Part shown: piece after piece, positions 1-64,000 of the stretch
Layout: each line of letters opens with the position of its first letter
Position numbering within the stretch: position 1 is the stretch's first letter
Origin: Labyrinthula sp. Ha
Taxonomy: Eukaryota; Sar; Bigyra; Labyrinthulida; Labyrinthulaceae
Assembly (NCBI GenBank): GCA_015227615.1
Contig: JAALGZ010000065.1
Span: 1 to 64,000, forward strand
DNA: 64,000 bases
Direction of reading: 5' to 3'
Notes under the pieces: model-generated
Told to the model about the DNA's origin: nothing
Seen by the model: the letters and a program-made list of their open reading frames with translations, nothing else
Database searches by the model: none
Translations under genes and position numbers: made by a program

Positions 1-29
1 GACTGCTTAGTGTCTGACTCCATGCGGTC

Positions 30-2950
30 TTTTTAGATCTTCAAATGCTGCCACTTCATCCTTGAATGAGTCATGTTCCAAAGTTTTTCAAACTCAGCTC
101 TTGGATTCTGTTTCGTTTGAAGATCAGCAATGTTGAATTCGCGTTTGATGAAAATCACCTTTAGTTTTCCTGAACGAATGAGTCCTTTTAAGAAATGAAT
201 TGCAACACTCATGTGTTTTTGCTCTGGAGAAACTGTCTTTTCTAAGGTTTTAGTTGAACTAAGTGAATCTGTAAAAATCACTGAAGGTAGCTTGACTTTG
301 CAATCTAAATCCATGCACAATCCGTAGATTCCTTGCAAATGTTTTGCTGTCTTGTAAATTTCAATCAGCTCAGCTCCGGCAGCAGAGGTAGCAACTGTCC
401 TTTGTCTTGAACTTCTGCCAGTAATGAGCGATTGACCAAAGTAAATGAAGTTACCACTAACACTTTTTCTGTTAAGTGTGTTAGAGGCCCATTCAGCATC
501 ACAAAAGGCAAGAAGTGTAATTTCACCTTTTGATTGATCTGAGTAAAAAATTCGTTTTTGATGTTTCGTTCTACTAATGTAGCCTAATGTGTTGAGAATT
601 GATTTTACTGCAAAACTTGTCACGTGTTCAGAAAGTTGACTAAGCGCATGTAACGCGTAGAGTAAATCAAATCTTGTAAGTCGTAAGTAAATTAAAGATC
701 CAAGCAATTCTCTGTACGGAAATTTAATGCTTTTAGCATTGGAATTGTTTTTAACAGCCTCAGCGAAAGTAGAAGGTAATGGTGTAAATTTGTCTTTAGT
801 CTTGAAATCCTTGAATTTTCTAAAATTTTCTCAATGTGTTTGGTTTGGTCAATTTGGTAGTCTCCATTGGGTTTTCTTTCAATGTTAACTCCTAAGAAGT
901 CTGTTTTCTGATCTAGTGATCCTAATGTAATTTTGTAAGTTTTCCCAAACTGTTTTGAGAAGTTTGCAATTTCTTGTTTTGTACCGAGCATCAGTACATC
1001 ATCAACGTAAAGTAAAGTAATTAAATCTTTCTTGTAGAAGACACACTCGTCAAAGATCGCTTGTTTGAGTCCAAGTTTTTGAATTGTAGCAGAAACATTG
1101 TCAAACCAAAGCTTGGGACTTTCCTTCAGACCGTAAAGTGCTTTCTCAATCTTCATTACTTTAGTCTTGTCATGTTTCAGTTCATGTCCATCAGGGATTT
1201 CACAGTAGAGTGTAGTGCCAGCAGGTAGATCCGCGTACAAGAATGCGGTACTAACATCTAAAGTGTTAAAATGGAACTGTCTTCGAGCTGCAACTGCTAG
1301 TGCAACTGCAAGACTGTTGTAGTCTAAGGTAGGAGAACTGCGGTAAGGTGTAATTTTGAATTTCTGAGATCTTCCATTGTAAACACATCTTGCTTTGAAA
1401 CTACCATTGCGTTTTTGTTTCACAAGCATCGTGCATTTTCCAACGTAAGCATTTTCAGGAAGTTCAGAGCGATTAATCACTTTGAGAACCTTTCGTTCTT
1501 CCAAAGCTTTGAGTTCTTTTTCGACCGCTTTCTTGTAAGATGCTTCGTCTGGGTGACCTCTTGTGTCACGGTAAATGGAAGGTTTCTGATCAATTCTAGA
1601 CTGAATGATCTTCTTCCGTAGCTTTTCTTTCTGACCTTTTGTTTTAGGCTTGATGATGTGTGTTGTTTCTTCAGTTGTGTTCAACGTGAAAGCTGACATC
1701 CGATTTAGGTCGAATTTCGTTGCATTTCTCCCAGATCGCGTTGTGACTGGTAGACGAGCATTGCTGTTTTCGCTCGTTTGAGGTGTTTCAGGGTTTGTTA
1801 CTTCGGCAGATGGGTTGGATCATGTGCATCTTGATCCTGATCGAGTTGAACATCTGCTGAAGGGGGATTTTCATCGAAATTATCATCATGCTCAAAATCA
1901 TGATTTTCTTGTTGATTTGCCTTCTGGCCATAACGTACATAGTGTATACCAAAATCTGGACTGAAATCATCGTCATCATCAGATTCAAAATCGTCCTCAG
2001 AAATTGGGTCATTTTCAGTTTTGTCAACAATTTTGATGTCACCAAATGAGAAAGTTGGTGGATTTTGATCGATTTGATCATGTATTCTTGATTCTTGGAA
2101 CCAAACATCGGTTAGTTGAGGATAAATGATTTTTCCAGTACTAAGTTTGTAGATGATTGCTGTGTTGAAGCTTGAATGTTCCTGTAGTCCAAGAAAGAGA
2201 CCAGTGTCTGTTCTTTCTTGAAATTTGTTTGTCTTCGTTCAAGAAGATTTTAACGTAAAACAACAGCAACCAAAGGTTCTAAGTGAAGAAAGGTTTGGTT
2301 CTTGCCCAGTTTCTAGTTTGTAAGGTGACTCACCAAGTGTTTTGTGATGCACTCTGTTCTTGATGTAACTTGCAAATTTGACCGCGTAGATCCAAAAGGA
2401 GTCATCAAGTTTAGACTGTAGTAGGGCGGCTGAAGCCATGACCTTTAAGATGCCAATCGTTCGTTCAGCAACTCCATTGAAAGTGTCATGTCGATCTCTA
2501 GGGACAAAACGTAAATGAATGCCTTTTGCGGAAATTGAGTTGACAAAGTGTTCTGCCGTAAAACCAGATTGGCGGTCTGTAACAATCGTTTTTGGTAAAG
2601 TTTTGAGTGTAGAAAGAAGGTAGTAAAGAGCTGCAAGTAAATCTTTCGATTGAAGTGTTCTTAAAGGAGCAACTCTAATTAATTTTGTTTTCAGGTCAAC
2701 TAAAATCAATGCAGCCACAACACCATTGACTGGTTTCATCGAGTGTTTTGGCGGAATGAGTAAGTCCATTGAAAAAGCTTGACCTTTGGATTCAGGAGAG
2801 AGTTTCATCTTGTGAATTAAATTCTTCACTGGGTTGTGTTTAGCTTTTGTCTGAAGACAGACTTGGCAGCTGTTTAGTTTTTGAGAACCCTTAATGAAAC
2901 CAGCATGTTTAAGTTTGTCCTCTGAGAGATGCATCAATCTACGATGCATT
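30..2950 (-). pseudogene. copia element 1 pol region: integrase, reverse transcriptase, RNase H
   Basis: The integrase (about 2.3-2.95 kb) shows a zinc-binding H/C motif (HRRLMHL...CQVCLQTKAKH), an SMDLLIP block, VTDRQSGF and NGVAERTIG, which carry the DDE residues. The reverse transcriptase (about 0.7-1.7 kb) has the palm motif TAFLYADLP and the catalytic YVDDVLMLG. The RNase H (about 0.05-0.65 kb) has the LAFCDAEWA block and a copia-type 'TKHLQGI' region. A linker of roughly 0.5 kb lies between integrase and reverse transcriptase. Fossil; boundaries are rounded. Confidence 0.88.
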
Positions 2951-2999
2951 AGATTTGGATCAGAGGTTTGTAAGACTGATTTCCCTAGTGGAATGATTT

Positions 3000-4472
3000 C
3001 AATGAAGCTTTCTTTCCAAGTAAAATTATTTTTAATTTGTTTCCTGTTTCTAGTTGTACGTTTCTAGAGCGATGGTTGACTTTAACATTCTGTTGCTCTA
3101 GATCGTAGGTACACAAAATGTTGAAATTTGCACTTGGCATGTAAATTGCCTGTACTGTAAAAAACTTAGAAGGAAATTCTTTGAATGCAAATCTGGCTGT
3201 TCCAGTGCTTTCGTAGCTACCAGAATTTTCTGTAAGGGTAAGTTTACCAGGCTTCTGATCCATGTGTGTAAAAAAATCAGCGCTTCTAAAAACGAAAACA
3301 TCGCTGCATGAATCCAGCCCAGCTAAAGAGTTTGAACCTGTGGTACAAAGAGAAGTAGCGAAACTGAAAGGATTAAAATTTTCTTTTGTAGATGTTACTG
3401 CTACTGTTTTCTTTGTTGGTTTTTTCTTCATCTTGGGAAGTTGTAATGTACGTTCTGGGTTGGTTGAACACACCTTTGCAAAATGATTAGGTTTACCACA
3501 GTAAGAACAAGTAGCACCTTTAGCAGCACATTGTTTTCCTTTGTGTGGAAAATCTTCACCGCAATTGAAACACAATGTAACTTTTGAATTAGAAGAAACA
3601 ATTTTCTTTGTAAATGCAACAACTGATGTACTTGGAGCATCAAAAGGGATCAAACCTGAATTGTCATGCTGAAGTACGGCTTGTGTCACTTCACTCATGT
3701 AATCCTTTAATGGTAGATCTTTTGAATCCAAATTGTTGACAACTGTAAAAATTTTCTGATTGTTGTTTCTTCTGAAGAGAATCTTAGTTTGAAAAAGTGT
3801 AAGTAAATCAGAGTCATTTTGCATCATCTTGATCTGATTAGCCTGTTGTACCAAAGAATCAAAGCGTTTAACGAAGTCTGTAATGGGCTCTGATTCCTCC
3901 CAACAGCTGTAAATCAAGTTTCCAAAGTTAATTCTTTTTCTGGTTTGTGTAGGTAAGAATGTAACAGCCCCGATGCGTCGCAGGATTTTGCAAAAACGAT
4001 GTGGGGTTCGGATTGTTCGTAAGAAAACAACGTCTTTTTTCCAAAGAGAAATGATGTCATCTGAAAGTTCATCGTCAATTTCTTCCTCTAGAATGTAGTT
4101 AGATTTTTGAGTAAGCGGATTGTAAGATTCTAACAGCTCATCAATGATGCTGCGATCATGAGATTTAAAGAATTTGCGTAGAGATGTTCCATTAATTTGT
4201 AATTTTAAGGCAAGCAGGTACATCTCAACACCTTGTTTCAGAAGTTCGAATTGATTTTGATCAGTTTTTGATCGTAAAAGGTTTTCCAATCTTTTTCGTC
4301 CTTTTCTGTAGAATTCTTCGTTAATTGCTTCATTTGTAATTTCTAGCTTCGCAAGTGTTGTAGTTGAAGCAGGAAAGTTTTGTAAATGAGTTTCCCCTTG
4401 GGTCAAGTTGGAGTTTTCACTCCGTGCTGTTCGTTCTTCCACGGGATCACTCTGATTTTCGGTTACTTCCAT
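3000..4472 (-). pseudogene. copia element 1 gag and protease region
   Basis: Gag-type capsid region followed by two CCHC zinc knuckles (CFNCGEDFPHKGKQC and CSYCGKPNHFAKVC, near 3.46-3.58 kb), which in this family bind the element's RNA. A protease-like Asp-Ser motif follows near 3.3 kb. Paralogous to the same region of the element at 12.2-17.3 kb (shared 'LDSCS' block and capsid motifs). Fossil gene; boundaries are approximate. Confidence 0.85.
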
Positions 4473-4480
4473 CGCAACCA
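4469..4480 (-). promoter_or_regulatory. Primer-binding site of copia element 1, containing the gag ATG
   Basis: Directly abutting the LTR, the minus strand reads TGGTTGCGATGG. It begins TGG, as expected for pairing with the CCA end of a tRNA. The same 12 bases sit at the same place in the second copia element (17014-17025) although the flanking LTRs are unrelated in sequence. The ATG inside it (4472-4470) is the first in-frame gag start in the internal region. Which tRNA primes is unknown. Confidence 0.65.
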
Positions 4481-4780
4481 AGTTAGACAAGTAAATGTTC
4501 GTATCGTCTACATGTGTATGAGGATACGTATATTAAATTAAATTAACTAAAAGAGCTTGAAAAGAGCTTTAAAATGATATAAGTAACGTTTTCTAACTCC
4601 CAGTAGTTGTAGAGATATTAAGGTTTTACGATTTGTTGTTTCCGGTGCTTATGTATTAGTAAAAATGTATTATGTAAAGTTGCACCAATTGTGCAGTAAT
4701 GTAATATTGTATTATAACTATGTAAAGTGTAAACAGTCAGTATGGAGAGAGTCGTACACTCGACTGCTTAGTGTCTGACT
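4481..4780 (-). repeat. 300-bp LTR of copia element 1 (5' LTR)
   Basis: The same sequence ends at position 19 at the other end of the element, and diverged 300-bp copies stand alone at 34709-35008 and 57090-57389. On the minus strand it starts AGTCAGAC and ends GTCTAACT, a near-perfect 8-bp terminal inverted repeat in place of the usual TG...CA. The zinc-knuckle gag begins directly next to it. Confidence 0.93.
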
Positions 4781-5793
4781 CCAATATCTAGACAGAAACG
4801 TTCTTGCAGAGTACTGACATTAAATTCATCAAGGAAAATAAGATGAACTTGAAAAGTATAAGAAAAAGTTTTCTAGAAAACTTGATTAAGCCATGTGTTT
4901 ATGAACTTGGTCAAGTTTATTCCTGACAGTCTATATTCAACTGATGAGAAAGTGAAAACTAAATAAATAATTTTTACTTAGTTTTTGTTTACTATAATAG
5001 TTTTATCTAAAATATTCTGACAGATTTTACACTAATTCTATTCTAGTTTTATTGCTTGAATATTTTCTCCTCTTATTATGGTATGATTAAATTACATCAT
5101 ATCCTCATTAGCTTTTGGAAATCAAAATTTAGGTTATTAAAATGACAAATAACTATTAAGGCTTTTTCTCTAATAACACAACATTAAATATCCGGTATCA
5201 AAAAATGGTTTCAGTTAGCGCTCGAAAATAAACTTTATATCTATTTTTTAATATAATTCTAAAATCAACAGACATTTTTAAGGAGTGCCATTAATTTGCA
5301 AACATATAATTTTAGGGATTAGAATGGGATAAATTACTTTCGATCGTTGGCTTAGAAAGCTCAGTTACTTCTTGCCAAGTTCTGCTTGAAGGTTATGAAA
5401 TAGAACATATAAAGAAAGAGAGTCAATATACTAAATAGTAAAGAAAGTAACAATATATTCATGTTTTGGTATATATATTCAGTTTTCACTGTTGTAATAG
5501 TAAAATTGTTTAGTTGTTTATTTAGTCACAAATGTTTTTAAGTTCTATCAAACCTTTAAAATAGGATGATGAATATAAAGGAGTGGGATAAACACTAAGT
5601 GAAGAATATTAATCTATTCTATTTTTGAACAGTTTCAATATAAAGTATGAAAAATTTTATTTGTAGACGAAAAACATTTGTGTGGTTTTGCTTGCTTTCT
5701 AATTTGAGATAAAGTTTATTTAGTTAACCTTAAAAATTTCACACAATAAATAAATACACTTCACCCATTTAATTTATAAAGAAAAAACCATTA
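4781..5793. other. AT-rich intergenic stretch
   Basis: Between the copia element and the 3' end of Roc-COR gene A. No open frame of note, no repeat and no RNA-like structure seen. It probably contains only the downstream flank of the minus-strand gene. Confidence 0.5.
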
Positions 5794-8275
5794 TCAAACA
5801 TTATTTATTTGAACAAGAATAAAACTATTATCCAAAAAAATCAAATCCATAGAAACACGTCCAATTATTTCTTTCAGCCAATCAAAACTTCCACCTTGAA
5901 CTAAACTAAAACCAATACTCTTTTCACTTTTAACAAAAATATCAACTATTCTATTATTATTGAAAATAAAACGACTGAAATATTTATAAATAATACATTC
6001 AGATATATTATCTTCTTTTTGAAGAAAAGTGATTACTTTAACAAATACAGATAATCTCAGCAAAGAGTTAAAACTAAACTCTATATCATTTGTGAAAGTA
6101 GGTTTTATTTTATTATTAATAGGTGGAAGTAATTCAGGAAGAATAAATCTATCAGCTTCATTCTCAACTCTTACTAAAATAAGATTCTTTATAGATAGTT
6201 CAAATATATATTTCTTTTCTTTTTCTGTATATTCTTTCAAAAGAACATTAAAGATTTCAATACTAATTTTTCCTGAATCAACATAACTTCTATATAGAGA
6301 AAATATATCACTTGGAATACGAAAAGCAACTTGATGAAAAGTTGGATCACGAATAAATCTTCCTAAAGCTTGAGCAAGATAAGAAGGAGCAAGAAATATA
6401 AAGTTGTTATCTTCTTCCAAATCTAAATCAGGAAAATAACAAATTAAACCAGCTTTTGAATATATTTCAAGCATATCTTCAACTTCCCAATATTCAAAAC
6501 CACAAGAACAAGATTTATCTTCAAATTCTTTCAAAGTCATAATATTTGTTTGTTCTCGACAATTATCCAGGAAAAGAAGCCAAGCAGTTCCTGTTTCAAA
6601 ATTAAGAAAGTTTTCCTTATTTATTCCAGCAGCTCCAGAAACAAGACTTTTTATTTTATCTTTTATATCTTTTTTCTCCTGAGAATCTAACTTTGAATTC
6701 TCAATAGGAAAAAAAAAAATCATATCATTTTTCAATACATTTAACTCAGAAGAAAGGTTTTCAACAAAATGTTCAATTTCATATTGGATTGTTTCTAGAT
6801 TTTGGTCTCCAATATTTTTTCTTTTATATCTTCTTAAATGAGTACCAATAAAAATAACTGGAGCTTTTTCTGTATTTCTTAAAATACTTTCACACCAAAA
6901 TTTTAATCGAAACAAATCAATTTCAGATATTTTATTCATATTAAAAACTAGAAAATAAAGTGAATTTGAGTTCATAAAAATATGATGAACAGAAGAAAAT
7001 ATTTCTTGTCCACCAAAATCATAAACACGAAAATAAACATCATTTGTAGCAAAATCAAAACCAGTTGTCTTCATACTTTCAACAAACTTTTTATCAAAAA
7101 CTGTTCTTGAAATAAGTTCTTTTTCAAAATCAAGTCTATATTTCGTTTCAACTTCTTGGTTAGGATCAAATTCAGGAGAAACAAAAGCAGGAAGACTATT
7201 TTTGACTCTCTGAACACTTAGTTCATATTTAGATATTTTTTTCCAGTTATAACTATTTGGGTTTATTGAAAAAATATCAATATCATTCAAAACTAAAGTT
7301 GAGTTATTTTCAAGTAAAAAACTCTTGTCAAATAAACTTCTTATGGTTGAAGTTTTACCAACCCTTCCATCACCCATAAAAAGAACTTGACACTCATTCA
7401 AAACAGTTAATTTATCGTAGTCATCTTGCAGGTTCCTTGAAACATATTTTTTCAATTTTTTTTCTAATGATTTAGTATTGAAATTATTCTGTCCTAGTTC
7501 AAATATCATAAGAGAAGAATGATTATCAAGTAAATATTGAATTTCATTTTCGTTTTCTTCAATATTTATTTCACCAACTCGCAAACTAAAAGTCAAAACA
7601 AAACAAAAATAAACTTCAATAAAGAAGGCAAGTTTTCCAAACAGATTTTTGTTAAATCGGTAATATCTGCTTTATCAATGCTCAAATTATCTTCGTGAAT
7701 ACTAAAAATAAAGAAAAGAAAATACAAAATATCTATCAACGTATTCATTTTTGAAACTTCTTTCAATATTTTAATAACTGTTTCTTCTCTGATATCATTA
7801 TTATCGAAGCTGTTATTAACATAAATAAAAAGTTTACCTAATTGACTTTATTTTTTGTCCTTTTAAGAACTGAGAAAGAGAACTATCTTCTGGAATATTG
7901 CAATAAGCAAAGCTAGAGCATAAAAACATTCATGAATATACTTTAGTACTAGAATATTCATTTTTTGTTGATTTCTTTCCATTGCAATAATATTCAAGTT
8001 ATTTAAATGACAATAAACAAACCTAAAATAAGAACAAGAGGAGAAAATACTGAAGCTGTATAATCTTTGGAAATTTCACTAACCAAACAGAAAGTTGATG
8101 TCCAATTAAGTTCAAAGGACAGCAATAAAAACTATAAAGTTAAATAATATAGATATGAATACCTCAAATATTGAATCTCTTTGTGCACATCCACTTCTTC
8201 AACAAACTCTTGTGCTTCTATTCTAAACCTTTCACCTTCAATGGGGTTATGAATATCATCATTTGACCTAGACAT
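5794..8275 (-). CDS. LRR-Roc-COR GTPase (ROCO family), gene A, 7 exons
   Basis: Exons on the minus strand: 8275-8163, 8131-8051, 8022-7942, 7912-7838, 7809-7726, 7701-7615 and 7585-5794. They join without frame error to 2,313 nt, 770 residues, stop TGA. I built the model from GT...AG signals that keep the frame and the repeat pattern; the six introns are 31, 28, 29, 28, 24 and 29 nt. Residues 38 to about 215 are leucine-rich repeats, nearly one per small exon. The Roc GTPase follows: P-loop GDGRVGKTS (245-253, Lys251), switch II DFGGQE (363-368) and IGTHL in the G4 position (from 420). From about residue 500 a COR-like region follows; there is no kinase domain. ROCO proteins are GTP-dependent dimeric switches in signalling; the partner here is unknown. 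The start ATG is followed by MSRSNDD and gives the longest consistent first exon. Gene B (36751-39191) is a paralogue. Confidence 0.87.
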
Positions 8276-8944
8276 AAAAAAGCAAAATAAAATAACCATT
8301 GAATGATGAACTTATTGCTTTCATTTCTGTTTTCAAATTGTTGTTTGATTGAGGGTGCTTTAAATGACATTTTATTTTATTTTTTCGTTTTTAGATTTTG
8401 ATTATTTCGAGACGAGATTTTTTAAATATCCCGTTTTTTTTTGTATTTTCTCATTTTTTTTTGTCTGATATTTATTTCTCTCTAATTTTAGATTTGGACA
8501 AATATTTAATTATGAATTCAAATTTATTCACTTATATATAATCTGATTGAATTCTTTATAGTTTGAAGAAATATAATATAAAAACTAAACAAAGTAAGAA
8601 AATGCCAATATTGTTTACCATTCTTTAACTTCATGTATAAAGTTTCCACAGAATATAAATACTTTTGAAGCCCATGCACCTATTTAGTTCAAAATTTTCA
8701 ACTGCATGGAAGAAACTTGAACTCATAAGAAGTCATATCATAGGAAAATGCAACAAGATTAGTAAGTTTTTTAACAAAAAATAAAGATATGATGTAGTTT
8801 TGTGAGTTGATTCTGCATTCAGGCATGAAGCTGTGGTTCAAGTCAAGATCAAGAGTACAAATGTTTAAGAAATAAAATAATCGTACTCTAGTTTCATATT
8901 TTGTTCTAAATATACTATTTCTCTTAGTAATTAGTTGACGAATC

Positions 8945-9459
8945 ATGGCTTGTTACAGTGGAGCTCTTCCATGGAAAAATGCAGATATAATAAAGAGACG
9001 GCCCAATATCAAAAACATAGGAAACCTCTTTGTTCCGGCCACAACATGCTTTCACTGCGGGAAAGTAGCTACCATAAGTAAAGTGATGCATTCTAATGAA
9101 ACAGAAACAGAAAATGAGTCAAAGCTTTGTGAATCAGCCTGATGGAATTAGACTCTTTGTTGTTCAATTTTCCAAACTTTTCCTATTTTTTGGATCAAGC
9201 CAATGACATAAATACTCTTAAGGTGGTGGAAACCATGAAGTGGTCGACCCTTATTTTACCACTCGCTTCAGGAGAGCCAACAGCTTTTTGTTGCAAAGTT
9301 TTCTGCAATCCACTTGAATTGGATTCCTCGAAGCAGCTGGAATGCATTTTATCTCAACTGGACTGTAGGTGTAATTTCAAACCTACTGAATTATATCTTG
9401 GTAGACCCATCCTTACTTTTGACACTAATGCTGAGAGAGTATATGCTGAAAGTTTCTAA
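8945..9459 (+). CDS. Two abutting short open frames, unrecognised
   Basis: Frames of 65 and 105 codons meet at TGATG (9140-9144), the stop of the first overlapping the ATG of the second. The first holds a single CFHCGK motif, which alone is not a zinc finger. The second is rich in Leu, Cys and Glu and has no motif that I know. Local G+C is higher than the flanks, which by itself lengthens open frames. No miniature intron joins them convincingly. They may be a decayed gene or chance. Confidence 0.2.
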
Positions 9460-11046
9460 TATTTTAAACTTCATTGGCCATGATCACACTCTAGCTCTAC
9501 CTTGGTCTGATCATATTCATTGAAATAGACAAATATTTGTTTTAAAAGGTTCAGTTCTAATGTAACAAATTTTGATGTAGTCATCTCTATGGTTTATTAC
9601 TCTATTTGGAGTTGGTTCTTATGTCGAGGTATCTATATATAAAGAAGAAATGCTCCGCACGGTGATACTCTCACTGTTATGAATGTATCTGTAGAGGAAT
9701 AAGAACTTGAGAACCTAATTGATTGGAAGATATGTTTAGTGCTTCTATTTTCTTAAACTGTTCAAAATGTATCTGATGACTACGTCTGTAAAAATCACCA
9801 ATGACATTGTACAGACCAAAGAAATATTGTTTGTCTTGGTAATCGAAGCGCCATTGGTAAGGGACTTACTAATCTATTTTTCTTAACCTGTGAAGTATTT
9901 TACCTGAACTTTTTCTTTAAGGAGAAAAACATCCATTTGATATTACATAATAATGTTGTGTATACTCTATTCAAATTAATTCTTGAGCAACTGAGCTTTT
10001 CTGCGAATAATCTTAATTTCTCTTAATTCCCAAAAACCTTGAACTTTTTTTTATTATATATTTCATCTTTCAAAAAAATATACGATGCCAAGAAAAGAAC
10101 CAGTATTTTTTATGTTAGGACTTATCCACAAGAAAATCCGTTCTTTTAAACTTCTTTATGCTAACATAGTCAATTATTAATGCCTGAATTCTTTCTAACC
10201 TTCACCTAGAATTCATGTTTTATTTTCACATCACTACCAATTCTTGTAAGTAATAATATGAAATCAATAATGGAACTACAGTTTCTATGTTTCGAATACT
10301 AAATAATAATTACCGAATGCATGAGAGAGAGAGATCAATGTAACCATGAATTCAACGAGTTTCAGTTAACTCCAGTGAATAAATTTAGCTAAGATACCCC
10401 AGAATACTTTGCTTTATTGGTATTCTATGAAGTAAACAGGAGTTATATTCGCAGGGAAAGAGCCTTCAAGATATTTTTGACGCTAAGGAGAAGTTGTATA
10501 TTCTTATATTTATCGAGGAGTGGAGACTCTATCCCAAATAAAAATAGTTGGTCATTGACGTAAAAAAATACTTATGCCACTTGTCCACACTCCATTCAAC
10601 TTATCCCTCTATTTTTTGCTGACATCGAAATATATTTCATCCCACCATGGCTGCTGCATACAAAACAACATTCATGAGCTCAGGAAGTATGAATATTCTT
10701 ACTTTTACATCCTCATTCATTAGTATCCCACGAATACGTTTCTTTCGAATATTCTCCAAGTTCTTGCTTTGTTAATGGGATGAAATTAAGAAACCAAGAG
10801 TTTACAACTGTATGTTTACATGCTAAATATTCAAGCTTAATGATTCTGACTAACATATTATGATTTTTCTTGGTTTAAGAAAACTTTTCTTCAGCATTAG
10901 TTTAATTCATTAATCATTTTCTCTTTAGATCATTATTATTTATGAAATAGAAGTTTATAATTAAATTTATAGTAAAAAATTGATATCTTTGTCAAGGTTT
11001 GCTTCTAGTATTGATTATATATGTATACATACTTATTTTTATTCGG

Positions 11047-11130
11047 GGCAGATGCATGTAGCTCATCTGGCATAGCTTCGTGCAAATATGTCAGATACAC
11101 CCAAAAATTAAAACCCATGTTCCCTCTGCC
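11047..11130 (+). other. Degenerate tRNA-like sequence
   Basis: GGCAGA at the start can pair with TCTGCC at the end, 84 nt apart, a tRNA-like span. TAGCTCATCTGG fits the internal A box of tRNA promoters and GCT...AGC could form a short D stem. A GTTC sits near the place of the T loop, but a proper T stem and anticodon stem do not form. It could be a tRNA pseudogene or the head of a SINE. I do not call it a working tRNA. Confidence 0.2.
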
Positions 11131-12189
11131 ATATGATGTAAGTGCTTGTAGTGTGGTTAAATTAACTTTTTAAATCTGTCAGAGATTCGAAACAATCTCA
11201 CTAGGTAAACCAGATTGAAGTTATGGTTATTTCTTTAAACAAAATCATATAAAAATATTTTTCAATATTATAACCTTGAAAATTTGGTTTTCTAAAGATA
11301 TTTATTCCAAAATAGAAAATGAGATGCTGGATAGAAACATTCTTCAAGCGTATACAGGCAATTCTCATATGTGTTCCATTAGGGGCGACGAATATAGGAG
11401 AAACACTCCCACATACCTAGGTATGTCTTACAATGGACATAGTCTAAGTGTTTTTCTAAGGATTCAAACCTAATTTAAAAAAAATTTACTCTTAATATAA
11501 AGAGATAGAACAATCTATTTATTGGCTAGTAATTCCTTGATTAGATAAAGCCAAACCGTTGATATCGAATTATACAGCATTTTAAATTTGAGTTAGTTGT
11601 TTTGAGCATTTTCGCTATGTATTTTTAGAAACACCCAAAAATTATATTTCAACTAAATTATTCAGTTTAATATTGGTCTCAATTCGAATTTGTGTGAGTT
11701 TCAATAACTGAAGTGGTTCCTACTATAGTATAGAGCGTATCTACTTAAATACACAATAAGTTGTACAAACTATTTGGTTAATATCTCTTGAATTGAACAA
11801 GGAATTCGATGAGAATTATATGTTTCACATATGTAATTTATATTACGGAATATCTACACATCTGAATTAGTCCCAAGAATTCTTCTGAAACTTATTCTAA
11901 GATACAGAAGGGATATATATATATATATATCATATGCAAAGTGAAAATATTTTACCGTGTTTTTAGCTTCTTGAACTTATAATTGTAAGTTAGATTGCGA
12001 TTTAAAAGATCTGAAAATGTCAAGCTTGATTAATATCTGAGAAATTCATTGTTTGCGAGGATATGTATTCAATAGTAATGCATAGGAAAACATTCTATTA
12101 GTACAAATAATATTATTAGCAGCTTAAGGTAAGAGCAAAATCGACCTTTTATACATGTAGTCCAGGTTAAAATTGACACAGAAAACCAT

Positions 12190-12447
12190 AGTGAGAGAAA
12201 AGAAAAGGCATATACTAAGTAGAGATTTAGATAAGTAGTGAGAAAAGTGCAGAAGGTTAAAGTTCAAGCTTAGGGCTTTAAATTGGTGTAAACAATGTCT
12301 TCTAATTCAAAGTATTTATTAAGATACCAGTCAATGAATAATTTGTAAATTTGTGTCTTCGATTGATAGATTAATTGTTAGGCGGTATTTACAGTAATGT
12401 CATACTGTGATATAATAGTATGTAACTATCAAAGGAAGTCTCTGAGT
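12190..12447 (-). repeat. 258-bp 3' LTR of copia element 2
   Basis: Same length as and about 96% identical to 17026-17283. On the minus strand it follows a purine-rich stretch (AAAGGAAAGATA), the expected polypurine tract. Confidence 0.94.
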
Positions 12448-12459
12448 CCATATCTTTCC

Positions 12460-15400
12460 TTTAAACTTTTACGTGCTTGTAGTAAAGTTTGTCGTTAGCT
12501 TGCTTCCAAAATTTTTTGAAATCAACTTTGGTCGGTTGTTTAGTTTGTAAATCAGAAACGTTGAAATCTCTTTTCACGTAAAACACTTTCAGCTTCTTTT
12601 CTTTAATCAAATCCCTCAAGAAAAGAATCAGAAAACTTAAATGTTTTTGCTTTGCGGTGACTGGTTTTTCTAGTGTGTTAACGCATGTTTCGGAATCAGT
12701 GAGAATTACAGGTGAAGAATCAAGTTCACAATGTAGATCCTTGCAAAGTCCTGCGATTCCTTGTAATTGTTTAGCTGTTGAATAAATCTCCATCAACTCG
12801 GCACTTGCAGCTGAGGTTGTTACAGCTCTTTGTGCTTTGCTTTTTCCACTGACTAGAGATTGACCGAAGTAAATAAAGTTTCCCCTAACAGATTTTCGAT
12901 TTAATTTGTTAGCAGCCCATTTTGCATCACAGAATGCGAATAGTTTAGTTTGAACATTTCCGGCTCCTTTGAAGAATATTCTCTTTAGATTTTTTTGTCT
13001 GTTGTAAGTAGCCTAGAGTATTCTTAATTGCTTTGATTGCCTCTTCAGTTACATATTCGGTGAACCTGCAAAGAGCGTGTAATGCAAAAAGTAAGTCCAA
13101 CCTTGTTAGTCTAAGGTAGATGAGAGATCCTAAGATTTGTTTAAATGGAAATTTCGTGTTTGATTTGTGTTCAGGATCGACTAGTGGTTTGAATGTAGCT
13201 GGAAGAGGTGTGTCTTTAGGTGTTGCAACTTAGTGTTTGAAATTCTTCAGTAATCCGTTGATCTACTTAGTTTGATCAATTTCAAAATCTCCTTTGCTGT
13301 TTTTAAAAATGTTAATTCCTAAGAAATCCACTGATTCATTAAGATTTCCAACTGTGCATGTGTAAGACTTCTGAAATGATTTAATTAATTTTGAAATTTC
13401 GTTTTTGTTTCCTAACATCAAAACACCATCCACGTACAAGAGTAAAATTAAATTTTGTTTGTAGTAAATACATTCATCAAAATTTGCTTGAAGGAAACCC
13501 AAATTACGTAAGTTTGCTGTTACATTGTCATGCCACAGTTTAGGACTTTCTTTTAATCCGTAAAGCGCTTTGCAGATTTTCATCACCATTGTCTTGTTTT
13601 CATGCTGTAGCGGATGACCATCAGGAATTTCGCAAAAGAGTTCCGTGTTTGGTGGAAGATCTGCGTAAAGAAAAGCTGTGCTGACATCCAGTGAGTTAAA
13701 GTCAAAACCTCTGCTTGCAGCAATTGCGAGAGCTACACTAAGACTTTCTGCGTTGAGTGTTGGTGAGCTTCGATGTGTAGTGATTTTGTAGCGTTGTTTT
13801 CGACCATTGTAAACGCAACGTACCTTGTACTTTCCATTACGTTTCTTCTTTGCCAACATGGTACACTTCCCAATGAACACGTCTTGTGGAAGAGTTGACC
13901 TTGGAACTAGTTTCATGACACCTCTAGTTTCAAGAGCATTAATTTCCTTTCGCACTGCTTCTAAGTAGAGTCTTTCTTCAGGATGATCTTTAATGTCTTT
14001 GTAAACGTTCGAAAGGTTCTTCAACTTTGCTTCAATGATTTTCTGTTGTAACATTTTCTTTTCTCCAAGTGTTTTTGGTTTAAGTTTGTAGGTTCCATCC
14101 TCTGTTGTCTCCACAGTAAAAGCAACTGCTTTTCTGAGATCTAACATTGTGACCTTTCTTCCAGATCTAGTTGTAACGGTTTTAGTTCTTTTTTTTGCTA
14201 ACAGAGTTTGTTTGTAGCTGTTTTTCTGGTTAGTTGCTTCTCCTGAGTTGGGAACTGTCTCTTCATGGTCATTTTGTTGCTCATTTCGACTGGTGTCTAC
14301 TTCAACATCTGAATGTCCAGAATGATCATCATGCCCTAGATCCATGAAATTTTCCCGAATTTGTTCATTGGAAGGCTTTTGGACTGCCTTATGTATGTTT
14401 TCGGTGTAATTTTCGTCATCGTTGAGATTAGATGAATTTTCATGTTGAGGTTCAAAATTTTGAGATCTTTCAAAATTACGAAATACTCTATTTTCTTTGT
14501 TTTCGGGGCTTGGAGCCGTTTCAATATGTGTATCGACTCTATTTTGATTAAGATTTTCTTCATCATCGTCAGATTCAGAACTTTCGTAATTTAGCAAAAA
14601 TTTGGCTTCTCCAAAGGAAAGCTTTTGATTCTTGCTGAATTCCTGATGCGTGCTAAATTCTTGAAACCAGACGTCTGTTAAGTTAACATGGATGACCTTT
14701 CCACTTTCTAAGTTGTAAATAATTGCTGTTTCATGACTAGCATGAGGTTGAAATCCAAGAAACAAACCTGCATTTGTTTGTTCTTGAAATTTCGATCTCT
14801 GGGTTTTATCTTTCAATGCATGACAAAGTGAACCAAAGATCTTGAGATTAGTGACTCTTGATTCTTTGTTGTAAAACTTTTCAAAAGGAATTTCATCATC
14901 TAGTGAAGAGTGAGGACATCTGTTTTTGATGAATGCTGCGTAGCTGACTGCGTAGTACCAAAAAGAATCATCAAGTTTGGCGTTGATCAGTCCAGCTCTG
15001 GAGATTGTTTTTAGAACACCAATGGTTCTTTCTGCAATTCCATTAAAAACATCATGTCTCTCTCTTGGTACGAATTTAATTTTAATGTTTCTTGTGCTGA
15101 GGGCGTTCACAAATGTTGAGGATGTAAAGGCTGGTTGTTGATCAGTGACTAGAAACCTTGGTGAAATCTGTAAGTTTGAGACTCCTCTAAAAAAGGCTTT
15201 TGTAACGTAATCAGCTGTAGTTGATCTAAGTGGGATTGTTTCAACTAGTCTGCTTTTTGCATCGACTAGAACCATTACAGCAATGATTCCATTGATTTGT
15301 TTGTTTTTTGCTTTAGAAGGAATTAGTAGATCCATGACCAGTGCGTCACCAACATTGACTGGGGCATGCTTTTTGTTAGGATCAAGGTTTTTAACTTGAC

Positions 15401-15510
15401 GTTGTACAGCTTTGGCTTGGATGCAAGTTTGACAGCCATCTGTTTTGTAAGTTTTCTTTGTCAAGTTAAGTTTTCTTAATTTGTCGGATCCAACATGCAT
15501 CAATCTACGA
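12460..15510 (-). pseudogene. copia element 2 pol region: integrase, reverse transcriptase, RNase H
   Basis: The best-preserved stretch (about 13.3-15.5 kb) carries the integrase, with CQTCIQAKAVQ, MDLLIPSKAK, VTDQQPAF and NGIAERTIGVL, an acidic linker, and the reverse transcriptase, with TAFLYADLPPNT and YVDGVLMLG. RNase H sequence follows at about 12.46-13.1 kb, ending in a TKQPTKVDFKKFW block like that of element 1. Fossil copy; boundaries are rounded. Confidence 0.88.
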
Positions 15511-15639
15511 TGCCAAATGCTAGGATCTGAAGTTGCTAATGATGCCGAACCAAGTGGTAGGATTTCTACTAAGTCTTTTTACCAAACAATGTAGCGTTGA
15601 ATCTTTTTCCGTTTGGTAAGGTGATGAAAGGCTTAGGGC

Positions 15640-17017
15640 CATGTTAAACTTTGGTGTTTCTAGTTTCGAAATCAAAATTGCACAGGATGTTAGAAGCACT
15701 TTCAGGGATGTACACTGCGTTAACTTCAAATTTCATTGTAGGTGCTTCTTTAAATGAAAAACGTGCAATTTCCGAACTGGCGCTGTGTGCAGAGTCAACT
15801 GTTTGCTGTGAGGTAGTTGAATCAGGATTTAGTTCCTTAAGAAATCTTTTGTCTTTGAAAATAAAGACATTGCTGCATGAGTCAAGTCTAGCAAAATTTT
15901 CAGGAAGTGATGTTGAGAGTGAGCTTGCAAAGGGAAAAGGATCAAAGCTACTCTGCTGTGATGTGCTAGTAATGGCTGCTGATTTCCTAAAAGATCTTTG
16001 TCCGTAAAATGGGCTTTTTGGATTTGTTGAACAAATCTTTTTGTAGTTATTCATCTTTGAACAGAGTTTGCACCTGTAACTAATGGCTGGATATTGATCC
16101 TTGCTGTGAGACTTTGTCTCACCACAATGTCCACAAACATTGGATGATCTTTTCTTGCCTGCTGAGTTAGTTGATGTTTCTGCAACCGATTGAAATGAAA
16201 CTTCAAACGTAATCAAACCGCTGGGGTTATTTTGTAGGATTCCTTATTGAAACTCAGTCATGTAGTCCATTAGTAATTCTGGTTTGCTTCGATCGAGATG
16301 TTTCACCAGATTAAAAACTGCATTGTTTTTCGAGCGTTGCTGCAGAACCTTCGTTTGAAACAGAATCATTTGATCTTTCATGTTTTCAAAAAAGTTTTAC
16401 TTCATTGAATTTCTGTAGTAACTTCTCAAATGTTTCAATGAAATCAGTGATTGAAGATTCTTCTTTCCATGTAAGTTGTAAAAGATTCTGGAAAGCAACA
16501 CGATTTCTTGTTTCTGAAGGTAGAAAATGTTTTGCGCCGATTCTTCTTAAGATCTTGTTGAAACGATGAGGTGTTCTAACTGTAGACAAAAATTCAATGT
16601 CTTTTTCCAAATTAAAATTAGGTCGTCGCTCAAATTGTCGCCCACATCTTCATTCAGTTCGTAGATTCTTGTGTTAGAACTAGGAGACGCGGGATCGTAA
16701 GCTTCGATTATTTCGTCAATCATGGATCTTTTATAACCTTTAAAGTAACTTCTTAAAGATCCCCCTTCTACTGTTAGTGGTAGTGCCAAAAAGTAGAGTT
16801 CTACATCTCGTGTTAGGGTAGAAAAGCTGTGTCTTCCAGATGATTTGATGAGGTTCTCAGGTCTTTTTTCGGCTAGCTACTAGCCGTCAAAACTGACTTC
16901 AACCCCTTTAAATAAAATTGTCTTTGATTTTAGGCTAATTCCCTCGCTAAAAAAAGCTTCTTCTGCCAGAGAACTTGATTCTTCGCGCACTTCTTCCTGT
17001 GGTGTCGTCGTTTCCAT
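15640..17017 (-). pseudogene. copia element 2 gag and protease region
   Basis: Capsid segment (about 16.4-16.9 kb) matching element 1 in blocks such as 'TVRTPHRFNKILRRIGA' against 'TIRTPHRFCKILRRIGA', then one clear zinc-knuckle-like Cys/His region (about 16.0-16.15 kb) and the Asp-Ser protease block 'LDSCSNVFIF' near 15.88 kb. More decayed than the pol region. Boundaries are rounded. Confidence 0.8.
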
Positions 17018-17025
17018 CGCAACCA
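17014..17025 (-). promoter_or_regulatory. Primer-binding site of copia element 2, containing the gag ATG
   Basis: TGGTTGCGATGG on the minus strand, with no gap to the LTR, identical to the site of element 1 (4469-4480). The gag frame METTTPQEE starts at the ATG inside it (17017). Confidence 0.65.
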
Positions 17026-17283
17026 AGTGAGAGAAAAGAAAAGGCGTATACTAAGTAGAGATTTAGATAAGTAGTGAGAAAAGTGCAGAAGGTTAAAGTT
17101 CAAGCTTAGGGCTTTAAATTGGTGTAAACAATGTCTTCTAATTCGAAGTATTTATTGAGATACCAGTCAATGAATAATTTGTAAAGTTGTGTCTTTGATT
17201 GATAGATTAATTGTTAGGCGGTATTTACAGTAATGTCATACTGTGGTATAACAGTATGTTACTATTAAAGGAAGTCTTTGAGT
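17026..17283 (-). repeat. 258-bp 5' LTR of copia element 2
   Basis: Pairs with 12190-12447. On the minus strand it starts ACTCAAAG and ends CTCTCACT, directly followed by the primer-binding site. It shares only the terminal ACT with the 300-bp LTR family. Confidence 0.94.
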
Positions 17284-17288
17284 ACCAT

Positions 17289-20200
17289 TTTTTTGTATTA
17301 TATTGAAAAGGTGATGAAGTTGTTAAAGGATTTTTTCCATATTGAACTTCACTTGAGCAGAACAGTTGTTTTTGGTAGCTGTTTATTTTATTGCCTAGTG
17401 TTAATATTTCTTTTTCCCCATTTTAATACTTAATTTTCTTTGTTTCAATCTCTAAATCTTGTTACTTTCAGTAAGATCTTTTACTTAAGTTTTTCCATAC
17501 TTATTTTCCATTTCATCAATAAACAAAGTGATTGCCATGCCATCCCATTAATGGTACTATTTTTAGTTAAATTATTAATTAGGGCATTGCCCAACATAAT
17601 AAAAGATAATTAGCGACCTTGAAGAAATTAAAAAAGGGTTTTATGATAATAAATTCTCCCCCTCTAATAAAATACACCTGAATATTAGCTTTCTATACCT
17701 TTGGTGCATACAATCCCTGCTTCAAATAGCTGGTCTTCAAGTGAAAAACTAATGTATATTCTTTATGTGACTAATATTCCATTCTAATCATCTCTATATA
17801 GTCCACTGCTTTTCCCTTGAACTCCAACATCCACTAAATATTTTCAATTTTTTCAATATTAGGTTTTAATTTCTCATATATTCCATAAATTTCCTCTAGT
17901 TAAGATACTTGGTGTCTAGCTGGAATATCTATAAAAATATAAATCTTGTTGCCAGGATGGCATTTGGCTTCTTTTAATCTTATGATAAGAATTGCCATCT
18001 GAAACTTAAGCAAATGCTCTTGACGACAGTTAATCTTTTTAACTATTATCTACTTAAACTAAACCAGTTATTTGTAAACTTAAGACAAGAACTTTTCGAG
18101 GAGTTTTTTCAAGTGGAATATATGAAATTAATCATCTAGAAAACAAGAATTCCCTTCCTCAATAGACAAATCAAAGGAAATTTCAAACAGTTTTTTGTTA
18201 TTTAGGGTATGGTAATTGGTCCTTAGCCTCATCGATAAATTAACATTATTCTTATGTTTGAATGATGTATCCATAAGTATCAAGTCAAATGTTCAAGCAC
18301 TGATTAACTCAAGTTTTAATAAATGATGTATAATCATTACATTTTGAGGATATCAGATGTAAACCCTTCTTTCATAAACTTAAGACCATTCTCACTATAC
18401 ATTATTTTCTTTTCAAATTTTGCATTTGAATACGGTTGGATATGTAGGTCTTTTTCAATCGAAGTTATGTAGAAAATCCATAAAATAAAAGCACTCTTAT
18501 CCGAACGGTTCCCTACTAAGTTTACAACAGTTCAGCGGTGATGCCCCACACCTCTGCTTAATAATTGGGTATCTAATTTTGAATAATTTTATCACTATGC
18601 CTTCTGTAAATGTATGTTACCAACCTAAAAACTGTAAGGTATTGGAAACCTTGCTGAAATCATCTTAACATTGTTCAAGTGTATTCTTTCAGAAATCTTG
18701 AACTTCAAGAAAAACTGCTCTCACCGCGTTATTTTCTATATAGCTTTAATACGCTGTACTATCAACAATTTTCAAAAAAGTTATTCCCCTCTTGTAGCCA
18801 TAACAATTCTCTTTCTTTCTTGATTTTTCTGAATATTTAAGAAGTTTAGAAAACCTTACTTTATTTAGACTACTTTGTTTAAATTTAACTCACTCATTCC
18901 CTTCATTACTTTATATATTTCCTCTGTTACTGTGTTTTTCTTGCTTTAATCATGCAAGAAATTTCCGTTTTCCTTGCGAACATCACATCATATGTTATAC
19001 TAATGTTGTTTATCAGCTTCTTGACTTGATCTAAGAATTTTACAGAAACAGAAAAGATATCAAATGAAAAAAATCTAAATTTAACAAAATACATCCAGTT
19101 GCATCTATATCACCATCTATTTCAATCCTATACATAGCAAATTCAGGGATCAACGTATGAAACATAATAAGGCATTTGTAGCTGCAAATAGATGAAAAAA
19201 AAACCTTTAAATTCGAACTTCAAATATACTATCTCTGTTTCTCTCTCTTTCGCTCGCTTTCCCTCACTCTCTCTCGCTCTTTCTCGCTATATGTCTTTTA
19301 GCCTTTCTTACAATTCAAGAACCACCGAAAAGATAGATATTTGACTGGCATAAGCTGTTCAAATTTTGAAAAGTTTCTTTTTTCCCTTAAAGCTATGAAT
19401 TGAATTCACTACAGTCGCATTATTATATTATATTTATCTTCCTGAAAATTTCATAATTTGTATAAAAATTTGCTCCAAGTGTAAATTAATTTAATTAGAG
19501 GTGTGAAAACACACTGGTTTTATAATTTTCATACCACCATCTCATATACATTGCAATTAGAACAATTCCCATCTGTCGTTGTCACCATTATATAGTTTTT
19601 TTATTCAGATGTAGTTAAAAAATATTTTTTTTTATAATTTGACTACCGGGAAAAGAATCTATATTATTTTTCTCACACAAGTGGTCATAAATGGTAGGCG
19701 GGTCATGGTAAATCAATTGTAGTTAATGTTGTTCAAATATATAAGATATAAGAAAAAACTTGTAAATCATGATTATTGAATTTTAGAATTAGGGCAAAGT
19801 GTAAAATTTTATTTATATTTGACATTGGTAAAATTTTGTTCTATGCTTCATGTGAGAGCTCTCATCACGTTGCACGCAAAATATAATTTCTGCTAACTAT
19901 CGATGTTATATTTTGGTGCCAAATATTTAGCTAATTTGAAATAAAGTAAGCTGAGATATATATTTTTATTTCCTATGTTATTGCAGTTAATCAGGTATTT
20001 TATATCTATTCACCTTTTGTACTGTACTAAGAAATACTTGATTTTGACATATGTGAAGTTAAGAGCTTATGGGTGAGTACTTAAACAGGCAGGGGGTTTC
20101 TCTTAGCTAAGTTAAATATATATCTTTGCTTTTTTTCTATAGTATTATTAAAAATTCAAAAAAAAAACTTTAACTTGAATTAATCCCATGCATGAAAATG

Positions 20201-22045
20201 AATATCCTATGTGTTTATGAAATCTCTCTCTGTGAAAAAGAAAGTATTCAAACCCAAAATGGTTTTGGTTAAGCTACTATATATTTATATTTGGGAAATT
20301 ATAGTTAAATAAGGAAACCAGAATTGAACATTCTTTTCTATTGTTTTGACTATTCAAGTTATTACATTTTTTAAATTCTTAAAATTACATGAAGTGGGCA
20401 AAATAAGAGAACAAGACACGAAATGTTGCATTTACGTATTTTTGAATATTAAATGGACGGATATCTGAATCCATCATAGTAATCAAAGAAGGTCCATTTG
20501 AATATTCGTGAAATCTTAGCACCTTATTGTAAAAATAATGTTAGGTGTAGTCGCTGCTCATAGAGTTATTGCCTACTATTAACTTGATGCCAATGGGGTT
20601 TACTTCTTCCAACTTCTTGGAAGCTGTTTCGAGGATTTAACAGTGCCTGGTTACTGTACTTTTATTTTCGGGATCTGAAATAGAAATAAAGAATCACTTT
20701 TAAGCTTTTCTGATTAGATGGGTGTGTTATTTTCCCTTGGAAAAACTATTTCATCTCCATGCCGCTGAATCACTACCAAGATAAGTTTACAGGAATTTAA
20801 ATGTGCTGTGTTTTCTGAATTCATGGTTTAGACGTTTTAATAGTGAGGTTGATAGTATTGTTTTTCTATTTTTGTTGTTGATAATTCTGGTAGTTTATTT
20901 TTGTGGCCTATTCTTGTTGTCTGTGACGTTTTTCGCTTGTACTACTGTATGTTTTATTATGGCACTAAATATTTTGTATATTTGATGTTCAAACTTTGAT
21001 AGTTGTACTTAGATAATGGAATCTCTACTATATGGCTTTTGACCATTAAGCAAACCTTTCTTTTAAAATTTCTTTCTCTCGGCTATACTGTTGTAATGTA
21101 TCTACCTTTGATAGACGATTTATGGAAAGCTCCGTAGAGCAAAAAAAAACTTTGTTACATTGTTATCGCTTAACAGTTGCATTGGTTTCCTTTTCCACGA
21201 GTATCGAAATAATAAAATTATGATTTTTTAATATATGGTTTTCGAAAATTTCGCAGCATTTGTTGGGACTTGCTGCGCTTAGTCAGTTTACGCTCAGCTT
21301 CGTTTACTTAATGGTGTACGAAATTGGCATAGAAAAGCTACATGCGGGCCTCGATGGAGAAAAACCCTTAAGTAACAGTCTGATTATTCTAATATTGATT
21401 TATATTCCATATATAGATTGTACTGCTTGTATACACCTTTTGTGATTTCTTAAGGAAGCATAAATCATTGTGTTCTAGTAGTGTGATTGAACTAAACTTG
21501 CTGATAAAGGGCTCCTAAATTATACTCATTCTTGTAATTTATTATAAACTTATGTGGTTAAACTTTTCTTTTCTTTTCTATAATTCTAAAACTAACACTA
21601 AGGTTTTCAACTAAACCCATAAGGTAATTATAGTATTTTATTTTCAATAGAGCTTATTGTGCTGGGAAATTCTATATTTTATCAAAAATGTTTGCCAAGA
21701 AACTAACGGTATAAGGAACAGTTTCACCACAACTCAAAATTCGTGACCCAACATATCACAAACAAAGTCAATTTTGATATTTTCATATTAGAATCGAAAA
21801 TATAAACGAGGTGAGATATTGTATATTGGGGAAGAATTAACATAATTACTTATAAATAACAGAAACCAATATGACCATAAATGGTTTATAGCCATATGGT
21901 ACAAATATAAGTTAGCAGAGTATGGATATTTCAGAGGTATTGAGAAGTTTTAAGCATACTTAAAGAAGTTAAACCAAAGCATATACAGTGGAAAACCATG
22001 TCTTATTTATAGATAGTAAAAAGTCAAATATAAAATTGAGCCATG
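17289..22045. other. AT-rich gene-poor region with a pyrimidine-rich microsatellite
   Basis: About 4.8 kb with only short hydrophobic open frames (near 20.8 and 21.3 kb) that look like chance translations of T-rich DNA. A (CT/CG/CA)-rich pyrimidine run lies at about 19228-19290 (TCTCTGTTTCTCTCTCTTTC and onward). No repeat pair, RNA gene or coding family was recognised. Confidence 0.45.
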
Positions 22046-22186
22046 TGTCCCGAAACTGTAATACACTCGTGAGAACATTTACAGCGTGCTGCGTCATCAC
22101 TTACCTAGCTTATGTATTCCTGTTATAGACCATTTTAATCTTTAATACGTTAAGAATCGTAAATATATATACATAAAAATAAGAAC
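22046..22186 (+). repeat. 5' LTR of the chromovirus
   Basis: Begins TGTCCCG and aligns with 29445-29492 followed by 34487-34582 at about 80% identity, including the runs CTCGTGAGAACATTTAC and TTATGTATTCCTGTTATAGA. The length of about 141 bp is short for the family. The exact right end is uncertain by a few bases. Confidence 0.75.
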
Positions 22187-22799
22187 GTCATAAACTAATT
22201 TACGTTTTATAAATACAGGAAAGAAAGATAGAACAAATACACAAGCTATCACAAAGAACAAGTCAAAAGTCGCGCCTTTGCACTTCTCCAAAGTAAAGAA
22301 GTAGCTGAAACAGGCAAGACGAAGTCAAAAAGCTATGAAGTAAACCGATTTATCTAAATACAAACATCTTGTGGCATAAGACGGTCCTAATTTATTAGCT
22401 CTTACTAGTTTCTATCAGCAGGCAAGACTCAAATATACACCAATCTGTTCCAAATTACCAAACATCACAAAACTTTCAAATTGGCTTAAAACAGACCCTC
22501 TTGAAGAAGAAGTTTATGAGGGTAATTTCAAATCAATTCAAGAAGACTCAGCTATTTTAGAAGATGGTAGCATGATTTATTCCATTCAAACCAAGAAACC
22601 TCCTAAGAAGATACCTATTCGAGTCATCTATATACAAAACATTAAAATAAAAATGTTGGCGTCCTTGGACTGCAAATCGATAGTTGAGTTCCTAAATTCC
22701 TATCTTTCAATGTTCAAAAACAAACCATCAGATTCAATCTCCGCGCACGTCTCCCGAAAAATTTGATACGCTTTAAGAAACAGGGATGGGGGGTTCTGA

Positions 22800-25700
22800 T
22801 TCTACAGCGGATGTGGGAAGGCATCTCCGCCAAGTAAAAGAAAACGTAGAACAGAAGAAGACGAGAATGACATGTTGATGATATCAAAGAAGTTTGAGTG
22901 GAAGAAGAAAGGAAAACCATTGGATCAGTTTGATAACTTTTTCTACCAAGTTAACGAACACTTGATGCATATTCCCGCTGAAGACAAGACCGAAAATAAG
23001 AAGCACATCACCAAGGTTATTTTGAACGCACTACCAACGGAGATATATTTGAAGTCCAATAGTGTGGCAGGTGATCTAACGCTGCAAGACCTGAACTAAT
23101 TGAAAAGAAAAGAAAAACAATGCGTCAAAATAATGGAATAGCAGCTTTTGCAATTGTCATCATCTGAGGATGAAAACAAAGACGATATAATTGAGAAACT
23201 ATCCACGAATAATTCCGAAATTTTACTATCGCCAATCAAAAAGAAGAAAAAAAAACAAAGAATGAGAAGAATAAAATGAGATGCATTTCTGTGCTGGTGA
23301 CTTTCGAAGATACAAAGAAATCTAAAAGGTCAACTGTTTTATAATATAACAACGAATACAGGAAGAATTTTTGGACAGTTAAACAATCACTCGATACGGA
23401 GCCGAACAAAAATGTGGGCTCTCTCCAACTACTAAAAAATTCTGCACAAAACTTGAGGAACCGGATTGGATCAAGAAAATCAAATGGGGTGGAGACGTCA
23501 CTAGGAAAATAACTAAAGTGGACAGGATAAAAGTTAGATCGATTGAAGGTATACTTAAGTTAAATCTCGGGATATTTACAGTCTTTCTAGTGGACGACAC
23601 ATCCTGGGCAGATTTCCTTATTGAGTTGCCGACGATCAAGATGTTCAATTTACAGATCACACTTAAGAATGTCAAAAAGAAAGATTAGAAATTGGGCAAG
23701 GGGGGGGGGGCAGCTTTACAATCTCCCTAGAGTTTTCAGGTTTTTCATATTCTTATTTCGACACAATACACAAGAAAGTATGTACTTTTGATTAAGAAGT
23801 AGAAAAATTATTTGATATAAGACACATTTGCAATAAAGAAATATGGGTCAGGCTTACAGTCTTCTTATCCAACACCAATAAGCTGACTGAAGTACTCAAC
23901 GGTGAACGTATGGAGAATCTTGATCTGCTTTTTATTCTATCGAAGCCAATATATTGGCAAAAAACGTTATCTCACTTCATTGATTCTCAATTTACATTCT
24001 GAGAAATACTATGAATTTACTCTACAACTATTTGCGCAACAACAAGAAAATATGCTCACTTGAATAATTTAGAAAAGGAGCATTTTTTTCTCTCACTCCG
24101 AATATCACATATTTATGTTTACCAATGATAACGCTTTCGACAAAATAGTCAACTTTCAGAACTCAAATGACATTAGATTTTTGCAAACAAGATACTATAA
24201 TCAAATATCAGGAACTTTCAGATATCTTTCTAAGGAACTTTATTACCCTAAACATTTAAATTTAGTGAATCATCTGCCTGAAGTGGTGTATACAAGGGTG
24301 GAAAATATGTTACACCATCTCAAATATCTCACCATCATTTTGAGAACTTATCAACCAAGGATGTAGCTCCCATTCTATTAAGAAACTATATTATCTTCCA
24401 CCGGAGTTAAAGGAAATAGGCCTGGGAGAGTAAACAGAAGTGAATATAGATGAAGAACATGGGCTAGAGATTATTCTGAAATAGCAGATAGATCATGTCA
24501 AGTGTAAGATAGCCGAAGAGGAAAAGGAAACATTTACACAATTAGTTCTCTCTTAGCTATACACCTTTAGGCTATACCAATATACAGATCAAAAGAGTAA
24601 TCTTACGCTCATCGAATGCAAGCTAAAATAAGGACACCCACCTATCATCCCGGAGGGATATCACCTGACGAAACAAGGGGAACACTTCTTAGAATTAAAA
24701 TTCGAAGCTCTAACAAACGTAGAAATATTTGTACCAGCAAAAAAAGTACTACGGGTCGTCAGTTTTTTGTTGTACCTGAAAAGCTTAATTTTCCTGAAGG
24801 ATTTCATGATCTACCCGCTGTTGAACAAGCTAAACTCAAAGAAAAGAATATATTATTCCTCTTCAAAATAGTGGTTAATTTAGTAAAGCTTAATAAATAC
24901 ACAATCCATACTACCTTGTCAGTACCCCATTTAAAAAGATAATTTCAAGCTTTGAGGAGAATCAAAGTTTGTTGCGGACTGGACATACTTAGTGGGTTTG
25001 ATTTTATGCCTACCAAAGAGGAAAGTCAAAATACTTTAGGTTGATCACAAGGGTGAAGCGCATGGAATACTTTGAGAGTTCCAATGGGGTGGAAAAATAT
25101 CTCAGCCAATTTTTCTGAGCACATAATCAGCAAAATCGTTGATACTCCAAATGAAAAAAAATGTTCAATACTCCAACCAATGGGACACTGTGCTGGTTAA
25201 CGGAAACTTTTGTTTTTGCAGAGGGTGTTTCGAGTTTACAAAATCTACTTAAGTGAATATTGCGAAGGGATTTACATAAAAAGTTTGATTCAGCTTCAAG
25301 AAGTGCATATTCTTCGATTACCATGTTTAATGGTGTGGTAGATTAGTAAAGAATGAAAATATACGGTTTAAAGACAGTTTATACAATAAGACACTAGCGG
25401 TATATATCCGAAGATGGTACACTAACTTCATTAAGTTATTTATTTATGAAACTGATTGATGCTAACTATTCCAGGATTAGCTCAGATCAGAGAGCCATTT
25501 AATGAAATCGTTAGCTTGCACGGGAGAACACTGGAAGATCTCGAAAAAGAAGCAGTCAACATATATTGGACGCCAACTTTGGAAAAGAACTACTAACTTC
25601 TCAAACAAGAAATTGCGGCGGCAAGCAAAAGATATTTAGAAGTTTATGACCCTGAAAAGGAATTACTTTTATTTACAGATCCCTCAGAAACTTCATGGAG

Positions 25701-25900
25701 TACAGTAGTTCTTCAGGATGATTCAAAGAATATTAGCGACAACGTAGAAACCTTAAGGCCGAAGCCCCTCATATTTCTATCTGAAACTTTCAACAAAAGA
25801 CAACTTCGTTGGCACATTTCCTCTAATGAATTGTATCCTATAATATATGCCTTGAAAGATTAGATTTCATGTTGAGGACACATTATCTCCCTATTCATAT
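22800..25900 (+). pseudogene. chromovirus gag, protease, reverse transcriptase and RNase H remnants
   Basis: A gag-like helical segment contains GKPLDQFDNFFYQVNEHLM. A protease-like segment follows near 23.4-23.7 kb. A reverse transcriptase trace near 24.97 kb reads LDILSGFDFMPT, like the family's 'DLxxGFxxxP' motif. The RNase H near 25.65-25.86 kb reads LLLFTDPSETSWSTVVLQDD, the typical Ty3/gypsy 'TDAS..GWGAVL' start, and ends in a well-kept ELYPIIYALKD block. Strongly decayed; boundaries are rounded. Confidence 0.72.
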
Positions 25901-26449
25901 TTATACAGATCACAAAGTATTACTTGATGTGTTAAGAACAGAAAACACAGTGAAACAAGTTTATTGCGACAGGCTATTCAGATGGAGCTTGCTTTTGCAT
26001 TAGTTCACTCTAGTAGTCCATCATATCCCATCACGAAGCAACTTTCTGGCATATCTTCTCACTAGGTGGGGAACAACAGATACAAACAAAGAAATGTCAG
26101 TAATTAACTTTACCAAATTCTCTTCATTTAACTCAGATACAGTGATTGATCAATATGATGATTTATTAAAGACTTTTTAGAAGATGAAATTGAGCAACTC
26201 TTTACAATTAGAAGGATAAATGCAGAAGATGCAATTTCCCTCTATACAGCTAAAGATACTGTTCTTACTGAACGTTTAAGACCTACACAAGAAAAATTAC
26301 GCCAACACAATCTGTCTTTTCTCAATCCATATTATGGCAAGAAACAGTTTAGAATTCTTGAAGCACAAAATCTTGTCAAAGAACAGAATAAGATGGATCC
26401 AGTCTTAAAAGAAAAAACTACAATAAGAAACCAAGTGCGATATATGGGA

Positions 26450-27760
26450 ACCAAACTTGTTATTCCATTTACTTTATTTACTAGAGTTTTAGTTCAGTTG
26501 TACATTTCTGCCGGTCACCCATCATATTCAGATGAAATCAATATGCTTAAGAAATACTTTTTTGAATAACTAAGCCGAAAAGATGTAGACCTCTTACTTA
26601 AGATATTCAGCAAAAAATGCTTACATTGCAATCGTTGGCCAAGAATCCTAAAAAGACCTTTGGATCTTACTCAACTCGCTAGAAAACCAAGAGATATTTT
26701 ACATGCAGATTATTTATATGTCAAATCTCAAGGTTTCATTTTAGCTTTAATGGATTCCTTAACTAGAAAAATACAACTTACTTATTCAAATTCTCCAACT
26801 GCACTTTCCATACCTCAAGCCATCATGCATTGGTGTGGATCTTTTAATATGTTGGACCATTGTTTAATAGTTACAGACAACGCACCGCACTTCAGCAATC
26901 AATTACTAACTGGACTTTCTAGATCATTCTCTTACACTCAAAGTTTTAGTATAACCTATAATCCTTGGACTAATGGCTCTATCTAGGTTATCAATTCAAA
27001 AATATTACACTACATAAAGACTATAGTTTCTGACTTTGGGTTAACATGTACTGAGTGACCTTCCATTCTGGAGACAATCAACTATATTATGAACAACAGG
27101 TCAATGGTTACTCGCAACAACTTTACTGCTGATGAATTATTCCTTGGGATTGAATCGCAGGAGTATATTTATCAACCCGAAGCTAAACATTTTATGATTG
27201 CTATAGAAGAGAAAAATGTCCAGCCAATTAATTTCAAGAAGCTAATTAAACACGCAGAAAATTTACATGAAAAGATAATTAATTTAGCCATAAATATTTT
27301 ATTAGTGTTAAACTTGCTAAAGATTTAGGAAATATGAGGAGATCAAAGAAGATCAAGTCATTCCTGCAGTTTTCAGCTAGAGACTATGTTCTAATATCCA
27401 AAGAAGGCCGCAAATAAAGTCAAGATAAGATGTACCTAAACTGGACTGGACCATTTCAAGTTACTGAAGTAGTCAGCCTAAACGTCTACAGGGTTGAATC
27501 TTTAACTGGAAAAGTTACCTGGCACACGCCTCTAGGTTATGGTTTTATTCAAATCGTAAACCAGCAAATTATTTCAAGCTCCGTAGATTCTTTCAACAAA
27601 ACTTTGAAACTTTAGAAGTCGACAAAATATCGATTATTGAACTGAAGACTCTCAGAAAGGTCCCTGAATACAATGTTAAAATACACTGGTTAGGTTTAGA
27701 AGAAGAAAAGGCCTCTTGACGCTTATTAAGCGTCATTTATGCAGACGTGCTTCTACTTGT
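26450..27760 (+). pseudogene. chromovirus integrase and chromodomain
   Basis: The zinc-binding part ends in CLHCNRWPR, then the core shows ILHADYLYV (first Asp), LIVTDNAPHFSNQLL (second Asp) and YNPWTNGS before the place of the Glu. After the C-terminal beta-barrel (TGPFQVTEVVSLNVYRVE) comes VPEYNVKIHWLGLEEEKAS (27659-27714), which matches the core of a chromodomain. Chromodomains steer integration of this clade to marked chromatin. Fossil; boundaries are rounded. Confidence 0.82.
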
Positions 27761-27949
27761 TAGAAATTTTCTCAAGTCTGACAAAAATATCAATGAAAAT
27801 GAGAAGAAGAACATTTTCCTACTCTTGGATGAATTCGATGAAGCCTCTAGACTAAATTTAAGTAATTCAAAACACAAAAGAGGGGGAGGAAAACAAAACA
27901 TATTATTTCAAGAATAAAAATCAATAAAAACTCAACAAAATTACTTCAA

Positions 27950-28145
27950 CATTTCTATTACTTTGCCAACAGTAGACTTACCACTGGCTGGTCATCTATC
28001 GAGGATCAAATCTTAAAGATGCTTGTTCTATAGTATGGATGTGGTACTTATTCTAAGTACCAAGAATCATCTGATTTACCTGGAAGAAATAAACAGCAGT
28101 TTTATACGAAGCTCCAGCGTTGGTTTGGGCTGCAATCTATTAAAC
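27950..28145 (+). pseudogene. Myb/SANT-like DNA-binding domain inside the chromovirus
   Basis: A tryptophan-led helix (GWSSIEDQILKML) is followed by the Gly-rich turn YGCGTYSKYQ and by LPGRNKQQFYTKLQRWFG (28074-28127). Spacing and residues fit a Myb repeat: W..xED..L, then YG.G, then LPGR...Q...KLQR. Placed between chromodomain and methyltransferase on the same strand. Myb-like subunits accompany MT-A70 enzymes in the ciliate DNA adenine methyltransferase complex (MTA1/MTA9/p1/p2), which makes the pairing here notable. Fossil. Confidence 0.62.
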
Positions 28146-28149
28146 CTTC

Positions 28150-29400
28150 TCCTTGCTGCGTTTTAATCTCGACGAAGCCTGGGAGTATCTTGCATTAACA
28201 CTTGGTTCAGGCTATAAAATCAGGCCACGCGGAAAGTTTGTTGTAGATCAAGAAAATGAAGCTTTTAGTACTTTTTTGGATTTCCCTACTAGAGACGCTC
28301 CTCATCTCAATTTTATTCAGATTCCATATTATAGAAGGATTGATCACCCTGGACATGTGGGCATCATGGTAGAAGAGTACTCCGAACTTAAGTCTTGCAA
28401 AGACCTTTTAGCTGCGCATGAAGTTAACTCTAAAGAAGAATTTCTGGAATTACAGAAGAAAAATATTTCTAAGATCAAGACTGAAATAAAATCTAATGAA
28501 TACATTTGAAATTCTCTATCAGAGGAACTTACTTCTTCAACAGAACTAACTAAATTTCTTGACAAACTTTATAGAATAGCAGCTTCTTTATATCCCGAAA
28601 TTTCTGCACATTCAAAGACGTATCAATATATTTCAAACACGTTTACCATCAAATTCTCACCCACTTTATCAACCAAACTTTTACTGAATCTTATGCAGCA
28701 GCAGTCATCTGACACAATCAAGATTGAATATTATGGAAACAATATGTTTAGCTTATTCAAGTCGAAATCTACTATATATTTGTACAACCCGCTGAGTCAT
28801 TTTGTTTTCTCACCAACGTTGCTACCATGAAGTTGACTAATATGAAGAAAAAGTTTAATCGTTTGGAGGTACTAATTATGGACCCTCCTTGGAAAGTTGG
28901 AGCAGCTGTCCAGTACGTGGTGTCGCTGCCAACTATGAAACACTCGGAATCAAAGACTTGGACAATATTAATGTGACCATGTTGCAGCCACAAGGATCCT
29001 ATTTATTCGTATGGACGGTCAGGAAGTACTTCTATGAGACTCTTTGTTGGGCATCTAATAACTCGTACAAGCTATTGGATTAAATAATCTGGATTAAAAT
29101 AAATCCTTCTACCTCTCTAAGAACAAACATTGAATATCTACTGGGACGCGGAAAAGAAAGTTGTTTAGTGTTTAAGAAACAAGAACACGAAGGTTTAGAA
29201 TACGCGAATCTGTTTGAACAAGAACACCGATATACTCATATCTCACCTTTAGTAACTTTGACACTTCCAAATTCCCAAAAACCTACTCATGTTAGTGCTT
29301 TTATTGAAGCTACTATACCTAGAGGCAATTATGGAGAACTGTTTGCAAGATCTAACAATATGTGACCTAAGTGGATAAGCTTTGGACTGGTACTTTGGCC
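28150..29400 (+). pseudogene. MT-A70 family adenine-N6 methyltransferase domain inside the chromovirus
   Basis: The catalytic DPPW motif, in LIMDPPWKVGA, lies at 28881-28892. Downstream blocks occur in family order: NYETLGIKDLDNIN, LQPQGSYLFVWTVRKYF, IIWIKINPSTSLRTNIEYLL with GRGKESCLVFKK, and PRGNYGELFARSNNM with PKWISFG near 29.37 kb. These correspond to the 'GTMSDDE', 'LIFLWVT', 'IIWVKTN', 'GKEHCLVG' and 'ELFARPHN' blocks of METTL3/METTL4/MTA1-type enzymes. About 240 codons upstream (28.15-28.8 kb) belong to an unrecognised N-terminal part containing PYYRRIDHPGHVG. It lies before the polypurine tract and 3' LTR, hence within the element, not next to it. Whether DNA or RNA was the substrate cannot be read. 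Fossil. Confidence 0.82.
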
Positions 29401-29492
29401 TACTTGTAATAGCAATTACGTGGTTTCGAACACTTGGAAGGGGATATCCCGAGACTATAATATGCTCGTGAGAACATTTACTCCGTGCCACG

Positions 29493-29505
29493 TAGGGTTC
29501 TTTAT
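29493..29505 (+). repeat. Left terminal inverted repeat of the hAT element
   Basis: TAGGGTTCTTTAT; its exact reverse complement is at 34466-34478. Confidence 0.85.
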
Positions 29506-32500
29506 TGGAACGGAACACACGATAGTTAGAGGAAAATTTCCGATAAGTTTCTTTACCGTTATTAACGGTAAACAAAATTGGAGTATTATCGTTTAACGGA
29601 AAAAGGTGGAGTTAACGGAAAACACGATAACTACGTTAAGTAACGGTACAAACCGGTATTTTTGGGCAACTCAACAAAAACCAATTTTTCTTTTCCTGGT
29701 TAAAGTCAAAACCAAACAAGTCCAAAAAAACTCCTTGTTTGAACAAAAAAGGTGGTGGAAAGAAAAACAAAATAAGTTTTGAAACATGAATAAAGAACAA
29801 TTTGCTCGTCGAAGCTTCAAAACTAGTTGTCTTCTACTTGTTGGAGATTTTGCTTAGCTGAACTGTCTGGAAAACGTGTTTGATTCACAGGGAAAAAGCT
29901 AAAATTAAGTAAAACTAGAAGAAATCGGCCAAATGAACTAAAATGGCGCTACAGCAATATTTTTTTGAGTATAATTTTAGTTTTGTCTGTGTTAAATTTT
30001 CAAAAAGATGTCAATTTTTTATTAGTTTTGGATAGAAAAGAAGGAAACATTATGAAGAATATTTTTCAATAGTTAGAAAAGGGAGAAAACCTGTGCAATC
30101 CGGTCAAAGAACCCCAGGAAAACTAAGTTATAACTGTGGTTACAATTTCACCCACTCTCTTGCGCTCATTCCAAGCAGTTGGATGTTTCGATTTCACATT
30201 TGGAACTGCTTAATGTAAGAAATAAAAGTATCTTCAGTTGGTTGTTTTCCTCAATTATTTCAATATCTCCCAATGTTTCTATGAAAGGATTAGTGTCCAA
30301 GATTTTCTTTCTCAGCTTGAAACTGGTCATTTTGATTTCAAGAACCAGGATTTAAAGCTTTTCTTCTACATCTTTCACTGGCATATTGTAAGAACTGCTT
30401 GGTTGCTTCAGTTTTTTCTAAACGTAGTACTCAATTAATAACACTTGATTGATATTAATCTTCCTGATCCGACATCTTTAAAACAGTTCATGCAACCTTG
30501 AAAACATCAAGTAGTTGACTAGATGATTCTCCTCCGTGTTCAAATACGTTTCTTCCTTTTCAGCGGTATATAAAACTAGATCTTTGTATGGGTTTGTGAT
30601 CTATTGCGTTTTACGTGCCGACAAAAACAAACTACAGGTCCGCGGATAAGGTTTTCAGGTCGTAAAATAATTGATTTGACTCTTAACAATAAAATTCTTG
30701 AGCTTCCTTTTCTTTCTTATTCTTTTTTCCAATTAATTCTTAACGGCTAGCAACAAAAACAAAACTAAGGTATTATATCAACGTTGATGGAATAGCATCG
30801 ATATTCCATTAATACTACTATCCAAATCAACCATTTCCGGTAAGTTCCATTATTTATAAGTAAAATCTTCCCAAAATATCACAAATATAAACCATATATA
30901 ACAAATCGCTGGAACTCGGTATCGGAAATCAAGGTTCGCATAATCCCAAATATCACGTTAATGTAAATTTGTGTGGTTTTTTTCTGGGGATATTTTACAC
31001 CATATATCACGCACAAATCACGCAGCCCAAAAAACCAAATATCGAAATATAGCAAAAACCACAGGAGTTGACTAGCAGAAAAGCAACAAAAACGACAAAA
31101 AACAAAGCTGAACATATCTCACGACACTACAGATCACTTAAATGCTTCCAATGGTTCTGTAAGTCTGCATCTTTCCATGTGCTCCAGAATAACGTTGAAA
31201 AAATAACTCTTTATTTTGACCCGTAGTATACCTTCAAAATTTTTATTACTTTGGGCATCCATTCGCTCAATATTCGCTAAGTTATCTGAAAATACGGAGA
31301 TCTCTTGACCGTTTCTTGACTTCGGTTGGTTTTAATGTATTAATGGTAATGTAATATTGAGTTTATTTGAGTATAGGGGAAATATCAAAATATAAAAAAG
31401 TAGGAAAGCTTTTAAATAAGTCAAGCTTAGAGTTGCAATATATAAATTCCATTTTCATAGAATATATCTTTCTCTTTTTAAAATGATACTAAATAAGTTC
31501 TATAGAAATAACAGGAAGTTATTTAACTTGTAAAAATAAAAACATCACTTTTTTCCATAAATACGTCAGAAAAACGACCACAGAATGGCTTTTTTCAAAA
31601 AATAAAAGCGTATTTCTTATTTAATTTGCACTGATCTTCTTCAAGGAACTTTATATGTATTTTTAATCATTTATCATATGTAAGAGTTAAAAAAACATGC
31701 ATTTTCATTTAAGAAATTGCCATAATTTGATAGAGATTTGTATAATTAACACCAATAAAAGCTTCAAAGTTTATTTTTTTCTTCTTTAAATTACTGAAAA
31801 TTTGTTCTAGATAAGGTTAGTGTCTATTTTTTTTATATTTGTCCCATGAAAAGTTCAGTTTTGGCTATTTTAAAGTTGAGTTTGGAGTAGAGTTAAATTA
31901 AGCGAAATAACTATTGTAGAGATTAATAGGGAAGTTTTTGGAGCTTCATCGAGCAAAACTCAAAGAAACCCTAAATCATCAATACATATGTGCATCTACC
32001 ATTTATCAGGAGGTTTTGCTACTTGGTATTGCCCATTCGGGAATATTTGACATTTAAGGGTATCCTTTTTCAGAGTTTCTGAGATCTTGGAAATAGGAAA
32101 CATTGTTAGGAAATCTATACATAATACTCCAATTATCAAACAAAACTGTTTCTAGAGCTAAATCCACCCGTTCTTTCAACTGATGAGGTCTATTTGGGCT
32201 CTAGACGAGTATTTCTCGAGGTATTACACGGATTGAAGTAGATAAAAACAGCTTTTTACCCCAATATCGACTTTTCTTCAAAAAAATATTAAAAATATCC
32301 TAAAAAACAGAGTTAAAGGTTACAGGTCATGTTTTTTAGTTGTTTGGGACTATCTAGTACAAAAATTTAGGGCATTATAGCAAAACTGAGTGCTTTCGTA
32401 TTTTCAGATGTGCAGATTTTGAACATTTGACTTTTCTGAGTGAAGTTTAGCTCAGTCACAGTTAACTAGAGAAAAAATATCCTGAGAAAATGTTTGAGAA

Positions 32501-33746
32501 GTTAGGTATTGTCCATCCTTAGGGTCTGAGAAGAATCAGATCATCTATAGGGTTGTTCTTCGCGATGCTACGTTTGAATGTATGTTTCTATACAGATCAG
32601 TAAAATTAGTGAAAAGGACCCTTAAAAATAGTCTTTTTAGGATTTAAAGTATTCATCCTTATTAAATATCTTGACAAAATATATGGTTAGAAAGGTTTTC
32701 TTAATGTGAAATACATTGTGGGTGATACTATTGTACTTGAGAAGAATTCATGATATAAACTAACAAATACTATATGCTTTATTTTCAGTAATCATAGTTT
32801 TCTTATACTTTATATTGTTTTAATACTTCAAATTTTTATGTGAGTAGGTACTAAGTTCAGTTTTCAATATGTTTTGAACTTTGTAGAAGGGTTGAAAAGG
32901 TATTGTAGATTATATGGCCATTATACTGCATTTTTGAAAAAATTGTTGATAAAGTTTTGAACAACCCGTAACAACAAAAAGAATAAAGCACTAATGTTTG
33001 ATACTAGATTTAACTTGAATATAAGATCTAATCCTTCCAGTTTACAGAGATGGTGTAATCTTTTTCTTCATTGTTTTCTGATCGATATAAAATGGATGTG
33101 CTATATTTTGGTGATATTTTGCGTTCTACATGTATTTATTCTTTTCATATCCTATATTATCTTATATGGCTAAAAAATATTTGAAACAAATTTCCAAAAC
33201 TGTGTTTGGTTTTTGATAACTCAAAAAAAATTCATTGAAAAATCATCTTTGCAATTATTGACAAATTCGCCTAAAATACAGGTTGACTTGAAAAGAACAG
33301 AGAGAAAAGTATCTTCCAGTCCTCAAATGCAAAAAAAAATCAAGTTATTAGCAATAGCTTTGAACATAGGTCACATAAGTTAAAATAGTGCTTAACATAA
33401 AAATTAAGCGAGATATAAGAAAAACAAGAATATGACTTGAAATTGACCAATAATCCTGAAATATAGAAATACGTACTTTAATCCCAGTATTTTCAAATAA
33501 AGTAAATTAAAAAAACTATAATATTTTGAGAATTAACATTTCAAGTATTTTAGAATTTAATTTAGCTTAGAAAGACAATGCATTGACTGAGAAAAATAAA
33601 TTTTACTGCGGTAAGTAGTGATATGCTGAATTTGGCTTTGATATTCGGATGCTAAAACGCACATAACTCGTGATTAACTTCTTAAAAAACTAAACTCCAT
33701 TTTTGAGTGCATGGAAAATTAAAATATCTTTTGAACTATGTATTAT

Positions 33747-34060
33747 AGCTTTTCTGAAAAGGAGTTTAAGCCAAGATACAAGCATTTTTTTGCGAAGATT
33801 TTACAGAATTTTTGCTCTCGCGAATAAATACATTCTGTTTTGAGAGAACTAAAATTAGTTTAAATAACTTACCTTAATTTATCTTAGAAACTATCGCAGG
33901 GAGATTTCCAAAAAAATTCCTAGCTTTCTCAGATATGAGTTTAAGCCCAGATACAAGCATTTCCATTTGAAGACTACGCAAATTTATGCTATGGCCAAGG
34001 TATTACCTCCTTTTCTCAGTTACATTTTCTCTCAGAGAGTAGAAGTAGCTCTTTAAAAGA
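33747..34060. repeat. Diverged tandem duplication inside the hAT element
   Basis: Two copies about 175 bp apart share GTTTAAGCC(A/C)AGATACAAGC preceded by a CT-rich TAGCTTTTCT/TAGCTTTCTC stretch and followed by TTTTCTCAG/TTTTGAGAGA-like sequence. It shows that the element's interior grew partly by internal duplication. Confidence 0.5.
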
Positions 34061-34465
34061 GTTTAGAAAAGGTATTTGAAATATTTCTCTACTATCTAGG
34101 AGTTTATTTTGTGCTTGGATTCAGATAAATTCAAAGGTAAGGTTAGTAGTCATAGGAAAATTGTCATATACAATAATTTGCACCTGAAGTTGATTTCATG
34201 TTGCATCTACTTCTGAGTCAGCTTTTGCTTCTATTTTATTTCTTTACAAGAATAGCATAGACATAATATATTATGGAGATATGATTTGGGACAGAATATT
34301 AAATTGCTAAAAATTTTTGGGAACACCAAAAGCTATTATTCTTATCGTGCTTATCCTGGTTAACGGAAGTTTTCGTTCATTTCCGTTCCGTTAAGGTTTC
34401 CTTATCGTTAATAACGGTAAATAAAATTTGGCCATTTTAATTTCCGATAGTTAACGATAAGAACG

Positions 34466-34478
34466 ATAAAGAACCCTA
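34466..34478 (-). repeat. Right terminal inverted repeat of the hAT element
   Basis: ATAAAGAACCCTA on the plus strand, followed directly by the target duplication GTGCCACG and the remaining part of the chromovirus LTR. Confidence 0.85.
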
Positions 34479-34708
34479 GTGCCACGTCATCACTTAGTTA
34501 GTTTATGTATTCCTGTTATAGAACACTTGAACCGTTAACAATTTAAGAATCTGAAATATAAATACAAACAAATAAGAAGAACACCTGGTTGTGGATAGGT
34601 TGCCTGATCTGAAAAGGATTTATTTCGGGGTTTTGATACAATCACTCCATCAGGTCATGAGTTATTTAGTTTTACTATCGAGGTTGACTGATATATTGTG
34701 AAACGGGT

Positions 34709-35008
34709 AGTTAGACAAGTAATTGTCCGTATCGTCTATATATGTATGAGGATACATATATTAAGTTAAACAAACTGAAAGTGCTTGAAAGCAGCTTTAA
34801 AATGATATAAGTAATGTTTTCTAACTCCCAGTAGTAGTTGAGGCATTAAGGTTTTACGATCTGTTGTTTCCGGTGCTTATGTATTAGTAAAAATGTATTA
34901 TGTAAAGTTGCACCAATTGTGCGGTAATGTAATATTGTATTTTAACTATGTAAAGTGTAAACAGTCAGTATGGAGAGAGTCGTACACTCGACTGCTTAGT
35001 GTCTCACT
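34709..35008 (-). repeat. Solo 300-bp copia LTR with 5-bp target duplication
   Basis: About 93% identical to the LTR at 4481-4780 and the same length. CGGGT flanks it on both sides (34704-34708 and 35009-35013). The duplication settles the termini as AGTGAGAC...GTCTAACT on the minus strand. A solo LTR arises when the two LTRs of an element recombine and the inside is lost. It lies 126 bp past the chromovirus. Confidence 0.92.
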
Positions 35009-35013
35009 CGGGT

Positions 35014-36750
35014 CAAGAGCTTAGTCTTTATTTCAGAGTAATTTTACATCCTACTTATCTTTTGATGAAGCTCAGAAAAGCCTAAGCTATGCTCATGAAA
35101 AATAATCTGTATTGGAAAGAAACGTAGATATCATTCAGACAAGCTCAGCTTCAAGCTACAAGGCCTTTAGTCACTAAGAGAAATATTGTGGAAAAAATTT
35201 CTTTTGACGCAGAAGCCACAAATGACCAACCACAGTGATTTTATAGCAAAAGATGGAACCAAAAATTATCATGCTGATTCACATTACAGCTCCCACACCG
35301 AAAAAACAGATTTAAAACTGCTACGGCTTATTCAGGACTGTAACAGAGAGGAAAGAGGCCTAAATTAATTTTTTTCAGTCACATGTATAAATAAAAGTTC
35401 TATTAAAATTTTTGATAGGGCGAGGAGTCGTGTCGTTTTGCACTAACAAAGCTCTATATGCGAAAACTGCGTGAAAGGGAAGAGCTGTTCAATGAATTAA
35501 CTAATACTGGCAGCTAAATTTATACACTTTCTTGGTTATATATATACTTTTAATAGTTTGGAGCCCTTCAATAAACAATCTACCTTTAGCTTGCTTTCAA
35601 AGGTGAAGTTGAAAAGCATAATAAGATCAAGACTGATAAATTCAATTTCACTAATTTTTCTCAGCAAATAGCTTTTATTTTCATCGATATAAACCTTCAA
35701 TTCAGGTCTTTCTTCTTTACAGCCACCATCAAGATATAAGCATCCTCTGGCAACTGCAAATAACATCAAATTCAAACATATATAATATTTATTTATCTAG
35801 GGGATATATGCAGCAATTAAGGATTTAGATTCTTCACAAGTGAAACTATTTGAGCAGCATGAAGTTGTCCAAGAACCATAATGTCACGATGGCAAGATCT
35901 CATTAAATTTCCTTGCCAACTCCAAGAATTAAAAATAAATAATTCACTTTTGATTTCCTCAAAGAGCTCAAAACTAGGATGAAGCTGGTCTGAGTTTTAG
36001 GATTCCCAATTTAAAATTTTTATCAGTCTGCACTTCGAATCAAATAATTCTCTAGAAATTTAGGACTCTAAAAAAAATTCAAAGTCTAGACCTACAACTC
36101 GTAAAATTTGGCCTTTTAGGAACTTCAAATTAGTATTGTTTTAGTGGAAGCTACTTATAATGATAACTCATAGAATTCTTGAGACATTATAGATCCATAA
36201 AATCTCTATTCCTAAAATCTAGAGTGCTGCAGCTAGTTTCATGTTCAAAACCATCAACAAGAAGAAAAACTCTTACCTTGTGGGAAATGGAGAGAACAAA
36301 ACCTCAATGACAAATGCAGCAATTTACAGCATGTACTCTAATATTATCAATGGAGGATTCTACATTTGCATTGAAATGAACTGCCATAATGTTTACCTAT
36401 ATATGATTGAAAATATTTTTCGCAGTAACAAATAGTTGATAGTCATTAAAATTTGTACATAAAAGAATATGAAGAACATAAAATAAAAATACCTTTAGTA
36501 AGACCATTTATTTTGTGATAACTCTGTTAAAATTGTTTTGGTTTCCATTGAGGTACTGGGAATAAATAATGATCCAAAAAGATTTGAATGGATCTCAAAG
36601 CATAGCTGCTATTGCGAAACTTCTCTTGTTCTATTCAAAACCAGTGTTCTGTTATATAGAGCTCATGTAATAGTTCCTATTTTCTTTCTCGAACAATGAT
36701 TTTAAGTGGGAAGGAAAAAAAGCAGAATCCTTTCTAACATTGGATTATTA
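35014..36750. other. Intergenic region with doubtful short open frames
   Basis: Contains frames of 60 codons (35186-35368, plus), 79 codons (35536-35775, minus) and 64 codons (36241-36435, plus). The minus frame has a charged, leucine-rich stretch (LLRKISEIEFISLDLIML) that is faintly LRR-like and could be a relic of a Roc-COR relative, but no splice model joins it to gene B. The others have no recognisable feature. Confidence 0.35.
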
Positions 36751-39191
36751 TTAAATTAGTGAAGTTACTTTGATATCTTTATTAATCTCAACTAAAATAG
36801 TATTGATAATATTCCGCAACCAATCAAAGTCACTACCTTGAACCATACTTAGTGCAACTTCATTATTCGTCTTCACCCATAAATCTACAGTTAACGTAGT
36901 ACTTATATTAAACCTTGAAAAACCCATATAAATTAAGGGTTCTAGAACTTCTGTTTGTTTTAGAATACAATTTATAATATGAACAAAAGTTGATTTTGAT
37001 ACAGCTTCCTTAAACTCAAGAACAAAATGTGGTGTTAAAGCTGGTACTATTTTAGTACCAGAAAAAGGTGGTAATAATTCTGGAACAAAATAACTATCTT
37101 TCTCAAGCTCAAATTCAATTAGTATTAAACTCTCCAAAGCTACTTTTAATACATATTTTCTTTGTGGTATTGTATATTCTTGTAAAAGTACCTCGAATAG
37201 ATTTCTTCTGATTATTCCTGTATCAATATATTTTCTATAATCAGGAAAAACTTTTTTGTTTAATCTAAAAGCAAGTTCATGAAAACTTGGATCACGAATA
37301 AAACTTCCTAAAGCTTGAGCTATAAAAGAAGGTGCAAAAAATATATAATTTTCCTCATCTGGAAGTTCAAGTTGATCTATAAAAGTAATTAAACCTGCTT
37401 GGGTATAAACTTGAAGCATTTTATCTGCATCAGCTTCTGAAAATTTACAACTAGCAGCACGTAACCTAAATTTATCTAATGTCATATAACCCGTTTCTTC
37501 TCTGCAATTGTCTATAAAGAGTACCCAAACAGTTGGAACTTTTAAATTTATTGAATTTTCAATACCTTTTGCTCTTCTTTTATGCTGCATCACTTGCAGA
37601 ATAGTTTTCTTAATTAGAAAAGCTTGATTTGATTCTGGTCCGGCAGCATTTTCTACAGGAAAAAAATACTCAGCCTCAGGTGTTTTTATAACATCTAATT
37701 CGAGTGAGAGTTTTTTTAACACTAATTCAAGTTTATTATTTATTGTTGATAATTCTTCTCTTTTATTTTTCCTGAGAAATAACTCTAAATAAGTACCAAT
37801 AAATAAAATAGGAGCATTAGGTGCATATTTAACAATACTTTCACACCAAAAACGTAAACGAGAAATATCGTATTGATTGAACTTTGTCATATTAAAAATA
37901 ACTAAATAAATAGCTCTTGGATTCATAAATATATGATGAACAGATGAAAATATTTCTTGTCCACCAAAATCATAAATTCGACAAAAACTATCTCGAGATG
38001 TAAATTTTCTGTCTGAAATTGTAAACTCACGTACAAATAAATCATCTTGAATTGTTCTTTGAAGTAGCTCTTCTTCAAAAGGTAAAGAATATTTTTTTAG
38101 TAAACTAACCTTTTCATCCATATTTAAACTTCCACCTATTACATTTTTCACTCTCTGTACACTTAATTGATATTTCGTAATAGATTTCAAATCTTGTTCA
38201 CTTTCATCAACTTGAAAAACATTTATATCTTCCAAAACAATTGTTGAAGGATTATCTTTTCTGAATCTCTTTTTACAAATAGTTCGTAAAGTAGAAGTTT
38301 TTCCAGTTCTTCCGTCACCTAAATCATAAAATTAAACGAAAAAATACCCATAGCAATAAGTTGAACTTCATGAAGAGATCTTGGTTTATCATAATTATTC
38401 TGTAATTGTCTTCTAAACAATTTTTTTAAGTTTGATTCAGGTTTTTTTGAACTGAGTACAATATTATTTACAGCAAGATAAACAATAGAAGGATGAGAAT
38501 CTATTATTTCTTGTAATTGTGATAAATATTGTTTTGAAAAATCTGCTAAACTAAATTGAAACCTATTGTAAATAAACTAAAAATAAAATACCGTACAAAT
38601 CGCAAGTGAATATTTTTTTTCAACGTATTTTGTAGTTTTTCAAGTATCAAAGGTGAATCAAGAAAATAATTATCAGCTTTGTTTTCTTTTAGCCTAAGAG
38701 TAAAACAGATAAAAAAACTACCTAAACTCTTGGATAGAATTTGACTTTAATACAGAATCTAAAAGATCAACCAAAGTATCTAGGTTAAATCGATTAGATA
38801 AGACTCTAAATATAAGCATAAAGAAGAGAAATACTTTAAAGTTTTCAAATTGGTTAATGATTCCCAAAAAACTTTGAAAGAAGAGCTACCTGATAATCTA
38901 CAGTTTGAAAGACTAAAATTATATTTAGATAAAACATCACCTTAAAAAAATAATATTGTTCATATTTTGTATTTTTGACAATTTTATAAAGTTTTCGACA
39001 CTTAATGTGCAATTATTAAGCCTAAATATAATACAGGAATAAAAAATACTTTAATTTATTCACCCTTGGAAAGCAAATGAAAAACTGCACAATTTCAGCT
39101 TTTAAGATATGAATTGGACAATACCAAAATCTAGAGTTAAAGAAAATTTAAGTATATACTCTAAATATGTTACTTCTTCACTTCTCTCCAT
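36751..39191 (-). CDS. LRR-Roc-COR GTPase (ROCO family), gene B, 8 exons
   Basis: Exons on the minus strand: 39191-39160, 39130-39050, 39021-38941, 38912-38835, 38805-38722, 38693-38592, 38562-38348 and 38318-36751. Together they give 2,241 nt, 746 residues, stop TAA. The seven introns are 29, 28, 28, 29, 28, 29 and 29 nt. The protein starts MERSEEVTYLEFWYCPI, aligning with YLSFYCCPL of gene A, and this fixes the start. Residues 8 to about 205 are leucine-rich repeats, one per exon of 78-102 nt. Roc domain: P-loop MGDGRTGKTS (split by the last intron; Lys231), switch II DFGGQE (341-346) and IGTYL (from 398). A COR-like region fills the C terminus, with blocks shared with gene A such as FLAPSYLAQALG against FFAPSFIAQALG. 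No kinase domain. Probably a GTP-dependent switch; the signal is unknown. Confidence 0.88.
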
Positions 39192-42100
39192 AGTTGTCAG
39201 GAAGTTTAATATCTCCTGCTTAAAATTATGTGGTTGAGCTTTTTCACTATTCTTAACATAGTCCCTGAAAATTAAAATTTTAGTTAATTAAATACCAATT
39301 GATAATAAAGGTTTCTTTTTCTCTTCTGTTTGCATATTGCTTTCGAAATCTGTTTTGTTGTTCTTCCATTTTTGGGTTTGTTTATCTTTATAAAGATGCC
39401 CAAAATATACACATAATGAAACAGACATAATTGAATATGTGTTTTTTGGGAAAACCTAATAAAAAGCTTTACCAAAGTATATGAGTTAGGGAATGAATTA
39501 GGTTATGATTCTAACTTAAGTCACTCTCTAACTCACGTCAAAGGTAAAGCTATTTGCTCAAACTACAATCATACTTACCAGCTGACTTATGGCTAGTGAA
39601 GTTTAAGTGTTCAATGAGGATCGCAATATATAATTCGGTAGAACTGAAGACTTAATAGCAACTTCAGATGTGTTTAACTGCCTTCATTGTTATGTTTAGT
39701 TTAATAATATAATTGACCATATAGTTATTTCATAGTTAAATTACTCAGTAGTTCTCTAGGGGAATATACATATATCTAAAAATTTTACGCAAGAGTCTAA
39801 TACTTAGTTGGAGAACAATATCCATAAAGAGTAAACTTCAAAACAAACTTCAACCGAATCAAGCTATCGATCACCCAGAAGAACTAACGAATTATTATCG
39901 TAAAAAGTTCTTATAAATGACAAAGCACCTCAAGGAGTAAAATACACGTGCAATTACACATCGATATCTTCTAATTGATTCAATCTGCCAAGAATGTTTC
40001 AACATATAGGCGAAAAGTGCAAACAAGAACACAGTGTATTAAGTTCTAAGTACACACAGGAATTAAAGGGTCAATTACCTCTATAGAGATCCTATGAGAG
40101 GGCTAGAAGTTCTAGAATTAATGATTTTATTGTTACAAAAGATAGAGTCAAACTATTATTTAATTCACAATGCCATGACTTTAGAAATTCTTGAAGTCTG
40201 CTTAATTAATAAGAATGCTATTAGGAGTTATTTTGATACAATACCTAACTATTATGCGAGTAGTGGCTTAACCACCTAGTTAACACCTGTTAGGGCTGTC
40301 GGGATAGATTTTAATTGGTTGGATTCGACAGAAAAACTAGGATCAGTCAAGGTGAAAAAAAAGAAACTTAATGAAAAAAGCTTAAGCACTTGTATCTTAT
40401 CTTGATTGGGTGCAATGCAAGCAGCTTTTTGGTCTGTTGGGTGCAGCAAAAAATTGGGGCTTCAAAGGTGCAGTATCAGCTACAGCTTTGTTCCCGTTGG
40501 TTATTTTCTTATTGTTCATTTAATTCATTGTCAAACTGGGGAGAGGGCCATTTGTGTGAAGGAAGTTATAGCTACATGTCTTGTATCTAGTTTGATTGTT
40601 TCGTTCTTCTGGGTCTTATCATCTATCTGTGATGGTCTTGGTAGTTTCTGGTAATTTTCAGTGATTGGAATCGATTAAGGGTCGGATTTTCTTGGCAAGT
40701 TGAGCTTGTTGAGAATAGCATTTATTTTGCTTAGCCGATGTCTTCGTACTGTGAAATGCATCCCTTGTACTTACTTTGGTCTCTTGAACAAAAATCTCTC
40801 CTTGTTCTTCTATTTGTTCTCAACCTAAAAACAACCTTATTTCTTCTTAAGGGTTTTTTGTTGTTTGTTTTCGCAACCAGTTACACGATCATGTGCTTTC
40901 AGACTCTGGATAAGGAATCAGCTAGATGGTCCACTCTTAGGAATGTCATTATGCCCAAAGCTCTTAATGTACGTTGAATACCCGGCTAATTTTTCATCTT
41001 ACACTTGTTAACTTTCTTCCGTCACAGACTTTTGGCGTAGGTGTACTATAAGTATAGTTAGACTCACAGGAATTAGAATAGCTCTGAAAAAGTATTAGAA
41101 TCTGACTCGCTTACCCTGACACATCTCTTGATGAAATAATAAGGTTATTATTCATAAGTCCATACTTTTACCTTTCAACTGTCTGTGTGCAAAGATAAAC
41201 CTGTTTAGCACCCCCTAAACCTGACGATCCAATCTGTCTACCGCTAATATGTCAACCAAATCATGTTATAATCCACAACAAAAATTAACAATGCATGAAT
41301 GAACAAAGGAATAAGTTGAGATCAAATAATTGTAAATTGAATGATTCTAAAGGTTCCAGGTGGTAAAAATAGTGGATGAATAGATTGTACACGATCCTGC
41401 GGTTTTAAGACCAGTTTTAGTATTGTTTCACTGTATGGAACATTTTAATTTTTCAAGACATTCCGGCTAAGAGGTTTTTACACGACCTAGTTATTTGATG
41501 CGAAGTTGGCTCAAATTATGAAGATATTATGTTCTTGCGTTTTTCTTTTGACGGCTCTATGAAGTTTAGTGGATTAGTCTCGAGTGCTTTGTGATTGATC
41601 TCTAATTCTTTAGTATTACCTTTACAGGGGATCTAGTGAAATGACCTCATAGCTAAACAAACGATAGCATTTAAACCTGGTTGAATCCGCTGAGTGGGGT
41701 ACCTTTTCTTGCATGATTTTGAAGAGCGGGTTTGATATCCTCGAGAACCTGAAGTTTGTAGAGGATACCCGCATTTCTATTTCACCTGGTCAAATAAATA
41801 GATGATCCAGTAATTCTTAAGAAGTTATTTTACATGGCTGAAATGATTCCATATTTGAGTAGTAATCTAGAGCTCTCAGAATAGATTCATTTGATATGAG
41901 TGTTATCAGACAAAGCCATGCTAATGGGATCCTCTATACAAAACTGTCCATTTATTCTAATGGCGATTAAAACAAGACCTCTTCCATATAGCGACCATTG
42001 TTATCTCCTCAGAGCTCAGATAATTATTCAGAATGCTCAATAACAAATGAGGTTTTATTTTCGTTGAGATGTTTTGGTGATAGAACTTCTTGAGGTGCAA

Positions 42101-45100
42101 AATCACCCTCACGAAAGTATACCCTTTGAAAGTAGTAAATACCTATATATGTGCGTGGCTTAAAGGGACTATATATTGATGCTTAAGGATAGCAGTCTGC
42201 TTCTTATCTACATGTTATATATTTCTTGATTAGTAATTTTGTTTTCTTCTTGCTTTTTTTCACTACGTTCAGAAGAACCTTTTCCAATTTGAAGACTAAT
42301 TGTTTTCATAAAGGCAATGAGTTTCTTCACTGTAAGGAATATTCGATTAAAGGAATTCGTTATACAAGGATTGTATGACCGCTTTGCTATATTGTCTGTT
42401 TCTGTAGCAGTGATGATAATACGACTCAAATACTTTTTCATGTTTTCTGGATGCATATTCATCTCAAAATCTATCGGAATATGTTAGAATGTATTGAAGG
42501 CAGTTATTAGTCATCAAGAAGAAAATAGTATATTCTGAGTTAGTTGAATAACCATTTCTTTACCCCCGGCAAGATGACTGAGGACCAAGCCAGTTACTGA
42601 AACTTCTCAATATATATAATGACAGGTTCTACACTATGACCCATGTATCTTCACCTAAGAATCAAATATATTCTGCGTAATGAAATGGATGTGCGATAGT
42701 ACAGATCATCATAAAAAAGTGAAACTTTCACTAGATTGAAATTACTTAGTTCTATTCTAATCTAGTCAAGGTCACTTTTTGGCTCTATATTGTAATCTAG
42801 CTGCACCAATTAAGTTCTCTTGGAAGGCTTTATATTCCTAGCCATCAAAACCACAATGCTGTTATTTCTTTCCAAAATCTGTTTTTAAGCTGCACTATCA
42901 AATTTTGGTTTTCCCCTTAATATTCTCGTTTAATCCAACCTGTGCTATATTTACTATTACTTCAAGATCCATTCAATACAACTATAGATACAGAATACGA
43001 TACGGATTAATCTATTAATATAAAATAGAGTTATTTATTTCTTTCTAATTTATCAAAAGATTTTCTATTAGTTAGACCAATGTATTCTTATTCACTTTGT
43101 TTCGTCGCCTGCACATTACTTCTCCTAAATATATACTAAACCCTGGTGCATAGGCAGATCCAAGAAAAAACGTATCTAAATAAAATTTCCTATATCCCTA
43201 GTTTGATTTTTCATGTACAAATCTACATATCAGAGTAAGCTCAATTATTTTCAACTATTCTTATTTTCTTTGGTATGAAAATAGTATGCGAGAAGAAAAA
43301 ATAGTAGATATTTCTAGGAAAAATAATGTTATTCTATTGGTGCATCTGATTACTTTTTTAGCTGACAAGCACCATATAGCTAATTGTGGAATTTCGTTCC
43401 AGGTTTATTCTTGAGAATTCTTCCATGAAAATATTCCAGCATAATGAAAAAATTTGGTTACAGTGCTATCTTTGTAAACATCTTCAAGAATATTTCTACT
43501 GTCCCTACCGTTATTCCATTATGCATCACATAGAACATAAATTTGTAGCACTCCTTAACGAAAATTTCTATAGTGATAGGGATATGACCAAAATGTCATT
43601 ACTGTATACTCTAGTAATAATACTACGAAACCCCAGTTGTCTGTATTGAAGAGTATATCTCTGACTTGATATTATAACTTAACAAAGCAAGAAATTGTGT
43701 GTCTGTGCCATAATTGATAATTAAGCAATCCATCCACGAGAGTTGAGAACGACAGGGGTGCTAAGTAGAAAATTGAAGTTTATACTTGAGTTAGTTAGAT
43801 ACTAAGGTGGATTGTGTATTTTAATTATTACCTAGTTTAACTAAGGCTTGGAATGCTACTGCAATAAAGTAGCATAAATGTTAGAAAGTATAATGTGTTT
43901 ATGCTAGCAATAATTACGTACGATCTTTAATGTACTTGACAAGAGATACTAATAGACTCGAAAGAACTCGTATCTTTCAATGTCGTTATATAGTTTCATA
44001 CTGGCTTTGAAAAATTGACAGAACATTTGTAAATATAATTTAAAAAATATTAGTAGTTACAACTGGAAAAGAAAATTTGAATTTTGTGAAGAAGAATCCA
44101 GATATTCAACTGAAGATAACACAATAATACGAATTTGTGTTTTAAAGACTTAAATTATTCAAAGGGATCAAGATTGCAAAAAGAACTAATGTAAAGCTAA
44201 GGCTTTAATATTTTAAGTAAAAGAAAACATTTGACAAAAATTTAGCGGGATTAATAATATCAACCAGTTCATAAGCTGCTGGGTAAATGAATTCTTGAAA
44301 TCAAACACGGATGTCTAACAATACATAGCAAAGTTTTCTTTACTTATTTCCACTTCTTGAGGGAAAATTTCTGTAGAATTTCTCAATATTCTTGTTTTAT
44401 ATGCAATTTTTCAATACTAAATTTAATCTATAGTTACCAAAATGTGCACTTTTAGATGATTCCTAGATGATAGTAAGGCTTATGTCGCTTTCATTGATAC
44501 CAACTGAATTCAAACAAAATATTCAGAGCACAGGTACAATTCATTTTGATTTGGCTCTCAATATAATTAGAAAATAAAGCACTTAAAAGAAATAAAAACT
44601 AAAAAGTTTCAACAGAGTTGCTAATTGTTATGCTTAATGTAGATTACATTAAATTGTTTACTGAGAAAACGGCTTAAAGCCTATCCCACTAGATTGCGAG
44701 CGTGTAACTAAAGAATTAAAATTTTCGTTCATGAGAATACAAATATAATTTCAGTTTTCGATGAAATTATAGTGCATATGGGTTTGATTTTTTCTTGTAT
44801 TAATGTAATCCAACATACATGGCAAAGACATATTGTTTTCTTCTAGGAAGTGAAGTATTTTTCAACAACTTTCCCATGGGTGCTGATAGTACCTAAAAAA
44901 GTTATGGTGCATCTTCAATAATTTTATTACCACTCCAAGAAATTTACTATCATCTAAGTTACCTTATCATGTTTCCTTTTGCTTTCCCTTTTCTCATCTC
45001 CTTCATAGACCAAGTTACTAAGAATCCAAGAGAAAGAGAGAAAAATGCGTGACAATTTTGAGCTTTGAAACTTTGCAGCTTTGTCCTCGTTTTTGAGATT

Positions 45101-45800
45101 TTTATTTGTTTTGCTCTCAATAGTTTTTATTTGATTCTTTAAATTCTAGGTCTTTGGATAATTTTAATATCGGGAAATTCGAGAAACCTTCCCGACTCCT
45201 TTCTTTTTCCCAAAACTTCTTCTGAATTTTTAATTTCCCGTTTCTCAAATTCTAACTCTTGTTTCTAAAATCCAAAATACAACTGAACGAAAGGATAAGA
45301 AATAAAAACACAGTTCTGGCTTGACTCCACGTTGTATTCTTGTCTAATGATAATACTTTTATGATATCCATCAATTTTAAATGGAATTATTTTTAAATAT
45401 TAAATGCAAGTTTGTGGAAAGTTTGAAGAACTTTCTAAAACCAATATCAATCACTTAAACTACAAAAACAGTCATAAAATCACGACAGAAATTCCAAAAA
45501 TGTTCACCAAAAGATACTCATATAAGAAACTTAAACTTAAATTAAAAATATTTTTTTGAAAAAAAAAACATCTTGATAATCAAGAATGATGGGATATATA
45601 TCTTCTTCTTAAAAGTGAATTGACGGAAGTTGCTATTTTAGTTCAACATGAAAATGTTGAGTTTGATATTTGAAAGAACCAAGAGTATATAAATCAGTTC
45701 ATAAATAGAAGTATAAATCTTGTTGATATTTGGGAAGGAAAATGCATAGTAAAAGAAAAAATTGAACAGCTATTGAAAGTGTTTAGACATAAACAAAAAC
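39192..45800. other. Long region without a convincing gene
   Basis: 6.6 kb. A patch of higher G+C (about 40.3-41.9 kb) holds overlapping hydrophobic open frames. One frame near 40.40-40.52 kb reads GLLGAAKNWGFKGAVSATAL followed by a hydrophobic run, perhaps a relic of a membrane protein. Short frames at 42208-42462 (minus, 84 codons) and 43386-43649 (plus, 87 codons) have no recognisable motif. Nothing else was supported on either strand. Confidence 0.4.
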
Positions 45801-46539
45801 ACTTGGAATAACTTTTTGTTACACTAAAGTATCCACTTTATTCGACTCTATTGAAATATTAAGTACTTCTTTGAACAAAATATCAAATATAAATAAAATC
45901 GTTTTCTCTATATGGTATTCTGAACTATCTGAGAAAGGATACATATTGTTAAGAAATTTTATGGTTATGAACTCAAGTAAATATAAAATAGTCTTTTACT
46001 ATTCTTCATTAAATCCTTGTTTTTGTTGGCATAATTTGAATGCTGAAAATCAAAGAATTACTATTTCAAATACAACTGGTGAAGTTATTTGTTCTAAGGG
46101 TACAACTTTTATATTTGATGATACTAATGCTAAACTTAGCAAACCAGGATTTCTTCTCTTTAATAAAACACTTTTTAGTTTATCTTTGATTAAAAACATT
46201 GCACTCAAACTTTATTTTTATAGTATAAACTTAAAAACTCCTGATTTTTGTTCACTTATTTTTACAATATTTGCCCTTGGTTTATCAAACAGAATTATAC
46301 ATTTTGCAGGTACTGCTGAATTGAGAGCACTCGCTGAGTTTTATGTGGTTAATAAATTACTCTGGAATGTAGGAGGCATATGCGAACAGTTTTGGGTCAA
46401 TTGGGGAGACTTTGAAGGAGACCATTACCTTCGAAGACATTTTTTATGGTTTATAGATGAAGAAGTTTTTTATATTTCCAGTATTCATATGTCAAAGGTG
46501 TGTTCTATCAATAAAATACTGCCATCTTCAATAAACTAA
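45801..46539 (+). CDS. Unrecognised open frame, faintly glycosyltransferase-like
   Basis: The frame is open from about 45,801; the first ATG-started residues only come at MVMNSSKYK, so an upstream exon is likely if the gene is real. The block KIVFSIWYSE...SSKYKIVFYYSS, followed about 120 residues later by HFAGTAELRALAEFYVVNK and WNVGGI, recalls the 'KIIHQIW...NPDYEI' and 'ADLLRYxxLYKYGGI' blocks of sugar-binding-region glycosyltransferases, but no DXD follows GGI as it should. Upstream, at 45.6-45.8 kb, are other coding-like fragments (KSELTEVAILVQHENVEFDI) in a different frame that I could not join by a miniature intron. It may be a decayed gene. Low certainty. Confidence 0.35.
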
Positions 46540-47567
46540 ACTACATATTATTTGGCTTATTCAACAATAAAAGTAATAGCAAACAAAAAATAAGCTTATA
46601 AATGTCCATATCTAAAGTTGATTTTTACTGTAGTTTATTCTTGTTTCCAGTTAGGTCTTGCTCAGTGCATACTATTAATAAGTTGAAAGTGGTTTTAAAA
46701 GATAATATTATAGAACCTTGAGACAACAACTTAAGTAAGTACTTCTAGATGTGTATTTAGATTTTAAAAAATTTAACGAGACCTGTGGTATTAGAGGGAA
46801 AAGAGTAGAATTATGTTTTAAGTGAACTATAGTTTATATTGAAGTCTTTTTCATAGGAAAAAAGGGTAGCGTTTTTTTCATTGACAAAAGGTTTAGTATT
46901 ATATCATAAACTCAGTTAACTTTTAAAATACTATTGTAGATGTTAAAATAACTATGAATAGGTTGCTATAGTTCGTTTAACAATATTTCTTCTTATATAA
47001 TACATCTTTAGTGTTTTGTATAAATGGAGATATGTTTTTTAATCTTCCTTAATTAGTAACCCTTATTTTTTTAATACTACTTTTAGACAAAAAATTTGGT
47101 ATGTGTATTATATGTTGTGATAATAAACAATCATCAAGACTAAAATACTCTCTTTTTCTTTAAGAAAGAGACAGTATTAATATTTTACACTTTAAGATAC
47201 TCTTATTTCTCAAAATATAGAGCGTCTTTTGGAATTTAATATTAAACTTGTTATGGGTTTGACTTGGTATTTTTTTATTTGATGTCATTCAACACGAAGA
47301 TCTACAAAGTAAATTTCCATCTTCATTACTGAAAAGTTAAATAAACTTTATTATGAAGTTTTATTTTCTTCTAAGAATATCTATCCTATCCTAAGTCCAT
47401 GTTACTCCAAGTCTAAAGTAAACTTATTTAAATATTCTGAAACTGTTTAACTATTGTTTTTATTTGAAACAGTACTTAAATCTAGACTATACTGTTTATC
47501 TGTTGTAAATGTTTGTGTCTATTTTGAAAACAAAAACCTACAACTGGAATTAAATTTAGAGTCTAGA
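46540..47567. other. AT-rich intergenic stretch
   Basis: Lies between the plus-strand frame ending at 46539 and the 3' end of the minus-strand LRR-kinase gene. No open frame, repeat or RNA seen. Confidence 0.5.
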
Positions 47568-50500
47568 CTAATACACGTGCTTAAACAAGTTGTTTTTCTC
47601 ATATTTGATCCAAATATTACTTTCGTCTCTTCCTTTATTATCTTGAACCAAATGTACTTGTTTTTCAGCTTCTGTTACCAAATAGTCCATAGCAGCTCTT
47701 GTCTCATATTCTAGGTTTTTCTTAGTACCTGGGAGTGGAACATAACTCTTCTTGTCCATCAACTTCTTACTAATATCAGCACTTACACCAAGATTCAATA
47801 TTTCTTCCTTCAACTTATTCAATTCATTTCCATGCAGATCATACTTCACAGGTACTAAACTGAACATACCTTCTGCTTTATTTAGCAAACTGATTTCTCT
47901 TTGGAATAATTTATAAAACCCTTCTGTTACAAAAGCAAATACAACAACTGGGGTGGTTGTAACAAACCCTCCATCTCTGAAGGAAATATATTTATACAAT
48001 TCTTCTGGTTTACTAACTTCCACGGGTTTCTGTCCATGTTTCTTCAATAGCGACTTCAAGCTAGCGACATCGTTCTTCAACCTGTTGTTTCCATTATGCA
48101 TAAGGATAATCTTTCCAGTGTTCTTTGCCGCGTCATTAGAATGAACGTTCAATGCAGTAGGTGGATAGAACCCAGCTCTTCTTACAAGCTCATTGATCAT
48201 AGCTCTATTTTGAAACCTAAGGGTTCTATACGGCAAAGTCTTGGGAACCTGATTAAACATAAATCCAAACACAGTCTCCTTTACAAATCTTTTCAACCAT
48301 TTCATCTGTGCCTTAGCTCCGTGCTTCTTAAAAGAAGGATACTTGATAGTGCTAAGACCAAGGTTTTCTTCGATTGGAGAGAGTTGCTTCATGAGTGAGA
48401 CAAACTTCTTTTCATCCTTTTCAAGATCCGCCACATATGAGTCCATATCAAAAGTTTCCAACCCAGTAAATGCATTTACGTCGGAAATATCCAAAAACAA
48501 TACTCTATCAGTTTCAGGTGAGTCCATAGCCCAGATGATTCTCTTTAGCACCTTAACATCCACAACGCCTTTCCTTGCTAGAACAATGACAGCTCTTGCC
48601 TTTTCTACCAAAGCCTTTCTGTTACTGATATCAAGCTTCCAATCCTCTAAATCAGTGGTGAGTTCACAACCTGCCTCTTTAAACCCTAGGCTTAGTGCAC
48701 GAACCACATCACCAGCAGCATGCTGATCTTCACAGCCAATAACATGAAAATGTTTCCTGTTATTTTTTTGACTGGATAACTTCTTGTTCAAACCTTGTTT
48801 CTTATACCAACCAAGAAGTAAGTCTACATCAGTGTAGTCCACATGAGTTTTGTATGAAAAGAAAGGATGACTTAATATTTGGCCAAATGTAGGCCTGTTA
48901 AGCGGATCTCCTTGCAAACACCACATCAACAGGTCCTTGGCCGAGGCTTTAATTTTTTTGAACGTGGATGGAGATTCAAACTGTGCCTCATTAGCTCTGT
49001 GAAGAATTAAACTTGCTCTTTTTTCATCTAACCCGAGCCAGTTCATTAGCTCTAGTTTATCTTTTTTTCTCAAAATATCATCTGTGCTTGAGTCCAAGTG
49101 AAATAAAGGCATTCCAGTAAGTAAATAGAATAGTACAACACCAAAACTCCATACATCCATTTTTTCACCTGCCAAAGGTAGAGCTTTGGTCTTAAGACCT
49201 CCATTGAACACAGTTTTGGCTACTTCAGGGGAAGTATACCCATGTTTCATAGGCATAACAGTTTCTCCATGTTTGACAGAACATCCAAGATCGAAGAGCA
49301 CCCATTTAGCCTCAAGGGTAGATCCAGAGGTAGATTTTCTTTCGGGTGCAACGTTCAGAAAGTTTCTTGGCCTTACATCACCGAAAATTCTCCCCAGGCT
49401 GTTAATGTTTCCTAGCTTCTCAGCAAGGCTTTTTGCAAGGAAAACCATAGACCTAATGTCAAATCCAGCTGTGACTCCAAGGTTAGAGATTGCATGTCTT
49501 AAATCGGTGAGATCATTAGACAACCAGAAGCTAATAACAGATTCATTAAACCCAGCGTCTGCGTGAATCTCGTGCTCTTTTAAGATAGATTGGTAAATGG
49601 CCATAGGTCCAGAGGATGACATCTTTTCCTTAAGATCTTCCCTTGCTCTAACTTCATTGCTGAACTTGGTTCTGTCTTTATACACTTGAACATATACATC
49701 TTGTCCTTCAAAGATATCTCTGGCAACAGATCTCTTAATACTTTCAGTTTCATGTACATATTCCTTACTAACTAAGTATCTTTCTAGGTACAAACTCTGG
49801 TTCTTAGCCAGGTGACGAACAACAGGATCGTTAGAAAAATCTTTGGCTACAATTCTATAAGTAACATCATCACTCTTTCTTTTCTCCTTTGCCATAGCGA
49901 CTGAAACTTTTGAAGAACACGCAGTATCTAATTTCACTCCTGCTTTGTTGACAAACAACTTAACTACCTCAATTGAAGGTGCAGCTGCATGTCTTAATAC
50001 GTACTCAAACATAGATTGTCCAACCACATTTCTACTGTGAAGCACAACATTCTCTTTAAATTCCTTTAGTCTCTCTTCACTGAGAAGCTGAATACAGGCT
50101 CCAATAATCTCACCAACTCCACACTTAACCACCATCCAAGCTTCTTCGGACCAACCAAGTAAAGCCCCTTCGCCATCAACCTCAAAAACGCCTTCTGTTT
50201 CAACAACACCGTCATTCAATTTTAGGACTTGATTCACAAATACATTCATGTAATCCAACTCAGAATTGGTGCTTTCCACAACTAGCTCAGGCCTATGCTT
50301 CAAAGCGATTGCGATGTGATTTTGACCGGAAGCACCAATTCTCTGTCCAGTCAAAGCAATTTTCGCAAGTTTACACTTTCTCAAGGCAAAACTAAGGTGC
50401 CTAGCTCCTTGTGGTCCAAAGGAGTTTCCTTCCAAGCGCAAGTTCTGTAAATCGAGAGCATTAATTAAACTCTCTGCAAGTACACTGATACTCTCATCAT

Positions 50501-51473
50501 CTAATCCTGCTTCACACAGATCAAGTGTAACAAGCCGGCTTTGTTGACTATTCAAATATTCTGATAGCTTGTGTACAGCTCTTGTAGTTAGTCTGTTATC
50601 TTTCAGACTTAGATGCGATACAAAAGGACAAGTTTTCAACAATTTCACCACTAGCTCTACATCTTCCTCTGTTTCAAGTCCATTTCTACTTAAATCTAAG
50701 GTTTCAACCGCCTCGTTTCCAGCAAGAGAAGTAATCCTTTCGCCTAATTTACTTCCAGAAAGAACAAATTTTCGTACACTGAACTTTTTAAAATCAACAG
50801 AAGATAAATCAAGCCCAGAAACATCAAGTTCATCCAAATCATTAGTTCCAAACTTCATAACCCCTTTAGATGTCGCTTTAGTGAAACCAATCTTCACCTT
50901 TTTCAAACCCATATTCCTCGTAAGTGATTTACATTCCTCATTACCAAAGTTTGTTCTACTAAAGTTCACCTCCTCAAGATCTAAATGAGCCAACGCTGAA
51001 ATAACTTCTTTCATATTAAGTTCATTCTCTTCAAAGTCAACTTTCTTCAAACTTTTTGACAGCTTAAGAAGTTCTACAACCGCACCTGTATCTGATGAAG
51101 TCAATCCACTTCCAGAAAATGTAACTGACTTAAGCTTCTTATATTTTATACTATCCACAACATCAGGAAATGTAGATTGAAGGTTATTTGTTGAAAAATT
51201 AATCGTGTTTAAATGCGGAGATGATTTCAAAGCAGCTAAGAAGGCGGAATCAGGTTTTAATGAAACATTTACCAAAGAAAGTGATCTTACAGAGTTCGTC
51301 TTTATGTATGATGTCAATAAAGTTAAATCTTCTTGAGATAAAGTTATGTTGGATAAAGAAATTTCCTTTGTTTTTGCTGCTTTTGAAAGTTCACTGTCGA
51401 GAAGAGAAGAACTGCTCATATCTTTCTTTCCATAACTTGGAAGTAATGATGGAAGGTTCATAAACTTTTCCAT
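47568..51473 (-). CDS. LRR - protein kinase - tandem TIR-like protein, 1,301 residues, intronless
   Basis: Residues 36-395 are about a dozen ribonuclease-inhibitor-type leucine-rich repeats (for example VETLDLSRNGLETEEDVELV). Residues about 430-530 are helical and slightly ankyrin-like (QSMFEYVLRHAAAPSIEVVK). A kinase fold spans about 580-873: Lys599 in VQVYKD, catalytic loop GDVRPRN (Asp699, Asn704), DLG in place of DFG (728-730), SPE (748-750), DVWSFGVVLFYLLTG and a final RPTFGQILSHPFF. Two alpha/beta regions follow, 908-1000 (HFHVIGCEDQ...ARAVIVLARKGV) and 1120-1212 (KIILMHNGNN...TTPVVVFAFVTEGFYKLF), whose strand-helix order and hydrophobic pattern resemble TIR domains. The family member is unknown to me. 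It is a likely intracellular sensor or scaffold. Unlike the Roc-COR genes it has no intron and uses more G/C. The stop is TAG. No signal peptide or membrane segment. Confidence 0.88.
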   Translation of the reverse strand: MEKFMNLPSLLPSYGKKDMSSSSLLDSELSKAAKTKEISLSNITLSQEDLTLLTSYIKTNSVRSLSLVNVSLKPDSAFLAALKSSPHLNTINFSTNNLQSTFPDVVDSIKYKKLKSVTFSGSGLTSSDTGAVVELLKLSKSLKKVDFEENELNMKEVISALAHLDLEEVNFSRTNFGNEECKSLTRNMGLKKVKIGFTKATSKGVMKFGTNDLDELDVSGLDLSSVDFKKFSVRKFVLSGSKLGERITSLAGNEAVETLDLSRNGLETEEDVELVVKLLKTCPFVSHLSLKDNRLTTRAVHKLSEYLNSQQSRLVTLDLCEAGLDDESISVLAESLINALDLQNLRLEGNSFGPQGARHLSFALRKCKLAKIALTGQRIGASGQNHIAIALKHRPELVVESTNSELDYMNVFVNQVLKLNDGVVETEGVFEVDGEGALLGWSEEAWMVVKCGVGEIIGACIQLLSEERLKEFKENVVLHSRNVVGQSMFEYVLRHAAAPSIEVVKLFVNKAGVKLDTACSSKVSVAMAKEKRKSDDVTYRIVAKDFSNDPVVRHLAKNQSLYLERYLVSKEYVHETESIKRSVARDIFEGQDVYVQVYKDRTKFSNEVRAREDLKEKMSSSGPMAIYQSILKEHEIHADAGFNESVISFWLSNDLTDLRHAISNLGVTAGFDIRSMVFLAKSLAEKLGNINSLGRIFGDVRPRNFLNVAPERKSTSGSTLEAKWVLFDLGCSVKHGETVMPMKHGYTSPEVAKTVFNGGLKTKALPLAGEKMDVWSFGVVLFYLLTGMPLFHLDSSTDDILRKKDKLELMNWLGLDEKRASLILHRANEAQFESPSTFKKIKASAKDLLMWCLQGDPLNRPTFGQILSHPFFSYKTHVDYTDVDLLLGWYKKQGLNKKLSSQKNNRKHFHVIGCEDQHAAGDVVRALSLGFKEAGCELTTDLEDWKLDISNRKALVEKARAVIVLARKGVVDVKVLKRIIWAMDSPETDRVLFLDISDVNAFTGLETFDMDSYVADLEKDEKKFVSLMKQLSPIEENLGLSTIKYPSFKKHGAKAQMKWLKRFVKETVFGFMFNQVPKTLPYRTLRFQNRAMINELVRRAGFYPPTALNVHSNDAAKNTGKIILMHNGNNRLKNDVASLKSLLKKHGQKPVEVSKPEELYKYISFRDGGFVTTTPVVVFAFVTEGFYKLFQREISLLNKAEGMFSLVPVKYDLHGNELNKLKEEILNLGVSADISKKLMDKKSYVPLPGTKKNLEYETRAAMDYLVTEAEKQVHLVQDNKGRDESNIWIKYEKNNLFKHVY

Positions 51474-51606
51474 TGATGAGTTGATCTAATTTGTAAACGA
51501 ATTTGTACAGGGGGAATGTGTTATTTAGTGTATTAATCGATGCGGGCTTTTTTTCTTTTTCTCTCTCTTCTTTTTTAATTCGATAGAGATTTTAAACGAT
51601 GAAAAA

Positions 51607-51673
51607 ATGGGCCATGTGGCCTTTTGTTTCACTGTACCCAGAATTCAACGGATAGATCATGGGTCACATGGCC
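51607..51673. promoter_or_regulatory. Repeated palindromic motif upstream of the LRR-kinase gene
   Basis: ATGGGCCATGTGGCC (51607-51621) and ATGGGTCACATGGCC (51659-51673), 52 bp apart and about 135-200 bp upstream of the start at 51473. The cores CATGTG and CACATG are the same E-box-like hexamer on opposite strands. This could be a paired transcription-factor site for the minus-strand gene, or for a plus-strand gene at 52057. No experiment supports it. Confidence 0.3.
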
Positions 51674-52056
51674 TAAGTTTCCTATGTCCGTTAAGTTGAG
51701 GAAAAAGGGAAAATGAAATTTATGTTGATATATTTTGGGCAACCGGAATTGTTGTTAAGAACTCTCCCTTTCGCAACGTGTTTTCTCTGAGAAGACAGAC
51801 GAATGGGTACAAGCACATAAATATTCACTTTAAAAAACTTTAAACAGTTTTCAGATGTAACTGTGCTGTTGGACTCTTCTTTTCGCAGCGTTAGTTTCAT
51901 ATTAATGTCGTCGCAGCAGAACAAATGTCTTCAAGTTAGCTGATCCATAGGGCGTCCATCTACCGCATTGACCCAGGAAAAATGAGACACTCGTTTCTTA
52001 GGCTTCAATTTAAGTAGAGCAGTTTTTTAAGATATTAAAGGAAAACATCGTAAAGC

Positions 52057-52305
52057 ATGAGCAACAAAAATTTCCTTGTGCGTATGTTTAAGTACTCGCT
52101 ATATTCAAGTAGTGAAGAAGCAGCAGGATCAAACTATGAAACAAATGTATTAATTATAAAAAGCAATCACCCTGAGAGACCTCATAGCTATCAAAATCTA
52201 AATAAATTTGACTTGCTGCAGGTGAGAAGTCAAATGTACTCTTACAGTAAGACATATTACTTTTTTATTGAGGGAATATTGGAAAGCAGCTGGGATGCAA
52301 AATAA
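52057..52305 (+). CDS. Small open frame, 82 codons, unrecognised
   Basis: Starts ATG AGC AAC and encodes a polar, serine- and tyrosine-rich protein with no known motif (KYSLYSSSEEAAGSNYETNV). It faces away from the LRR-kinase gene, with about 580 bp between the two starts, as a divergent gene might. No membrane segment or intron visible. Could be chance. Confidence 0.28.
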   Translation: MSNKNFLVRMFKYSLYSSSEEAAGSNYETNVLIIKSNHPERPHSYQNLNKFDLLQVRSQMYSYSKTYYFFIEGILESSWDAK

Positions 52306-54187
52306 AGTATAAAGTAAGAATGATGGTTCAAAACTTATTGGAATATCTCTTACACTTCTCATATACAAGAAACACAATATATAGTAGATTGAAGAAATAT
52401 TTGAAAAACTACAAACTCAATCTAAAGGTTGAATAAACAGGTTCTTTTTTCAACTCTTACAAAAAAGTAACATTGGAAGTAATACACTTTTATCTTACCA
52501 ATAAAAACAACAAAAGCATACAAAGACGACCTATATAAGTCATAGACTTCCTTTTCTTTTCATAATTTTTATTTACAGAATACTAAACTAGTAATATATC
52601 CATATTGGTATTATATAGATCTTCTTTCTACTTTTTATACAGATGGGCTATTGGAAAAAATTTTAAAACTTTATCTCAGATTTAATCACAGAACCAAACA
52701 AAAACAATAAAATTTCATCCAGAGTAACAATTTGTAGGTTCCATACCAAGCCGAAAGACAAATTAGTAAAAATTGCCCTGTAATAACCTCGAAAACAAGA
52801 GAAATTAAATAAAACTCATTCACATGTTTATTTATTTCTATGATATTATTATCTTCTTGTTTTTCACATATCTAAACAAACAGCTCCAGATTAAAATTCT
52901 TATGAAAAAAACTAAGTTCAGCGGTATAAGATTTAATAAAAAAAGTTGAGTTAAGCCCTGAATAAGTATATATCAGCAAAAAGTTCTTGCTGGGTGATCT
53001 AGCTCGCATAACGAACTGACCTTACAATATCTTTTGAAATTATTTTGGAAATAAGATGTCCTTTATTTTGTCGCATAAAACTCTCTTGTGCTTCCTCAAG
53101 AAAAAAATAAATTTCCAGCATTTCACTTTTGGTTTCTTTGATGTTTTGATTGCAATTACTGAATTTATCTCTTTTACTTGTTCTACAACGTCAATTTCTA
53201 TATATTTTTTCTACTCAAGAATTGGTATGTAATTTATCATTCCCTTTCTAACTGACTTTATAAACTCAACAATGAAATTAAAGTGTTCAGATATATCTTG
53301 ACAATCACAAGCTCAAAAACACATCCAACAACCTCAATACCAAAAAAATAACCTTTCTTGATATTTTTCTTTCTCATTCAAACTCATAGAAAAACTCAAC
53401 TTCAAAGTCCATTTGAACAATACTCATTTATGCCACGAATAACAACTGTACTTCAATAAAAGTCTAAAGCAAGAGGCTTGAAGTAAGTTTGTATATATAT
53501 TCTATGTCTAGGCTATATATTATTTTCATAGTTATTTATTTTTGTATGTCATTCAAGTCAAACTATAAAATATTCGATTTGTATAGATAATATTATACAA
53601 AGGCATTAAGGTAAAAAATTTCAAATATTAAAATATTATTACATTTATCACACACCTTAATAAATAAAAATTTTATTCTTGTACTAATACTCATTTTAAC
53701 ATAGAGGTAAAACGAAATTTATTATTCACAGTTTAAAAAGTCTCATCAACCCCTTTTATTAATTTGGTGTTTGTTCAAAATACTATTACTATTTCTTCTT
53801 TTTCATTCGCTTTCTTAAAATTACCGAAGAAAAGAAACTCAAAGCTACCATAAAATAAAGAAAAAATAGTGAGAGCAAGTTTTCATGTCATTGTTTTAGT
53901 AAAAATTTAACTTTTTCCATCTACCAGGAGTCCTTTAGTTCATTTCGCACTGACTAAAATACTGAGAGGTCCTCTTAGCACAAAACAATAAGCTCCAGGA
54001 ATAATTCATATGAATTTTTTATGAATATGTGAATTTAGTTTATCAAGCTTCACTAGCTGATTCATAGGAAGTGTTTAACCAGAGCTTTAGAGTTATCTTT
54101 TCTTTATCATTATCAAATTATAGTTTCTGAATATGTCCATATCAGACAGTTTATTTTGGGCAATTGAATATATTAACTGTTTATTTC
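52306..54187. other. AT-rich intergenic stretch
   Basis: Nothing coding or repeated seen. It ends in the presumed promoter region of the MAP65-like gene. Confidence 0.5.
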
Positions 54188-55701
54188 ATGGACGAAACAA
54201 AAAAAGTAAAAGAAGATAAAGTATCACTTGAAGCATTCAATCAATCATTGATAATCAAAAAATGCACATCAAGTAATACATTTATTTTTTTATATATTTA
54301 GCAATTGAATCTCTTGAAAAAATATGGGAGTATATGGGTCTTGATAAACAAGAACAAAATACTCAATTATCACTTGTACAAGAAGAACTTTTTAAAGTTC
54401 TAGAAAATAAAATAAATTCTGAACTTTCTGTTCAAGAAGAATATGAATTATTAATACCAAAAATTCAAGAAGAAATAAATGGTTTATCAAAACAGCTTGA
54501 AATAGATAATGATATAAGAATTCCAAAAGAATATAATTCACTTATGCCAAAAATAACATATTTAGTTGATAAAAGAGATCAACTAATACAAATAAAAATA
54601 AATTTAGAAACAAGTTTATCACCACTTTTAGAAAAACTTAACTTAGTTTATAAACAACTTAAAAGGAATATACCAGAAATAATAAACTCAAGCAAAATAA
54701 CTCAACCAAGAATAGTTGCACTTGAAGAATTATATGAACAAGTTGATCAAGAAAGAAATTTTAAATATAATAGATATAAAAATATTGTATCAACTTTAAA
54801 AGATTTAGTTTTTGAAGTTGTAGATGGAGTTGAGTTTTCTTTAGATAAGGTGAATAAAGAGTATGACCAACTTGATCTTTCAGATGAGTTTCTTGAAGAA
54901 TTAGAAAGTGATTTGAAAAGTCTAAGAGAAGAAAAAGATAAAAGAGTCGAAAAGTTGAAAGATTTAGGTGGTGAAATACAGAAATTGTGGGATTTGTTGG
55001 AAGTTGAAGATGAGTATAGACAAAGTTTTTTTGATAAGAATGGAGGACTTGGTTTACAAGTTATTAAAAATTGTGAAGAAGAACTTCAAAATTTAATTAC
55101 TTTAAAAAAAGAACAAATGAAAAAATTAGTTGTGAAAAAAACAGAAGAGATTGAGGAAATGTGGAAGTTGATGGGGTATATGGAAGAAGATAAAGAAAAG
55201 TTTGATATAGAGGAAGAAGAGGAAAAAGTTTTTGAAGTACTGGATGGATATTTAGAGGAACTTGAAGAGAGATGGAGTTTATTGGAACCAATATTTGGTA
55301 GGTTAAATAAGTACAAAGAGTTATGTAAAGAAAGAGAAGAATATGAAGAGTTAGTAAAAGATAGTGGAAGGTTGTTAGATAGAAAAAGGGGTATGAAGCA
55401 ACTTAGAGAAGAAGAAAAACAAAGAAAAAGAGTTGAAAAATTGTTACCTGCATTAGTAGAAAAACTTAAAGGAGAAATTAAAGACTTTGAAAAGGAATAT
55501 GGAGTATTGAAAGTTGATGGAGTTGAAAAGTTGAAAGAAGTTGTTGAGAATGAGAAAAAGTTTGCAGAATATAAAGTTAGGATGAAAGAAGAGAAGCGAA
55601 TACAGAGGATGACAAGTGGCTCAAAAACACCTAATAAACCTAGAATTCCTAAACAATGGGGATCTACACGGAAGAATAAGGAGAATGTTTATGTAAACTA
55701 A
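54188..55701 (+). CDS. MAP65/PRC1/Ase1 microtubule-bundling protein, 2 exons
   Basis: Exon 1 is 54188-54272 and exon 2 is 54302-55701; removing the 29-nt intron (54273-54301, GTAATAC...ATTTAG) gives 494 residues, stop TAA. The exon 1 start MDETKKVKED is preferred over a start inside exon 2 because the join restores the family's N-terminal motif IESLEKIWEYMGLDKQEQ, like 'LREIWDEIGI' of PRC1. A long coiled-coil rod fills the middle. The conserved microtubule-binding segment lies near the end: LDRKRGMKQLREEEKQRKRV, then LLPALVEKLKGEIKDFEKEYG, matching 'GGxLLxEEKxRKxxxKxLPKLE...IxxWE'. A basic, Ser/Thr/Pro-rich tail (TSGSKTPNKPRIPKQ) follows, a usual place for mitotic kinase control. The family cross-links antiparallel microtubules at the spindle midzone during division. 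It is somewhat shorter than human PRC1 (about 620). Confidence 0.92.
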
Positions 55702-57089
55702 ATTTAATTCTTTTATGGACTTGTTTTAGTATTACATGGCTATTTTTTTTGTCTTGAGAGAATAATAAAATTACTTTATGATATAATTGACGGTTGTACT
55801 AGTTTACTAAGACTAATGACAACGAAGAGGAAACAGGGAATTTAAGTAATTATAATCTATGTGATGTTTGTAATTTTAATATTTAAGGTATGAGCTAGAA
55901 AAGGGCCTGATTTTTTAGATCCAGGTTTTCCTGAATTTGGAACTTATCAATTATTATCGATAAGAAACTTGCCATGATCAGCATACAATTGAAAGAAAAA
56001 AAGAAGAGAACTCAATCAAACTTTTCATATCATATTCGTTCTCATAAGATACTATATCTAAAGAATTTCAACTGGGGTTTATAAAACACTCTGAGAAAGG
56101 ATGAGAAGAGAAAAAACCAGGGATGAAATAGAGAAGAAAAACGATAAAACTGTGTTCTAGTAATAGAATGTGGAGTAGAGGATGTAAAAATTTGAGGAGA
56201 TTGACAGATGAAAGATTCATTTCGCTTTTTTTCAGTTTTTGATTAGATTTTGAAGACTATCTTAACTGATTTAGATGAATGCACGCAAAATAAAAGCAGA
56301 GATTAATTTGTTTCAGGTAACTAAATTAATGTATTTAAGGTCTTGTGCTCGTCAAGATTACTTTTATTACTTGGTTTAATAGAATATGCCTTAAGTCAAC
56401 TAAATGTGTATTATTTAACCAAATCAGTTAGTATTGTTTCTTTGCTTTGTAAGGAAGTTAAAATTATTTTCATAATATGCATTATGACTAAAGTTTATTA
56501 GTTTATTTTAGATATATTCTTAAGCATGAAATAAACTGTTTTTTGTACTACATAATTCTTAACTTTATTCTTTGTTCTAAGTTATTAAAATTCTATTTGT
56601 CTTACAACTAAGCTAATCTTCATGAAAAGATCTGAGACAACTTTAAGTTCAATAACTACTTGAAGTATATCAATTAAATAGCTCTTTGTGATTAAATGCA
56701 CGAAAAATCCTTAGTGCTGCATGCAGTTAGTTTTTTTAATCAATTCAATAATGTTAAGGGTTTAGTCTACTTTAATATTATATAATTGGCAAAGTACTGA
56801 CTATATTGAAATCTTTTATTTTGTTGGATGAGTTTGAATAGATAATTAATTTTATTGTGTATGCTTAGAAAGCAGAGTATATATTTTCCTACTTAAATAT
56901 AGCTTGCAGAGAGAGTCACATATACATTATAATTAGCTTCTTTCAACTATTAATTTTGAAGATTAGGTACAACCTAGGGCAATATATAATTTCCACTTTG
57001 GCTTGTATCAGAAAAACATTTTGTAGAAAGGGGTATGAGATAGTTGTAATTTAGCTCTATTAATTAATATTAAACTGATATCATAAGAG
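55702..57089. other. AT-rich intergenic stretch
   Basis: No gene or repeat recognised between the MAP65-like gene and the solo LTR. Confidence 0.5.
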
Positions 57090-57389
57090 AGTGAGACTAT
57101 GAAGTATCAGTACAATATTGATCCGTACTAAGATACGCATATTAGAATAGGTAAGGTGAAAGAATTTGAAGAGAGCTTTAGAATAATATAAGTAACTTCT
57201 TCTAATTCCTAGTAGTTTTAAAGATATCGAAGTTTTAAGATTTTTTGTTTCCGGTGCTTGTATATTAGTAAACAAGTCTTATATAAAGTTGCACCCATTT
57301 TGTGGTAATGTAGCATTGTGTTGTAAGAATTTAACATGTAAACAGTCAGTAAGGAGAGAGTCGTACACTTGCCTGCTTAGTAAATGACT
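57090..57389 (-). repeat. Older solo copia LTR, 300 bp
   Basis: The same length as the LTR at 4481-4780 and alignable throughout, with the best-kept blocks GTTTCCGGTGCTT and GGAGAGAGTCGTACACT, but clearly more diverged than the copy at 34709-35008. The termini AGTGAGAC...AATGACT (plus strand) remain. The flanking pentamers AAGAG and GACAG no longer match, which fits greater age. Confidence 0.88.
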
Positions 57390-60300
57390 GACAGTATCAA
57401 ATTTTCTTAAGATCTTGAGATTTATTTACTGATTAAATATCACAATCCTTCAATGGGGCTTTTACATACCTTATTGAAGCACCATTAGAATCAATAAGAA
57501 TAAGCACCTAGATACCTAACCCAAGTATCATTCGACGGAATGACAGGGATGTCTGAAAGAATTTTCGTATAAAGGTAATGTTTACTTTTTTTCTGTAATA
57601 AGTAAAAATTGTTCTACTTAGTTTTTTTAAACCTGCATTTAAGCATTGCTGAGTACTTTTGTAGCGGCTGAAGACTATGCATTTGCAAATAGAGATAGAA
57701 TAACAAACAATTATTTTCTTGGTAATATACTTGGTTAACTCTCTTATGAAAGCATTATCCTATTTTGAATTCGTGCACTTAATTGGCTAACGGTTTGCAT
57801 AAGTGCGTTTGATTTAAGAAAAGAACATTATTTTGTTTTTCTATACTTTCGTTTTTTATTCCTCACCAGATACTCATTTTTTCAGTCTTTGTAGGTTTAT
57901 TAATCAGAATTTGAATTTCTTTTTTGATTTGTCTTAACGAAGTTTTGTTAAGAGATTAACTCTCATTGGTCGTGATGGATAATGTAATTATTACACACCA
58001 TAATGACAATGAAGGTGTATAACTACTTGAATTACTATCTGTATGAAGAGATACCTGGCCATACTTCCATATAGATAACGCTAACCAATAACTTCAAGCT
58101 AAGCCAAAGCATATACATTCCTGAATATTAAGCGTATATGAACCTTAAATTCGCATAAGCAAAGAGTGCAAAATTCCGGCTTAGAATTAGAATTAGTAGA
58201 ATCAGATTCTGACACTTTTTGACAAGTAGAAATTTATTAAAAATAAGAAGCAAAATATGAATTACACGTATAATTGTCAAAATTTTTTAAACCCTATTTC
58301 TTCACCTCTATGAATAAAATGATATTATATGAGGAAGAATGTTCTTATTCTTTACAATTGTTAATTAAGCTTCGGGTTCCTCGCATATAAACTTATATTC
58401 CCAATGATAAGTAACATGTATTACCAAATTTCGAACTGTTTTCACCACAGAGAAAGAATCTTTCAAAACAAATATAAACCAAAAAACAGCTAGACCTAAT
58501 AAAGAACATAGAACATTCTTTTCCCAATCTCTATTCTAATTAAGCTAAAACCAGGAAGCTTTAATAGAAAAATGAAAAGCCTATAGAAGTTATTGCTGAC
58601 TGTCAGGGGAAAATACTATACTAAAAAAGCATAAAACAGTGCTTTGCAGAATGCAATAGTAAGGAAAATAAATCTACTAGTGATAAAGGGAACTCTTAGA
58701 ATAATTAGATTCAACATAGCAGTCCAAGCTATTTCGTAAGTGCAGGTTAAAGTAAGAAGGGTATTTTGTTCAATATAAGCTTTAAATCCACCTCTATGGA
58801 TCCGTGATAGTAAGTGGAGTTCTAGTAGAAAACATACTATTAAACCCAAAGAGAAACCCCAAGAATTTAAAGAAAGAGTTGAGTCAAAATTAATACATGA
58901 TATAAAGTTTTTGTTGTTCCTTTTATAGTATCTGTTTCTTGGGTCTTTTTTACAAGAAATACAGTAATAAGAGGTTAAAAGAATAAAATATTCGTGTTTC
59001 TGTTTATTCGGGGTATATTTTTATGTTTGTATCAAAATTTTCTTGTATATTATAGTGATTAATTTGTACCAATAAAACTGTATTATTGCTGGTATTTAAA
59101 AAATAAATAAATATATATATATATACCGTTAGATTCCAATGACTATGTTTTGGTTGTATTGGTAAAATGAAAGTATTCGAACAAGAAAGTTTTTTTCGAG
59201 GATTGAAGGAGATCTTAATCTTGATATTGAAAATATAGTTGCTTTAAATAATTGTTTCTAAATATTATTGTTCAATAAGTTAAAAGAAACTTAGGTTTAA
59301 AGGATAAAATTATCACAACAGTGTTCAAAACAACTCTGGAAGAACTTGGGTTTTTGGAGATATGAAATTAAGGACAGAAAAAGAAAATATTGAGTTTTGA
59401 ATGGTTATATTTCTTGTCTATGGAATATACTCATGCTCTTGAAACAAGTTTCAGTAGAATTCAGGATAACTCATTATTCAAAATATATTAATCAAAACTG
59501 TGAATATCAAAAAGGCATAAAATAACTTATAAATATTAAACCATAATGTTAAGTTCTAAACATATAATTTAGAAATAAAGCATATGGAAGTGATAGATAT
59601 AACTATGCGCAACTCAGTGGCTACAAAGAACGTATACTACCTTTTTTCACTATATTTGTCATAGAAAAGTCGATGAAAAAGATTAAATCTTTGGATTTTA
59701 GCTTTTAAATAAGCATGATTATATTATAAAATATAAAAGTTGCTGTCTATAAAATTAGAGCTAGAGGTAGGTTGTGTTATATAATATAACTTTTTTGGGG
59801 CCTACTCGGAGGTTGAAAACCCTTCGGTGTTACAAGGAGGACATCACTGATTCAAAGCCCTTTCTTACGTCGTGTGGGACTAGGACCAACTAAACCAACC
59901 CCCGGCACGTTTTATTGCCATGGCATAGAAAGCTTGAATTACTCATACTCCGCGGAGCCAAACATTCCAAGCTAAGTACCTTACCTATAAGACCTTGACG
60001 ACTTGGGGAATCGATGGGGCATTAGTGGCCGCACTAGCGCACTGCGGGTATAAAATAACTGAAGTGAAAAATACTGAATGGCAATTTATCTGTACTTCAA
60101 CGAAATAGAGTGTTCAATGGTGTTTATAAGTTTGTGTTTATAATTTATGTCAATACGTTTCAATAATTAAGGTACTACTCCTTTATTAAAATCTGAGCTC
60201 CTATAAATGGAGAACATAGAAAACTAATGAAATTTCATTTTGGTGACTGGTTAATGACGGTTGAAAGAGTACAGTACAAAGAGTAATAAATAATTTGCTT

Positions 60301-61013
60301 TTCAAACCATAATTTATAAAAGAAAAGTATTTTTTCAGCTGAATTATTAATATTTAGTAAAAAAACTATCGAGAAACTCAGTTAAAAAGGAAAAAACATG
60401 TATCATTAATGTGATCTGAATAAAGTTTCAAACTAAATAAGAACTATCATTTTTTATTCTATCCTCATAGAACGTAAAGAGTACCTTAACCTAGTGAAAC
60501 CTAGTTTATGTGAAGTAAACTCTAATGTTACATAAACAAGAAAAAGTCTGTAAAGCTATACAGAGATTCATTCTGAAAAGTAAGATGTGACTGCTATGGA
60601 AAAGAAGTTAAGATATTAAAAGCCAAGTTTTTCCATGAGAGGCAAATGATACCTGATAGTTAAAAGCGAACATGGAAAGAAAAAGAACAACCTTGGTTAA
60701 AAACCCATTTTTTTAAGCAGTTCAAATAGATACAAACTCTTATTATTTAAGCTTTTTACTGTGAGAAATTTATTCAACAATACAGTTTAAATATGGTTAA
60801 TTTAATATGGATGGGATTAAATTTCATATTATTTCTTTAAGTTTCACATAAGAAAAACAGAGAAGACTTTTATATATAATTCAATATATGTCGTATATTC
60901 AATCCAATATAAAATAACGAAAGATTATATTATTCCCAAGAAAAGCAGTATAAAAGTATTATATTTGCATAATAAATCAATACAATAAAAAAATAAAAAA
61001 AACCATTAATGAT
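57390..61013. other. AT-rich intergenic region with a GC-rich island
   Basis: Apart from the island at 59,790-60,055 (listed separately), nothing was recognised. A (TA)n run sits at 59,107-59,126. The 77-codon hydrophobic frame at 58616-58849 (minus) has no support. Confidence 0.45.
59790..60055. other. GC-rich island of unknown nature
   Basis: A sharply bounded stretch of near-balanced base composition in DNA that is otherwise about 70% A+T, from GGGGCCTACTCGGAGG to GCGCACTGCGGGTAT. No long open frame on either strand. The minus strand has GGTCCTAGTCC, close to a pol III B box (GGTTCGANTCC), within a weak T-arm-like hairpin, but no tRNA, 5S rRNA or snRNA could be folded or recognised by eye. 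A structured RNA, a pol III-type repeat or a transferred fragment are all open. Confidence 0.3.
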
Positions 61014-61235
61014 ATGTATAAAGAACACTTTGAAGAATCATTAAAGTCAGTGGAAAATGAAATACAAGTAATAAAATACTTTCAAGAAAATTCCAAGAGC
61101 GAGAAATATGATAAGGAAACAAGAATGGAGGATTCTAAACTATCTGTAAAGATAATAAAAGATAAACTCGAATTTGAAAGCAGGAAATTAGAAACTCTTT
61201 TAAGAAAGTGGGTTTTAAAAGTTGACAAAATATAG
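61014..61235 (+). CDS. Small helical protein, 73 residues, possibly TBCA-like
   Basis: Almost wholly alpha-helical and charged, with heptad-like spacing, from MYKEHFEESLKSVE to a final LETLLRKWVLKVDKI. The second half (EDSKLSVKIIKDKLEFESRK) has a loose resemblance to the helical bundle of tubulin-binding cofactor A, which is about 110 residues; an upstream exon would be needed to reach that length and I found none. Purine-rich coding strand as in the other host genes. It could also be a fragment or chance. Confidence 0.35.
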   Translation: MYKEHFEESLKSVENEIQVIKYFQENSKSEKYDKETRMEDSKLSVKIIKDKLEFESRKLETLLRKWVLKVDKI

Positions 61236-62246
61236 TTTAACCTTACTTTGCAAGTTTAAAAGAAGCTCAGAAAAGTTAAACTACTTCCCCAAAATAGAGA
61301 TTAGTCGTTTCTTTTCAATAAATCTAGGATCAATATATGTAATATTTTTTTATAATCTATTCAACGCAAATATAGATAGGAAATAAAAGTGCATAATAGA
61401 AACTTATAAAAATTCATTTATTAGTCAAATCAAAATTTTGAGTTAAAAAGACTAGTGAAGGTTTCACTATCTATTTCTTGTAAAATATCTATTCTTAGCT
61501 GAAAACTTTTCTTCAACTGAGTTAATGTTTGTCTAAACCATGAAGAAACATTTTTATTCCAGATATAATTTTATTTTCAAAAGGATTAAGAAATACAAGA
61601 GAATAAGAGAGGGTTACTTTAAAACCTGAAAGAAGAATAGTTTATTATTTTTTAAGTAGAAGAAAAACATACCATATCTTTATAGATTCTTCAAACTGCT
61701 GGATATATGGTTTCTGCAAACATTTATGCAATGAAACTTGTTTTCATTTGTAGATTTTTTAAATGAAATTATTTTAGTATTGTGGAGTTGAAAAGAATAT
61801 GTTCAAATTTTTATTGCTAAAATCCATGAAAAAAAATATTACATAAAATAATATATATTATAATAGCAAAAATCTGAAGATTACAAATATAATACTATTC
61901 GAACCTTAGAGTAAACAAAAATTTTTGCAACTTTCACTGTTGATAAAGGTACAAAATGAAATAGAAGCAAACTAAACCTTCTAGTTTAACTCTAGAAAGA
62001 AAAACATCAGATAAAAGTATCATATTATATATGATTAAAGAAATATTTTGAAAGAAGAGTTTTTCCGTAAATAATGAAAGCCTCAAAGTATTTTATTTAT
62101 ATATGAATGATATGTGAAAACTTTAGAAACGTGATTATATTACTAAACCATATTTTTGCTTCGTTTATCCATCTAAAAGACACAGTCTAAGAAACAAATC
62201 TATTAATTATTTATATGCTAAAATACTAATATTTATACATTTATAA
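61236..62246. other. AT-rich intergenic stretch
   Basis: No supported feature; lies between the convergent small frame and the membrane-protein gene. Confidence 0.5.
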
Positions 62247-63461
62247 CTAAAACCATTGAGTTATATCAATAACAAAGATGAAAATTAATATTATAAAAGG
62301 TATTGGAATAAGTGAAACATAAAAATATTTAACACTCTCTTGAAGCCAATAAATATTAATATTTTCGTTATTATTATTATTATCATCCAAAATATATTTT
62401 GCAAAAAGTGGATAAATAGATTTTGAATATTCTATAACTAAAAAAGCTGGAGAATAATAAAAAAACAAAATACTTGTAACAACAAGTAAAATCCAAGTCA
62501 AACAAGATAAAACATAAAAAGAAATAATTCTTGCTGTATATTGACTGCCAATTGAAAAAGTCAATAAACTTATATCTGAATTTAAGTTTTTTATATCGTC
62601 TTCATAACCAAGAGAAATAAAATAAGAAGGAAGAAATAATATAAATACAGAAAACAAAGGACTAAATATTGCTATTGATATTGCTAGCTTTTCGGCCATT
62701 ACCATGTATTGTTCAAAGTTGATCATCTGTAAAAAAGTAAAATACAAGCATACAATTAAAATAAAGCTTATTCCAAATAATAGATTCGAGTTTCGGTTTA
62801 TTTGCAAAATATTATTCTTGCTTTGTTTTTCACATTCTTCAACTATTAAATTATAATTTTCGGTTAGATTGAACTCTAAATCATCTGAAAGTTCATTTCT
62901 TATAAAAAATGTTGAGTATAGACTAATATAGGAAAATAATTCAGGATCTCTGGCATCCAAAATATTAATTAACTTAATTCTAGAAAAATCAATGTCATCT
63001 TATTCTTCAAAATCAGTATTGTTAAAGGAACTCAACACATTCTCATAAAATGTAGATAGCTTTTCATTGGCTAAAGAAACATATTCTTTACAAGACTTAA
63101 ATTTAATATTTTTAATATTTTCCATTTGAATAGAAAGGGTTTCATTTATTGCTGATGTATTTTTGAAAAATATATTTTCTTTAATAAATTTTTCCTCTCC
63201 TGGGTGAATAACCTGTTCAAGAGAACTGAAACTGTGTTGAATAAAATTACAATTATTTTGATTTATTTCTGATCCACTAATAACAAAATTTGAAATATGT
63301 TTTGAGCACCCTTCAAGAGCTGTATTTTCATAGTGAAGAAGATCCAGGTTGGTCTGTGTAACGCTGAGAGTAGTCAAAATAAATACAAGAATGGAAGGAA
63401 CAAGAGTAACATAGATACAAATTAAAGCTTCCTCAAGGGTATAACCATTTCTTTTTATCAT
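62247..63461 (-). CDS. Multi-pass membrane protein with one in-frame TAA
   Basis: A frame of 153 codons (63461-63003) ends in a TAA at 63002-63000 and the same frame then runs 250 more codons to 62247. The whole reads as one protein of about 403 residues. Residues 12-34 form one membrane segment; a long loop of about 200 residues has several N-glycosylation sequons (NNT, NET, NLT). Four more membrane segments follow (for example LLFGISFILIVCLYFTFLQM and SLIPIPFIILIFIFVIDI). An Asn run (DDNNNNNEN) comes from an ATT microsatellite. The topology suggests a surface or endomembrane receptor or channel-like protein; no family recognised. The TAA may be a real stop making a pseudogene, a read-through stop, or part of an unusual 33-nt intron. 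Confidence 0.6.
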
Positions 63462-64000
63462 ATTTGTTTTGTTTTAAAACTTCAGTTATTGTTTAAAACA
63501 AGAAATGGTTGAATTAAATGTTTACTTTTATGTTTATTTTAAATTACAGTAATGTCAGATTGTTATATTATAATAATGATAATAAATGATATTTTGTGAG
63601 ATAAAAAACGAATATATAATGACGAAATTAAATTTATTAATCATTCAATTAGAAAAATCTCATAATTTGATTGTTTAGACCAATTTCTTAAAGAAAACAC
63701 CCCATATTTTGCCGAAACCAGCGATAAACAAAATGTTGGCTTCCCATTGGTAAAATATAGAGGATGTTGAGAACAAAGTGTAGCTGGCTCCAAGATATTG
63801 AGTAAACAGTAAGAACTAAAACTTAATCTTAAAGTGCCTTCCTTTTTTCATTACATGGAATTAGATTACCCTCTGTTTTATATCAAAGTCAACACTTGAA
63901 GCCTTGGTTGTCGTACTCCGTTGAAAATGCTCCCGTGACTTGACCCGCGATGAAAAAACTAAATAAACATATTTTTTTTCATTTCTTGAGGACAAATGCA
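63462..64000. other. Upstream flank of the membrane-protein gene
   Basis: AT-rich, no open frame. Nothing was recognised up to the window edge. Confidence 0.5.

Follow-up and report, generated by a model that had tools for sequence, protein, structure and literature searches.

Does the Ty3/gypsy-type retrotransposon in this 64,000-nucleotide stretch of Labyrinthula sp. Ha (the window) carry a Myb-like domain and an MT-A70 adenine methyltransferase as parts of its own, and if so, what might the pair do for it? A sequence-only reading had placed such a module between the chromodomain and the 3' LTR. The motifs that it named are all present: LPGRNKQQFYTKLQRWFG, LFVWTV, IIWIKIN, GRGKESCLVF and ELFARSNN occur on the + strand in the order given there, and DPPW of the window copy lies at 28881-28892. 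The element itself (22.05-29.5 kb) is a decayed Ty3/gypsy-type copy with frameshifts and with LTRs that are 80-81% identical, and its module is spread over several frames with in-frame stops. We located its parts by tblastn with the polyprotein of another locus, L035, which is the closest to the window copy among the intact relatives compared and which is collinear with 24395-29419 through reverse transcriptase (RT)/RNase H, integrase, chromodomain, Myb domain, linker and MT-A70 domain:

22046..22187, + strand: 5' LTR of the decayed element; 39/48 and 82/102 bases identical to the two 3' LTR pieces
23398..23673, + strand: gag-protease region, a weak match (tblastn with the upstream ORF of L035, 25% identity, E 2.5e-8)
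24395..26072, + strand: reverse transcriptase and RNase H in several frames (tblastn, L035 residues 217-774; Pfam domains in L035)
26213..27513, + strand: integrase (tblastn, L035 residues 851-1293; rve in L035)
27510..27839, + strand: chromodomain region (tblastn, L035 residues 1293-1400; PF00385 in L035, E 5.6e-7)
27911..28138, + strand: p1-type Myb domain with one in-frame stop (tblastn, L035 residues 1411-1488; a profile of element Myb regions, including that of L035, matches PDB p1 best)
28147..28824, + strand: linker between Myb domain and methyltransferase (tblastn, L035 residues 1492-1725, 24% identity)
28773..29419, + strand: MT-A70 domain, AMT1-like, with a frame change near 28907 and a stop at 29081 (tblastn, L035 residues 1704-1920; PF05063 just under the cut-off on 29084-29362)
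29436..29444, + strand: polypurine tract, GGAAGGGGA, adjoining the 3' LTR
29445..29492, + strand: 3' LTR, first part; 39/48 bases identical to 22046-22093
29493..34478, no strand assigned: later, DNA-transposon-like insertion of 4,986 bp that splits the 3' LTR, with an 8-bp duplication GTGCCACG and inverted ends TAGGGTTCTTTAT
34479..34580, + strand: 3' LTR, second part, starting with the 8-bp duplication; 82/102 bases identical to 22086-22187

The order in L035, the purine-rich tract and the LTR pieces bear out the proposed location of the module. PF05063, run against the open piece 29084-29362 alone, gives E 5.5e-5 and 23.6 bits at a cut-off of 23.9.

Several other features of the window were recorded along the way. 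The insertion at 29493-34478, which ends in inverted TAGGG, is one that we take to be hAT-like. Copia-like elements, judged by a look at the frames, lie on the minus strand at 36-4532 and 12184-17288, the latter with a 269-column LTR pair (95.5%), and a dispersed repeat of ~250-300 bp, perhaps solo LTRs, occurs at 4481-4781, 34709-35009 and 57132-57381 in copies that are 80-93% identical. Two similar long frames on the minus strand (5797-7671 and 36754-38331; 77-78% DNA identity in parts) have a P-loop GTPase-like start and are, we presume, perhaps Roco-type genes; a frame of 1,305 aa at 47571-51485, also minus strand, has a protein kinase domain (PF00069) and, to the eye, leucine-rich-like repeats.

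Many related elements elsewhere in the genome that holds the window (50.84 Mb, 153 contigs) look intact. PF05063 returned 354 candidates, the best 150 of which were scored, and all 150 exceed the cut-off; the profile check suggested by the sequence-only reading thus finds MT-A70, above the cut-off in these genomic matches and just below it in the window piece. Among the best 150, the domain is interrupted by a stop in 26, and 36 belong to open frames of 1,500 aa or more, 34 of the latter with no stop in the domain. We fetched twenty ten-kilobase loci (L017-L036) from among the matches with long frames, a choice because of which intact frames are over-represented in this set. Eleven of them hold a single frame of 2,061-2,660 aa that covers the gag region, RT, RNase H, integrase, chromodomain, Myb domain and MT-A70, in this order; in the other nine the frame that ends in MT-A70 measures 1,212-1,929 aa, and seven of these nine (all but L031 and L034) have a further long frame upstream, as in L035 and L036. 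LTR pairs were found in 18 of the 20 loci, and none in L029 and L032, where the frames start near the edge of the stretch. Six of the 18 pairs are 100% identical (L021, L026, L028, L034, L035, L036). Four-bp target duplications could be seen by eye in eight of 14 copies inspected (L017, L020, L021, L026, L027, L028, L030, L034), with L031 perhaps a ninth; none was seen in L019, L022, L033, L035 or L036. From the end of the MT-A70 frame to the 3' LTR there are 13-56 nt in 13 of the 14 copies measured and 300 nt in L031. We read the window copy as an old and broken representative of chromodomain Ty3/gypsy-type retrotransposons that form a large group, part of it young. At the L033 locus a second MT-A70 domain, of the L039 family, lies beside the first.

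The spacing of the module is equally regular when it is approached from its neighbors. An RNase H search gave 379 candidates, and 71 of the best 150, which were scored, have a scored MT-A70 match at most 6 kb downstream on the same strand, at a distance of 2,530-3,228 bp in 69 of the 71 pairs. A search for the p1-type Myb gave 317 candidates; 102 of the best 150 have an MT-A70 match 487-992 bp downstream, and none of these 150 has an MT-A70 partner on the opposite strand. Among the matches listed, 38 of the best 150 p1-type matches have neither an RNase H nor an MT-A70 partner, and 34 of the best 150 MT-A70 matches, including the host AMT1 and a clear element, L031, have neither an RNase H nor a p1-type partner. 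We considered whether unpaired RNase H matches mark elements that lack a methyltransferase, and rejected this: because four of the five fetched carry the domain (L037, with motif IV lost, L038, L039 and L041), some partners must fall outside the best 150 MT-A70 matches. No MT-A70 domain was seen in the fifth, L040. As for other retroelements, the best RVT_1 matches of the genome (L009-L016) have a FADD motif, several of them in long frames, and look like LINEs.

Taken by itself, the window copy could not exclude that a host gene had been inserted or recombined by accident into a single element. Against that account stand at least 102 places in the genome where a p1-type Myb and MT-A70 are paired at similar distances, together with uninterrupted single frames and a divergence that matches (below), and it has next to no chance of being right; copy number and conserved spacing rule out a one-copy capture. 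The refuting case named by the sequence-only reading, other copies of the family that all lack the module, does not apply. Related elements carry the module in the same place, between chromodomain and 3' LTR; in intact copies it is in frame with pol, and it recurs genome-wide at fixed spacing.

A Pfam scan of eight polyproteins found RT, RNase H, integrase and MT-A70 in all eight, with rve under its cut-off in four, PF05063 at E 1e-31 to 3e-23, and the order RT, RNase H, integrase throughout. The chromodomain (PF00385) appears in seven of the eight (E 2e-5 to 7e-10; L017 just under the cut-off) and was not reported in L029. A chromodomain in that place, at the C-terminus of the integrase, is a feature of chromoviruses and makes the elements candidate members of that clade. 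In stramenopiles, Gypsy elements with a chromodomain can form independent lineages (PMC12477816; this and the other PMC papers are cited from the excerpts available to us). Three of the eight polyproteins match the Myb model at better than E 0.05 (L029 1.2e-5, L033 0.0011, L030 0.0013), and Myb regions submitted as short pieces match PF00249 in seven of ten cases. By motif, a CCHC knuckle is present in 15 of 20 loci, and a protease motif lies upstream of RT in 7 of 20 elements. A retropepsin-like DSGA occurs between Myb and MT-A70 in 9 of 20 (L017-L022, L025, L029, L032), where Pfam protease models give matches under their cut-offs only, and the motif search found no protease motif in 4 of 20.

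One further trait of these elements concerns priming. A perfect palindrome of 12-18 nt occupies the position of the primer-binding site, within the first ~20 nt past the 5' LTR, in 16 of the 18 elements from L017-L036, in nine different sequences; palindromes with arms of at least 6 occur at 0.00019 of internal positions, or ~0.004 over the 20 positions tried in each element. L018 and L023 are the two exceptions; their matched LTR is shorter than in relatives. No palindrome is visible at this site in the decayed window copy. Such a palindrome points to priming by the element itself or through a dimer, in place of a tRNA; in fungal GalEa Copia elements a shorter palindrome replaces the tRNA site at that position (PMC5445492).

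To which enzymes is the module related? By sequence and fold, AMT1/MTA1, the eukaryotic writer of DNA 6mA, is the closest relative of the MT-A70 domain, and p1, the DNA-binding subunit of the same complex, that of the Myb domain, so that the likeness to the ciliate MTA1 complex proposed by the sequence-only reading holds for both halves. L036 and the family profile score MTA1 above METTL3, whose fold the element domain shares, and the L017 domain scores equally against the two. In a tree of 48 rows, from which the window copy, L033b, L039, L031 and L026 were omitted, along with AMT2/5, AMT6/7 and METTL4 (the last as a long branch, of 4.3, that attached inside an element group), the element domains group with AMT1 and not with METTL3 or METTL14 (96/82), in a position beside AMT1 rather than inside it. 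The stretch P-[ST]-R-G follows DPPW in 13 of the 16 element domains of A1 and in the host AMT1, with R-G in all 17; PSRG is found in MTA1 and is absent in METTL3, and L041 is without the stretch. Over 32 domains motif IV reads DPPW in 21, DPPY in 2, DPAW in 7 and DPPG in 1, and is lost in 1, which leaves DPP[WYF] in 23; the altered forms belong to L001-L007, L022 and L037. A fold search of viral proteins found phage IME4-like enzymes (E 4.8e-14), well behind MTA1. On the Myb side, PDB p1 is the best profile match, the elements have the Myb domain plus the following p1-specific stretch that mark p1, and 12 element rows separate from 3 p1 rows at 95/94 in a tree for which the extraction pattern missed 6 of 18 element loci. 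Almost certainly, then, the two fused domains of the elements are related to two subunits of a single DNA-methylation complex, AMT1/MTA1 and p1.

The host has its own set of these proteins. L008 is its AMT1, 100% identical to a protein of EukProt proteome P0013, with the AMT1s of Mucochytrium and Hondaea as nearest named relatives (65% identity over 62-63% of the query), and L042 and L043 are stand-alone p1-like genes. In the tree the host AMT1 groups with those of Mucochytrium, Hondaea, Blastocystis and environmental samples (95/95), apart from the element domains, and a recent copying of host AMT1 into the elements is not supported. Beyond the genome, the Myb-methyltransferase part of L030 was compared with 5.8 billion proteins in a search that is seeded by shared five-residue words, scored 3,266 candidates and could therefore miss distant relatives; the nine matches were seven EukProt polyproteins, all with one style of gene name and four of them identical in the methyltransferase domain to L023, L027, L030 and L033, and two plant MT-A70 proteins. 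An A2 profile search of the protein collection added three short proteins (164-202 aa) named in the same style as the EukProt polyproteins. As far as such a word-seeded search reaches, the architecture appears to be confined to what looks like the proteome of the species itself.

The module has diverged in step with the RNase H-integrase region. Distances in RNase H-integrase and in the methyltransferase domain correlate with r 0.94 (0/5000 permutations) over 13 elements, close relatives among them; 25 loci were tried, no region was extracted from L023, L024, L025, L028, L031, L034 and L037, and L018-L020 (near-copies) and L040 and L041 (no methyltransferase row) were omitted. For L017-L021, dN/dS is 0.060 in RT, 0.049 in the methyltransferase and 0.246 in the stretch before it; for L028-L034 it is 0.109 in the methyltransferase. 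In five pairs too diverged for dS, the methyltransferase is less constrained than RT in all five (pN/pS 0.27/0.19, 0.32/0.25, 0.32/0.23, 0.19/0.10 and 0.48/0.32). Of 23 within-family methyltransferase pairs, DPAW families included, 21 have values of 0.05-0.31; the other two are one undefined pair and one at 0.70, based on few changes. For the DPAW family L003-L007 the range is 0.08-0.31 in nine of ten pairs, the tenth being that at 0.70. The module is under purifying selection, also in the DPAW families.

The nearest solved relatives of the module, in sequence and fold, are the catalytic subunit and p1 of MTA1c (MTA1, MTA9, p1 and p2; ciliates and early fungi). The subunits of MTA1c are separate host proteins, whereas here two are fused in one retroelement polyprotein, and the general Pfam scan recognised neither MTA9/AMT7 nor p2 in the eight polyproteins. 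DIRS elements, which are tyrosine-recombinase elements, also encode a putative adenine methyltransferase. Theirs is a Dam-like N6-adenine enzyme of bacterial type (cited in PMC5890265), in contrast to a eukaryotic MT-A70 with a p1-type Myb in an integrase-bearing LTR element. KnitGypsy-Dnmt3 of a charophyte (PMC5890265) likewise has a DNA methyltransferase in the Pol frame of an LTR Gypsy element, in several copies and under purifying selection, but its enzyme is a cytosine methyltransferase, whereas the present one is of the adenine AMT1 class and has a p1-type DNA-binding partner. Sola1 of Ectocarpus joins a ParB DNA-binding domain to a 4mC/6mA methyltransferase on a mobile element that has been suggested to modify its own sequence (PMC12477816); there the domains are prokaryote-type and the carrier a DNA transposon, here the machinery is eukaryotic and the carrier a retrotransposon. 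In searches of open PMC papers (subscription journals and preprints lie mostly outside them) we found no description of an LTR retrotransposon with an MT-A70/AMT1 or p1 domain, and the available excerpts of PMC12695648, PMC11441545, PMC5890265, PMC12477816, PMC13297926 and PMC5445492 contain none. Retrotransposon-borne Dnmt3 and Dam-like enzymes are known; one built from AMT1 plus p1 did not come up in those searches.

What might such a module do? The explanation that we find best overall, and moderately favor, is that it writes 6mA on the element's own DNA, which would then resemble active chromatin. That the substrate is DNA and not RNA is a good deal likelier, judged from the kinship of both domains; that the purpose is self-marking for permissive chromatin stands slightly below an even chance. 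The p1-type Myb would hold the methyltransferase on DNA, either after processing or as an integrase fusion, and a host AMT7/MTA9-like partner may join it; with neither MTA9 nor p2 recognised in the polyproteins scanned, the enzyme may depend on partners from the host or be a simplified one. Methyl groups would be placed at ApT, either on element cDNA or on a newly inserted copy and the DNA around it. The AMT1 type of 6mA marks transcribed genes that carry H3K4me3, so a new copy bearing it would look like an active gene and would stay transcribed, and the host AMT1, which in ciliates maintains 6mA at ApT after replication, would inherit and keep the mark. The complete chain, in which a minimal writer (p1 targeting plus AMT1 catalysis) was taken over, puts an active-gene mark on new copies and leaves its upkeep to the host, which would make this a self-marking, anti-silencing element, is proposed more tentatively still.

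Three other accounts have to be weighed against self-methylation. The module may be an aiming device and not a writer, in which the p1-type Myb and AMT1-like fold read ApT- or 6mA-rich linkers at active promoters and steer integration, with catalysis or without. Retroelement targeting domains sit behind the integrase or chromodomain, which is just where the module lies, and the DPAW family L003-L007 is under purifying selection despite its altered motif IV. A pure tether, however, need not keep a catalytic motif, and DPPW is retained in 21 of 32 domains and DPPY in another 2, in a domain that is conserved; we consider this account unlikely, if the strongest of the three.

Methylation of the element RNA (m6A), with effects on stability, packaging or detection as for METTL3 on mRNA, draws on the shared fold and on the even scores of L017, and is at odds with the preference of L036 and the family profile for MTA1. 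METTL3 has a CCCH zinc finger, and Pfam reports none in the eight polyproteins. The adjoining Myb is p1-like, and p1 is reported only together with AMT1 in the excerpts of PMC12695648; we rate RNA methylation as improbable. Hardly better, and marginally less probable, is the idea that the module poisons the host AMT1 complex by competing for its partners, so that host 6mA shifts to the benefit of the element: the host does have an AMT1 and two stand-alone p1-like genes, and some families have DPPG, DPAW or a lost motif, yet motif IV is canonical in 23 of 32 domains, and the close pairs tested show strong selection on the domain.

If the module does write 6mA on element DNA, it would bear on a wider question. 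Aurantiochytrium limacinum is, we take it, a thraustochytrid. Its 6mA peaks show nucleosome-linker periodicity, and eukaryotic 6mA has been tied to active genes and not to transposons, with MT-A70 families described as relatively static in evolution (PMC12695648, in the excerpts available). That picture is broken by a mobile lineage with relatives of the writer's catalytic subunit and of its DNA-binding one. The lineage also offers a natural experiment, with well over 100 element copies whose active sites are intact, altered or lost, in one small genome and alongside retroelements that have no methyltransferase. Self-methylation, if true, would help to test whether 6mA causes permissive chromatin, and the natural p1-AMT1 fusion could serve as a compact 6mA writer.
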